Assembly: GCF_037975245.1 (NCBI RefSeq)
Contig: NC_092574.1
Span: 12,797,213 to 12,861,212 of the forward strand
Reading direction: 5' to 3'
Source of the DNA: Apostichopus japonicus
Taxonomy: Eukaryota; Echinodermata; Holothuroidea; Aspidochirotida; Stichopodidae
DNA: 64,000 bases
The stretch's first letter is position 1, and each line of letters begins with the position of its first letter. Positions 1-64,000 of this stretch are shown here, in pieces. The notes beneath the pieces were generated by a model. It searched no databases. It was not told where the DNA came from and saw only the letters and a program-made list of their open reading frames with translations. The translations under genes were made by a program, and so were the position numbers.

Positions 1-894
1 TGAAAATAAAATATTTCAAAAATATGTTCATGAATATGTATAAGTTCAAGGTTGGGAGACATGTAAATGTAGAGGTAAATATTTTAATCATAGGATATTG
101 ACAGCCTGGAATAAAGGAGGAGTTGCTTTTATACTTAATGTTGGGGTTATCTTTGTTTCAAATGCATATTATTAATATAATCAGAAGGTGCCATTTAATA
201 CCTTTGGAGTATGGTGGGTTTAACCTGACTATATATGCTGGCTACTTTTATTACTGTTCTTTGCATGTGTAACTGTATCGATACACATTATAATAACATT
301 GTACACACATTATAACATTGTTGTGCTTGCATGCCAAACTGGACAGTCAATCTCCAGTTTCACAGAAATTACAAATTATTGCTACACAAGGAAGAAAGAG
401 GACACATCACATTATATTTTAAGTATGTTTCTGTGTTACATGGTTAATAACGTTGAAGTGAGAGGATAGACAGCTTTATTTACAGAAATTTGGCATACCT
501 TAGATCACAACACTGTCTGAATAGAACAGTTTACTTAAACTATGAAACAATAAGGTACACACAACTTGACACAAGGTGTGTAGGGATGTGTTCCCGGACC
601 AAGCTGTACGCAGTGCAAGCTTATCAGGATGGGGAAGGGTCGAGGGGTAATATAATAAAAACCAATTATATAGGATTAAAATTCAGAGGAAGAGATATAG
701 AGTAGGCATAATAAGATACTAAATCATCAGATGGACTAACAAACAGAGCTCGAAGAAGAACGCAATATTTCAAAAGAGGGGAGGGGAAAGGGGGGGGCTG
801 GCACCATGTTCTACCCGAAGGACAGGTTTGTTAACATACACACATTTACAACTAAGAACCTTTATATGAACTACCACAGATGCTTTCTACTCAC
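1..894. other. TBC1D1/4 intron, left edge
   Basis: Continuation of the minus-strand gene toward its TBC-domain exons. It contains a short G-run near 790-800 but no exon with acceptable splice sites that I can read. Confidence 0.6.
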
Positions 895-1017
895 TTCCAT
901 TGGACTAGTTTCTGCATCTGTCTTAGATATCACTGGTGGTGGCGGTTGAGACAGTTGAGACTTAAAGCTCACCAGGGGTTTCCTTCTTTTTGACTCTGGA
1001 CTAGTTTTGCTTTTACT
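895..1017 (-). CDS. TBC1D1/4: TBC1D1/4 exon 8 (linker)
   Basis: 41 codons from acceptor gtgcatcaacag to donor gtgagt, phase 0. It is Ser/Pro-rich, with [15 protein letters not shown] and a PPPP run. No domain is visible. It follows exon 7 in phase and is the last exon of this gene that I can find before base 1. Confidence 0.75.
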
Positions 1018-4000
1018 CTGTTGATGCACAAGAGAAATGGGCACTTAAAGTCTCAATGTGTGTTTGCCAAATTTCAAGATTTGCAAAACACAAAATGAAA
1101 CATTCCATGAATTTGTCACACACATCATTTTCTGAATTGAAAGTAAAAGCAGTCAATTGGTTCCAAATACATACATCTCTTAAGTAGAATGACAGGTATC
1201 CACTTACAATTAAAAAATGAAAAAAAAGTCAAATCCAAGAGCAATATCATAAAGAATGAATGAAGACAAGAATAGTAATTTACCAAAACTTAACAATAGT
1301 GGCCAAACTTTGATAAAATAAATGTGCTTTTAATATTATGTTTACTATGTTACTGAGAAATATGGGCCATTCAAATATTAATAACTGTCAGCACTTCCCT
1401 TTTCAATGTGCTGTTTCATGGAATCAGGATACTTAGTTCTGAAAGTTGTTGCATTTTTAAAATAGAATTGAGGGCACATACTAAGTGTAAGGAGAAGTGA
1501 GGGCACATACTGAGTGTTAAGAGATTATAATATGTAGAGTCAATGAAGAGCATGAATAACAGCTTCCTTGTTTGAACTTACCCTGGATAGTAAATTTTCA
1601 AAGGAGCTTGCCAGAGATTTTTTAGCTTTTTTGAAAGCCCCCTCTGGTGCACTGGTCTCTATTTTTGTAGGAGGCTAGGGTAAAAACAATAATACACAAC
1701 CAATAGAGAATTTATCAAACACAAATGTAAACAGATGAAAACTTGCATTTGTCACAAAATATGAATTCATCCTAAAAATAAAAATGCTCAGGAGCCAGGT
1801 AAATGAGGAAAGTGGAAAATAAAGTAAAATGACTGTATTAATCATAAAATAATGCTAATATACCTCAGGTTATGATTACTTGCACAATATATGGACAGCC
1901 ACATACACAAAAAAATTAATGGATTCCTGGACTGAATGGAATTTGATAAACACAGGTTAGCAGTACACTGAGCAGTTTACAAGCTGGAACATCACACACA
2001 TACATACACACATCAACACCAGCATCACATACATTCATTTTGACTTTAGCAAGGAGTCATAAACATCAGATAATGTCTTCTAAAGTCTCCCTCACTTCCA
2101 AGACATGAATAAATGAGATTTAAGAACACAAGCTTGTAATGTTAGATTTTTGTTGCATTCATGATGTAATAACCAAAGACTGCACACAAATGAAGCTGCT
2201 ATGACATGCTATTGTAATGCAAAAGTAGAGACAATTCTCAACATTCCCTCTGAGTTGTAATCTGTAGTCAAAAGGAAGCTGTAATTATATATCCACACAC
2301 AAAATGAAAGAGGAATCAGATTTGCAAAGAACTATGAATGGCTTAATTTTCAGTAACAACTACATCAAAATTCATCAATTATAAGCATAAATTATTTCTC
2401 TCAAAGTAATTTGAGGGGTTTTTCTTTTTCCTTGTTTGAAACTTTGTTCTAACTCTACGTGAGGCATTAACTTTGATTTAAAACTAAAAGTACATTGATT
2501 GACATCAATTTACCTGAGTGTTTTGGACAGACTCGTTGACATTTTCAAAGGGTAATGGCTTTGCTTCATGAGAATGAATGGCCTGTTGTTGTTCATACAT
2601 GGATCTCAGGTATGTCATAATGAGCTCGTTCTGACACTGCTGGTCATCTGGTCTCTCCAGCTAGAAACAGAAATGGAGAGTGAGTCATGGGTAAGGTAAT
2701 TGCACGAATCCAACTAGTATACCACACAGTAAATTGTCCCTGAATTTAGACTGGAGCAGAGTATAGTATTGAATCCCTTGGTATTTGGTCTGATCACTTG
2801 ATGACCATACACATTTTTAGAAGAGATTATACTCGAATAAAGCTAGGCCTAGGTACATCTACTGTGAAATTGTGGTAGGCAGGATCTTTAATACTACTGT
2901 GTAAACATACAAGTGTTAATCTAGCAAAGTTACCTGTTCTCAAGGTAACTGATCTGTTTTCAAATGAATTTGGAATACACAAAAGTTGACAAACTGACAA
3001 TATACATTGTGCTCAAATATTTACTTAGTGGGGAATGTTCACTTCATGGCAAACATAACCAATATGTATCAAATTGAGCAAATTTGCTTTAAATGGGTAT
3101 TAAAGACAGGAGTGACAGACATGAGGACTTACTCTAAGGAAAGCAGCCAGAGAAGACTTCTGTTTCTCTTCTAAGGTCTCTACAACTTTCCTCATGACAT
3201 TGAGTGCTTTCTCTGGTGTCATATCTGAAGGAAAATACAAAATTAATGTCACCATGGATACGTTAAAATTCTCATCAACAAATCAGCTTTCTATTCAGTA
3301 ATACATTTCCACTGGAAACCAAACAGTTCAAATACCCTAATGTAAATCCATGGGAAAAACCTGGATATACTTTAAAAAAAAAAATTACAATGCAACATGG
3401 ACTTCCTGTAGAAATTAAGCATATAGGTAGATGGACAGCAAAGCATACGATAGTGTATACGACATACAGACACTGACCTTTCACCTCCAAGCAGAGTTTA
3501 TGATAAATGTGCATTGGGCAAGTTTCGCAGATGGCACTACATTTATTCTCTTGCAGGGCAGCAGAGAAAGCTTGACGAAGTGTTGCCATGACAGTGTCCA
3601 CCTGAAAGAGCAAATAATAGTAAACAGTGAGAGACAACTACTAAAAGTAGATTCTTAACAAAGAAATTAATTACTTATCACCTTACGATATTCTTACAAC
3701 ACTGTCTGTCTTTTGTTAACTCCATGACGCAACTCCAAAGCATGTTTAATTCTTCAAAGAAACTTGTTTTCCCTTAGAACGAGTGGTTAATAATTCAATC
3801 GTCCTTTGAAACAAAAATGGAAGCCATCAACGAGCACAATTGAGAAACAACATTGTAACATTTAAAACACAGATGAGAATCCTCACAGAAAAATTAAACC
3901 AATAGAGAATGATTACCATTGTGTTTTAGCTGAACTCTTGTAACAGCTGAGAGGGAGAGCTTGCTATAAAAAACGTAATGTATGGTCACAAGAACTGTTC

Positions 4001-7000
4001 CTTAGAGGTACGTATTTCTTCCAATTCTGTCGTGTTGTGAGTTTATGATATCCCACAAGTACACTTGTACCATGTGGAATATAGATGTGGGTATCAAAAT
4101 GAATTATTTGTAACCGGATACATATGATACCTGCAACTATAATCTTGTATTGTATTATAAACACTGTCTTTGTTATTTGTGATTATAACACACTCAAGTT
4201 TCAGTTCACGTTGTCATTCAGTTATAAAGGTACCTTTTTCCTCAAAGTCTAATAAGAATTTGTCATACATGATCCACAAGATAGGGCCAGGATCCTACCC
4301 AATAGGGAGATCTCAATTGCGGGGTCTGATCCTGAGTATGATAGGGCCCACACTGCGATCTTGAGGGCCCTAGCAGGTCAGATCCTCAGGGCTTAAATTC
4401 TGTGCGACTTTATCAAATGTCTAATATTTCTCACAAATAAAAGTAGGCTACAATTCTAGAACATTTTTTCCTTGACATGTATGTCTTTTATCAAAAGAAT
4501 GCTACTTTAAGGGAGCAATTTGTGGTTTCATATGATTAAAAAGCTGAACTACTTAAAGACAATATATTACTGTCAATATAAAAAATTAAATTAATTGACA
4601 CAATTTTCAAAGGTTGCTTCATTATTTGAAATATTGAATTGAAATTTGGCTAGTCAGGTACTGTTTTAGTATCCAAAAATAAAAAGAAGCAACCCAACTT
4701 TTAAGTTTCATTGTTTGAGTGCAGTATGGGTGATAGAAGGAAAACTTTAATAGGTGGCACACAAATTTCCATCTCCCCAGCAACCCCACCCCCCACCCCT
4801 CCCAGTCTACCACAAATTGTACAGTGACGAATAAGTGTTTAACTTGTAACCTGAGCAAAATTTAACACATGCAATGATTTTTTCAACAGGCTCAAAATGT
4901 TTTGCAATATGTTTTCCACACAACTGATTTGACCACATGGTTTTCAGTCACCACCATTTTCCAAAACACATAAAAACCACCTACTGTTGCTTCATCCTGC
5001 ACTTTGAAGACATAGCACTTGAAGATTGTTGAGTTGATGTCAGCTTCTCGACAGATGAATCCGAAATACTCTGGATTCTTGATACCCTGTAGAAGAAAGC
5101 AACATCATATTCAAGGAAAGAGCTAACACGGTACATAATGTTTAATTTTACGCAGTGCTTGCTGGACTTCCACACTGATAGAAACTCACAACAAACTACA
5201 TGTAAATAATTGACCTGAAAAACATTAATTACTACTCCACAGGGATGATTAATAAATCCACAGAACAGTACAGCAACATACCACTCCAGACTTGCAAGAA
5301 ATTCATTCTCACTTAAATTGGCTGATTAGATTAGATACATACAGGTATAATCAAAATTACAGACTTTTGTTTGGCCTTCAGAAAATATTGCATCTTGTAC
5401 ATAATGGTACAATCAGATGCTAATTGGCCTGACTCACTTATCATCCATAACAACTTTTAGCCAATTACCTGTATGCAAATTGCCTTGTTCTATTAATTAC
5501 ATCGTTTATGAAATGTAACAGGCCAATGCTATTACGTGTTAATATCAGTTTTGATATTTATACAGACGGCCTTGAGGTATTTAGCATGTAAAAGATCTAA
5601 TGCAACCATTTAAATTATTTATTTATTTATGTTAGTAGACCAATAGGATTTCAATATCAACACTTGCCCATTGTACAGACAGTTTTAGGTTGTACCCTTT
5701 CAATGGAACTTACCTGTGAACAAAACGAAATCTCTGTGAACTTCTTCGTCAAAGCAAATGACTTTTTGTCAGTACTGATTAAGGTCAGAGCTGACTTTCC
5801 AATTTGAAATACCATTGTTCTATTATGACTCGTTTCTCTTGATGTGACCAACTTGAGAAACGTGTCTTGTCTCCTCAGCGTTGGTCTTGTAGACCGGGGT
5901 CCGTCGCTGTTAACGCTAGTCCTTGAATTCACACTGGCACCTGACCCTGCTCTTTCCCTCTCTTGGGGTAATAGTTCCCAATCTTTGTCACTGTCAGAGG
6001 TCAGAACAGAGTTGACCGAGCCCGAATTGGAGCTTGGGGAACCGCTCGTATCGAGTCCGTCCAAAGAATGAAACTGCGTCGTCTGACATTCCTTGGAATC
6101 GGAAGATAAACGATCCAATTGATCTTCACAGGAGTAATGCTTCTTGGCAGACTCCAAAGATTTCTTTTGCACTTCTTGTTCATGAGCTTTAAACTTTTCG
6201 ATGGCATCGTCTATAAGTGAAGGCGGAGCGCTCTTGTGGCTGACGGTCACTCGACCACAATACAAAACCTCAAACATCGTGCAGTTGTTATCTTTCAAGT
6301 CTTCCAAAGCTGCACGTCCAACCTGGTGTGCACTGTGGTACCGGCCTGAGTCTAACTGCAGAGCATTCCTGGTGGCGTTCTTGATGGTATCCTGTATTCT
6401 ACCAATCTGAAAAGATAACAAAAGAACACATCTTCTTATTATTTCCAGGAAAGCCTCAGAAAATTGGTTTGTATAAAGCGCTGCCGATGAAGAGTTAGCA
6501 AGAACCAGAAATGAACATAAGTTAACAATCAGGGGACTTTACTCTTCTCACATTCCCATTGAAACTTATTGCTTCTAGTCCTGAACAGCAATTCATAGGA
6601 GTGTACATACAGTAACTGACTATCGTTAATATTTTGGTAACGTGTCCAATCTGTTTCTTGGATACAGCCGTATACAGTCGCATGCATCGTACAAGTATCG
6701 ACAACACTGGTTACTTTACATGTGTGTACTCACCATAATAAAATGTCAAAAGCTTCAACAGAACCCATGTACACGACTTGGGCTTCTCTTTTGTCTTTAC
6801 GTTCTCACTTTGAAAGCGATATGTTAATGATCACAAAGACTTCCTCTCTAGATAACTATCAAATCAATCTTTGATTTAATGAAACATAAGACGACACTTC
6901 CCGTAAATGTTAGGATTACATGGGATAAGTGGATCATTCCAGCGAACAATATCTACACAAAGTTACACATCCCCTGTTGAGATCAAGCTGCTGTAACAAC

Positions 7001-10000
7001 CGTTCTCACACTGTACTCTGCTTCCTAAGGGCAATGGTGAGGTGAGACCGTGAGACAAAATTCATATTCCCCCAAAAAATAAGTTTATGTACAGACCTAC
7101 TGTATACCCATAGCATGTGATTTGGCTAGTCTGTATGGCACAGCTGATACACCTACTGTATGACCAGAATCAGAGGTTTGTGGTTGCACTCTGTCCCACC
7201 ATGTGGGACCATGGCACCCTGAGGTGTGGACAATTGGTTGCAGTTGTGACCATCGTAATTTTCTCTAAAAGCAGGTTTCTGCATTTGGTCGAAATTTAAA
7301 TCAAACTGAATGAAAAATTGGTGTAAAATGGGGCCTTAAATCTCTGAAGGTAAACCAATCATCATAACATGCCTCATAGCTCAGTTTACCATAACACACA
7401 AAATTAAGCATGTTTTAATTACCAGAAGTTGCTGATAAGAGTTAATATAAAAGCTGACAAGTATTCATCCAAAACTAACTGGTTTGGAGGATTTAAATCT
7501 ACTGTCATACAAGTACAGTATATGTATTTCACTGCACAGCTTGAAGAAAATTACCCAACTTTAGACAGATACTGTAGGGCTCATACCCCAAAATCCTGGA
7601 AGTTGGTCAGTGCTATAATGTTCGCAACTGTTTGCAAACAATTTTGCCAAATTTTGCATGTTAGTCACAGTAGGTCTGCATGTGTAGAACTGTAGATTAG
7701 CAATAGCTTGCATATATTTGGTTTCAATTATATGTACCTCCCAACCCCCCTCTCCCACCCTCCTCCCACCCTCCTCACATGCTAATGTGGGCAGTTTGGA
7801 ACAGCTGAGATAGACAAGAGGCTTCATATTTGCACTGGGCTGATATTCTGAATTTCTGATCCAGGTAATGTTTGTTCATGCATCTCTGGCTGCTTCTTTA
7901 TCTACCTAACAACAGTTCTATGTGGTTACCAATGATTTTGCTTGAACTCCATAATTACTGTGTTACAAACCGAACTAAGTTCAGTAGTTACAGATAATTC
8001 TGTGTCCCACAAGTGTTAATGTAAATGTTCAATTCCTTAAGTTGCAACCCCTTTGAAGTTTTAAATGGCACTTTCTTTTTTTGTCAGGATGCAATTTTGG
8101 TGGACTATAGAAGCAGATTATGTTTGATACAGTAAGAAGGAATAATTAGTATTCAAATTTTGTTTACATAGTAGTTTAGAAGTCTCTGACTTTCTGCTAT
8201 GGTTCCTGTGTAAAACACTGCTATATATGTACAACTTTGCACTTGCATCTAACAACTTGAACATTTTGTATAGCATTTTTTGCAATGCTGGATAAATTAT
8301 TCCCTGGATAGTGGTTACCATAACTTTCCTTTGTACAGCATCAAACCATCAGACTGTGGCCAAATCAATTCAAGAGGGTAGCTTTAAGAGACATGTTCCA
8401 GGTTTTAACTGTCGATCCGCAACAAACACAGAATTGACAACGCACTGACGTAGTGCTTCTACTGTACAAGGTACTAAAGAGTTGTGCTTATTTCTCAATA
8501 ATCTGACAAATTTATTATTCTTACCTCAGTTTGCCTCCCATAACCATATTCGTGCATCCTGCGGTCATTGATCGCAAATGGAGATAAACCTGAACTACTG
8601 TAAATCTGTCACAGTGTAGATTTGATGATGACAACCTTGCCTATATAGATACTATTCGAACACTGGGTTAGAACAACAGGAAACTGCTAATGGACTGATT
8701 ACAATGTCCCATGGCTCTGAGTAACATAATGTAGTAAAGTTTAAAAAAACACATTGAAGCTATTTTTTTGCAATGGTTTTCACATGCTATCTCAAACTAA
8801 CATTACCATAACAATGTTGCTCATTAGCTTAGCTAGAAGAAATTTTTATTAATATAATGATTTATAAGTCACAAATTCAGATTTATCTTTTTTTTTATAT
8901 CCAATTTAAACTTCTCAATTTGTGGTTTATACTTCCAGAAGGTGTCTGGTTTACACGCTATATTCCCAATCGAATTGAACCATTAACCTGCTCATTACTA
9001 ATGTTCACATTCGGTGATAAAATCTGAAAGAATGTCTTAAACTGAGCTATTATTGGAATCTTATTATAAACAACACCCATCAGGTTTGGCAAAGTTGACA
9101 AAACAACTCAAATATTAACTCAATAACAATGTCAGTTACTAAGGCTAATCAAAAACACCTTGGAATTGTACAGGGTTCTCTCATTTATGGTTCACTTAAC
9201 AAATTCAAATGAAATATCGCAAAAATTTCTGGTTGGGATATTTATGAGTGATGAGCTGACCTGTCTCCCCACAACCTTAGCACCCTCGTTCTATCCATGC
9301 CTTGAACGTCATGGTAACCTTTAACCCCTCTGGTCAATGCCCTTCTTATTCTACCATCCAAAGTGCCTGTATCACATTTTTTTAGCGGATTTAACAAAAT
9401 TTAGGCAAATTTTCTACTTTTTTTTTAAAATGTTATGATTGTGAGACTATAAAACGTTTATGAAGAAAAAGACTAAACTTTGAGATGGAAAACAAAACAA
9501 AAATTATTAAACCCACATTGATATCACATACATATTGTACAACTTATCAGGTGTACTGACTGACTTTTAGATTAAAAGGGGTAAGGAGTGTAATGTTTAG
9601 TTCCTATTTTACAGTCTGTCTCAGACCTTAAAGTTATCAAAATCGTTGCATTTTAGAACAAATAAACAACGACAAAGAAATAATATGGAATAACATATGG
9701 CCTATGAAGTTGCAAACTTCTTTCTTGAATTGTAAGTTAGGAATCCTACTCAAATTTAAAGTTGTAAGTCCTGTTGACGTACATAGAAAGCTAAACGTCT
9801 TGCTGTGAATTTATCTCCTTTCATTTTTAAGTTTGTTGTAAAACCATTTCCCTTCAAGTCTTTAGTTGTGTGTCACATTCTTAATTAATCATGATTGAAA
9901 CCATCATCACACTGTGTAATGGGAAGCAATTGCCTTCCTAACATGTCATATATATATGTCTTCACATGATTGGTGTTTCCTCCCCACCATCCCAAAAATA

Positions 10001-13000
10001 TGATCAAGTAACAACTTAGCAACATCAGCTAAGGATAAAGACAACTTCTGCGCGAGAAGGTTAGGCAGTACAGCATATTAACAACATACTTTGTACTCCT
10101 AGTATGTGCACAGGTAATGTCATGCTGTATATATATACAGGAACATAAGCTGTTTTAAGCAAGAACAGACCATGGGTCACCACCATACAAAGTCTGGTTG
10201 TCACAAGGTCTACAGTTTGGATCATGGGACCGTGTCTATTTATTACCTTCTTCTGTTATCATCTGACAGTGTTTGACAATACAGAGGCTGATTCTCTATC
10301 ACTGTTTATCTTTGAGCAGATTTAGATTGCATAGACTTAGTACTGCATGGATCAACAGCTCAGACTAAAGCAACCTCCTGGTTTATTAGTAAACAAGGAA
10401 CCTGGCTCTAATGTTAAACCCAAGCACTGACCTTCAGAAAGTTTGCATTGTAGCTGATTTACATTGAATACACAGTGTGGAGGACATTCAGTATAGCACA
10501 GTAGTATACAAATTAACTTAGACAATTAGAAACAGTACAATGTTTACAAACTACACACATCTACTTAGGCACATATGCCTTATGATCAAGATACAACTCT
10601 CTCAAGTCATGAATATGCAGATATTTTAAATTGCCTTTACTCCCTGCTTCACCGTAGAAACATAGATGATTCAATGCTCCACGTTGCTCTTAAATGTAGC
10701 ATCCATAGCAAATAGATGTCAGTTCCTACTTGATAATATGTATGGCATACCGCATACACTATCAAATATCTGCATCAATTAGTTAAAAATGGCCTCCCAC
10801 GTTTGTTGAGTTCTTCATGACCCATCAGTTCCCATTAAGCCCGCCATTGGAAGTATTACTTCCCATTTAGTAGTTCCCACTTGGCTCAATGAGTGTCATT
10901 TCAGCTTAAACATATCACAATAGGCACCAATGAATACAATAAGTTTAACTTCAGTACTAGCTGTCACTAATGCAGTAAGATGTATCAATAATCCCTAACT
11001 TCAGGGCATTCTAATACACATCAATTCTTATGGGTTTCCATTTACCAAAACTTCAAATTGTCATATATATCTATATGACTACTTGAGTACCCGCTACAAA
11101 TCACCTGCTTGAACATGATGTATAATTGGATTCCATACCTCATTATGCTATAAAGCATTCAATGATACATTTGTCAACTAATAACATAGAGACTTAGTAT
11201 CTGTTGATACAATAGCATCCAAATATCACTAAATATCCATATATTTATGTGCAATCATTACTTGCCAAACACTTGTAAATCACTATGTATTAGTGAACTG
11301 TTTTGCTATACCTATATAGTAAGACTAGGTGGTGGTTCTTCTATTGCAAAACAATAAATAAAATAATTTTCACAAAGTAGAAATTTTCCATTTATTACCT
11401 ATTTTGTACAATTATGTGAGCAAAGTGTGGATATATTATGTACTACACCTTAATCACACTTTGAAGATATATAGTCTTAGTCTCAGTCTTTGGGTTTTAT
11501 TGTTAATTAAAAGATCACAGTTCTTCATTTTGATCTTTTAAGGATGAAGCTAATTCCTAACAGCTTCAGATGAAACTTGCAGTATACTGTAGAAAGGGAT
11601 ACTACTATACCATGTGAGATAACATGATGGGTTAAACAGTAGCAGACATTGGTCAATAAAATACCTCAAAACATGCTTAAAAATGGGAAGTTAGGACCAA
11701 TAATGGTAAACGCTAGTGAACCCCTGAGCATGGAAATTAAATTTCCAAGAAATGAGCTCAACCACAGAGCAATCCCCTACAAGTGTGGTTACCTCTTTAA
11801 AGAGGATGGAATAACAAATTGTGTCTAGACATATAGATATGCTCCAATAAGTCAGAAACTACCCAGGCTGCTACAAAACAGTGGTCAATATTTTTCAGAT
11901 TAAATAAAAAGGTAGGGGGTAACTAAGGGAAAGGGAAGTTAAAGGGGAAATTAAGTATTAAGGTGTCTTGTATTACACAATTTCTTTGTTGTCTCAAAGC
12001 CAGTTTTTTTAAGCACTTGGAATTTACATTAGGTTATGAGAATTACTGTCCGTGTACTGTACTAACTGTTCATTGTGTTACACAATGTTTGTGTCTGAAA
12101 GCCAGTTTTTTTAAGCACTTGGATTTTTTTTTTACATTAAGTTATGAAAATTACAGTCCATGTACTAACTACTCAATGGAAGAGCAAAGAAGTTTGAGGG
12201 AAGCATTCAAACAAATCTTACATTTGTACACACTGTGCAGTATAAACTGTAGGAATATCATAGCAATACACAATACTGATGTATCATACATCATAGATCT
12301 ATGCCATACTAAGGAGCAGTAATCAATATAGACTAAGCAAAATAGTCTCGCACAGTGGCTCTGATCCACTGCTCGTTCTCCCTGAGGTTTAACAAGGTTT
12401 ATCCTCCAACATGGCCATATATGTTTATAATAAATAGTATCAAGCTCTGATAAATGCAGGTCCACATTTATCTTCTCAGCCTTCCTTCAACATGTATACT
12501 GTATAGTGACAGTATGAATTTATTTACCAAAGAATATTTAAAGTGTCATTCTGAATTTCTGATACATTGACTTAACATTTTCCTTAAAAGAAACAATCAG
12601 TTTCAATTTTTTTTTCCAACAGTGTTTATACTTCTAATGTTATAATAGATAATAGTACTGTTCATTGTGCATTGTTAACTGTATTATGAATCACTGGTCA
12701 AACAGCTTTGTTATTTTGTGAACCCTAGGAATACCCCTCCTTTCCAAGTATTACAATTAATCACAGCAATACAGTGAAAGTCATCAAACTGGGCACTGTA
12801 TGGTTGTGGTTTTTTATTTCATATTTGCTTAATCGGGTTTGAGTCACTGTAATGATCAAATTGAATGTCCCAGTTCATTTACTATATGAGTCACACCTGT
12901 AGTACAGACAACATGTGAATGTAATGGGATTCTTCTTTTTTCCAATGTTGATATATAAGTAAGTCTATTTGGAATTTAATAATCAGGTCTATTATCTATG

Positions 13001-16000
13001 CCTATTATTTGACATCCTAAATTGCTACCAATATAGCTATGTCAGGAAGTTTTGGTACAAAGTTTTGAATCCTACCTTGATGCTGTTTACCACAGTTACC
13101 AATGCTCTAGACACGGTTGAGCAAGAATGTATAATATGTTGGGAGGTGACAGGTAAGAGAGGTGTGACGTAAATATAACCTCATTCTAAACAAGATCACT
13201 CAGGTCTATTATGGAAACCTTTGTTTGATTCTCAATTATACATACTTTGAACTATTGTAAGTATTTAAAAATGTTTACGTGTGCATTGAAATTAGGCGTT
13301 TACTTATTTCCCTGGGCGTACCTACATTGGACAGAATTTCCTTCAATGGTAAACCTTAGAATCATGTAGAGGTAAGTCCCCGATCAGTCCCCAACCAGGG
13401 AATCATTTATCAGTCCCCTATCAGTCCCCAACCAGGGAATCATTTATCAGTCCCTTATCAGTCCCCAACCAGGGAAATGTTTATCAGTCCCCTATCAGTC
13501 CCCAACCAGGGAATCATTTATCAGTCCCCTATCAGTCCCCAACCAGGGAATGATTTATCAGTCCCCTATCAGTCCCCAACCAGGGAATCATTTATCAGTC
13601 CCCTATCAGTCCCCAACCAGGGAATCATTTATCAGTCCCCTATCAGTCCCCAACCAGGGAATCATTTATTAGTCCCCTATCAGTCCCCAACCAGGGAATC
13701 ATTTATCAGTCCCCTATCAGTCCCCAACCAGGGAATGATTTATCAGTCCCCTATCAGTCCCCAACCAGGGAATCATTTATCAGTCCCCTATCAGTCCCCA
13801 ACCAAGGAATCATTATCAGTCCCCAACCAGGGAATGATTTATCAGTCCCCTATCAGTCCCCAACCAAGGAATCACTATCAGTCCCCAACCAGGGAATGAT
13901 TTATCAGTCCCCTATCAGTCCCCAACAGGGAATCATTTATCTGCTTTAGTATCACAAAATGCTATGCAAAGTTCTCAAATTGCGATACAAGTACATAAGA
14001 TGCATCTAGCAGTGTTTGTAGACAGGAACTATAGTATATTATAAGAGGGAAAGGTCAGAACCTTCAAATTTGCTACACAAAATTTGAACATTTTATTATT
14101 TCCTGCCAAGTGCCAACCAATGAGCTCTTACAATATTCTCAATCTCCTCAACCAATTCATTTTATTTTTTCCCATGCAGTGAGAAATCACATGTATAGAA
14201 AGTTTAATGGTACTTCAGGGTTGAGACTGGTATGGCAGCAAGGCCCAAATATTATTATTACGCTCAATACTTTGTACTATAAAGCAATGATTTTTCTGAT
14301 TATATACACATCCTTAACATCACCATGTTGTTCCTATTGTAATCTGTCCACAGACATCCTACTAGTCTGTGTATCTTGTCCAATCTAAACAAATCTCATT
14401 TCATAAAACCACAATCCTGTTTGTTCACAATGGATGACTACCAACTCAGAACAATAACATTTCATGAACAAAGGAAAGAGAGAGGTTACTCCTCTTAATT
14501 GCCAGTTGAGTCACCTTTCACTTTGTATAAACTGTATCTAGTCAGAATTGACACCGTTCTTAGCCTCCAATCCTCAATGTTTATCCAATGATGTCTATAC
14601 CATGACGTCTATGTACAAATCCAATGAGGTCTGTACATAAGGTGAACTGAAGTACATTGAAAAATGTGTAAACAACAAAGAAAGGTGAAAGACCTTGATC
14701 ATCAACTAAATTTTAACCAGCTATTGATCTGGCAATGACTAATGAAATGTTAAACAATCAATAGGACAATCATTCACAATGGTGGTAGCTAATCAAAAAT
14801 TCAAAACCAATTTCAATGGAGAAACCCATTCAAGGTTATGGATATGTAGCAATCCGGTAAACAGTGGAAACTAATTATCATACTACGCTTAATTGCTCAT
14901 TAATCCACATGTTTACTATTATCCTTATGAACCAAAATGCTTTCATGACCAACTTTCTGAGAATGTGACCAGTCAGCATGTCTGTAAAAGGTGCTATTGG
15001 ACAAACATCAACACAACAACCTACTGTAGTACGTATCGTCCCTTCCCAGTGACAGGTCGATTCCGGTCTCATTATCCCACAATGCTTAATATTTATTTAA
15101 AGAACTTTCAAACACCACCTATTAATTTGATACGCATAGAATCTTTTAATTCATATCAAAAATTTAAAAAAAAAATTATCCTAGAAATTAAGACATCACC
15201 TTTACAAAGTTGTTGACAAATCTGCCAACATTGTTTATGGGTTCTATAAATTGCAAGAAATATTAAAGGATGACATGAAGCAGAATGGTAGTCTTGATAT
15301 GTTAAAGTCCAAGAATGAAGAATATTTGAGAGATGGTAAGATATCTATAGCTGTTCTATTTTTCAACATATTCTCAACTTTAAAATATGTTTTATCTCTG
15401 GAAAGCTCCTTTTAGGCTAAACTGATGATGATGCCTGCAGCTCCTCATTGTAGGCCTTAATGTTAATGTCAATCCATTGTTTTCTAAATTCTAACAACTC
15501 AACCAAAATATGCTCTGTTTTTACTTCATATGAATAACAGAACACCATTGAATGACATTCAATGTCCATTTAAATCTGTTTTCCCATTGAACTTTGTATT
15601 GCATCTGAGGAACTGACATTACTGACCTACCTGTAATGGTATATATATGTTAGACTACCTAGTCCAGCCAATTTTATTAATGGGTCTCAGAAAATTGGAA
15701 GAGTCATTTCTCGAAAAATAAATGTGGTATTGAAATACAACCTGGTATTAAAGCAATGTTTTTGAACGGTCTACAACATATCATAATGTATGTTGTGCCA
15801 AGAGCCATCCTTTAAAATGCAAGATAGGTCTAATCGTAGAGCAAAATTCACACATACGACACATAAGCTATTTTAGGCTTTGTTTGTAGCATGACTTGCT
15901 GCTTCTCAAGGTCAATGACTCTGCTGCTGTTTGTCAACTTCAATCCAGCCTACTGAACAGGTAAATCACTGTTTCATAGAATAAAGATAACAATATTGTT

Positions 16001-19000
16001 ACCGTGGCATCAACAGGAAGTGATGGAAACCAAAACAGTGACTCTGTCATATTGTTTGGCAATCACTCCATTGACTGAAACAGCGATTGTGTCCAATCAA
16101 CACTGTGGATAGGGAGAAGTAGATATCTGCCACACTTAAATACACTTAAAAAATTAAACATTGTTTCCATGAAACTAATGTTCAAAAGTCACATTCAAGA
16201 GGAAATAAAGAGGTAGTATGTAGGTTAGGAAATTGTTGGCTGCAGATAGTCGCAATTCCTTATATTCCCATTTTCAAACACCGGTTCATTAGGTTGTCAC
16301 CTAGCAGAAACGAATGCCTTAGATATATCAAATTTGAGAACACAAGGGAAGAGGGATCCAGATCATGATTTTTCCCTCTCAGAGGTATTAATGCTCACCC
16401 CGCCATACAGTACGTGTACACATTTGAGAACAAAAGGTGAGTCAAATGCCGAAACCAACAAGCTTTCTTCCATTTGGTTAAAACAGGTTCATCAAACCTG
16501 CTTGACTGGCATCACTAAAAGTAAGATTAAAATTTATTCAAACTACTAAATACATGTTCCCTCCTAGGATTTTTACATTCAGCACATTTCATTTTCACAT
16601 TGCAGTCAATCAACAAACTTTCTAACCAATAACACTTCTTTGTATACATCCGTATCAATCAGATTCAAACTATAGAAACTTGACGTGATTCAGCAGCCTA
16701 AATAGGAGTTTGTTTCTCTCACATTGTATGAAATAAATGCTCTATCATATACCACAAGCAATGGTCTATCACAACTTGTATTAAAATTGAACAAAGTAGA
16801 TCTGCATGACTAATTTTGATGTAGTACCATCAGTGGGTGGCTGTAGGCAAATTTATGGTCAAGACAGATCCATTAGTGTTGACCTCTTACTTACACGTTG
16901 GTGTACAGAACTTCCTGTGTATCTCTGATTTCCTGAAGACTTTGACTCCACAGTACACACAAGCACAGTATGTTCTAACAGTACCTAGAATCTTGAATAG
17001 CCTAAACAGAATTTATATGAGTAACAATTCAATGAAATACATAACAATTTACTATATGTGTACTACTGCAAGTTGATACCCATCCTTAATGAGGCCCACG
17101 GCTGAATATTGCAGTTACTGTTAAGTATCCTTGTACACTGTCTTCAACCAGAACCTCACTATAAAACGGAAGTAAATTGAATACACAGAGGCCACTAGTT
17201 TAATAGAAGATAACTACACTTTTTCAACAGATTTTCGCTGTAAATTTGGACATTTTGTTTTTAACGGTAATCATGTCAAAATTACATACATCATACATGT
17301 AATAGCCAAGTCTCGTAAAGCTAAATTCCCTACATGCTGTATTTACAGTACTTAATTCAGACACAACTTGGAGTTCTGATTGGTTTAATGCAGAGAACCA
17401 AGACTGCTTGATTTGGATTTTGGACAAACCTCATCATCAGCATACAGTATTTCCTGTGTATATATATAGACAGGTAGTGTAATTTAACACTCTCCGAGTT
17501 ACCGCAACAATTCCCAATACCAAGGACAGTTTCAACTTTCATACTACCAGCACTAATGGAACATTTTTCCACTTAACACCGTACTTCCCATTCTGGGGTA
17601 CTGGTTGTCCTAACACAAAAACAATAAAAATACAATATGTTAGTGGTGGTGGGATTACAAATGTTGAGTACCAAGTACTCAAGTACTTACTATTTAACCT
17701 TCACCTGATGTAACTGTTCAGTACACTTGTCTTACTTTGATCAATTATATCCAAATTTCAAAAATATTTTGCTAGATTTTGAAAATTTGTCAACCAAAAG
17801 GCAAAAAGTTACTGTTAAATTCCATATATTTACAATTGGGGTCAGGTTGATTCTATAGTCCAAGTCATGTTACAATCACACATCCTTTGTTTATAACCCA
17901 ACCCTTAACCTCACAGAGTAATATACGTTTATACTGCATGAAGTACAGTAAACTGTACAGTACTTAGTCCAATATATATGAAATTTTGTGTCCCACAAAT
18001 TCAATGGAAATTGGAATGTGTTATTTTCTCATTGGCACAGCTTGATGCCCAGTTGTATCATTCCTGATAATATCCTTCCAAAATCTCCTTCAATGGTGTG
18101 TCAGCACCAGATTGTTGCATTTGATGCACACTTTTGGGAGAATTTCAACGACTACATACATACAGACCTGTTGGAAATTAGATCATTTACTTCAAGATTT
18201 TTTCCAAGGGTTTGAATAAATAGTTGCTTGCTTTTCAACCATCTCTGCTTAAAATATACTCTACCTCACACATGATACAGTTAAAATTATGGTACTTCTT
18301 GCGTGTACTTTGCCTTTGGGGACAACAGTTCATTCCAGTTGTAAACAACACAAAGTCAGAACAGCTTGTTAGCTAGTGTACAGTACATCCACACATATAT
18401 ATCCTGTGTGTAAAATATCACTGTTGTAAAGTAGATTACCAAGGCAGTAAATTGAGCTATAACATACCAACCTGAGAAGATTAACAATAACTACAGGTCA
18501 ATAACAAACACCTGTATAAACCTCCTACTGTACTGTAGACCTGAAATAGGTAAAGAACAAGTCTACTGTAACAGTTCTATTGAGATCTTTGTTCAGTATA
18601 ATTTAACTGTACCCAATATTCAGTGTACTACCGTTATATACTTAACCTGATCGAGAAGCACAGGCTACTGTATAGTATGAGAAAACAGACATAAACTTGA
18701 TGATGAATAGATATTATTGTATCATGACTGAATGACTGATGATGTCCATATTTTATTGAATAAGCATACAAGGTACATACAACAAGTTACATACATACTG
18801 TACCTGTACATTTGATTTAAAGGCATTGAAGACTCGCCCCAAACCGCGTGCAGCCATCTGAAAAAGTTAACTTTCGCAAGTGACGTTTTGTTCGTGTCGC
18901 TACAAAATGCAGACAGTAATGAAACGTGATACCTTGTTATCTTTAGCTGGACCTGAGATGTCCATCGCTGTATCGTTTATACACTGTACTGTGGGTATTG

Positions 19001-22000
19001 ACCGCAGCTGTATGTACTGACTGTACACTAGTATCTAATTACCGACGGTAGCAAGCTGTGTGTGTATTTTCTGGGATCGATGGTGGTGTCTAACACTTCT
19101 GTTACACCTCATTCGAAACTAGGTCAGATTACCGGCATTAGACCTTTCTTTTTGCGCGAGTCTTCACACCCTTTAAACAGTAAAACTAGGTGACAGTGTC
19201 TTTCACTTTAATGGCAGTGCAAACAATGCTCAGCAAAAATGAACTTTTGCTAAAGTTGACTAGAAAGCAAAATTTAGTTTGAATGATTGTATGGATTTCC
19301 TTTCACTTCGTTTGGATAGCTTTATGCTACACCATTTGCATTCATAACAACTACTGTTGCATGTATATTGTATCATTAAATTTAATACTGCCTAGCTGTC
19401 TCATAAGTTTCAATTCTATCAACCAAGTTTATCTGTTTACATCTACAGTAGGTCAGTAGCAATTACACTTTGCATTGCAAGCACCTTAAAATGTGCTGTA
19501 AAATTTTGTCCAGTATTGAAATATAAATACAGTAAGGGAAAATTATGTTTAAAATGTGACTTGTAAGTTGCAGGACATCTCATTGTTGAATTGTGATTTT
19601 TTTATTGTCAAAGCAAAACACAGCATTCAAGTTATGGCTTGCAAAAACATATGACCAGCAATTTCTGTGACATTTAGTTTTAGACTTGCTCAAGATGTTA
19701 CTCTTGCACCTTTAAAGAAACATGAATGAAAATATGATATAAGAATATTGGTCATTGCTATCATCTTAAAGCAGCATTTTGCATCCTTTTCTATGATATT
19801 TCTCAACCTCACTGACTCCACTATGTCATAACGACATACATAACTAGTTTATCTATTTAAATCTTACTTCAAATGGTGGCATAAAAGTCGAAAAATTTGC
19901 AACTTTCAACTTTGTTTTTCTCCAAGATATTTTCCGTTGGAATCCCAATTAACCTCGCCCATAATATGAATATTTAAACACTACGAACGTCATTGACCAA
20001 TACGTAATCCAACACCAAGCTTGATTTGTGTACAGTCTATATGGTAGTTGTACCAGGGAGTTCCATAACAACTCCCTGGTTGTGCCAACGCAAAGTCTTG
20101 AATCTATTTTTAGCAACGGCTCATAACTAAACCTGCATCTCTAATTAGTTGAATTCAAACTAGTGGGTTTGGGGTACTGTATGCGATTAATTTTAAATGT
20201 GGAATTTTGTCGTGGATACTTTTCTCATTCTCTGCAAATATCCTTAATTACTCGCCAATTAACCATGTTGGCAGGGAAAAACTTGGCTGATATCTTAGTT
20301 TGCTGTTTTGTGATTGATCATGTAAAAAAACTCGATGGACATGTCGAAAAAAAAAAATAGAAAACGGCGACCAAACGCAAAATGCTGCTTTAATGCCAGC
20401 TTAATATAAATAATGATGTGACATTTGGCTTATAATTCTGTCAGTTGAAAACTTCAGTATTTTGCAATCCAAGGGTTGCAACGAATGTCGGCTACATAAG
20501 TGTAGCGAGTAGCAAACATGTACGAAAGAATATATGTTCCGGTGCACAGGGGTGTTTGAAGTTGCTTAAGAGAAATACTGGAAGCTCTCTGCATCTTGAT
20601 AAATAGGTCATATAACCTCATCCTCAGCAAAGATATAAATTTTTCAAATACAGTGATGACATCTGACAACATCAAGTTCAATATATTCTAATAGGAAACA
20701 AGAGCTTTTGAAGTACATCTACAGTACAGTACCATGTTGACATCCAAGATCACTCTACGGTACCATGGTGACATCCAAGATCACTCTACGGTACCATGGT
20801 GACATCCAAGATCACTCTACGGTACCATGGTGACATCCAAGATCACTCTACGGTACCATGGTGACATCCAAGATCACTCTACGGTACCATGGTGACATCC
20901 AAGATAACTCTACGGTACCATGGTGACATCCAAGATCACTCTACGGTACCATGGTGACATCCAAGATCACTCTACGGTATCATGGTGACATCAAAGATCA
21001 CCCTAAGGTACCATGGTGATATCCAAGATCACTCTACGGTACCATGGTGACATCCAAGATCACTCTACGGTACCATGGTGACATCCAAGATCACTTTATG
21101 GTACCATGGTGACATCTAAGATCACTCTATGGTACCATGGTGACATCCAAGATCACTCTACGGTACCATGGTGACATCCAAGATCACTCTACGGTACCAT
21201 GGTGACATCCAAGAGCACTCTACGGTATCATGGTGACATCCAAGATCACTCTATGGTTCCATGGTGACATCCAAGATAGCTGTAATTCCATTCCCTCTGT
21301 ATGAATCAAGGGTTTAGCTGGTCAAATTAAGTTACATTCAGTCAACCATATCTAGGTATCTAGGAATGAGCGTACATATATATGGGGATTTCAACTAGCA
21401 GCGTGGAATGTTTATCTCATTAAGAAGAGTGTTTATTAATAGTCTTTGACTGCAATATCCCTTAAATAGGGTGTTTATATTACAATATAATACACTCATA
21501 CAGGGAGGTTCACATCTTCAATTTGGCCAGAAGATCTACAAGATACAATTGAAGTTGAATTTTGAGACAATTATAATTATTTATCAAATTTTAACATATG
21601 AACAGCTAGAAACAAAAGATGCTCCTTGACATTCCATATTACTGTACAATAAAAGGTTTGTCATTCTTGGTGGACAACATAAACATTAACTTTCTAATGG
21701 ATTAATTGTCTCTTGATACTTAACCTAACCCAAAATTAACATTTAGGCCCATGAATATTCAGATCTATAGACTATTTATTAAACTTTATTCAGTTCCCAG
21801 TGACATCTTCTATACTTCTGTTCGGTTTGAGTAGTCGACTCAGCTACAACCATCATCTTCAAGACGAAATGCTTCTAATCCGACCTCTCACTAAGCTGTC
21901 TTATGAGTGCATTATTAGGAGTTGTTACGTACTGATCCCTTGTACAGAGCGTATCTCTGCCCTGGTATACATAATGTGTAATTATATATGAACATTGTGT

Positions 22001-23557
22001 ACGTTATACGTACAGTACTACAGAACATACGGAACAAATGAAACTTTTTGACCTACGACTTTACGTTTTACGCTTCTGCAATGGAACTTACCATTTGTAG
22101 GTGAGCATCGATATCTATGTGAATTGTTTTGACTTAAACACAGTTACTGACACCTTAATGTTCATAAGCACAAGTTTTTACTAATTGTCACAGGAATGTG
22201 AATGTTCAAACTTCAAACCGTAAACTTATAGTTTTAAAGCAGATAACCCTAAAACTTGTAAACTTGTACCATTTACGAAGAAGTGACTGTACGTACACTG
22301 TCATTGGTTTTTCATATGTGTTGTGTCATTCACCATGCTCTAAGTTTGTTTATTCATGTGTGTATAAAAGAACAGCGCTTGTCCAAAGCCAAAGAGGCCG
22401 GGTACGATCACAGGAGGAACAAATCACATACAGAAGCAATCACAGGAACAAATTGCTCATAGCGTGATGAATAGTAAGGATCAACACAGCACATTTGGCG
22501 AAGAAAAATCGGCCCATACGCCTTAAAAAAAGCTAGTGAGGTACCACTGATCAGGAACAAATGCACCATGGTATATGGACCTGTAAAGTAATTTTACATA
22601 ATGTTGGTAGGGCTTGTGTGTTACATGAAATGATATACACTATGACAACTTCATGAAAGGTAAACAAATGAAAGGATGATAACTTACATCTTGCTTTTGC
22701 TTTGCTTCCAGTATAAAGAGTTTCGAACTTGGCGTGTCTTCATCCAGCTTCCACTGATAGGCAAATAGGGTATTGTAACCTGCAGTAAACTTGAAAACAT
22801 TGTGAAGACGGTGTTCAAATAACATGGACCCTTTCTCGTCAGAAATGCCTAGCAATCCCTTCTCTGAAATTTGTAATAATAGAGACACTTTGTCCTTATT
22901 ATTTCGTTTCTTTTCAGCGATTATCCATGGTATCATTGCTTGTGTAACTCTTTTATCAAGTGTAATGTTACCATGATAAGTAAGCTGAAATACTCTCAAA
23001 TTACTTCGTGTGTGTCGAACGTCAGAAGTTGATCTCGGCCTTCCAGTTGTATACTGATCATTTAAATACATCGATGAATTAGGATTGTAATCATCTGCCG
23101 AACGGCTTTTTGTGAGATGACTGCTAGTGGATTTCGGATTAGAGTCATTAACAGTTAATGTAAAGGACGGCATTCTGGTATTGGTAAGAGATTTAGTGTT
23201 AGTAACACTAACAGTTGGTGCAACGTTATAACCTGAACCTGCACTTTTAACAGTTACCGAATCAGTCGCAGTTGCGACGGAGTCATTACCGTTAGAAACG
23301 TCTATGATGGGAGCTTGTTTCACACCAGCATCCAGACATGTTGGCGAGAAAACATCACTTGCAGAATTATCTAAGTCACTGTCAGTGAATCCCATGCCAC
23401 TGTCTGTCGAATAATTCTTGTATTTTGCAAATTTAGCCATTCCGGAAGTCCTGAATTTCGAACTTGTTGGATGCCTTCTGCCCGCTTTCACGTTCACGGT
23501 GCTAGTGCAATGTAAATTGGATTTAGCATCCCGCGGTCCGCATTTGAATGGCCTCAT
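895..23557 (-). CDS. TBC1D1/4: TBC1D1/TBC1D4 (AS160)-type Rab GTPase-activating protein, N-terminal eight exons; 3' part outside window
   Basis: In vertebrates this family is an Akt/AMPK-controlled GAP for Rab8/10/14 that holds GLUT4-type storage vesicles in the cytoplasm. Eight exons can be read on the minus strand, all with GT/AG sites and matching phases: 23557-22688, 6406-5714, 5086-4985, 3601-3478, 3224-3133, 2660-2514, 1674-1582 and 1017-895. Joined, they give about 748 residues from the most upstream ATG. The order is PTB1 (residues ~187-300), a linker, PTB2 (starting at [11 protein letters not shown], with [14 protein letters not shown] and FGFICRE strands), the ETCPMH/HKLC motif after PTB2, and the [17 protein letters not shown] motif that matches the vertebrate linker. 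The TBC catalytic domain is not in the window. Vertebrates have two paralogues; I cannot tell whether this is the single pre-duplication gene. The first exon abuts a giant transposon (23551-40129), so the start codon is uncertain. Confidence 0.9.
1470..1527. repeat. 29-bp direct duplication
   Basis: The string gagggcacatact occurs twice, 29 bp apart, with similar following bases, inside a TBC1D1/4 intron just downstream of exon 7. Confidence 0.6.
1582..1674 (-). CDS. TBC1D1/4: TBC1D1/4 exon 7 (conserved linker motif)
   Basis: 31 codons between acceptor tttttaccctag and donor gtaagt, phase 0. It contains [17 protein letters not shown], aligned with vertebrate NKAKRSLTSSLENIFSR, a well conserved landmark just before the Akt-regulated region of the linker. 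Confidence 0.9.
2514..2660 (-). CDS. TBC1D1/4: TBC1D1/4 exon 6
   Basis: 49 codons between acceptor ctgtttctag and donor gtaaat, phase 0 at both ends. The [19 protein letters not shown] segment resembles the vertebrate [20 protein letters not shown]. The rest is a polar linker. Confidence 0.88.
3133..3224 (-). CDS. TBC1D1/4: TBC1D1/4 exon 5 (helical segment)
   Basis: The exon is 92 nt, entering in phase 1 and leaving in phase 0 at a gtaagt donor. It reads [20 protein letters not shown] and ends SLAAFLR. It is charged and helical and corresponds to the stretch after the Cys motif in the family. Confidence 0.88.
3478..3601 (-). CDS. TBC1D1/4: TBC1D1/4 exon 4 (PTB2 C-terminal helix, Cys motif)
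   Basis: The exon is 124 nt, acceptor tttgctctttcag and donor gtcagt, ending in phase 1. It reads [17 protein letters not shown], then [17 protein letters not shown]. The vertebrate counterpart is VDEVMLTLKQAFS and CEACPMHSLHKLC, so the helix and the Cys/His cluster are both conserved. Confidence 0.93.
4985..5086 (-). CDS. TBC1D1/4: TBC1D1/4 exon 3 (PTB2 core)
   Basis: A 34-codon exon between acceptor ttcttctacag and donor gtaggt, phase 0 at both ends. It reads [18 protein letters not shown] and continues to a [11 protein letters not shown] end. This matches the PTB2 strand pair that in vertebrate TBC1D4 reads HFGFICRE and CYVFQC. Confidence 0.92.
5714..6406 (-). CDS. TBC1D1/4: TBC1D1/4 exon 2 (inter-PTB helix, PTB2 start, Ser-rich insert)
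   Basis: The exon is 693 nt (231 codons), entered after a good acceptor (ttatcttttcag) and left at cag|gtaagt, phase 0 at both ends. It begins with [17 protein letters not shown], which completes the PTB1 helix. It continues with [28 protein letters not shown] in two pieces that match the vertebrate PTB2 entrance (start FEVLYCGRV; later [10 protein letters not shown]). An acidic, Ser-rich insert of about 110 residues follows, then [17 protein letters not shown] and the FTEISFCSQ strand. A basic LRRQDTF stretch in the insert could be a basophilic-kinase site; that is inference. Confidence 0.92.
11971..12172. repeat. ~105-bp tandem duplication
   Basis: Two adjacent diverged copies share ttacacaat, then aaagccagtttttttaagca, then acattaagttatgaaaattac-like sequence. 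The second copy carries a longer T run. Confidence 0.75.
13372..13940. repeat. 37-bp minisatellite, about 15 units
   Basis: The unit is built on atcagtcccc, ctatcagtcccc and aaccagggaatcattt. It has an internal 10-11-bp direct repeat (atcagtcccc twice) and a few shortened units near 13800-13900. The period is not a multiple of three, so the apparent 140-residue open frame is only the unit read in three phases in turn (37 residues per cycle), not a gene. It lies in the large TBC1D1/4 intron. Confidence 0.97.
18804..18857 (-). CDS. possible alternative first exon of TBC1D1/4
   Basis: An ATG followed by 18 codons ([18 protein letters not shown]) ends at a phase-0 donor, cag|gtacag. The next acceptor on this strand is the phase-0 acceptor at 6406, so splicing would give an in-frame protein that lacks PTB1. 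The sequence upstream of the ATG is CpG-richer than the surrounding intron and holds an acgtcact CRE-like site. The ATG is also preceded by a pyrimidine tract and cag, so a 54-nt cassette exon is possible, though that would break the PTB1 helix. No transcript evidence is available. Confidence 0.35.
19138..19171 (+). repeat. 34-bp dispersed motif, copy 1
   Basis: The string matches 48617-48650 at 32 of 34 positions; its core is tttctttttgcg followed by gagtcttcacaccc. The flanks do not match. It lies upstream of the possible alternative first exon on the opposite strand. Confidence 0.7.
20052..20080. repeat. perfect 11-bp-arm hairpin
   Basis: accagggagtt and aactccctggt are exact reverse complements separated by seven bases. 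Isolated in the intron; no function is evident. Confidence 0.8.
20735..21275. repeat. 31-bp minisatellite, about 17 units
   Basis: Each unit carries ggtaccatggtgacatcc and aagatcactctac, repeated head to tail with scattered substitutions. The overlapping self-complementary words GGTACC and CCATGG occur in most units. It lies in the TBC1D1/4 intron, about 1.4 kb from the PTB1 exon. Confidence 0.97.
22688..23557 (-). CDS. TBC1D1/4: TBC1D1/4 first coding exon (PTB1)
   Basis: The exon is 870 nt, open from an ATG at 23557 to a consensus donor (gtaagt) after KQKQD, phase 0. Residues 1-180 are Ser/Thr-rich and low in conservation. From residue ~187 the pattern [10 protein letters not shown], then [32 protein letters not shown] and FAYQW fits the first PTB domain of the family. 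The C-terminal PTB helix is split by the intron and continues in the exon at 6406 ([16 protein letters not shown]). The first ATG (23557-23555) lies inside the terminal repeat of the neighbouring transposon and has a poor start context. The next Met, codon 40 at 23440, has a G at -3 and +4 and is the likelier ancestral start. Confidence 0.85.
23542..23550. repeat. left target-site duplication of the giant element
   Basis: atttgaatg, flush with the left terminal repeat and identical to 40130-40138. It is part of the TBC1D1/4 first exon. Confidence 0.85.
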
Positions 23558-23600
23558 TGAAGGTAGCAGCCACTAAGAGCAGACACTAACAGCAACCACT
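23551..23600. repeat. left terminal inverted repeat
   Basis: Pairs with 40080-40129. It has internal repetition of gcagccacta-type words. The reverse strand of its first bases contains the ATG that opens the TBC1D1/4 reading frame. Confidence 0.85.
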
Positions 23601-23723
23601 AAGAAAAAAAGGACAGTAAGACATGACACACAGTACTACAACTGCGGTCGTGTGTGTTTGTTATAACCAGTGTTACCAGCGACAGTTGACGAAAAAACGC
23701 TAGATTGGCGAAAATAAAACCCC

Positions 23724-26700
23724 AAACGCGCTGTATATACTTAATGTGTAATGATCAGAATAATGATTTTTTTTTTCAAAATCGATTAACTTTAGTTATA
23801 GAGCCTACTAGGATGTCCGGTTAGCACCACATTGAAGTAGATAGGTTCATCTTTCACGTGATATACCTCTACTATCGGTAACAAATATGATTTCTTGACC
23901 AAAAGTGGCCTTGAAGTTTTAACCCCGATACGGACATCTCTAAACGCGCTGTATATACGTAATGTGTAATGATCAGAAAAATGGTTAATTTGTATTTTTT
24001 TCAAAATCGATTAACTTTAGTTATGGAGCCTACTAGGATGTCCGGTTAGCACCACATTAAAGTAGAAAGGTTCCTCTTTTACGTGGTATACCTCTACTAT
24101 CGGTAACAAAAATGATTTCTTGACCAAAAATGGCCTTAAAGTTTTAACCCCGATACGGACATCTCTAAACGCGCTGTATATACGTAATGTGTAATGATCA
24201 GAAAAATGGTTAATTTTTATTTTTTTCAAAATCGATTAACTTTAGTTATGGAGCCTACTAGGATGTCCGGTTAGCACCACATTGAAGTAGAAAGGTTCCT
24301 CTTTCACGTGGTATACCTCTACTATCGGTAACAAAAATGATTTCTTGACCAAAAATGACCTTGAAGTTTTAACCCCGATACAGACCCTTCTCTAAACGCG
24401 CTGTATATACGTAATGTGTAATGATAAGAAAAATGGTTAATTTTTATTTTTTTCAAAATCGATTAACTTTAGTTATGGAGCCTACTAGGATGTCCGGTTA
24501 GCACCACATTGAAGTAGAAAGGTTCCTCTTTCACGTGGTATACCTCTACTATCGGTAACAAAAATGATTTTTTGACCAAAAATGACCTTGAAGTTTTAAC
24601 CCCGATACAGACCCTTCTCTAAACGCGCTTTATATACGTTATGTGTAATGATCAGAAAAATGTTAATTTTTAATTTTTTTCAAAATCGATTAACTTTAGT
24701 TATGGAGCCTACTAGGATGTCCGGTTAGCACCACATTAAAGTAGAAAGGTTCCTCTTTTACGTGGTATACCTCTACTATCGGTAACAAAAATGATTTCTT
24801 GACCAAAAGTGACCTTGAAGTTTTAACCCCGATACGGACATCTCTAAACGCGCTGTATATACGTTATGTGTAATGATCAGAAAAATTTATGATTTTTATT
24901 TTTTTCAAAATCGATTAACTTTAGTTATGGAGCCTACTAGGATGTCCGGTTAGCACCACATTAAAGTAGAAAGGTTCCTCTTTCACGTGGTATACCTCTA
25001 CTATCGGTAACAAAAATGATTTCTTGACCAAAAATGGCCTTAAAGTTTTAACCCCGATCCGGACATCTCTAAACGCGCTGTATATACGTAATGTGTAATG
25101 ATAAGAAAAATGGTTAATGTTTATTTTTTTCAAAATCGATTAACTTTAGTTATGGAGCCTACTAGGATGTCCGGTTAGCACCACATTGAAGTAGAAAGGT
25201 TCCTCTTTCACGTGGTATACCTCTACTATCGGTAACAAAAATGATTTTTTGACCAAAAATGACCTTGAAGTTTTAACCCCGATACAGACCCTTCTCTAAA
25301 CGCGCTGTATATACGTAATGTGTAATGATCAGAAAAATGTTAATTTTTAATTTTTTTCAAAATCGATTAACTTTAGTTATGGAGCCTACTAGGATGTCCG
25401 GTTAGCACCACATTAAAGTAGAAAGGTTCCTCTTTTACGTGGTATACCTCTACTATCGGTAACAAAAATGATTTCTTGACCAAAAGTGACCTTGAAGTTT
25501 TAACCCCGATACAGACCCTTCTCTAAACGCGCTGTATATACGTAATGTGTAATGATAAGAAAAATGGTTAATTTTTATTTTTTTCAAAATCGATTAACTT
25601 TAGTTATGGAGCCTACTAGGATGTCCGGTTAGCACCACATTGAAGTAGAAAGGTTCCTCTTTCACGTGGTATACCTCTACTATCGGTAACAAAAATGATT
25701 TTTTGACCAAAAATGACCTTAGGGTTTTAACCCCGATACAGACCCTTCTCTAAACGCGCTGTATATACGTTATGTGTAATGATCAGAAAAATGTTAATTT
25801 TCAATTTTTTTCAAAATCGATTAACTTTAGTTATGGAGCGTACTAGGATGTCCGGTTAGCACCACATTAAAGTAGAAAGGTTCCTCTTTTACGTGGTATA
25901 CCTCTACTATCGGTAACAAAAATGATTTCTTGACCAAAAGTGACCTTGAAGTTTTAACCCCGATACAGACCCTTCTCTAAACGCGCTGTATATACGTTAT
26001 GTGTAATGATCAGAAAAATGGTTAATTTTTATTTTTTTCAAAATCGATTAACTTTAGTTATGGAGCCTACTAGGATGTCCGGTTAGCACCACATTAAATT
26101 AGAAAGGTTCCTCTTTTACGTGGTATACCTCTACTATCGGTAACAAAAATTATTTCTTGACCAAAAGTGACCTTGAAGTTTTAACCCCGATACAGACCCT
26201 TCTCTAAACGCGCTGTATATACGTTATGTGTAATGATCAGAAAAATTTATGATTTTTATTTTTTTCAAAATCGATTAACTTTAGTTATGGAGCCTACTAT
26301 CGGTAACAAAAATGATTTCTTGACCAAAAGTGACCTTGAAGTTTTAACCCCGATACAGACCCTTCTCTAAACGCGCTGTATATACGTTATGTGTAATGAT
26401 CAGAAAAATGGTTAATTTTTATTTTTTTCAAAATCGATTAACTTTAGTTATGGAGCCTATTAAGATGTCCGGTTAGCACCACATTAAAGTAGAAAGGTTC
26501 CTCTTTTACGTGGTATACCTCTACTATCGGTAACAAAAATGATTTCTTGACCAAAAATGGCCTTAAAGTTTTAACCCCGATCCGGACATCTCTAAACGCG
26601 CTGTATATACGTAATGTGTAATGATAAGAAAAATGGTTAATTTTTATTTTTTTCAAAATCGATTAACTTTAGTTATGGAGCCTACTAGGATGTCCGGTTA

Positions 26701-29700
26701 GCACCACATTGAAGTAGAAAGGTTCCTCTTTCACGTGGTATACCTCTACTATCGGTAACAAAAATGATTTTTTGACCAAAAATGACCTTGAAGTTTTAAC
26801 CCCGATACAGACCCTTCTCTAAACGCGCTGTATATACGTAATGTGTAATGATCAGAAAAATGGTTAATTTTTATTTTTTTCAAAATCGATTAACTTTAGT
26901 TATGGAGCCTACTAGGATGTCCGGTTAGCACCACATTGAAGTAGAAAGGTTCCTCTTTCACGTGGTATACCTTTACTATCGGTAACAAAAATGATTTCTT
27001 GACCAAAAATGACCTTGAAGTTTTAACCCCGATACAGACCCTTCTCTAAACGCGCTGTATATACGTAATGTGTAATGATCAGAAAAATGGTTAGTTTTTA
27101 TTTTTTTCAAAATCGATTAACATTTAGTTATGGAGCCTACTAGGATGTCCGGTTAGCACCACATTAAAGTAGAAAGGTTCCTCTTTTACGTGGTATACCT
27201 CTACTATCGGTAACAAAAATGATTTCTTGACCAAAAGTGACCTTGAAGTTTTAACCCCGATACGGACATCTCTAAACGCGCTGTATATACGTTATGTGTA
27301 ATGATCAGAAAAATGTTAATTTTCAATTTTTTTCAAAATCGATTAACTTTAGTTATGGAGCCTACTAGGATGTCCGGTTAGCACCACATTAAAGTAGAAA
27401 GGTTCCTCTTTTACGTGGTATACCTCTACTATCGGTAACAAAAATGATTTCTTGACCAAAAGTGACCTTGAAGTTTTAACCCCGATACAGACCCTTCTCT
27501 AAACGCGCTGTATATACGTTATGTGTAATGATCAGAAAAATGGTTAATTTTTATTTTTTTCAAAATCGATTAACTTTAGTTATGGAGCCTACTAGGATGT
27601 CCGGTTAGCACCACATTAAAGTAGAAAGGTTCCTCTTTTACGTGGTATACCTCTACTATCGGTAACAAAAATGATTTCTTGACCAAAAGTGACCTTGAAG
27701 TTTTAACCCCGATACAGACCCTTCTCTAAACGCGCTGTATATACGTTATGTGTAATGATCAGAAAAATTTATAATTTTTATTTTTTTCAAAATCGATTAA
27801 CTTTAGTTATGGAGCCTACTAGGATGTCCGGTTAGCACCACATTGAAGTAGAAAGGTTCCTCTTTTACGTGCATGGTATACCTCTACTATCGGTAACAAA
27901 AATGATTTTTTGACCAAAAATGACCTTGAAGTTTTAACCCCGATACAGACCCTTCTCTAAACGCGCTGTATATACGTAATGTGTAATGATCAGAAAAATG
28001 GTTAATTTTTATTTTTTTCAAAATCGATTAACTTTAGTTATGGAGTCTACTAGGATGTCCGGTTAGCACCACATTGAAGTAGAAAGGTTCCTCTTTCACG
28101 TGGTATACCTCTACTATCGGTAACAAAAATGATTTTTTGACCAAAAATGACCTTGAAGTTTTAACCCCGATACAGACCCTTCTCTAAACGCGCTGTATAT
28201 ACGTAATGTGTAATGATCAGAAAAATTTATGATTTTTATTTTTTTCAAAATCGATTAACTTTAGTTATGGAGCCTACTAGGATGTCCGGTTAGCACCACA
28301 TTAAAGTAGAAAGGTTCCTCTTTTACGTGGTATACCTCTACTATCGGTAACAAAAATGATTTCTTGACCAAAAGTGACCCTGAAGTTTTAACCCCGATAC
28401 AGACCCTTCTCTAAACGCGCTGTATATACGTAATGTGTAATGATAAGAAAAATGGTTAATTTTTATTTTTTTCAAAATCGATTAACTTTAGTTATGGAGT
28501 CTACTAGGATGTCCGGTTAGCACCACATTGAAGTAGAAAGGTTCCTCTTTCACGTGGTATACCTCTACTATCGGTAACAAAAATGATTTTTTGACCAAAA
28601 ATGACCTTGAAGTTTTAACCCCGATACAGACCCTTCTCTAAACGCGCTGTATATACGTAATGTGTAATGATCAGAAAAATGGTTAATTTTTATTTTTTTC
28701 AAAATCGATTAACTTTAGTTATGGAGTCTACTAGGATGTCCGGTTAGCACCACATTAAAGTAGAAAGGTTCCTCTTTTACGTGGTATACCTCTACTATCG
28801 GTAACAAAAATGATTTTTTGACCAAAAATGACCTTGAAGTTTTAACCCCGATACAGACCCTTCTCTAAACGCGCTGTATATACGTAATGTGTAATGATCA
28901 GAAAAATGGTTAATTTTTATTTTTTTCAAAATCGATTAACTTTAGTTATGGAGTCTACTAGGATGTCCGGTTAGCACCACATTAAAGTAGAAAGGTTCCT
29001 CTTTTACGTGGTATACCTCTACTATCGGTAACAAAAATGATTTTTTGACCAAAAGTGACCTTGAAGTTTTAACCCCGATACGGACATCTCTAAACGCGCT
29101 GTATATACGTTATGTGTAATGATCAGAAAAATTTATGATTTTTATTTTTTTCAAAATCGATTAACTTTAGTTATGGAGCCTACTAGGATGTCCGGTTAGC
29201 ACCACATTAAAGTAGAAAGGTTCCTCTTTTACGTGGTATACCTCTACTATCGGTAACAAAAATGATTTCTTGACCAAAAGTGACCTTGAAGTTTTAACCC
29301 CGATACGGACATCTCTAAACGCGCTGTATATACGTTATGTGTAATGATCAGAAAAAGTTATGATTTTTATTTTTTTCAAAATCGATTAACTTTAGTTATG
29401 GAGCCTACTAGGATGTCCGGTTAGCACCACATTAAAGTAGAAAGGTTCCTCTTTTACGTGGTATACCTCTACTATCGGTAACAAAAATGATTTCTTGACC
29501 AAAAATGGCCTTAAAGTTTTAACCCCGATCCGGACATCTCTAAACGCGCTGTATATACGTTATGTGTATTGATCAGAAAAATGTTAATTTTCAATTTTTT
29601 TTCAAAATCGATTAACTTTAGTTATGGAGCCTACTAGGATGTCCGGTTAGCACCACATTGAAGTAGAAAGGTTCCTCTTTCACGTGGTATACCTCTACTA

Positions 29701-32700
29701 TCGGTAACAAAAATGATTTTTTGACCAAAAATGACCTTGAAGTTTTAACCCCGATACAGACCCTTCTCTAAACGCGCTGTATATACGTAATGTGTAATGA
29801 TCAGAAAAATGTTAATTTTTAATTTTTTTCAAAATCGATTAACTTTAGTTATGGAGCCTACTAGGATGTCCGGTTAGCACCACATTAAAGTAGAAAGGTT
29901 CCTCTTTTACGTGGTATACCTCTACTATCGGTAACAAAAATGATTTCTTGACCAAAAGTGACCTTGAAGTTTTAACCCCGATACAGACCCTTCTCTAAAC
30001 GCGCTGTATATACGTAATGTGTAATGATCAGAAAAATGTTAATTTTTAATTTTTTTCAAAATCGATTAACTTTAGTTATGGAGCCTACTAGGATGTCCGG
30101 TTAGCACCACATTAAAGTAGAAAGGTTCCTCTTTTACGTGGTATACCTCTACTATCGGTAACAAAAATGATTTTTTGACCAAAAATGACCTTGAAGTTTT
30201 AACCCCGATACAGACCCTTCTCTAAACGCGCTGTATATACGTAATGTGTAATGATCAGAAAAATGTTAATTTTTAATTTTTTTCAAAATCGATTAACTTT
30301 AGTTATGGAGCCTACTAGGATGTCCGGTTAGCACCACATTAAAGTAGAAAGGTTCCTCTTTTACGTGGTATACCTCTACTATCGGTAACAAAAATGATTT
30401 CTTGACCAAAAGTGACCTTGAAGTTTTAACCCCGATACGGACATCTCTAAACGCGCTGTATATACGTTATGTGTAATGATCAGAAAAATTTATGATTTTT
30501 ATTTTTTTCAAAATCGATTAACTTTAGTTATGGAGCCTACTAGGATGTCCGGTTAGCACCACATTAAAGTAGAAAGGTTCCTCTTTTACGTGGTATACCT
30601 CTACTATCGGTAACAAAAATGATTTCTTGACCAAAAATGGCCTTAAAGTTTTAACCCCGATCCGGACATCTCTAAACGCGCTGTATATACGTAATGTGTA
30701 ATGATAAGAAAAATGGTTAATTTTTATTTTTTTCAAAATCGATTAACTTTAGTTATGGAGCCTACTAGGATGTCCGGTTAGCACCACATTAAAGTAGAAA
30801 GGTTCCTCTTTTACGTGGTATACCTCTACTATCGGTAACAAAAATGATTTCTTGACCAAAAATGACCTTGAAGTTTTAACCCCGATACAGACCCTTCTCT
30901 AAACGCGCTGTATATACGTAATGTGTAATGATCAGAAAAATGTTAATTTTTAATTTTTTTCAAAATCGATTAACTTTAGTTATGGAGCCTACTAGGATGT
31001 CCGGTTAGCACCACATTAAAGCAGAAAGGTTCCTCTTTTACGTGGTATACCTCTACTATCGGTAACAAAAATGATTTCTTGACCAAAAATGGCCTTAAAG
31101 TTTTAACCCCGATCCGGACATCTCTAAACGCGCTGTATATACGTAATGTGTAATGATAAGAAAAATGGTTAATTTTTATTTTTTTCAAAATCGATTAACT
31201 TTAGTTATGGAGCCTACTAGGATGTCCGGTTAGCACCACATTGAAGTAGAAAGGTTCATCTTTCACGTGGTATACCTCTACTATCGGTAACAAAAATGAT
31301 TTCTTGACCAAAAATGACCTTGAAGTTTTAACCCCGATACAGACCCTTCTCTAAACGCGCTGTATATACGTAATGTGTAATGATCAGAAAAATGTTAATT
31401 TTTAATTTTTTTCAAAATCGATTAACTTTAGTTATGGAGCCTACTAGGATGTCCGGTTAGCACCACATTAAAGTAGAAAGGTTCCTCTTTTACGTGGTAT
31501 ACCTCTACTATCGGTAACAAAAATGATTTCTTGACCAAAAATGGCCTTAAAGTTTTAACCCCGATCCGGACATCTCTAAACGCGCTGTATATACGTTATG
31601 TGTAATGATCAGAAAAATGTTAATTTTTAATTTTTTTCAAAATCGATTAACTTTAGTTATGGAGCCTACTAGGATGTCCGGTTAGCACCACATTAAAGTA
31701 GAAAGGTTCATCTTTTACGTGGTATACCTCTACTATTGGTAACAAAAATGATTTCTTGACCAAAAATGGCCTTAAAGTTTTAACCCCGATACGGACATCT
31801 CTAAACGCGCTGTATATACGTTATGTGTAATGATCAGAAAAATGGTTAATTTTATTTTTTTTTTAAATCGATTAACTTTAGTTATGGAGCCTACTAGGAT
31901 GTCCGGTTAGCACCACATTAAAGTAGAAAGGTTCCTCTTTTACGTGGTATACTTTTACTATCGGTAACAAATATGATTTCTTGACCAAAAGTGACCTTGA
32001 AGTTTTAACCCCGATCCGGACATCTCTAAACGCGCTGTATATACGTAATGTGTAATGATCAGAAAAATGGTTAATTTTTATTTTTATCAAAATCGATTAA
32101 CTTTAGTTATGGAGCCTACTAGGATGTCCGGTTAGCACCACATTAAAGTAGAAAGGTTCTTCTTTCACGTGGTATACCTCTACTATCGGTAACAAAAATG
32201 ATTTTTTGACCAAAAGTGACCTTGAAGTTTTAACCCCGATACAGACCCTTCTCTAAACGCGCTGTATATACGTTATGTGTAATGATCAGAAAAATGTTAA
32301 TTTTTAATTTTTTTCAAAATCGATTAACTTTAGTTATGGAGCCTACTAGGATGTCCGGTTAGCACCACATTAAAGTAGAAAGGTTCCTCTTTTACGTGGT
32401 ATAACTCTACTATCGGTAACAAAAATGATTTCTTGACCAAAAGTGACCTTGAAGTTTTAACCCCGATACAGACCCTTCTCTAAACGCGCTGTATATACGT
32501 TATGTGTAATGATCAGAAAAATGGTTAATTTTTATTTTTTTCAAAATCGATTTACTTTAGTTATGGAGCCTACTAGGATGTCCGGTTAGCACCACATTAA
32601 AGTAGAAAGGTTCCTCTTTTACGTGATATATCTCTACTATCGGTAACAAAAATGATTTCTTGACCAAAAATGGCCTTGAAGTTTTAACCCCGATACAGAC

Positions 32701-32701
32701 C
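23724..32701 (-). repeat. left satellite arm: about 40 units of ~225 bp
   Basis: Landmarks repeated every 225-228 bp are cctactaggatgtccggtta, ctactatcggtaacaaa, aaacgcgctgtatatacg and caaaatcgattaac. Unit variants differ at the end of the Asp/Arg-coding segment (atacggacatctc versus atacagacccttctc) and before the poly-T (ggttaattttt, gttaatttttaattttt, tttatgattttt), in a mixed order. One unit near 26290 carries a ~160-bp internal deletion between two ctacta words. Left-most units are the most diverged. The minus-strand 70-residue frame present in several units is broken by the variants in most others and is not treated as a gene. Confidence 0.97.
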
Positions 32702-33241
32702 CCTAACAAAACTGATTTCTTGATTAGATTTAATTATGATTCAATTTTGTCCTTCTTGTCCGAACAAACTGAATATTTGTGCTCCATAGCTACTGTTTGT
32801 ATGAAATCTACTTCTATGCTCCACCTTTACCGAAATATCAGACTATATAGACAAAATATGTAATCAAATAAAATTGATAACTTTTCGTCGTACTGTATTT
32901 TCTTTCAAAAGAAGTTAGTCATTTACCTTTTTGAGGCATGACAAGAAAATCTTCACATCGTACCATAAGACCACATATAACCAACATGGAGTCTGTGTGG
33001 AATACATTGTACATTTAACACACGATCGGATACTTTTGTTAACTAGTACGAATCATCCTGCAGTATGATCTTGAGGTTCTAAAGAATGACTGACGATATT
33101 AATCTCTCTTCTCATTACCTCTTTGTAAAAGTATAATTTGTAATATTATCACAACAATAAAACGTCTTATAAGTTAAACAGACTCTCTATGAGACATGAC
33201 AAACCCTATATTCACACTTAGTTACATCCAGTAGCATATCA
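32702..33241. other. left part of the element's loop
   Basis: Non-satellite sequence between the left arm and the inserted hAT-like element. No coding sequence that I recognise. It ends in aatacaag, the target duplicated by that insertion. Confidence 0.6.
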
Positions 33242-33249
33242 AATACAAG

Positions 33250-34257
33250 CACTGGCGGATCCAGGGCCTCTGTTTGGGAGGGGCCAAAGTGGCATTAGAG
33301 TGATATGGGGAAGGGGTCTAAGGGGATGGGGTGCCCCCCTCCCCTTTGGAAAATTTTCTATTGCTGAATGCCCTCAGATGCAATTTGGTGCGACAAAAGT
33401 GTACAATGGTGATGTTAATTTACTTCTAAAAAAAATGTTTCCCAGGTGTAATTTTCTAAAATATTTATAAAGGAAAGTTGGGATCATCTTTCTCAAGAAA
33501 TTTTATTTCTCATAGGTTATAAATTTCTTACAACCAGCCTGTAACTGCAAAATGGTGTTAAACTGTAAATCCTCATGCTCATACATTTACATAGCTCCCA
33601 ACTCTTGAGAAGGCAAATGCTGGTCCATGCCACGAATCGCCGTCCTGGGGGAGGGGTATAAGGGGAGGGGGTGTCCCCCTCCCCTATTGAATTTTTTTTG
33701 AATCCTGGTGATGCCTACATGTAAAATGGTGGCACTTAGAAAGGCTTTTGTCACCCAAAATTTTCTGAGAAATATGCCTTTTTTTTTGTGTAACATCAAT
33801 AAATTGAATGGTAGGTGATAATTCATTCTTTCCCGTGGCAGGAAAATGTTCGCTGCTCGCCCCAATTCAAAAGTTCAAATGATGCTGTAAAGGAGGTTTT
33901 ATACTCTATTATGCTAAATGCTAAAGAAATGATGGTTGCTAAGTCAAAATTCGATGCAATTTTTTTTATGTATACTTGACAATTACAATGCGGTTTTTTT
34001 CGGACGCTTGTGTGGGTCAGCGGGTTTAGGTGTTAGACTGCGGGTCTAATTCCCGCGAATCGCGGGTCAGTTGGGAGCTCTGCATTTAATTTTAAACCAG
34101 AAAACAAAAAGGTTTAGACTAGTCTACCACTGCTATTCCTCTCGATTTTTTAAATTTCCAATCATACGATTTAGCGGATGTTCGGAAACACTTTTTTGCT
34201 CACCTTTGGGGGGGGGGGCATGGCCCCCCTTGGCCCCCCCCCTTGGATCCGCCAGTG
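33250..34257. mobile_element. 1.0-kb hAT-like non-autonomous element
   Basis: Terminal repeats cactggcggatcca (left) and tggatccgccagtg (right), flanked by a perfect 8-bp duplication aatacaag at 33242-33249 and 34258-34265. The 8-bp duplication and CA...TG ends are typical of hAT. No transposase inside. It contains the G-rich core gggggaggggtataagggg and the word cagatgcaatttggtg found in several other elements of this window. It is nested inside the giant foldback element and splits its loop. Confidence 0.92.
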
Positions 34258-34270
34258 AATACAAGAACAA

Positions 34271-34663
34271 ATGTATGATCCCAATCTATTTTACTCTCCA
34301 GTACTTATGAAAGAATTGGAGACTGTTTTATTACCGTCATCTGCTTTTTGGTCTGGGTTACTTCTCGGTGACTTGAACCGACATATTAATATAGATGTAG
34401 ATATAAATAGTATTTCCAGAAACGTTCGTAAAGTTTCGGTACCACGAACAATTGGTCATGCTGAATAGAGAATGAAAGTTCTTAAATCTAATCAGCTGAG
34501 TGATCGCAACATGAAAAGAATTGATGAATTACTTTCTGTTTATTACCAAGACCTGATTGGAATACAGAGACGATACAGTGATCAGATGATCAGATCATAC
34601 AAAACTAAGTTAAAACATAACACAAAGACAGTCGAAGAGTACGGAGAGCCAAACGTTCCATAA
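34271..34663 (+). pseudogene. broken transposase-like C-terminal fragment
   Basis: Two open stretches in one frame are separated by a single TAG at 34466. The first reads NLFYSPVLMKELETVLLPSS then FWSGLLLGDLNRH; the second begins MKVLKSNQLSDRNMKRIDEL and ends soon after KTVEEYGEPNVP. The order (YSP, then WSG-LLLGDL-RH, then a lysine-rich RMKVLKS stretch and a helical tail) recalls the C-terminal part of large DDE-type transposase-like proteins of aquatic animals. That resemblance is from memory of the pattern and is inference. The 5' part is missing or lies beyond the hAT-like insertion. It sits in the loop of the foldback element, where the original transposase would be expected. Confidence 0.4.
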
Positions 34664-34789
34664 ATGTCGAAAAAGAAAGTGGAGTGTCCAAGTTAATATA
34701 TATGTCCAATTCGATATCAACATGTTACAATTCCATATGAACATATCGAGACAAAATACCAATATGTCATTACGTCTATCAACATGTCA

Positions 34790-35190
34790 AATTCAACATA
34801 TATATACGTTATGTGTAATGATCAAAAAAATGATTAATTCCTGTGTGGGCAATTGGGCCTTTGAGGTTGCTGCATGGGCCCCGTTACAGTTAAAAATGAA
34901 GTCGTTGGTATTTTTAGATACCGCAATGTCCAATAGGGCCAACACCTCTAAAAGAATTATCCTGATTTTGTTAACATAATCAAATCATGTGTGGGCCATG
35001 GGCACTTTATGGCTGTTGCCTGGGGCCCGGTACAGATAAAAGTCGTAGATGGTATTTTTTGGTTTCTCCAATGTATAAAGGGTCCAATGCAACTATAGAA
35101 TAATCCTTGTGTCTTTGCACATGATCAAATCACGCGTGGGCCATGGGCCCTTGAGGTTGTCTGGGCCATGGTAGAGGATAAATTTGCAGT
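34790..35190 (+). repeat. inner inverted repeat, left copies of a ~140-bp second satellite
   Basis: Three diverged tandem units carry gtgtgggc-atgggc, ttgaggttg, gcccgttacag, ggtatttttagataccg and catgatcaaatca words. The outermost part pairs closely with 36050-36235 in opposite orientation, including gggcctttgaggttgctgca. Confidence 0.8.
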
Positions 35191-35565
35191 AAATCGACCT
35201 GTGACGTCATTATGATGGCTCGCATCTTGCAGTGATGTGAGCCTAGTTTATTGCATTGCACTGCACTTGGCCCGCGTTTACTTTCAACCCAGTCTGCATC
35301 GATTCGATACTCAACTGGACCGGGAACCCAGAAAATTTGAAAAGAGACAGAGGGTTTAATGGGCAGCTTATGTCCGTTTATGACCAGGATTCAAGGTTAT
35401 GTGTTGCTGCCGTGCCACACAATGTGCGTGTATGTAGTCTAAATGTGCCTTCAATTAAAATAGGGGGCTCAAATGTTGATTTAATCATGTGAAAGACGCA
35501 AGGCAAAAGCGCTGGATAAAACTCAAAGTAAGATACTTTTAGAACCATAGCAACGACAGTAATTG
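35190..35565. other. centre of the foldback element
   Basis: About 370 bp of non-repeated sequence at the symmetry centre. It has an open frame of 78 codons at 35256-35492 on the plus strand with no recognised motif. Confidence 0.5.
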
Positions 35566-36195
35566 TACCTTGTGACGGGCCCTGCAGAAGGGCCCATCAA
35601 AATGGTATTAATCATGCGAAAAGAGACAAGGATAATTCATTTTGCGGTACACCAGTCAAACATTGGGGTGTCCCAAAATACTAATTACAGCAACTTTATG
35701 ATGTACATGGGCCCATGCAGGCAGCAACCAAAAAAGGCCTGTGGCCCACATATGATTCATTTATGTGAAATGAGAGCAGGGTGATTCTTAAAGTGGCATT
35801 GGACCCTTTGGAAATTGGGGTATCCAAAAATACTAATAACAACAACTTTATGATGTACCAGGACCCATACAGCAGCCAGAAAGGGCCCGTGGCCCACACA
35901 TGATTTAATCATGTGAAAAGAGAGCAGTATGATTTCTTTTTATTGGCGCTGGACCATAAGGTTGTCGGGTATTAAAAAAAGAAAAACCTATGACTACAAA
36001 TTTATCCTCTACCATGGCCTCAAGGGCCCATGGCCCACACGTGATTTGATTATGTTAACAAAAAGCAGGATAATTCGTTTACAGGTGTTGGCCCTATTGG
36101 ACATTGCGGTATCCAAAAATACCAACGACTTCATATTTTAACTGTTACGGGACCCATGCAGCAACCTCAAAGGCCCAATTGCCCACACAGGAATT
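35566..36195 (-). repeat. inner inverted repeat, right copies of the second satellite
   Basis: Four to five diverged units in opposite orientation to 34790-35190, with aaagggcccgtggcccacac, tgatttaatcatgtgaaaag, tatccaaaaatac and catgcagcaacctcaaagg. The joining sequence at 36180-36235 (aattaatcattttttggatc) passes directly into the right arm of the 225-bp satellite. Confidence 0.8.
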
Positions 36196-39100
36196 AATCA
36201 TTTTTTGGATCATTACACATAACGTATATACAGCGCGTTTAGAGATGTCCGTATCGGGGTTAAAACTTTAAGGCCATTTTTGGTCAAGAAATCATTTTTG
36301 TTACCGATAGTAGAGTTATACCACGTGAAAGATGAACCTGTCTGCTTTAATGTGGTGCTAACCGGACATGCCAGTAGGCTCCATAACTAAAGTTAATCGA
36401 TTTTGAAAAAAATAAAAATTAACCATTTTTCTGATCATTACACACTACGTATATACTGCGCGTTTAGAGATGTCCGTATCGGGGTTAAAACTTTAAGGGA
36501 ATTTTTGGTCAAGAAATCATTTTTGTTACCGATAGTAGAGGTATACCACGTGAAAGATGAACCTGTCTACTTTAATGTGGTGCTACCCGGACATGCCAGT
36601 AGGCTCCATAACTAAAGTTAATCGATTTTGAAAAAAATAAAAATTATAAATTTATCTGATCATTACACATAACGTATATACTGCGCGTTTAGAGATGTCC
36701 GTATCGGGGTTAAAACTTTAAGGCCATTTTTGGTCAAGAAATCATTTTTGTTACCGATAGTAGAGGTATACCACGTGAAAGATGAACCTGTCTACTTTAA
36801 TGTGGTGCTAACCGGACATGCCAGTAGGCTCCATAACTAAAGTTAATCGATTTTGAAAAAATAAAAATTAACCATTTTTCTTATCATTACACATTACGTA
36901 TATACAGCGCGTTTAGAGATGTCCGTATCGGGGTTAAAACTTTAAGGCCATTTTTGGTCAAGAAATCATTTTTGTTACCGATAGTAGAGGTATACCACGT
37001 GAAAGATGAACCTGTCTACTTTAATGTGGTGCTAACCGGACATGCCAGTAGGCTCCATAACTAAAGTTAATCGATTTTGAAAAAATAAAAATTATAAATT
37101 TATCTGATCATTACACATAACGTATATACTGCGCGTTTAGAGATGTCCGTATCGGGGTTAAAACTTTAAGGCCATTTTTGGTCAAGAAATCATTTTTGTT
37201 ACCGATAGTAGAGGTATACCACGTGAACGATGAACCTGTCTACTTTAATGTGGTGCTAACCGGACATGCCAGTAGGCTCCATAACTAAAGTTAATCGATT
37301 TTGAAAAAATAAAAATTAACGATTTTTCTTATCATTACACATTACGTATATACAGCGCGTTTAGAGATGTCCGTATCGGGGTTAAAACTTTAAGGCCATT
37401 TTTGGTCAAGAAATCATTTTTGTTACCGATAGTAGAGGTATACCACTTGAAAGATGAACCTGTCTACTTTAATGTGGTGCTAACCGGACATGCCAGTAGG
37501 CTCCATAACTAAAGTTAATCGATTTTGAAAAAAATAAAAATTAACCATTTTTCTGATCATTACACATAACGTATATACAGCGCGTTTAGAGATGTCCGTA
37601 TCGGGGTTAAAACTTTAAGGCCATTTTTGGTCAAGAAATCATTTTTGTTACCGATAGTAGAGGTATACCACGTGAAAGATGAACCTGTCTACTTTAATGT
37701 GGTGCTAACCGGACATGCCAGTAGGCTCCATAACTAAAGTTAATCGATTTTGAAAAAATAAAAATTAACCATTTTTCTTATCATTACACATTACGTATAT
37801 ACAGCGCGTTTAGAGATGTCCGTATCGGGGTTAAAACTTTAAGGCCATTTTTGGTCAAGAAATCATTTTTGTTACCGATAGTAGAGGTACTTCACGTGAA
37901 AGATGAACCTGTCTACTTTAATGTGGTGCTAACCGGACATGCCAGTAGGCTCCATAACTAAAGTTAATCGATTTTGAAAAAATAAAAATTAACCATTTTT
38001 CTGATCATTACACATTAGATATACAGCGCGTTTAGAGATGTCCGTATCGGGGTTAAAACTTTAAGGCCATTTTTGGTCAAGAAATCATTTTTGTTACCGA
38101 TAGTAGAGGTATACCACGTGAAAGATGAACCTGTCTACTTTAATGTGGTGCTAACCGGACATGCCAGTAGGCTCCATAACTAAAGTTAATCGATTTTGAA
38201 AAAAATAAAAATTAACGATTTTTCTGATCATTACACATTACGTATATACAGCGCGTTTAGAGATGTCCGTATCGGGGTTAAAACTTTAAGGGAATTTTTG
38301 GTCAAGAAATCATTTTTGTTACCGATAGTAGAGGTATACCACGTGAAAGATGAACCTGTCTACTTTAATGTGGTGCTAACCGGACATGCCAGTAGGCTCC
38401 ATAACTAAAGTTAATCGATTTTGAAAAAAATAAAAATCATAAATTTTTCTGATCATTACACATAACGTATATACAGCGCGTTTAGAGATGTCCGTATCGG
38501 GGTTAAAACTTTAAGGCCACTTTTGGTCAAGAAATCATTTTTGTTACCGATAGTAGAGGTATATCACGTGAAAGATGAACCTGTCTACTTTAATGTGGTG
38601 CTAACCGGACATGCCAGTAGGCTCCATAACTAAAGTTAATCGATTTTGAAAAAAATAAAAATTATAAATTTATCTGATCATTACACATAACGTATATACG
38701 GCGCGTTTAGAGATGTGCGTATCGGGGTTAAAACTTTAAGGCCATTTTTGGTCAAGAAATCATTTTTGTTACCGATGGTAGAGGTATACCACGTGAAAGA
38801 TGAACCTGTCTACTTTAATGTGGTGCTAACCGGACATGCCAGTAGGCTCCATAACTAAAGTTAATCGATTTTGAAAAAATAAAAATTAACCATTTTTCTT
38901 ATCATTACACATTACGTATATACAGCGCGTTTACAGATGTCCGTATCGGGGTTAAAACTTTAAGGGAATTTTTGGTCAAGAAATCATTTTTGTTACCGAT
39001 AGTAGAGGTACATCACGTGAAAGATGAACCTGTCTACTTTAATGTGGTCCTTTTCGGACATCCTAGTAGGCTCCATAACTAAAGTTAATCGATTTTTGAA

Positions 39101-39300
39101 AAAAACAATCATTTTTTGGATCATTACACATTAGATATACAGCGCGTTTAGAGATGTCCGTATCGGGGTTAAAACTTTAAGGCCACTTTTGGTCAAGAAA
39201 TCATTTTTGTTACCGATAGTAGAGGTATACCACGTGAAAGAGGAACCTTTCTACTTTAATGTGCTAACCAGACATGCCAGTAGGCTCCATAACTAAAATT
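36196..39300 (+). repeat. right satellite arm: about 14 units of ~225 bp, inverted
   Basis: The same satellite as the left arm in opposite orientation. Nearly every unit has gatgaacctgtctacttta and ggacatgccagtaggctcc, whereas left-arm units (reverse complemented) have gaggaacctttctacttta and ggacatcctagtaggctcc. Each arm has therefore been homogenised separately. The last complete unit (39120-39290) carries left-arm-type bases (gaggaacctttctac). Confidence 0.97.
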
Positions 39301-39530
39301 AATTGATTTTGAAGAAGAAAGAAAAAAAAATCAATATTTTAAAACGTTTAGGCCACTTTTGGGCAAAAATTCGGCTTTGTTACCGATAGTAGGTATTACA
39401 CGTGAAAGAAGAAATTGTTTTCTTTGATTTGATGCTAACCGGACCTACTAACTAGGTCGATAACTCAAATTAACCGATTTTGAAATAATAATACGTTTGG
39501 ATCATAACACATTACCGCGCCTTTCGAGCT
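39301..39530 (+). repeat. degenerate outermost satellite copy
   Basis: Recognisable words remain (ttaccgatagtaggtat, gatgctaaccggacc, taaccgattttgaa, ggatcataacacatta), but with many substitutions and gaps. This looks like the oldest, non-homogenised edge of the array. Confidence 0.8.
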
Positions 39531-40079
39531 AATTTTCCCATTTGCATCCCACTCCTGTTAGGATCGAACGGTTTGTAGCCATCGAATTTCAATAAATCAA
39601 AGTGTTACTGGCTGTTTTTTCATACCACTTGTAAGAGGAATAACTTAACATCGTCATTGTACCCCTCTTGACTGTTGCATATTCTCATAAATTAATTGTT
39701 TAGACATTTGAAAAAAAAAAAAAAATGGTATAAAAATTGCCGCCATTTACGCCTTTCTCCACAAGATTTGGTAGGATCACAAGTTTCAGTTCAATATGGA
39801 TGCAGATTTCGTCCACCATTAAATTCCAAAATTATATTACATGAAAGAGCAACAACTCATCTCTCATATGGTGCAATTATTGGCATTTTACAGTATTCAT
39901 AGCGTTAATTATTATCGCTTTAAAACAGGTACGAAAAAGTAGCAGTCTTGTTATTGTCCGCTAATTTAGGCTGCCCTTAGTGGCTGCTGGGGATCAACTT
40001 TCCCGCCACAGCGTACCCAGCGCTCGTCACAGTGTACAAACATCAGTGGCCAACGGCGTGTAACGTTGATGTATACACT
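39531..40079. other. right subterminal region of the foldback element
   Basis: Between the satellite and the terminal repeat. It includes a poly-A run near 39711 and another gcagccacta-like stretch at 39968-39994 (ggctgcccttagtggctgct), an internal echo of the terminal repeat. Confidence 0.6.
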
Positions 40080-40129
40080 ATTGGCTGCTGTTAGTGGCTG
40101 CTCTTAGTGGCTGCTACGTTCAAACAGGT
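40080..40129. repeat. right terminal inverted repeat
   Basis: Ends ctgctcttagtggctgctac gttcaaacaggt; reverse complement of 23551-23600 with about seven mismatches. Confidence 0.85.
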
Positions 40130-40138
40130 ATTTGAATG
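40130..40138. repeat. right target-site duplication of the giant element
   Basis: atttgaatg, identical to 23542-23550 and flush with the right terminal repeat. Confidence 0.85.
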
Positions 40139-41280
40139 AATCACGGATGAGAAAATTAGACTGACCATTTCCAAGGTTCGAATGTTGCTAATTACAAATC
40201 TGAGGGAATTTCCCGATAATGGAGGGAGCTCGCTTGCACAATACATTAGAGTTCCTTCATAAAGGAACACTACTATACATTTAACTTACTTGCAACTATG
40301 CAACTTACTTTATGGTAAATTTGGTCCTTCTATACACATTGCCCTTCCCAAGCGTACACCGTCGGGATTAGTGCCTTCTCCCAATGTGTGTTCCCTTACC
40401 TGCAATACCGTCTATTCAATGTTGTGACGTTAAATAATTGTACATTAATTAGTGGGAAGAAATTTAACCGTTCTCATCATCTCATGCAACCCGACCCCGT
40501 CACCTGTATAGGCACCTATTTGCTATTTACTATTTGCTCTAATAAATTAAAATAAGTTCCTACCGGTTCCACCCCGAATTATCGGTGATTGAGTTGATCA
40601 TCGCTCTAAAACAAAATTTAATTGGTGATGGAAAATCCTCCGAGGATAACAGCAGGTCCGATTCTCGTTTAACTTGCCAAAGGTTCTTTTCTCGCCTTAT
40701 TGCCTTCTGATAGCACTAAGTCAAGGTCAGACGTAACAATTTGGTAACAAGATTTTAAATTTCACGTGCAAAACAATCAATTTTTACCTCCAGAATTTAG
40801 AGTGCTAAATTACTAATTTTGTTAAAAGCTTTCATCTTCTCGGAATTCGTTCTGACTCTTACTGAGTTACTCGCATCGAGTTTTTCGCAATGAAATAACT
40901 CAATTAGGGAAACAGTATACTGTCACTCAGTGCATTGAGACTGGTGGTATTACATCGGTTGAAATCGCACATGGACCGTACTATATTTAGGCTTCCTTAC
41001 ATATACAGGACGAAGAATCTTATCTTCAACCGTGATATATCTGGAGTTTTAATTCAGATATCTCACATTCAACTTCATATGTCTGAAATAATTCTAAAAA
41101 ATTTCAGTTATCTTAAACTTAATTCAGATATCATTCATTTATACAATGGGTACTAACCGCGTACATCACAAAATTTCCGTTATTGTTTTGCTTAGCCCTT
41201 GAAAGTTAACTTACAACGTTTTTGGAACAACTTACTTTTACCACGAACGACTGACTGAAAAAATGGGTACTAAAGTTGTT

Positions 41281-41309
41281 CCATAGAAATTCCTTATCAA
41301 TTTCTATGG
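41281..41309. repeat. perfect 11-bp-arm hairpin
   Basis: ccatagaaatt and aatttctatgg are exact reverse complements with a 7-base loop. Confidence 0.8.
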
Positions 41310-41559
41310 TTTGTTCACATATAGTTGAAAAACCATTCATTGAAAATTCCCTTGAAAACTTAGTACCGTATTGAAATCCTTTGTTATAAAGGTAAGAATT
41401 TATCGATGAATGACGTCAAGTTATACAAGACAGTTTTACGTCACCTAATAGATTGCATCACTAGTTCACCATAGTGGAGCCTAGTGAATAACGTATATAA
41501 AGGAAATTCAACAGTGGAACGGATAAACGGATGTCAGCTTCAAAAATATGAAGGGGTTG

Positions 41560-41730
41560 AAGGGCTGCCGTCTCACCAATGTATGTGTATGTATGTATTT
41601 AGATCCTCTTGCAAGCAGGAACTCGCAAAAAAGCCATCATTGGCTTATCAAAGCCGCAAGCTGACCGAAGTCAATCTCTTAGATTCATATTTTTCGTCCA
41701 TGATTATGAATTGTCAACAACTCCAACGAC
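41560..41730 (+). repeat. dispersed repeat (SINE-like segment), copy 1
   Basis: About 140 bp closely match 47250-47395. Shared words are gatcctc, tgcaagcaggaactcgc, ttggcttatcaaagccgcaa, gctgaccgaagtca and gtcaacaactc. The open frame across it has different translation in the two copies, so it is a repeat, not a gene. Confidence 0.8.
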
Positions 41731-42408
41731 TTTATTCCCATGAACTCATCGCAATGAAAAACCTGGAAACTTATACTTCCCATGCAGTCATCACGCATAT
41801 AGCCTTGCTGAGATAAAACGCTGAAAAAGTCACGCTCCGTTCTGGTTACCATCCGAAATTGCATCATGGAGCTGGCCTGGTACGTTGTTTTGGTAAAGTT
41901 ATGAATCACAACCAAATGATTGAACAGGTGAACAACATATTACTATCCGAAACAATTGACCAAGTCCATATAAGGACTGGACCCTTTTCAATGACGTCAG
42001 AGAACTTTCTACAAATACAGCAAAGTCTTACATTTAAAGTTTCATTTACATATTGGAGTTTCGTCGATGTGGTCGGTCACCTGGTGTGAAGTATAAGTTA
42101 CACGCTGTGTAGTAATATAAAACTATATTGCTATAGCGCCCTAGGGTTATTATATATGCCCTGTATACACACTGACGTATATACTGCGGCAGACATTCCT
42201 AGACAGGTCACTTCTCAGATATGAATCACTGAATAGTCTACAGTTATATATACATTAATTGCTATGACTCATATTTATATTTATGCGACGACACAACAAA
42301 CTGAACCTCACCACGCACGGTACACCCATTCCCATTCACAAACTCCAACCCCCCTCCCTCCCCTCACCGTGAAGAAGTCATACGTACTGATATGCCTACT
42401 TGATGAAT

Positions 42409-42480
42409 CAGTGGCGTAGGAAGTTTCTAAAAAAGTGGGAGAATTGGGAGCCCCTCTCTTCCCACGCTTATGGATAGTGC
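42409..42480. mobile_element. single end of a hAT-like element
   Basis: cagtggcgtaggaag is the same terminal motif as at 57866. No matching right end was found nearby, so this is a relic. Confidence 0.45.
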
Positions 42481-43631
42481 AGTTTCTGTCTTCCTTAAAC
42501 TTGTTCGCACATTTTGGAAAGGTCAAATAGTTATAGATGAACTCTATGACTTTACGAAGCAGTCACGGAATAATTAATATGAGTCAGGTTTAGCTGCCGC
42601 CACATGTAATCCTCCTATATGAACTAATTGTATACCACTGGGGTCACCAAGAGAGAGGTGTGGGGGGGGGGGCGGAGGAGGGAGGGTTGGGGAGATATGC
42701 AGCTGAAAGTAAAATATCCGCTCCCCTGGTTCCCCTAATCACAACTTTAGGTAAAAAAGTACAAAGCACTCACACATAGGCTAATAAGTAACGCTTTCAT
42801 GTACTTCCTTCACGCATAGTTTCTAAGCTTGTGTACTGCTGTATTTTATGTTCGTTTCAAGGTTTAGTGTTTACTAAAAGAAAGGTCCATAGTACGTCGT
42901 CTACTATTCTATTATAATGTTTAACTATCGAACCATTACACAAATAATATCATAAACAGGCGCGTATCCAGGATTTTCTAACCCGGGGGGCGCGAATTAC
43001 TATCTAAGCGGAGCGCCACCATCGGTTGGCGCGGAGCGTACAAGAAAAGTTCTGGTTTTGATACCCCCCAGATCACCGGAAATGGCACTTCTCGGGCTTG
43101 AAAATGAGCAACCAGATGTACACTTTTGCCTGAGAAGCAAGTATTTCCCAAAAGTTTTTTCCATCCATAACCTTTTTGAAGATTGTCACCAGTCACACAT
43201 CATGTTCGACCTGATTGCATGTCCTATGGATCATTGCTTTTGTAGGTTATTCTACGTCACGGCCCACAATATCCGAAAGCCCCACTTTTCAAGGTTTTAA
43301 GCCCATTACTTGTTGAGAATTTGAAAATTGACTTTTCTCGTGAATAAAATCACTTGAAAACATACCCATAATGTTGCACAAAATTCAAACTATAGACAAC
43401 CAATACAGAAAAACCTCCTTGAACCCCTAACAGACAGGTGAAAATTGAACGAGTAGAGGAAAGTATGATGAAGAATGTTGGTGAGGAAATTTTGGAAAAT
43501 TCCGACACAGTTAATTTATTGGTGTAGAAATATTGCAACCTCTTATAATGGCTTTTACAAAACTTGGTTGAATGAACAGAAAAATAGGAGATATTTCCGA
43601 TATCAGGTATATCGAAACCGAACACTTCACT

Positions 43632-44064
43632 CATAGGCGTAGGTCCCATAGGAGGAGGGGGCTGCAGCCCCCCCCCCCAATTGTTTTCCCATTTTTTTGG
43701 AGCACCTACTGAAAGAAAAATAAATAGCAATGAATAGCTTAAAAATGATCTCCTTGGTAATTGAAATAAAGTTGTAAGCTTGGCCGACATTACTACTGTA
43801 AAAGAGAGTTTTGACATAAATGGATCTGTATGCTTTTTCTCCATCTACATAAGACATTTGGTTGTTTACATTAGCATCCGGCGGTATACTGTGCAACTTT
43901 GACGGACCGTGCGGTACACGATGCCATACAATGTAATGACCGATCTTGCCTATATGATATTGGCATCGACATGTTGAATGCGCGCTTCGCGCGCGAAAAA
44001 TGTTGGCATTTTTTTCGGGCAAGTCATTACAGCCCCCAAATCCAATCTGGCTCCTACGCCTTTG
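43632..44064. mobile_element. 433-bp hAT-like MITE
   Basis: Ends cataggcgtaggtccca and tggctcctacgcctttg are imperfect inverted repeats. Flanks acttcact and actacaca match at 6 of 8 positions, a decayed 8-bp duplication. It is inserted in the 42957-44774 complex. The long open frame crossing it has no protein-like composition. Confidence 0.6.
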
Positions 44065-44574
44065 ACTACACACATTGACAGTTTTTGAGGCTGTACATCG
44101 TGGAACATGCATTTCAATGCTCATTGATATGATGTTATATCTGCTCTTTGCTTTACAAATTCGAACAGGCGTGTAGCGAGTAATTGCCAAGGGAGGGCGA
44201 AGCCTGTAGGCAAACTATCTAAGCGAAGCGCCACCATGAGTTGGCGCGAAGCGTACAAGAAAAATTTTGGCCGAAACTGCCTCCCAGATCGCTGGAAATG
44301 ACACTTCCCAGGCCTTGTAAGTTGCATCTAAGGATTGTCTATTTTGAAATTACTAGCGATGTCATAAAGAAAATTTGCTCGGGGGGGGGGGCGGTCGCCC
44401 CCTTCCCGAAATGCGTTATGTTCCCCGACGACTCGGTCGAGTTCAAGTACATTAGTGAGAGAGGAAAAACGGAAACGTCAAAAATGGAGTTGTCGGGGTA
44501 AGGGGTAGGGTGAGGCGCACACCCCCTCCGTAATCCTTGATCTGTCACTGGCTACCCTGTGTATATAATAGGGA

Positions 44575-44735
44575 TCTTTCTCTTCCCGAGGTCTTGGCTA
44601 TCTTCTACTCCCTCCTTTTCTCCTTTTTCTCTCTTTTTTGTTTTTCTTTTCCCTTCCTTCCTCTCCTCCTTTTCTTTTTTCCCCTCCTTTTCCCTTTTTC
44701 TTCTCTTTTTTTTCTCTCCTCTTTTCCTTACCCGG
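44575..44735. repeat. C/T-rich low-complexity tract
   Basis: Almost only C and T on the plus strand for about 160 bp. Long open frames here on both strands are composition artefacts. Confidence 0.9.
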
Positions 44736-45626
44736 GGGGCGCGCGCCCCCAACGCCCCCCTGGATACGCACCTGATAAAGATGGAAGAATTGAAGACGAT
44801 GACAGCAAATATAGTAACCTTAGGATGTTTGGGCAACTGATCGAGGTATAGTCATCATATGTCACCAGTGTATGTCCGTATATCAGAACCGTAAACATAT
44901 AAAGGGCGCTATGAAAGAACGCCCGTTTTTGACCCACGGAACGCATAGCAATGATAGGCATTGATTTGAGTCCCTTTTATTTCCTCCTCGTTTTCCGGTC
45001 ACTGCGTGAAAGTAATCAGTGCTATAGGCCTATGAAGGCTATGAGTATAAGGACTTGAATGTTGAGGTCTGTCGAAATGTAAGCATGCAATAATTTTCTG
45101 TGAAATTTTTCGTTTAACCACTGAACTGAAGAACTAAACAATGTTCCAAAATTTTGCGGAAACTAATGATAGGCTATTGAACAAATTTCTCACGGTTCAC
45201 TGCATTAAGTAACATTACGTTGCAAATTGTCTAGTCGGAAACCGGTTTATATGGCCATATATACAGGTATAGGACACCGTCCCTTTTCTTCAGAAAATCG
45301 GCAAACTTTTGCTGTTAAAAGTGCGCAATTCATCAAAGACCGTTTTTTTCCCGTCATTTTCCCTTTTAACTCTTGGTCTATATAACATATCAATAGACAC
45401 TTCCTTCCCTTAAAATATGCGTTGATGACGTACATGCCCTTTATTTACTGAAATTAATAGGCCTACGTGATGCATGATCAGGAAGCGTGACAGTTTACAA
45501 TTGGCACCGTCAATTATTCAGTCTCAATAATACGCGCAGAGCCTGGGTGACGGCTACCCCCCCCAGAAATCCCTTCACCGCCATACGAGAACAATTAATT
45601 GCACCAGGATGCCCTGCACACCCATC

Positions 45627-45988
45627 CAGTGGCGTCACCAAGGGGTGGCCGGGTGTGGCAGGGGGAACGTGCCCTCCCCCCAAAAATCGTGCGCCCCATG
45701 TGCCCCCAGATGCGATTTGTAGTGTCAAATAAATACTCAAACATAAACTTTATCTGCCTCAATTAAAACATAAATATTGGACAGACTAAGCCCGAAAATT
45801 CTTGTACATAAAGTTACTTCAAGTTGCAAAACATAGCACCAGATATTGCATCTAAGGACCTATAATAAAAAAATTCATCCCCTCCCCTTAGATCCCTCCC
45901 CCAGGACGGTATTCACAAGTAAACATTGTGCCCCCCTGATTATAGTGCAGCTGTACCCCCAAGATTGAAATGTCTGGCGACGCCATTG
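45627..45988. mobile_element. 362-bp hAT-like MITE with perfect 8-bp target duplication
   Basis: Left end cagtggcgtcaccaag, right end ctggcgacgccattg (inverted). A perfect cacccatc duplication flanks it (45619-45626 and 45989-45996). It contains the shared core cccctccccttagatccctc in reverse orientation. Confidence 0.9.
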
Positions 45989-46331
45989 CACCCATCACGA
46001 TCTCACAGCAAAAGGAAAGGGTAATTCCCATAGCTCATCGAAGAGATAGCACATATACACAGCTTCGTTCGCCGACAGTTCGTCGGTGCTTCACGACATA
46101 TTTCTAGACTTGAGAGTTACATGGATGTTTCAGTTTACAACTAAAAGTTATTTTATGTCATGAACTGAGTTTAGAAGTAAAAAGGTGGCAAGACGCACAA
46201 ATGTTTGAACAGCGGTCTGCTTGGGTAGAGGGCACATGGTCTTATCGATAAAACAACCACCTTATGGTTAATTACTTGTAGAAACTGTCGTGTTAAAAGT
46301 ACAGCCCGGTGAGTCAAATTTCTACGACGAT

Positions 46332-46724
46332 CTAGAGAGGTTGAGTGGGGGGGGGGGCTGAAGACTGATGGCCGGCCTGGGGGAGGGGTCTAAGGGTGTC
46401 CCCCTCCCCTTTGGAAATTTTTTGCATTTCCAGGTGGCCTCAGATGCAATTTGGTGCAACATAGCACACTTCAACACCCACTCCATTTTGTAAATAATTT
46501 TGCATTTTCAACTGGCCTTAGATGCAATTTGGTGCTCCAAATGAGATTTTTTTCTGCCAAAATGTTCTGAGTAAAATGACGAATGTTGTTATCATTTATT
46601 GAGAAATGAAAAAGGGGTTTTCTGATTTGCGAAGCGGGGGGGGGGGGGCGGAATGATACTTCCGCCCCCCATATTTTTCACTGGGGGATGGAGCCCCCAG
46701 CCCCCCCGGTTCCTACGCCCTTGA
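46332..46724. mobile_element. hAT-like MITE lacking its left end
   Basis: It begins ttgagtggggggg directly after agagagg, missing the first ~20 bp (cagtggcgtaggaaggtact) present in its sibling at 57866. The right end is intact (ggttcctacgcccttg) and followed by agagagg. The internal sequence is nearly the same as 57895-58210, including two cagatgcaatttggtg-type words. Confidence 0.65.
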
Positions 46725-47000
46725 GAGAGGACATGGTAAAAAAACGTACTGCATAATAATTTTTTATGTCCTCTCTAGAGCTTCGTTCAATTGCAAACCG
46801 GTTGGGGGGAGGGGGGTCGCTGGCCGGTGACAAAGACAGTAGTTAATTACTCATCCCAAACGCGATTTTTTTTTTTTTTGTGGTACAGCGACAAAGAAAG
46901 AAAAAAATCGTGTCCGGACGAAACATATACTGCAACGTCCGACGCGACTAGGGCTCAGTGTGTATATATTATACATTATACTATTGTATATATTATATTT

Positions 47001-47219
47001 TACAACACCTAATTATATTCCGGCCATTTGATTGGTCAATTGCTCGTCGATTGCATGCAAAATCCGCTCTATTGCACTCTATGAAGTAGAACCATGTGTT
47101 ATACTTTCTTGATAGCACTTTTTTCAATGGTAAGAGAGCAGAGGAACCTGTCTGTTCAAAACAATCTGTTGCATGAGTGCATTTTACATCCAATTACATC
47201 CAAATTTGAAGGTGTTGTA
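47001..47219. mobile_element. ~215-bp MITE with TA ends (mariner-like)
   Basis: ta-caacacct at the left and aggtgttg-ta at the right form short inverted repeats flanked by TA. No coding content. Confidence 0.4.
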
Positions 47220-47249
47220 TAAAACAAATAATGAATGGTTTCATTGTAT

Positions 47250-47395
47250 GTATATGTATATTAGATCCTCCTGCAAGCAGGAACTCGCGAAGAAGCCTAA
47301 TTGGCTTATCAAAGCCGCAAGCTGACCGAAGTCAGTCTCTCACATTCACATTTAACGTCCATGATCATGAATTGTTAATTGTCAACAACTCTGTA
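47250..47395 (+). repeat. dispersed repeat (SINE-like segment), copy 2
   Basis: Matches 41560-41730. It reads gatcctcctgcaagcaggaa, ttggcttatcaaagccgcaa and gctgaccgaagtcagtctct. It lies beside a palindromic element (47482-47604). Confidence 0.8.
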
Positions 47396-47481
47396 ACTGG
47401 ACGACATTCATTAATCTGGGAGTGACTCGAAGTGACTCCACATACATTAATTTGGGAGTGACTCTGGGAGTGACTCCATTC

Positions 47482-47604
47482 GTGCAATAGTGCAAATATT
47501 TCATTCGTTGAAAGATGTAATTTGTTCCATTCAACGAGGCGCAGCCGAGTTGAATGGACATTCCATCTTTAAACTCATGAAATATTTGCACGCCACTATT
47601 GCAC
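47482..47604. repeat. 123-bp imperfect palindrome
   Basis: The arms gtgcaatagtgcaaatattt / aaatatttgcacgccactattgcac, and within them ttccattcaac / ttgaatggac, surround a central gaggcgcagccgag. Outer sequence (tataaaacaaataatgaatg near 47217 and catttattatttgtata near 47611) also pairs, suggesting a larger foldback MITE of about 420 bp. Confidence 0.75.
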
Positions 47605-47727
47605 TCATAACCATTTATTATTTGTATACTGTCATTGCTGTATTTTGAAGGATGACCGATCGTAGGAGGTAGTACCTTCATCATCAAGCGGCAAGCACAT
47701 TTGCAGAAAATTTCAGACAAACTTATA

Positions 47728-47824
47728 ATGATGGAGATTCAAGTCGTCACGGTGTCTATCATCTTATCAATTTGTGGGAAGGTGTTTTGTGACCGTCAAG
47801 TCCAATTACCTATGCCCGAATTTA
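47728..47824 (+). CDS. IDS: IDS exon 1 (signal peptide)
   Basis: ATG ATG opens a frame with a hydrophobic core ([15 protein letters not shown]) typical of a signal peptide. It ends in phase 1 at a|gtaagc, a strong donor. Joining to 48979 restores codon 33 as Asn. The choice of ATG between 47728 and 47731 cannot be settled. Confidence 0.75.
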
Positions 47825-50800
47825 GTAAGCGACGGAATAGGCTTTCACACGATCACAATGCACGATAAAGATTTAGCCTAGGTCAATGTCGTGTACAGGT
47901 TGTATTAATACTAGTTAAGTCTGTGAAGCGACCTATAGGGATATGCCTATGCATACTCTGAATGTCACGTATGTATTAACCATACCATACCTTAGTTTCT
48001 TTTTATTTCTACTTTTGCTTATGTATTTCAGGGCTTTACGCTAACCCAGTTAAATAATAAATAAATAACCAGTATTGTAATTTGTAACCAAGTAGTTTTT
48101 GTCGGTTCCAGTGCCATTCCGCCATGTAGGTATACCGCCATACCATAGGTTCTACCATAGGTTTCGATCCTTTCTGCCATGGCGGAAAGGTTCGAAACCT
48201 ATGGCGGAAAGGTACATTTTGCCTGACTTTAGAATCCGTACCATATGAATGGGAAAGCTTACTTCGAATCAGCAGAGTAACAACTGTATAATCCGGCTAA
48301 ACGTGTGTGCTCGCATCGGCTTGGTTTCTGTCAATAGCGGCCTCCCAAATCAATAGAATAACAGTCAGTGAATAGGTGTGTCACGTGAATGATTCGCTTA
48401 ACTGAATTAAAGGTGTAGAGTTCCAAATAAATTTAATGAGCCAAATGAATTAAAGGGTTCCTAAACGGGCTTCTGATACAAACGGAGCTGTGCCACGTGC
48501 TATTGTAAACTGAAGAAACGGAATACAGGAAGTAATGCTTTACTTGAGAATGCCACAAATGTTCTGCCAAGTAGCCATTCATATATGTGAATGTTTCGTT
48601 CCATATGCTGGTAAACTTAGACGTTTCTTTTTGCGTGAGTCTTCACACCCAGTTTAATGTAGGCAGAAGTTTTGCAAACCTTATTGAAGTCTTGTAGCTA
48701 AAGGATAAAAGTGTATGCACAGAATAAATGTAGCTTTGGAATGGCTTTCCTATGAAAATATATTGCAGGTTTAGCGTGTATCATATCTGGGTTACTGTTT
48801 AGTGTTTACCATAATGTATGGGCCCCTATGTTATTCTCTCATTTGGTTTCAATTATTTGGGCAGGGATTGAAATACATACTCATCTGTGATGCTGTGCAA
48901 AAGCAGCTGACTCCTTTCTTAACAGGATAAGAAGCAATCTTTTGCAGTGGATAACACTTTGTTTTACTGTTTGTACAGATCAAGCAGAAGGAAGACCAAA
49001 TGTTTTGTTCTTGGTCGTGGATGATTTAAGACCAGAACTTGGTTGTTATGGTTCCCCAGTTATAACACCTAACATCGATCAGTTAGCCATTCAATCAATA
49101 AGGTTTGCCAATGCCCATGCACAGGTGAGAATTTAATAACAATGAAATGATAAAAGATTAAGTTTATTGTGATATCCAATCTCTAACAATGTTTATATGT
49201 CATATTTGCAAGACTCAATAAAGAGCAAAAGAAACTCAAAGGGTAATAAAAAAAAAGGAGTAGAATCCAAATTCTATGCAGGAAAGCTTGTTGTTGCAAG
49301 TCTATTTCTTCATTCCAGTTTGCATAATATTAAATGTTTTCATTCTTGAAGTATTTTGATATGTACACTTTTGTGGTTTTTGCTGCAGCAAGCCCTGTGT
49401 GCCCCATCACGTGCATCGTTCTTAACAAGTCGAAGACCAGATACAACCAAAGTCTATGATCTTGAAACCTATTGGAGGAATGCTGGGGGAAATTTTACAA
49501 CACTGCCACAGTACTTTAAAGAAAATGGTTACTTTACAGCATCTATGGGAAAAGTATTTCATAATGGTAAATGGTAAACAAAAGAATCATTCATATCCCT
49601 GTTATGATATTGTTGTTGGTTTATCCTTAAAGTGTGATACCTTTGAAATATTTTGTTGGTTTAATACATGATAGTTCTCGTCATTTATAATTTCATCAAC
49701 CTGCCACTTTTTTGGCAAGAATATTTTTTTCCTCACTGGATAAATGATTTGTACAATATGAAGAAAATCCACGACATTATGTGCTTAATTGCCATGATGA
49801 CATCACAAACTCTGCTGTCACCATACATGTTTTCACGACATTTAGAAAAATCCCAGAATGATTAAAATATTTGTATCTCCACAGTAGAAGATGCTATTAA
49901 GATGTGGTTTTGGCCAAAAGATGCCAAAAATTAAAAACATTAAGCAATCAACTTAAACTGCCAGAATATTCCTTTTAATGACAGTTATGACTTCAGCCCT
50001 GCTTACATGCAAATAGGCCAGGGGTACTAAGCATCTGTTATTTATTTATGCTACAAACTATCAAAATTCCTGTAGATCGAAGTGTATTTGATGACAGGAG
50101 AAATTATGCCACACAAGAATTTGTTATAACATTGGTCGATTCTAAGTTAGCACTGTATCTCGTACTAAGATATGACACCTTGCAGTGCTTCTCTTGTTTG
50201 TGTTTTACCTGATTCTTGTCTCTTGCTTTAAGGAACTGCTTCAAATGAAACTGATGATTACCCTTACAGTTGGTCTGTACCAGCTTACCATCCATCGACG
50301 ACAAAATATAAACGGAAAAAGGTTGGTAATGTGAGGTATCATCATGCCCTAAACTTGAAATAAGCCACACCCATCCAGCTGGTTGATTTGATGATTGTTT
50401 AATCTCTCCACTTTTTCTCAGGTAGTATGGAATTATCCATTATTCATCACCAATAGCCAGCGATGTACATTTCAAGAATTTAATTCGCATTTTCTATGTA
50501 GGTCTACGTTTGTGCACAAAAAAATACGCCTATCGGCATTCCAGTTATTTTAAAATGTTGGAAGTAGCTACTGGTGGTACCTGTTGAGTTGTACTCGTAT
50601 TAGAAGTGTAGCCCTATGTTATAGAATTACAGTATAGTCATTTAGCTGTGAGGATTATCCTTTGATTTTGGTGTTTGTAACTGCCTCCTGCGGTATAAAT
50701 GAATTTACAGTTTGGCTAACTGTTAGCTACACTACATTTGTACAATCATATTAAATACTTCTTGTACTTGTAAAACTGGATTTCACATCACTGGTAAAGC

Positions 50801-53800
50801 AGCAATCGATATTGCTTACAGCTTTATATGTAACCTACAAGTTTATTCTCCAAATGTGATTAGTTATCTCAGCTTAGCATACTAAAACTTTTCAAAATAT
50901 TTTCTTGAGGTTCCCAGACCATCCAAACAAATTGATGATTGTTCAGTTAGACAAATGTTGTTTCTGGTTGATAAAATATTATTACCCATGAGTAAACATT
51001 ATTTAACAGTCTTGCATTTTTGGTAGCTGTACTGATGGATTTTTAAAATGTAGTATTATTAATGCATTCCTGTATTTTGTGGGTATTTGACTGAGATTTA
51101 AATATGTCACCGCTGATAAGCTATGCAACAGATTTATAGCAAGAATGGCATGATGCAATCGTCATGCCCAGGCAGTATGGGTAATACTGAAACCTTTTTA
51201 TCTTCTTGGCTGTCCAGATGTTGTAAGAAAGGGACAGGAGGGAGGACAATAAAGAATTCTTCAGTATTTCAAGGACTGGTAACTAAGTTGTTACATATTA
51301 CAGCTGTGCATAGTGGCATACTCAATACAGAGAAGTAAAACAGAGCACCACAAAATAAAAGGAAAGGGGGAGGGAGGGGGGGGGGGGGAGAGGTGCTTTT
51401 AAGTACATGTAGCTCAAAACTTTGGGCAGTTGGGACAATTGAAGGCCACTTAATGCCATCAAAGGGCAGTGGAGGATATCAATTGTCAATTGAATAAAAG
51501 AGGCTGAATTGGATTCAGCTGACAGTTTCATTTGGCTAATCCAAAGATTGTGGCAGGGAAATTTAAGAGTGCTGAGAATGTGTCAGCTATCTAGTGAACT
51601 GTTGCTTTTCAATAAGAACTATTTTAGTAATCAAGCACGCCACATTGCAGAATTTCAAGCTAACATGTTAAAGTTTAGATATAAGAGACTACTCACAAGT
51701 TTTTCAATCAGGAACCTTGCCAATCGTGCTGTTGATGTCCAACCCCCCCCTTTCCCCCTACACCCATTTGATTTTCTGGTTTATGCATCTAGAGTAGTAC
51801 ATTTTTTTTTTGCTTGTCTTTTTTCCAGGTCTGTTTATCACCTGATGGTACCAGACACGAGTATCTTCTATGCCCAGTCGATGTATCTCAGCAACCAGAA
51901 GGCACATTACCAGACATTCAACTAGCTGACAATGCCATCTCAATGATTAGAAACATGTCAAGCGGTTTGAAATCAACAAATGCATCGTCACATCTGCCAT
52001 TCTTTCTTGGTCTTGGATTCTACAAACCTCACATTCCATTCAAGTTTCCTAAAGAATTTTTAAGTCTCTACCCAATCGATACGATCAAAATGGCCACGAA
52101 TAAAGATTTACCAGCGTCTCTCCCCGATGTGGCTTTTGAAACTTACTCCAGCCTTCGAGAGAGAGAGGACATAGCAGCGCTTAACTTGAGCTTTCCTTAC
52201 GGCCCCATGCCTGATGAATACCATGTAATTATTTGAGATATTTGTGTTCTTTAATACACAATTTTTCCTTTCTTGAATAGTTTCTTTCAAAGCAGAATGT
52301 TTACATTGGAAGATTATTTCCCATGCCATAATGCGCGCGGACTATACAGCTTTATTGTCTTAACTGTTCAAGTTTTGTTTGAAATACTGAAAAGCAAGAA
52401 TTGTTGCTATTCCAATCAGTGTTCAGTAGGGGTTGTCTTTTATTTTATGATGTAAACTTTTATGACTAGCTAATGTGAAAAATTATACCATTTTTTGAAT
52501 GAAGTATTGCATTGCTCCTTGACTTTTCATTGGTTTTTGTTGGTACTGTATATCTAGTGGTTAGTCAGTCATTTACATAAACAATTGATATATATATCCC
52601 AAGTCTAGATGGTTCTGGCTGATAATTTTATACCTGCCATTGGATTTCTCTGCTATTCACAGCTGCTGATTCGACAACACTACTATGCAGCTGTCTCTTA
52701 TGTTGATGCTATGATTGGAAGAGTTTTAAATGCTTTAGAGGAGAGCAGCCTTGCAGACAATACCATCATTGTATTGATTGGAGACCATGGTAAGTTACTG
52801 TAGCAAACAGTTTATTTCATATTAGACAGATTGCTCATGATGGCTCATTTATTTATTTTTGTCTGTTTGGATAGTTAATTAAATGAAGTAACAAAAGTGT
52901 TCATGGTTGCAAGCTGCGTAGTAGCATCTGTTTTTAGTTAGTATTGAGCTATGTAACAGACTTGAGTTCTGTACTCATGAAGAGAAATTTATTGATAAAG
53001 CATTTGCTTGTGCTTGGTATGTCACAGTGATATGTGTTCAAGGCCTTGACAATGTTTGGTGCAGTAACTTTGTGGCAAATCAGCCTAGCCGGTAGCCTAC
53101 TCATATAAGAATTGGGGCATTAATTTTGTTTGCTTTGACTACAGGCAAATTCTGTAACTGTATGTGCTCTTGTTTTTAAATTGTTTGTTTCTTTTTGTAT
53201 GCAGGATGGCAGCTTGGAGAGCACTCAGAGTTTGCTAAGTTCAGTAACTATGCATTGGCTACTAGGGTGCCACTACTTATACATGTACCTCCATTACTGA
53301 AGGAGAGCTTTCATCAAAAGAAGATGATAACATTTCATTTTCAAGATGTGCTTCAAAATATGCCACAGCAAACAGAAGGAAGTGGAAAAGTATTAAATGC
53401 TTTTGTGGAACTAGTAGACATATTTCCCACCATTGTGGATCTAGCTGGACTGCCCTCTGTTAGCGAGTGTCCCTCTGTGTCACATGAGATACAACTTTGC
53501 ACTGAAGGCACCAGTCTTTTACCACTTATTAAACCTGTCTCTGCCGGTGCTGAATCAATGTGGAAAAATTGTACATTTAGCCAATATCCTAGACCAGACA
53601 TTCAACCTAAAAATAATACAGATGTTCCAAAACTCAAGGACATCAGGATTATGGGATACACTCTACAAACCAAGTATTATCGCTTCGCTGAGTGGTTAGG
53701 CTTTGACACAAACACTTCAAAGCCTGATTGGTCAAATGTATATGCCAGAGAACTATATGATCTTGAAAAAGATGTAGAAGAAAACAACAATGTTGCTGAT

Positions 53801-53878
53801 GAACCCCAATACCAACTAATCATCAAAAACTTAACCAAAGCCTTACAAAAAGGATGGAGGAACTGTAAACCATTATAA
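47728..53878 (+). CDS. IDS: iduronate-2-sulfatase, complete seven-exon gene
   Basis: This lysosomal enzyme removes the 2-O-sulfate of iduronate in dermatan and heparan sulfate. Exons are 47728-47824, 48979-49124, 49389-49566, 50233-50321, 51829-52224, 52663-52789 and 53205-53878; all junctions are GT/AG with matching phases, total 568 residues (human enzyme 550). Exon 1 encodes a signal peptide. Active-site features of the family are present: D47-D48 after VLFLVV, the formylglycine Cys85 in CAPSR, K236-P-H238 in YKPHIPF, and D343-H344 in IGDHG. A probable disulfide pair, C172 and C185, is conserved, as is [16 protein letters not shown] and the C-terminal FSQYPRPD and [10 protein letters not shown] motifs. 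The phase-1 junction between exons 1 and 2 equals that of the human gene. I see nothing broken. The exon 1 assignment is inferred from signal peptide, donor and phase. Confidence 0.95.
48155..48204. repeat. 50-bp imperfect palindrome in IDS intron 1
   Basis: ccataggtttcgatcctttc and its partner gaaaggttcgaaacctatgg meet at a central ccatgg, with about four mismatched bases in all. Related words (accataggttctaccata, ctatggcggaaagg) continue on both sides. Confidence 0.85.
48617..48650 (+). repeat. 34-bp dispersed motif, copy 2
   Basis: Matches 19138-19171 at 32 of 34 bases. It lies in IDS intron 1. Confidence 0.7.
48979..49124 (+). CDS. IDS: IDS exon 2
   Basis: Acceptor gtttgtacag, donor gtgaga, phases 1 and 0. 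It encodes [20 protein letters not shown] and TPNIDQLA, the N-terminal sulfatase strand with the two metal-binding Asp residues. Confidence 0.95.
49389..49566 (+). CDS. IDS: IDS exon 3 (formylglycine site)
   Basis: Acceptor ttttgctgcag, donor gtaaat. It starts [20 protein letters not shown], with the Cys of the C-x-P-S-R sulfatase signature that is oxidised to formylglycine, then [17 protein letters not shown] and MGKVFHNG. Confidence 0.97.
50233..50321 (+). CDS. IDS: IDS exon 4
   Basis: A short 89-nt exon: acceptor ttgctttaag, donor gttggt, phases 1 and 0. It reads [20 protein letters not shown], very close to the vertebrate NHTDDSPYSWSFPPYHPS segment. Confidence 0.93.
51829..52224 (+). CDS. 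IDS: IDS exon 5
   Basis: A 396-nt exon, acceptor tcttttttccag, donor gtaatt, phase 0 at both ends. It includes LLCPVDV, the PEGTLPD motif, [17 protein letters not shown] with the active-site Lys and His, and [17 protein letters not shown]. Confidence 0.95.
52663..52789 (+). CDS. IDS: IDS exon 6
   Basis: Acceptor gctattcacag, donor gtaagt, phases 0 and 1. It reads [20 protein letters not shown] and ends [10 protein letters not shown], which holds the Asp-His metal ligands. Confidence 0.95.
53205..53878 (+). CDS. IDS: IDS exon 7 (C-terminal subdomain)
   Basis: Acceptor tttgtatgcag; the frame runs to a TAA. It starts [20 protein letters not shown] and includes [41 protein letters not shown] and the final ELYDLEKD-type strand of IDS. 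Confidence 0.96.
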
Positions 53879-54233
53879 ATTTAGAATACAGTATTGCTTA
53901 GTAAATCCCAAGGCTAAGGAAGCCAAGAGAAGCTCTTTTTCAATGCTAATATGCTATCCATGTGATGATTGTGGATGAATATCAGCTTTATATCAAACCT
54001 TCTATTTTTTATTTAGTTTTCAGAGAATTAAAAGAAAGGCACCCATTATTGCACCTGCATTGGACTGCAACTTAACGCCCCTATCTGAGGGACGATAGTG
54101 TACATCAGAATCTGTCCACTTCCTCAAATAATGGGGATGTGAAGGTATTCTATTCATCACTGCCATGGTGGACACAAATTATTTTGTACTCTATTACATG
54201 GACTAGCAAATCAGGAATTCCTAATCCATGGAA

Positions 54234-54320
54234 CAGGCATGAGACTCTTCCGCGGAAACGCGGATTTCCGATTTTTTTTTTCATTTTCGCGTTTTTTCTC
54301 GTAATTCACGTTTTTTATTA

Positions 54321-54352
<32 letters not shown>

Positions 54353-54682
54353 TTTTTTTTTGCCGAACATGCTGGACTGTGAAGGGAAGGAACACCGAAT
54401 TTGACCAGTGGTGGAATCAAGTAGCACAAAGCAAGCAAAAAAGCCTTTTTTTGGTTCAAAAAAGCTAATGGATAAATTATACAAGCAGAAATTCCACACT
54501 TTTTTGGCGAGTTCCGTGATGTGATAGATTCCATCTAGAGTCCACCATTTTGCATCTAAGCCCTCCTTACCTGACAAAAAATTTCTAAAGGGGAGGGGGA
54601 CACCCCTCCCCTTAAACCCCTCCCCCAGGACGGCGATCCATAAATTTCAGATTTTTTTTCCCCCATCTCAGTCTCATCCCTG
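54234..54682. mobile_element. 449-bp inverted-repeat MITE downstream of IDS
   Basis: Ends caggcatgagact and agtctcatccctg are inverted repeats with one mismatch. The 6-bp atggaa is repeated flush at both ends (54228-54233 and 54683-54688). Inside are an (ATT)n run near 54335 and the shared G-rich core in reverse (cccctccccttaaacccctc). It falls in the possible 3' UTR of IDS. Confidence 0.75.
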
Positions 54683-54912
54683 ATGGAAGACTCCACTCAA
54701 CAACAATGCATAGCAGCAATTTTGAATAGGTCTGAGGACTTAAATGTTGTGGGATAGACACTCTTAACTGATATTGGCGATACTAGTGATATTGATGTAC
54801 ATTAGGATACATCTGTTATACTGATACGAAATATCGTTATACAGCTTATGATCCCTTTATTTATTTATTTATTTATTGCAAGAGAGAAAGAAAAGATCTA
54901 TTTTTGTACTGA

Positions 54913-54918
54913 AATAAA
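54913..54918 (+). promoter_or_regulatory. possible IDS polyadenylation signal
   Basis: AATAAA about 1.0 kb after the IDS stop; a second AATAAA lies near 55279. An ATTAAA variant occurs nearer the stop (about 54028). Which is used cannot be told. Confidence 0.25.
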
Positions 54919-55436
54919 TCAGAATTTCAAATTATTGTGGTAATATGTAGCATCTTTGCAGTGTCATGGTTTTGTATGTGTGCCCAGTATTAACAGTCTA
55001 CATTTAAATGAGGTTGAATTTTATAATCTGTTTGTACATTGCGTTAGAGTAACTGTATTAAAATTGTGCAATATATGCTGGAAAAACCCATATTAATTAT
55101 CACTTCTGCTTGCCAGTATGTAGCTTTTAGAGGTCAAATGATTACCTATGTTAAAATCTTTGTATAATATTTGCAACTCGAATAGTGTTATTCACAGTAA
55201 TTATTGCTTCCACATGCCAGTAGATAGCATTAAGAGGTCAAATGATCATATGTACAAAATGTTTTACAATTTCACAGTAAATAAAGAGCCAATTCAAATT
55301 ATTGTTCAGTGGTGCTACACAATTTACTGCATTACTTTGTGAACCGGAGAGCAAACCTGCAGTGTGGTTTCAATGATGCTACATGAATAGTCTTATATGA
55401 ATGTGACACACTAGGTGGTAGCTTATAGCCAGGATA

Positions 55437-55580
55437 AACAAAATACTTCAAAGTAGTCCAGTAAAAAGCATTGAGATATGACAAACAATATTCACATTGG
55501 CAGCTGATAACCAAGATGGTCACTTTTCTTGTATTCAGTGTACAGATTGATCTCTATCAAAGACAAATGGCTTCTTCTCA
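55437..55580 (+). repeat. duplicated segment, copy 1
   Basis: About 130 bp matching 61165-61305: aaaagcattgagat, atgacaaacaatattcacat, acttttcttgtattcag, and a tail coding DLYQR. Relative to the second copy it lacks two bases in the aacaatat run, so its frame is shifted. Confidence 0.75.
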
Positions 55581-55692
55581 TGACTCCACAAATATTTTTA
55601 AAAGTACTCGCTATTTGGGGACCGTGCCTAAAAATATACTGGCGAAAATGCAAAATTCACTCGGCAGTATGATTGTTGTTGGAAAGAGGTGA

Positions 55693-57054
55693 TAAATGAG
55701 TACATAAATTCATGACGTCACAAACGAATCACGCATCAAACGATGTTACTTCTAACCGTGTGTTTCTTGTCTGATTTTGCTATTGCATATATACAGTGGG
55801 GCTATGTTTCATAAATATGCATTCTAATACTAGAACTTGATGATTCCTGGACAGGATATCACAACCACACAAATCGATATCAATTGCGCATATCTTCTAG
55901 ATACATTTATGACATCACACACGGACTACCTATCCAAATCGTTTTTTGTATATATGATATCCGAACGTAGACAATGGCGTTAAACTTATCCAACCCATGG
56001 TTAATTTCATTTTACTTGTAGGGGAACAGTTCGGATTGGTGGGCCTGGTGAATCTGTATAAGCGATGGGGATTGGGATGGGGAGGAGGGCGGGTTAGGTA
56101 ATGACCCTTTATCGGTCTGTGTCTTGGAGATGGATATTTGAACAATGCTGCTATATGATTACAAATATTATATTGGTATAAAATGGTGATATATCTATAT
56201 TTTGCGTTCTGTAAAGTAAATTTTAATGAAGAATTATCCAGGAAGCATAAGGAAAAAATCAACACAATGATCGAGTAAATTATTGCTGGAGTATATTACC
56301 CTTTCTGTCACATCCATTCTGTGGTGCTTGTAATTGACGTGGTTAAATTAATACATTGAAATTGAAGATCTGACCAGTTAATTCATATTAAATGTAGCTC
56401 TTTATTTTAAAATAAACGTATTCAAACATATAATTAATCAATAACATGTGTTTTATTGGAAGGAAGGGCAGACTCCGGGAATCGGGACAAGTACAAATTG
56501 TGAGAGAAATCATCGACATGTTTCCAATGTCGTTCATGAAAAGACAAGGGTCACGTGATGAAATGTTTGAAGATCTTCTCTCTTTCGGATTACAATTGAA
56601 AATCTCATACTGGTCGCTTGTGTCAATAAAGCTATATATGTGCCCCTTGGTCCTAGAACCCATCCATGGCCATGGAAAATGTCTTAATGTCGCCATAATA
56701 TATTTGTCGGTACATTTGGTAACCATTTCAATCCTTATCCTGCCACCTTACGAACAAACAAAAAACAATTTCTTGTTAGTAATACCCCCCCCCCCCCAGC
56801 CCTTCAGCTCTAAGGCAATCCTGAGTATGACACATGCATCATGAAGTTGAACTAGTTAATAGACTACATTGACTAAACATATACTTGGTATAGAGGTTAT
56901 GTTTATCAGATATTGGTTTTATGGAATAAATACATATTTAAACTGTACCTATAAGTTGGGTATATATAGAATAAACACATAGTAAAATGCTCACTAGTGT
57001 CCTTTCATCGATATATAAATGATGTAATGTTAAAATTCTCAGTCTAATATCAAT
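55693..57054. other. intergenic, no supported gene
   Basis: Between IDS and the orphan gene. A GC-richer stretch at 56456-56720 has long open frames on both strands, without recognised motifs. A poly-C run lies near 56787. I do not assign a gene. Confidence 0.5.
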
Positions 57055-58650
57055 CTAATGAGACAGACAAGGATATTTAATATTTACACCGTGATCTCTA
57101 TCAATCCATTCTGTCTCAATACTTTCCGATGGGAGTGTATCAAACAATCCAGGAAGAATTTCACGAAAAACACCATTCATAGATGTGATTTTCAACGTAG
57201 ATGCCGCACACCTGATGGAACGGCTAGTAGTAACATCTATGCAGACGTCACCATCATATCGTTGAATCTCACACAGATTTTCTTTAATGGACTTACAATA
57301 ACCTGTATCCCAACCCAGGACTGAACCACATCCCCAATCAAATCTTTCTGGATAGCAGGTCATGTCCAGGCTTTCCCCGGTAAGTTGATCGAAATCGTCC
57401 CCAATGTCCTCGTCTGTTGGACAAGAAACGTTCTTGGATGCTTCTAGCGTCAAGCTGTCCTCACCTACACGTAACGTTACACTCTCCCCGTCTTCGTCGA
57501 TGGTATCTACGACAAATCGATACTTATCGTTCGTCAATAACGGTGACGGTAAACGGTTCTTTGCATCTGTCATCTCCGCAAGTATGAGTAATCCTGAATG
57601 TCCACTGCTCCGGTAAGGGATGGCAAAAAACAAACTTTGGTAGGTCGTTTCTAACCGGTTTTTCAAATCACATGGTAGATAGTCCAAATCCAGTTCTTCG
57701 ATAGTTCCATAGACTACGTACATTTCCCCGTAACGAGATTGGTCGTAATCTGCTGATGGTAGGGACTCTGGAAGTGACAGGCTGACGTCTGTTTTAAACA
57801 GCCATAAAATCAGGAGTTAGAGAGATCAAATGTAAATAGCAGGATCGATCGATGGTGTGAGAGCAGTGGCGTAGGAAGGTACTTTTGAGTGGGGGAGGGG
57901 GGCTGAAGACTGGTGGCCGGCCTGGGGGAGGGGTCTAAGGGGAGGGGGTGTCGCCCTCCCCTTTTGGAAACTTTTTGCATTTCCAGGTGGCCTCAGATGC
58001 AATTTGGTGCAATATAGCACACTTCAACACCCACTCCATTTTGTAAATAATTTTGCATTTTCACCTGGCCTTATATGCAATTTGGTGCTCCAAATGAGAT
58101 TTTTTTTTCTCATTTGGAAATGAAAAAGGGGTTTTCTGACTTGCGAAGCGGGGGGGGGGGGGGCGGAATGATACTTCCGCCCCACCATATTTTTCACTGG
58201 GGGGGGGGCTGACCACATCCCATACCGTAACTAGGATATGTATGTGCATTTCCTAACAGCCACCAAGAACTTCAAGTGGTTAGGTTTTGATATAATAAAA
58301 TACCTCCAAAGAAAAATGAAAGACACAAATGTTGTAAATCTTTCACGATTAATTAATGTGTAAAAGTAATGCAAGAACTGTCATGTCACCACAAACTTGG
58401 AATCACACCTTGATTGTCCAGCTTTACTAATAACTTGTCCAATGTATCGGTGTATATGTCTGCGGAAACACGAATCCTGTGTAAGATTCTAACGGCTATA
58501 CTGGCTACACATTTTTGTTCATTGTAAATTTATCTATTAAAAAACTAAAATTAATCTAGTAATTAATTTATTAATTTGGGTATTTAATATTCAATATTTT
58601 ATTAAAACTATATATATTGGCGGACATATATAACTCAGTTAAAATGTCAA

Positions 58651-58719
<69 letters not shown>

Positions 58720-59164
58720 TTTGCCTTGGTCATTTTTTTCATTTAACAGAGTATCTCTTTCGAGTTCCAGCCTTAGGATTCACCAAATATTTCGAAGTGG
58801 ATATAGCTTCATGATTGATCTCTAGAGTGAGGCAAAATATGTCACGTTCATCTTTTGGAAAAACTTATCAAAATATAAAGAAAAGCTCACCGTTTCCACA
58901 TTCAACGTCACTATCTGTTCGATTTCTTATCACGGTTTTCAGAATATCGCGTGGAACAAGAAACCTGCCGTTTGTCGAAGAGATACGATACCGCCGAACA
59001 GTCGGTAATATCGTTGACGAAATCGGCATTATCTCTAGAGAGAGCAAACTTAAGACCAATATTCGCCGAGACAGAGCGAGAATAGTCACGGAGGTACTAC
59101 GTTTAACCATGATTGACGATGATATTTCGTTCAGCCTATTTGTGGATGGAAGAAGCCAATTCAT
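57055..59164 (-). CDS. unrecognised two-exon gene, 335-residue protein
   Basis: Exon 1 is 59164-58891 and ends in phase 1 at g|gtgagc. Exon 2 is 57788-57055 and begins in phase 1 after cag, giving an uninterrupted frame of 335 codons to a TGA. Exon 1 starts MNWLLPSTN, has a hydrophobic stretch (ILVLSLLSLEIMPIS) and ends RNRTDSDVECGN. Exon 2 holds EELDLDYLPCDLKN, SGLLILAEMTD, YRFVVDTIDEDGESVTLRV and about nine Cys residues (SCPTDED, MTCYPERFDWGCGSV, YCKSIKENLCEI, VCIDV, RCAAS, YPCLSH). This would fit a Cys-rich folded domain, but I do not recognise the family. The acceptor has a weak pyrimidine tract, so the join is inferred from frame and phase. Confidence 0.55.
57866..58212. mobile_element. 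hAT-like MITE lacking its right end, in the orphan gene's intron
   Basis: Left end cagtggcgtaggaagg is intact. The interior matches 46340-46700 closely (cctgggggaggggtctaagg, two gcaatttggtgc words, ttgcgaagcgggggg), then stops after cactgggggg without the ggttcctacgccctt end. Confidence 0.75.
58651..58716. repeat. (TA)n microsatellite
   Basis: About 66 bp of uninterrupted TA dinucleotides in the intron of the orphan gene. Confidence 0.98.
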
Positions 59165-59173
59165 AAACTGAAA

Positions 59174-59480
59174 CTTGTATTCTTTGTTCCTGGTATATAT
59201 TGAATATCTTGATTAAATTTGCAGCATACCTAAATAGTTTATCTGTACATCTATGCAAAGTTGAAGCTATAGATAATAAAAACAAATTAGTTTTTAAACG
59301 CGCTAGTTAACTTTATTAATTGTTCTACTTGTATTCTTTGTTCCTGGTATATATTGAATATCTTGATTAAATTTGCAGCATACCCAAATATTTTATCTAT
59401 ACATCTATGCGAAGTTAAAGCTATAGATAATTAAAAACAAATTAGTTTTCAAACGCGCTAGTAAACTTTATTAATTGTTC
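59174..59480. repeat. two ~154-bp partial units preceding the 385-bp array
   Basis: ttgtattctttgttcctggt begins at about 59175 and again at about 59329. Each copy ends aaacgcgctagt-aactttattaattgttctac, the same end as the 385-bp units. Confidence 0.9.
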
Positions 59481-61130
59481 TACTGCGTAATAAAAATGGT
59501 CGATTTTTTATAATTAGCAATTTGCGAAAGTATCCGTGACTGTTATTGTGATTAATATCTTAAGGATTTTCTGTGTCCGGTATATAAAAAGTTGAAATGG
59601 TTGCATTTGAACCGAAGTCTTGGATATCACTTGTAGTAGGAGCTGAACACGCCTAATACGTACCCCCAACCCCCTAATGGAATGGATTGGTCATTTGGAC
59701 AAACAATCAGAAACTTCTGTGCGTGCTATATGTAAACCTGTTTTCAACAACAGAATCATACAAGTGAGCGAATGGTGCAAACTTAAAGTTAAATATGCAA
59801 AGTTAAAGCTAGATAATTAAAACAAATTAGTTTTCAAACGCGCTAGTAAACTTTATTAATTGTTCTACCGCGTAATAAAAATGGTCGACTTCTCATAATT
59901 AGCAGTTTGCAAAAGTATCCGTGACTTTTATTGTGATTAATATCATAAGGATCTTCTGTGTCCGGTATACAATAAGTTGAAATGGTTGCAATTGAACCGA
60001 TGTTTTGGATATCACTTCTAGTACGAGCTCAACACGCCTAATAGGAACCCCCCAACCCCTAATGGAATGGATTGGTCATTTGGACAAACAATCGGAAACT
60101 TCTGTGCGTGCTATATGTAAACCTGTTTTCAACAACAGAATCATAAAAGTGAGCGAATGGTGCAAACTTAAAGTTAAATATGCAAAGTTAAAGCTAGATA
60201 ATTAAAACAAATTAGTTTTCAAACGCGCTAGTAAACTTTATTAATTGTTCTACCGCGTAATAAAAATGGTCGACTTCTCATAATTAGCAGTTTGCAAAAG
60301 TATCCGTGACTTTTATTGTGATTAATATCATAAGGATCTTCTGTGTCCGGTATACAATAAGTTGAAATGGTTGCAATTGAACCGATGTTTTGGATATCAC
60401 TTCTAGTACGAGCTCAACACGCCTAATAGGAACCCCCCAACCCCTAATGGAATGGATTGGTCATTTGGACAAACAATCGGAAACTTCTGTGCGTGCTATA
60501 TGTAAACCTGTTTTCAACAACAGAATCATAAAAGTGAGCGAATGGTGCAAACTTAAAGTTAAATATGCAAAGTTAAAGCTAGATAATTAAAACAAATTAG
60601 TTTTCAAACGCGCTAGTAAACTTTATTAATTGTTCTACCGCGTAATAAAAATGGTCGACTTCTCATAATTAGCAGTTTGCAAAAGTATCCGTGACTTTTA
60701 TTGTGATTAATATCATAAGGATCTTCTGTGTCCGGTATACAATAAGTTGAAATGGTTGCAATTGAACCGATGTTTTGGATATCACTTCTAGTACGAGCTC
60801 AACACGCCTAATAGGAACCCCCCAACCCCTAATGGAATGGATTGGTCATTTGGACAAACAATCGGAAACTTCTGTGCGTGCTATATGTAAACCTGTTTTC
60901 AACAACAGAATCATAAAAGTGAGCGAATGGTGCAAACTTACAGTTAAATATTGCAAAGTTGAAGCTATAGATAAAAACAAATTAGTTTTCAAACGCGCTT
61001 GTAAACTTTATTAATTGTTCTACTGCGTAATAGAAATGGGCGACTTTTTATAATTAGCAATTTGCGAAAGTATCTGTGACTGTAATTATGATTAATATCT
61101 TAAGGATTTTCTGTGTCTGGTATAAAATAA
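59481..61130. repeat. 385-bp tandem array, four units plus a partial
   Basis: Units start at tac(c/t)gcgtaata: 59481, 59866, 60251, 60636 and 61021. The units at 59866 and 60251 look identical over their whole length; the outer ones have diverged. Each unit contains an open stretch reading MEWIGHLDKQSET and VRAICKPVFNNRIIKVSEWC, perhaps a decayed coding fragment, with no family recognised. Confidence 0.95.
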
Positions 61131-61164
61131 GGCCGTAGGGAGTGTAGGGTACAGCGAGGATGAA

Positions 61165-61305
61165 CAACATACTTCAATCATAGCACTACAGCAAAAGCAT
61201 TGAGATTATGACAAACAATATATTCACATTGGCAGATGATGACGGAGATGGAACTTTTCTTGTATTCAGCATACAGGTTGATCTATACCAAAGATCCACT
61301 CAATG
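61165..61305 (+). repeat. duplicated segment, copy 2
   Basis: Paralogue of 55437-55580. Here a frame is open: MTNNIFTLADDDGDGTFLVF followed by SIQVDLYQR. Differences from copy 1 in the last 45 bases are mostly third-position or conservative. Confidence 0.7.
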
Positions 61306-63515
61306 TGGTACACTTACAAGCTGTACATTAAGCAGGCGCCGGGCGATTTTTACCGCCTGGTCCCCAAGATTGTTCGTCTGGTTTGCCTCTAAAATATCTA
61401 ACTAGGCGACAGTTAATTTTCGTTAGCGGCGCCTGGTCATTTCCCAACGTTACTACATCCAAACGTGAAGTTTTTATTTTGCACTGAATCTCCACAATTG
61501 CAAAAATATAACAGAAAACTTCAACATCGGAAGCAAAAATATAATACCTATGAGTCACAATGATATCATCCAGTCCAATAGCAAATTGTGTACAAACAGA
61601 CGTTTATTTCACACCTTTATGCACAGGCATGTATGCAGCGGCGTATATGGCAACTCCAAAAGTTACCGACACACTTATGTCAATGGAGATGTTGTGGAGA
61701 CTTCTGATTCTTATCTACGGATACCCTTAAGCTATTTTCCAATTGCCAACAGCCTCTCATATTCTGATGGGGTGTAACACACATGTTATCTAACAGGCTG
61801 GTCAGTATGAGATAACGGTAGATTATAAAACAAGGTATCTGCAATTTGACCCCTGGGTGACTCCAAATGACCTTTGACCTTCACAAAAAACAATAGGCTT
61901 CTTGAACTCAACGTGTCACAACTACATACTAAATATGAGATTGGTACAAAGTTCCAAACTTCCCTTCTTGAGATACCGTGTTTACAAGCAAGGCGTCGCA
62001 TATACACACACTTATCAACCTGCATGACAACAAAGGTTACGATTATCATTGAAAAATAAATAAAAATACTTTTAGGTCAATTTCTCTTTGTCTTTATTTA
62101 TCTTGTACAAAGACATTTATAACTGAACTTGATAAAGTTCCCTGGGAATGCCCCTTTCATTCTGGTTATCAAGTAACTGGAGTTGTAATAACAATACATG
62201 CCTCTATCCATCCTAAGTACTATAAAGAGATACACTTCTTGTTTCATAAGTCTGGTTGTAGTCCATAGTGGAATGCCAAGTGGACCGAAACAGTGACAAT
62301 GTCAATGATGGTTTTGATAATATGAAATTACACAATGATTATAACAATCTCTCTGACAAAACCTATGGAGTATACCTATGCATAACATAAGGGACTTCTT
62401 ATTCAGTACTGATCTTCATAAGTAAAGCCAGGGAATAATTTATCCAGTATCGCATTGCAAAACTAGCTAATTGCTATGCAAGTGCAAAGATGCATAGCAG
62501 TTTGTATACACAGGAACCATAATTTTTTTTTAATAAGAGAATGTGTAACTGCATTCAAAATTGCTACACAAAATATGAATGCTAAATTACTCCCTGACAT
62601 CACAATCGTGGTGAGGACCAAAGCAAGTATTTTGTGTCATTTACCCGACTACAGCTATTTGATATACATATTGATTTATCCGTGCAGTTGCTGGCAAACA
62701 TGCTTGTATAATGTATATCAATGTAAACAAAGCACAACAATACTGAATTGCAATGAAAGCAAATGGTAAATTTCCATGCATCTGTAGTAGGCTGAAATGA
62801 TATAAAGTGAAAGGATAAGCAAACCTCACAACTGTGTTAACTCAAGTCCATGCAATACAGCTAATGATAAAGAAGTTCAATGTCAAATGTATACTCTACA
62901 TTAGTTTTCAATAAGTCTTTGTTGTAATTGTGTATTAAATTAATATCATTTTGAGTCATGGTCCTTTTCGTTTTGTCCATCATGTCTAAAATATAGCAAA
63001 GTTCTCTGCAATATCAAAAGGAGCAGAAAGTATATCATTTTCATATCTCTTTATACTATCATCCGTCGTTTATATTCATATTATCACTCTATACATTAAC
63101 ATTATCATTCCGTACATTAATTACTTTTATTATATGATCATGTGTGGCCCTAATGGCATTCCGTATTACTAACGGCGAAAGGCCACGCAACAACAGTGTA
63201 CACAGTTAATCACACCACTAATGCCCAGTCATGGGTATGAACCAACTCTCTGAAGTAATACTACAATTCTTATAACTAGGAAAGTTAAAAATTCCAAGCA
63301 AAAAAATGAGTTTGCTGCCCCAAATTTGTATTTCCCAAAAGAATTTCTGGATGGATATGATTTGAGTACAAACTTCATTTGTAAATTATGTGTCCTATCC
63401 AATACATACTTGCCTAAAGCCTTTATGGATGTATGGGATAAGGGGGAAACTTGGTTACACAGTTCAGGAATCTGTCAGTGAAGGGTGATTAAGATAAGAA
63501 ACGGAGATATCTTCA
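61306..63515. other. 3' flank of SLC25A43
   Basis: No exon recognised. Part of it is probably the 3' untranslated region of the minus-strand SLC25A43 gene; several tttatt words (AATAAA on the minus strand) occur near 61602 and 62092. A short inverted pair, aggcgccg and cggcgcct, lies at about 61335 and 61427. Confidence 0.45.
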
Positions 63516-63683
63516 TCATGTGTGTCTTTTCCGCCAAGCTTCAAGTTCACTACGTTGCATAGTCTGATCTATGCCTGGCTTGGGAGTGTCATCAAACACA
63601 GAAACAGTATATCCATTGTGATACAGCATAGACCGCTTGAGTGCCTCAAAAGTCATGAACATAATGCCTGCATATGGGACAAT
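63516..63683 (-). CDS. SLC25A43: mitochondrial carrier SLC25A43, last coding exon
   Basis: 55 codons and a stop follow the acceptor tttcctttgcag, phase 0. The exon reads IVPYAGIMFMTFEALKRSML and YHNGYTVS, then GIDQTMQRSEL. This matches the end of vertebrate SLC25A43 (IVPYFGIMFSTFEFCKR, YQNGY, PGVDQSLQPQEL), including the sixth transmembrane helix and C-terminal tail. The family is an inner-mitochondrial-membrane carrier whose substrate is not settled to my knowledge. Other exons lie beyond base 64000; none is seen in 63684-64000. Confidence 0.88.
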   Translation of the reverse strand: MVPYAGIMFMTFEALKRSMLYHNGYTVSVFDDTPKPGIDQTMQRSELEAWRKRHT

Positions 63684-64000
63684 CTGCAAAGGAAAGTAGG
63701 TGAAGGTTTTATGAAGCTGGCAAACTGTTTGCAAGTAAATGGAAGAATCGCTGACTCTTATATGAACTGTTCAAAGACTAATCCAATCCAAACACACAGT
63801 ATTATACACACAGTAAAGACAAAGATGGTCACTTTATCAAAGTAACAATTCTTCGGCTTACATACTTTGCATCCTGAGTACTTTTACTCACTGAAACACC
63901 TAATTACAATGTACTTCTCCTTGTCTTCTGGTTTAAGAATCTGAAAGGAGCTGGTACAACTAGTTTAGAAATCAGCCAACTAAAATTTGTTCAGTGGCAT

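Follow-up and report, generated by a model that had tools for sequence, protein, structure and literature searches.

The 16.6-kb block analysed here is very probably a non-autonomous cut-and-paste foldback DNA transposon (family fam1), with arms made of inverted satellite arrays, that is moved by a Rehavkus-like transposase. It lies in a 64-kb stretch of the Apostichopus japonicus genome (hereafter the window), and its features are listed in Table 1. A preliminary description had called it a foldback transposon; the results support this and refine it to a giant Rehavkus-like form that is non-autonomous, with at least three families of this kind in the genome. Its long inverted tandem-repeat arms, its dispersed sites and its target-site duplication (TSD) are those of the foldback structural class, while the 9-bp TSD, the satellite in the inverted termini and the PHD finger in the frames of its relatives are features of Rehavkus.

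Table 1. Features of the fam1 copy in the window (TSD, target-site duplication; positions are those of the window).
Feature	Position	Strand	Remarks
fam1 element, window copy	23551..40129		16.6 kb
Left TSD copy, 9 bp, ATTTGAATG	23542..23550	.	exact twin at 40130-40138
Left end (LE), 173 bp	23551..23723	+	terminal 42-48 bp inverted repeat, then unique sequence; boundary common to other copies
13-bp subterminal units of LE	23565-23604		associated with terminal inverted repeat
Left arm, 227-bp satellite units in tandem, ~95% match	23724..32702	+	~9.0 kb
Central loop, 3.5 kb	32703..36191	+	loop found by protein match in 23/33 fam1 copies, either orientation
Later insertion in loop, 1.0 kb, CACTGGCGGATCC termini, 8-bp duplication AATACAAG	33250..34257	.	
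Transposase C-terminal remnant, broken, ~125 aa, in-frame stops	34307..34693	+	C14:12831519-12831905
~148-bp tandem repeat in loop, about two copies	35662..35979	+	
Right arm, same satellite inverted, 225-bp unit	36192..39326	-	~3.1 kb
Right end (RE), ~0.8 kb	39327..40129	+	degenerate satellite, unique sequence, terminal inverted repeat
13-bp units of RE	40082-40115		inside terminal inverted repeat
Right TSD copy, 9 bp, ATTTGAATG	40130..40138	.	exact twin at 23542-23550

The limits of the element were borne out exactly as first proposed, i.e. as one inserted unit with a perfect 9-bp duplication. On the + strand of the 64-kb window there are exactly two occurrences of ATTTGAATG, one abutting each end. 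The terminal inverted repeat, put at around 50 bp in the preliminary description, was recovered as an inverted alignment of the two inward-facing ends with 39 matches over 42 bp, the outermost 6 bp or so being unlike (GCCTCA and ACCTGT). When a 401-bp left-end query was compared with the genome, at least 27 other places matched from query position 137-152 through 400, position 152 corresponding to 23551 in the window (40 of 539 candidates were scored, so that this count is a lower bound). Similarly, the right-end query gave at least 39 other long matches, every one of them stopping at query position 582-601, where position 590 is the last base of the element (again a lower bound, with 40 of 180 candidates scored). 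The limits of the element are thus not due to chance, because other matches in the genome begin and stop at the same boundaries. The core of the terminal inverted repeat had 183 matches genome-wide at two mismatches or fewer, and its reversed control had none.

Copies with both ends were then compared in the A. japonicus genome. A perfect 9-bp TSD of its own was found in 30 of the 33 examined, the window copy included: 25 of 32 fetched pairs showed it directly, three more were resolved at nested loci (C3 inner, AACTGCGGT; C3 outer, ATAAACAGA; C7 outer, TCTATCTGG), another was that of C8:31941346, where the TSD adjoins a 10-bp deletion in the end of that copy, and the window supplied the last. 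The copies at C3:13396426, C14:26098156 and C1:18638520 lacked a clean TSD. This is what the preliminary description had proposed to look for, namely other copies with the same ends, different arms and their own duplications. It had also proposed a search for empty sites, and one was found within the genome itself, since a copy on C3 is inserted at position 90-98 of the left end of another copy with AACTGCGGT on both sides, a sequence that the left end of the window copy holds once. The shortest copy measured 1.7 kb and the longest 32 kb (36.8 kb counting a nested copy), and in the ten loop-bearing copies that were segmented the order was always left end, satellite (+), loop, satellite (-), right end. 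The family is recently active: 14 of 19 right ends showed a mean difference from the others of 1.0-1.6%, and a few pairs had zero differences in about 590 bp. In 29 fam1 target sites no palindromic or strong consensus was detected, with weak A/T excesses alone. Five nested insertions were located within about 105 bp of the end of a related element, three of them, from three different families, at left end positions 90-104.

These data bear on two explanations that dispense with transposition or question the structure itself. Local amplification of a satellite, followed by folding into a palindrome at one site and with terminal repeats and 9-bp match being accidental, could account for the satellite and the inverted symmetry taken by themselves; however, identical ends at dozens of unrelated sites, the nested empty site and the separate TSDs of the copies already refute it, and we regard its probability as negligible. 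It is also highly improbable that the arms were collapsed or mis-joined during assembly. Long arrays of nearly identical units do pose a problem for assembly, but the assembly was built from PacBio HiFi reads, according to the available text of its report (PMC10344927), and random misjoins would not leave TSDs in nearly all copies, although arm lengths may still be in error.

The preliminary description had drawn attention to an arm of about 9 kb made of 225-bp units. This holds for the left arm, but the two arms are unequal, because the arrays span 23724-32702 and 36192-39326, respectively, and the right one reaches only a third of that figure. The window copy contains 38 full monomers on the + strand (left arm) and 14 on the - strand (right arm). 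In its left arm, 29 of the 38 monomers were nearest to a monomer of the same arm (six of these tied with another copy) and none to one of the opposite arm. Array length differs from copy to copy within fam1, and single arms reach at least 40 full monomers. Homogenisation between left and right arms was considered as a rule and rejected; nearest relatives in the opposite arm were commonest in C1:3915054 (14 of 40 monomers, plus three tied) and less frequent in C5:22970642 (4 of 36, plus six tied).

Some fam1 copies have no loop. The 1.0-kb element inserted in the loop, which by convention we take to be of the hAT type given its termini and 8-bp duplication, is common to the loop-bearing copies (labelled MITE in the segmentation, with rough limits 33243-34258). 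Among the 23 copies with a loop match, orientation was the same as in the window in 14 and inverted in nine. At least five changes of orientation were needed on the tree of copies, which is weakly supported, and 4-6 in bootstraps, with a single origin in 0% of 200 bootstrap trees. In addition, the two rows nearest to the window copy by their ends (one and two differences, the first with a partial left end) carry the opposite loop. These observations argue against the existence of two old lineages with opposite loops, each amplified without any switching by recombination. Such a history is unlikely in our opinion, even though the well-supported branches alone force just one change and 57 of 500 shuffles needed as few changes, so that some clustering of orientation is possible.

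The remnant in the loop corresponds to the C-terminus only of a transposase, with 41% identity to a 2,017-aa frame. Its relatives elsewhere in the genome include intact frames of about 1,000-2,000 aa, most of them with a PHD finger; frames of 1,509-2,017 aa are among them. Eighteen loci have frames of at least 996 aa. In 14 of these, including the 996-aa frame of a fam2 element, this domain (PF00628) was present in the same open frame, and in the remaining four it lay upstream at a distance of no more than 2.5 kb. The evidence for the PHD finger comes from the frames of relatives; none was found near two fam3 transposase pieces among the matches listed (150 of 256 candidates scored). One class of DDE transposases is marked by two D residues, C-x2-H and a final E. 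In four divergent copies of the transposase, DATG and S/TD were present in all and HxCxxH in three. No intact transposase was found in any fam1 copy, the best candidates being the broken pieces C8:36991231-36994507 and C10:11853371-11854409; the copies read are non-autonomous, and the loop-bearing ones keep the remnant.

The genome holds at least three giant satellite-armed families, fam1 included. In fam2 and fam3 the terminal inverted repeats are unlike those of fam1, the arm satellites are unrelated and the duplications are also of 9 bp (perfect in two of two fam3 copies and in one of two fam2 copies, the other having one mismatch). The satellite unit is 225-227 bp in fam1, 178 bp in fam2 and around 180-185 bp in fam3, the latter two obtained from one copy each with 800 bp per end. 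A fam2 copy spans C16:30254171-30277860 and a fam3 copy C17:9340120-9353625. The three families appear to share one transposase type. Relatives of the transposase were located at 34 loci outside fam1 loops. One of these loci falls within a fam2 pair (20 pairs in all) and one within a fam3 pair (33 in all), whereas length alone would predict 0.017 and 0.015, respectively.

No viral relatives of the transposase were detected by tblastn among pattern matches in IMG/VR. Searches with the transposase pieces against Pfam, NCBIfam and PDB gave nothing above cut-off, with chance-level matches only (e.g. DUF6715, E 0.03). Because of this, the kinship with Rehavkus rests on the TSD, the PHD finger and the architecture, which together fit Rehavkus transposons. 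There is a slim chance that the foldback is moved instead by the transposase of a canonical Mutator element (MULE, PF10551) or of another superfamily such as P, as in Galileo. A 9-bp TSD suits MULEs too (PMC6446971; PMC3169594) and foldback forms arise in several superfamilies (PMC4079207), as far as the accessible parts of these papers indicate. In our survey PF10551 matched 38 places genome-wide, none inside paired fam1, fam2 or fam3 intervals, and it did not match the 733-aa piece or the catalytic pieces L095 and L096. Furthermore, one fam2 and one fam3 element contain the related protein that Pfam does not recognise, and its remnant is in fam1 loops. The MULE link was set aside, although the PF10551 matches at C11:10789890 and C16:45449706 are each some 12 kb away from an unpaired fam3 end and could reflect a MULE in an unlisted fam3 element.

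The preferred reading, a Rehavkus-like foldback, can be set beside known systems. The TU elements of sea urchins, the analogy drawn in the preliminary description, are foldback elements with tandem-repeat arms, arm units of about 15 bp and an 8-bp TSD; the TSD of fam1 is 9 bp, TU being compared by description only. The host here is a sea cucumber rather than a sea urchin, and none of our results connects fam1 with TU. Rehavkus (Rehavkus-1_TC and relatives) is placed in Repbase beside the MULEs, as a superfamily or clade, and the element of Tribolium is 9.5 kb long, with a 164-bp unit and mostly 5 and 8 monomers in its inverted termini; the 9-bp TSD and the satellite-bearing termini are shared with fam1, and the PHD-finger transposase with the frames of its relatives (Rehavkus as described in the text available of PMC10218199 and PMC6446971). 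In contrast, single fam1 arms reach 40 or more full monomers and elements 20-32 kb, the copies read are non-autonomous, and the hosts given in the latter source, as far as its available text goes, are arthropods and annelids, the host here being an echinoderm. Tetris of Drosophila virilis is likewise non-autonomous and foldback, with tandem repeats of about 220 bp in its terminal inverted repeats and an 8-10-bp TSD, but its terminal inverted repeats reach 1,735 bp, arrays of kb size in it are called satDNA-like and no transposase was found (PMC4079207, in part). Tm1, a Mutator/Foldback element of root-knot nematodes, resembles fam1 in its 8-10-bp, mostly 9-bp TSD, its subterminal units of about 14 bp and its outermost 7 bp, which are asymmetric and not part of the inverted repeat; it differs in its Phantom/MULE-type transposase, and satellite arms this large are not mentioned in the portion available of PMC3169594. 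Galileo shares the foldback form and terminal tandem repeats of about 210 bp that expand independently in each arm, and differs in its 7-bp flanking sequences (9 here), at most three units and terminal inverted repeats of up to about 1.26 kb (PMC3573991, in part). Among open-licence PMC papers, at the level of titles and the beginning of abstracts and with Repbase outside that scope, no earlier description of the elements reported here was found.

We propose that a DDE transposase of Rehavkus-like (Mutator-related) type, equipped with a PHD finger, would mobilise fam1 in trans and may recognise the ends of about 48 bp with their 13-bp subterminal units. Arms could lengthen or shorten through local tandem duplication or unequal exchange within each arm, and homologous recombination between the inverted arms may flip the loop or, with deletion, lose it. 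A broader and clearly tentative idea, which we consider possible though doubtful, is that the Rehavkus-type lineage acts as a mobile satellite factory, in which each family took its own unrelated satellite of about 180-225 bp as arms, moves tens of monomers intact, uses the inverted arms as a switch for loop inversion and prefers to land in the ends of its own or sister families.

The way in which satellite arrays reach scattered sites is an open question, and fam1 moves whole arrays of tens of monomers. As these arrays travel inside TSD-flanked insertions, each copy offers a separate measure of their transfer, growth and flipping. This work would extend Rehavkus-like elements to a phylum that the available text of PMC6446971 does not name, with elements several times larger than the closest ones described, and it links one transposase not recognised by Pfam to three families together. 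Because the copies are nearly identical, their polymorphism and activity can be tested in living animals.

The preliminary description had taken window positions 23551-40129 for a single inserted foldback unit with inverted-repeat ends of about 50 bp and a 9-bp duplication, and the analysis bears this out: ATTTGAATG abuts both ends of the 16,579-bp element and is absent elsewhere on the + strand of the window. The parts of this copy, which belongs to the family designated fam1, are listed in the table. The terminal inverted repeat (TIR), with 39 matches over a 42-bp alignment, begins a few bases inward of each end, the outermost bases being GCCTCA at one end and ACCTGT (other strand) at the other, and 13-bp units of the AGCAGCCACTAAG type are present in both ends.

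Features of the fam1 copy and tandem repeats in its surroundings (window positions)
Feature	Position	Details
Left end	from 23551	173 bp
Left arm	23724-32702	~227-bp units
Loop	32703-36191	
Later insertion within loop	33250-34257	1.0 kb, CACTGGCGGATCC termini, 8-bp duplication (read from sequence)
Right arm	36192-39326	inverted orientation
Right end	after 39326, to 40129	
Minisatellite	13375-13941	37 bp, 16 copies
Minisatellite	20725-21277	31 bp, 17.8 copies
Tandem array	59406-61131	385-bp unit, 4.5 copies, 96% match

Searches covered the 671,581,487 bases of the genome (35 contigs), with the best 40 candidates scored per end. The left-end query matched at least 27 other places (query 137-152 to 400, 152 being 23551), and the right-end query gave at least 39 other long matches, every one stopping at query 582-601 (590 being 40129). 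The TIR core occurs 183 times genome-wide at up to 2 mismatches, against 0 for the reversed control. Both ends were read for 32 further copies; with the window copy these make the 33 used to count target site duplications (TSDs), four right ends fetched singly and some additional ends being kept apart. The expectation that other copies would share the ends, each with its own duplication, was confirmed by a perfect 9-bp TSD in 30 of the 33: immediately evident in 25 of the 32, found in four after closer reading, and present in the window. Contig C3 holds one copy nested within another (inner TSD AACTGCGGT, outer ATAAACAGA), the outer TSD of the C7 copy, at the border of an element of the sister family fam2, is TCTATCTGG, and at C8:31941346, where the right end has lost 10 bp, TCTTACGCG adjoins the deletion. 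There was no clean TSD at C3:13396426, where an element of the other sister family, fam3, lies 15 bp away, at C14:26098156 (TTTGTTTAC vs TTTGTTACC) or at C1:18638520, which adjoins another copy. Copies measure 1,673-32,157 bp, or 36,789 bp with the nested copy, and one locus reaches 57 kb with a 35-kb fam2 element inside. Separately, two copies have two right-type ends (L082, C14:27136050-27137480, and L083); their flanks form an outer inverted repeat, not a direct 9-bp duplication, and they share a nearly identical right flank (GCTAGGCTGCTCAGTACGTG...) with the right ends read singly, L073-L075.

The C3 nesting is a direct before/after view of fam1 insertion, which supplies an empty site within the genome itself: the inner copy splits the outer copy's left end at 90-98 and is flanked on both sides by AACTGCGGT, present once in the window's left end and in other unoccupied left ends. 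Left ends at C7 and C21 are each interrupted by a different element, a fam2 guest (ATCTGGCTGAAGTTGGCGAACAATAAGAGCG) between two copies of CTGCGGTCG and a fam3 guest (ACCGGTGTGAAGTTAGATACTTATTCCCCG) between two copies of GGTCGTGTG, respectively. Five insertions of these families into one another, met incidentally and not through a systematic survey, each sit no more than ~105 bp from an end; among them are fam1 in a fam2 TIR at C16:23298368 (TSD TAAGAGCGA) and the C7 copy at the fam2 border mentioned above (TSD TCTATCTGG). Fam1 left ends are occupied at 90-98 by fam1, 92-100 by fam2 and 96-104 by fam3, each with its own 9-bp duplication (L077-L080, L019-L021; C7, C21, C3), and positions 90-104 are a possible insertion hotspot.

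End matches genome-wide numbered 50 for fam2 and 262 for fam3, with 0 for the controls. When ends without a partner were dropped, at least 20 fam2 elements of 6.9-35.3 kb could be paired from the listed places, one with a fam1 copy inside, and at least 33 fam3 elements of 3.1-16.8 kb from the first 100 of the 262 places. Structure was read in one copy of each, over 800 bp per end. In the fam2 copy, one end holds tandem units of 178 bp that find an inverted match at the opposite end; its TIR, as in fam1, includes 13-bp units, and the two copies of its TSD differ by one mismatch. These end stretches gave no match to the fam1 element. In the fam3 copy, tandem units of ~180-185 bp stand in inverted orientation at the two ends and the TSD (GCCTAGTAT) is perfect; the end stretches of this copy match fam1 over 15-27 bp only.

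Part order was identical in ten loop-bearing fam1 copies that were segmented, four of them with the middle gap unfetched. The loop is missing from C18:3919558, C16:3389594, C15:6354705, C7:14879183, C12:22654864 and C1:18638520, and reduced to a scrap in C14:26098156 and C8:31941346. Its coding remnant, used as orientation marker, was matched in 23 of 33 copies, 14 oriented as in the window and 9 opposite. On a tree of the ends (26 copies, 21 with loop, two rows with partial left ends excluded) the minimum number of changes in loop orientation is 5 (4-6 in bootstraps); shuffled orientations gave a mean of 6.6, 57 of 500 shuffles were equally low, and the few well-supported branches on their own force one change only. 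When right ends were compared across 19 copies, 14 showed a mean difference of 1.0-1.6% from the others and five older ones of 2.7-3.9%; a few pairs are identical. The mean distance between monomers was 7.2% (565 full monomers from 16 copies, 19 sequences). The satellite arms appear to grow mostly on their own, since 29 of the 38 monomers in the window left arm have their nearest relative in that arm (for 6 of them another copy ties) and none has it in the opposite arm; some opposite-arm relatives occur in C1:3915054 and C5:22970642. Three later inserts were also seen within fam1 copies: L019:5427-8287 is retroelement-like, with a gag/integrase-like frame of 774 aa, L025:2869-4679 is an element with inverted TAGTGTTGCGCCGATA-type termini, and the termini of L066:2281-5133 are minisatellites of the GGACAATT type.

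The loop frame at 34307-34693 is a broken C-terminal piece of a transposase. With 100 aa of this piece as query, 54 matches came up, some in frames of 2,017, 1,555 and 1,509 aa. No stop interrupts a 2.2-kb stretch of one 2,017-aa frame, and a 633-aa query from that stretch gave at least 71 matches (best 70 of 96 candidates scored), those in fam1 loops being reduced to the C-terminus. A fam1 left end lies ~6 kb from a longer broken series at C8:36991231-36994507, and transposase pieces lie between right-type and left-type fam1 ends at C10:11850837-11858461. Related proteins are located within one fam2 element (C16:30259713-30261571, 996-aa frame, stops in the match) and one fam3 element (C17:9347587-9349128, 688-aa frame, one stop), where 0.017 and 0.015, respectively, were expected by length for at least 34 loci (fam1-loop matches set aside, neighbours merged by hand); a further relative, C16:5229529, has an unpaired fam3 end at a distance of ~8 kb. 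DATG and S/TD are found in all four divergent catalytic stretches and HxCxxH in three. Pfam, NCBIfam and PDB searches with the transposase pieces gave no match above cut-off or beyond chance. Pairing by position and frame length placed the PHD finger model PF00628, among the matches listed, in the same open frame at 14 of 18 loci with frames of at least 996 aa, including that inside the fam2 element, and within 2.5 kb upstream at the other four; no PHD match was found near the two fam3 transposase pieces among the best 150 of 256 candidates. In a separate observation, 13 of 38 places of the MULE model PF10551 lie on a single contig, C17.

Most likely, fam1 moves in cut-and-paste fashion, with 9 bp left behind, through the action of a PHD-bearing, Rehavkus-like transposase from a few larger relatives. 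Such an enzyme would act in trans on fam1 and bind the TIR with its 13-bp units, while the loop may flip by recombination between the arms. At the window site, a 305-aa open frame without Pfam match (22640-23557, - strand) starts at the element's left border, its first codons supplied by the element; the element may have landed within or close to an exon, because joining the flanks without the element keeps the frame open for 16 codons past the site.

This kind of element is already known. Rehavkus, described from arthropods and annelids, has a PHD finger, a minisatellite and, like fam1, a 9-bp TSD (PMC6446971), and the inverted termini of Rehavkus-1_TC have 164-bp units in runs mostly of five and eight (PMC10218199); Tetris has TIRs of up to 1,735 bp with ~220-bp units (PMC4079207), Galileo ~210-bp units, three at most (PMC3573991), and Tm1 asymmetric tips and mostly 9-bp TSDs (PMC3169594). 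So far as searches of the open-licence literature show, what is new is the size of the element, the existence of three parallel families and the host.
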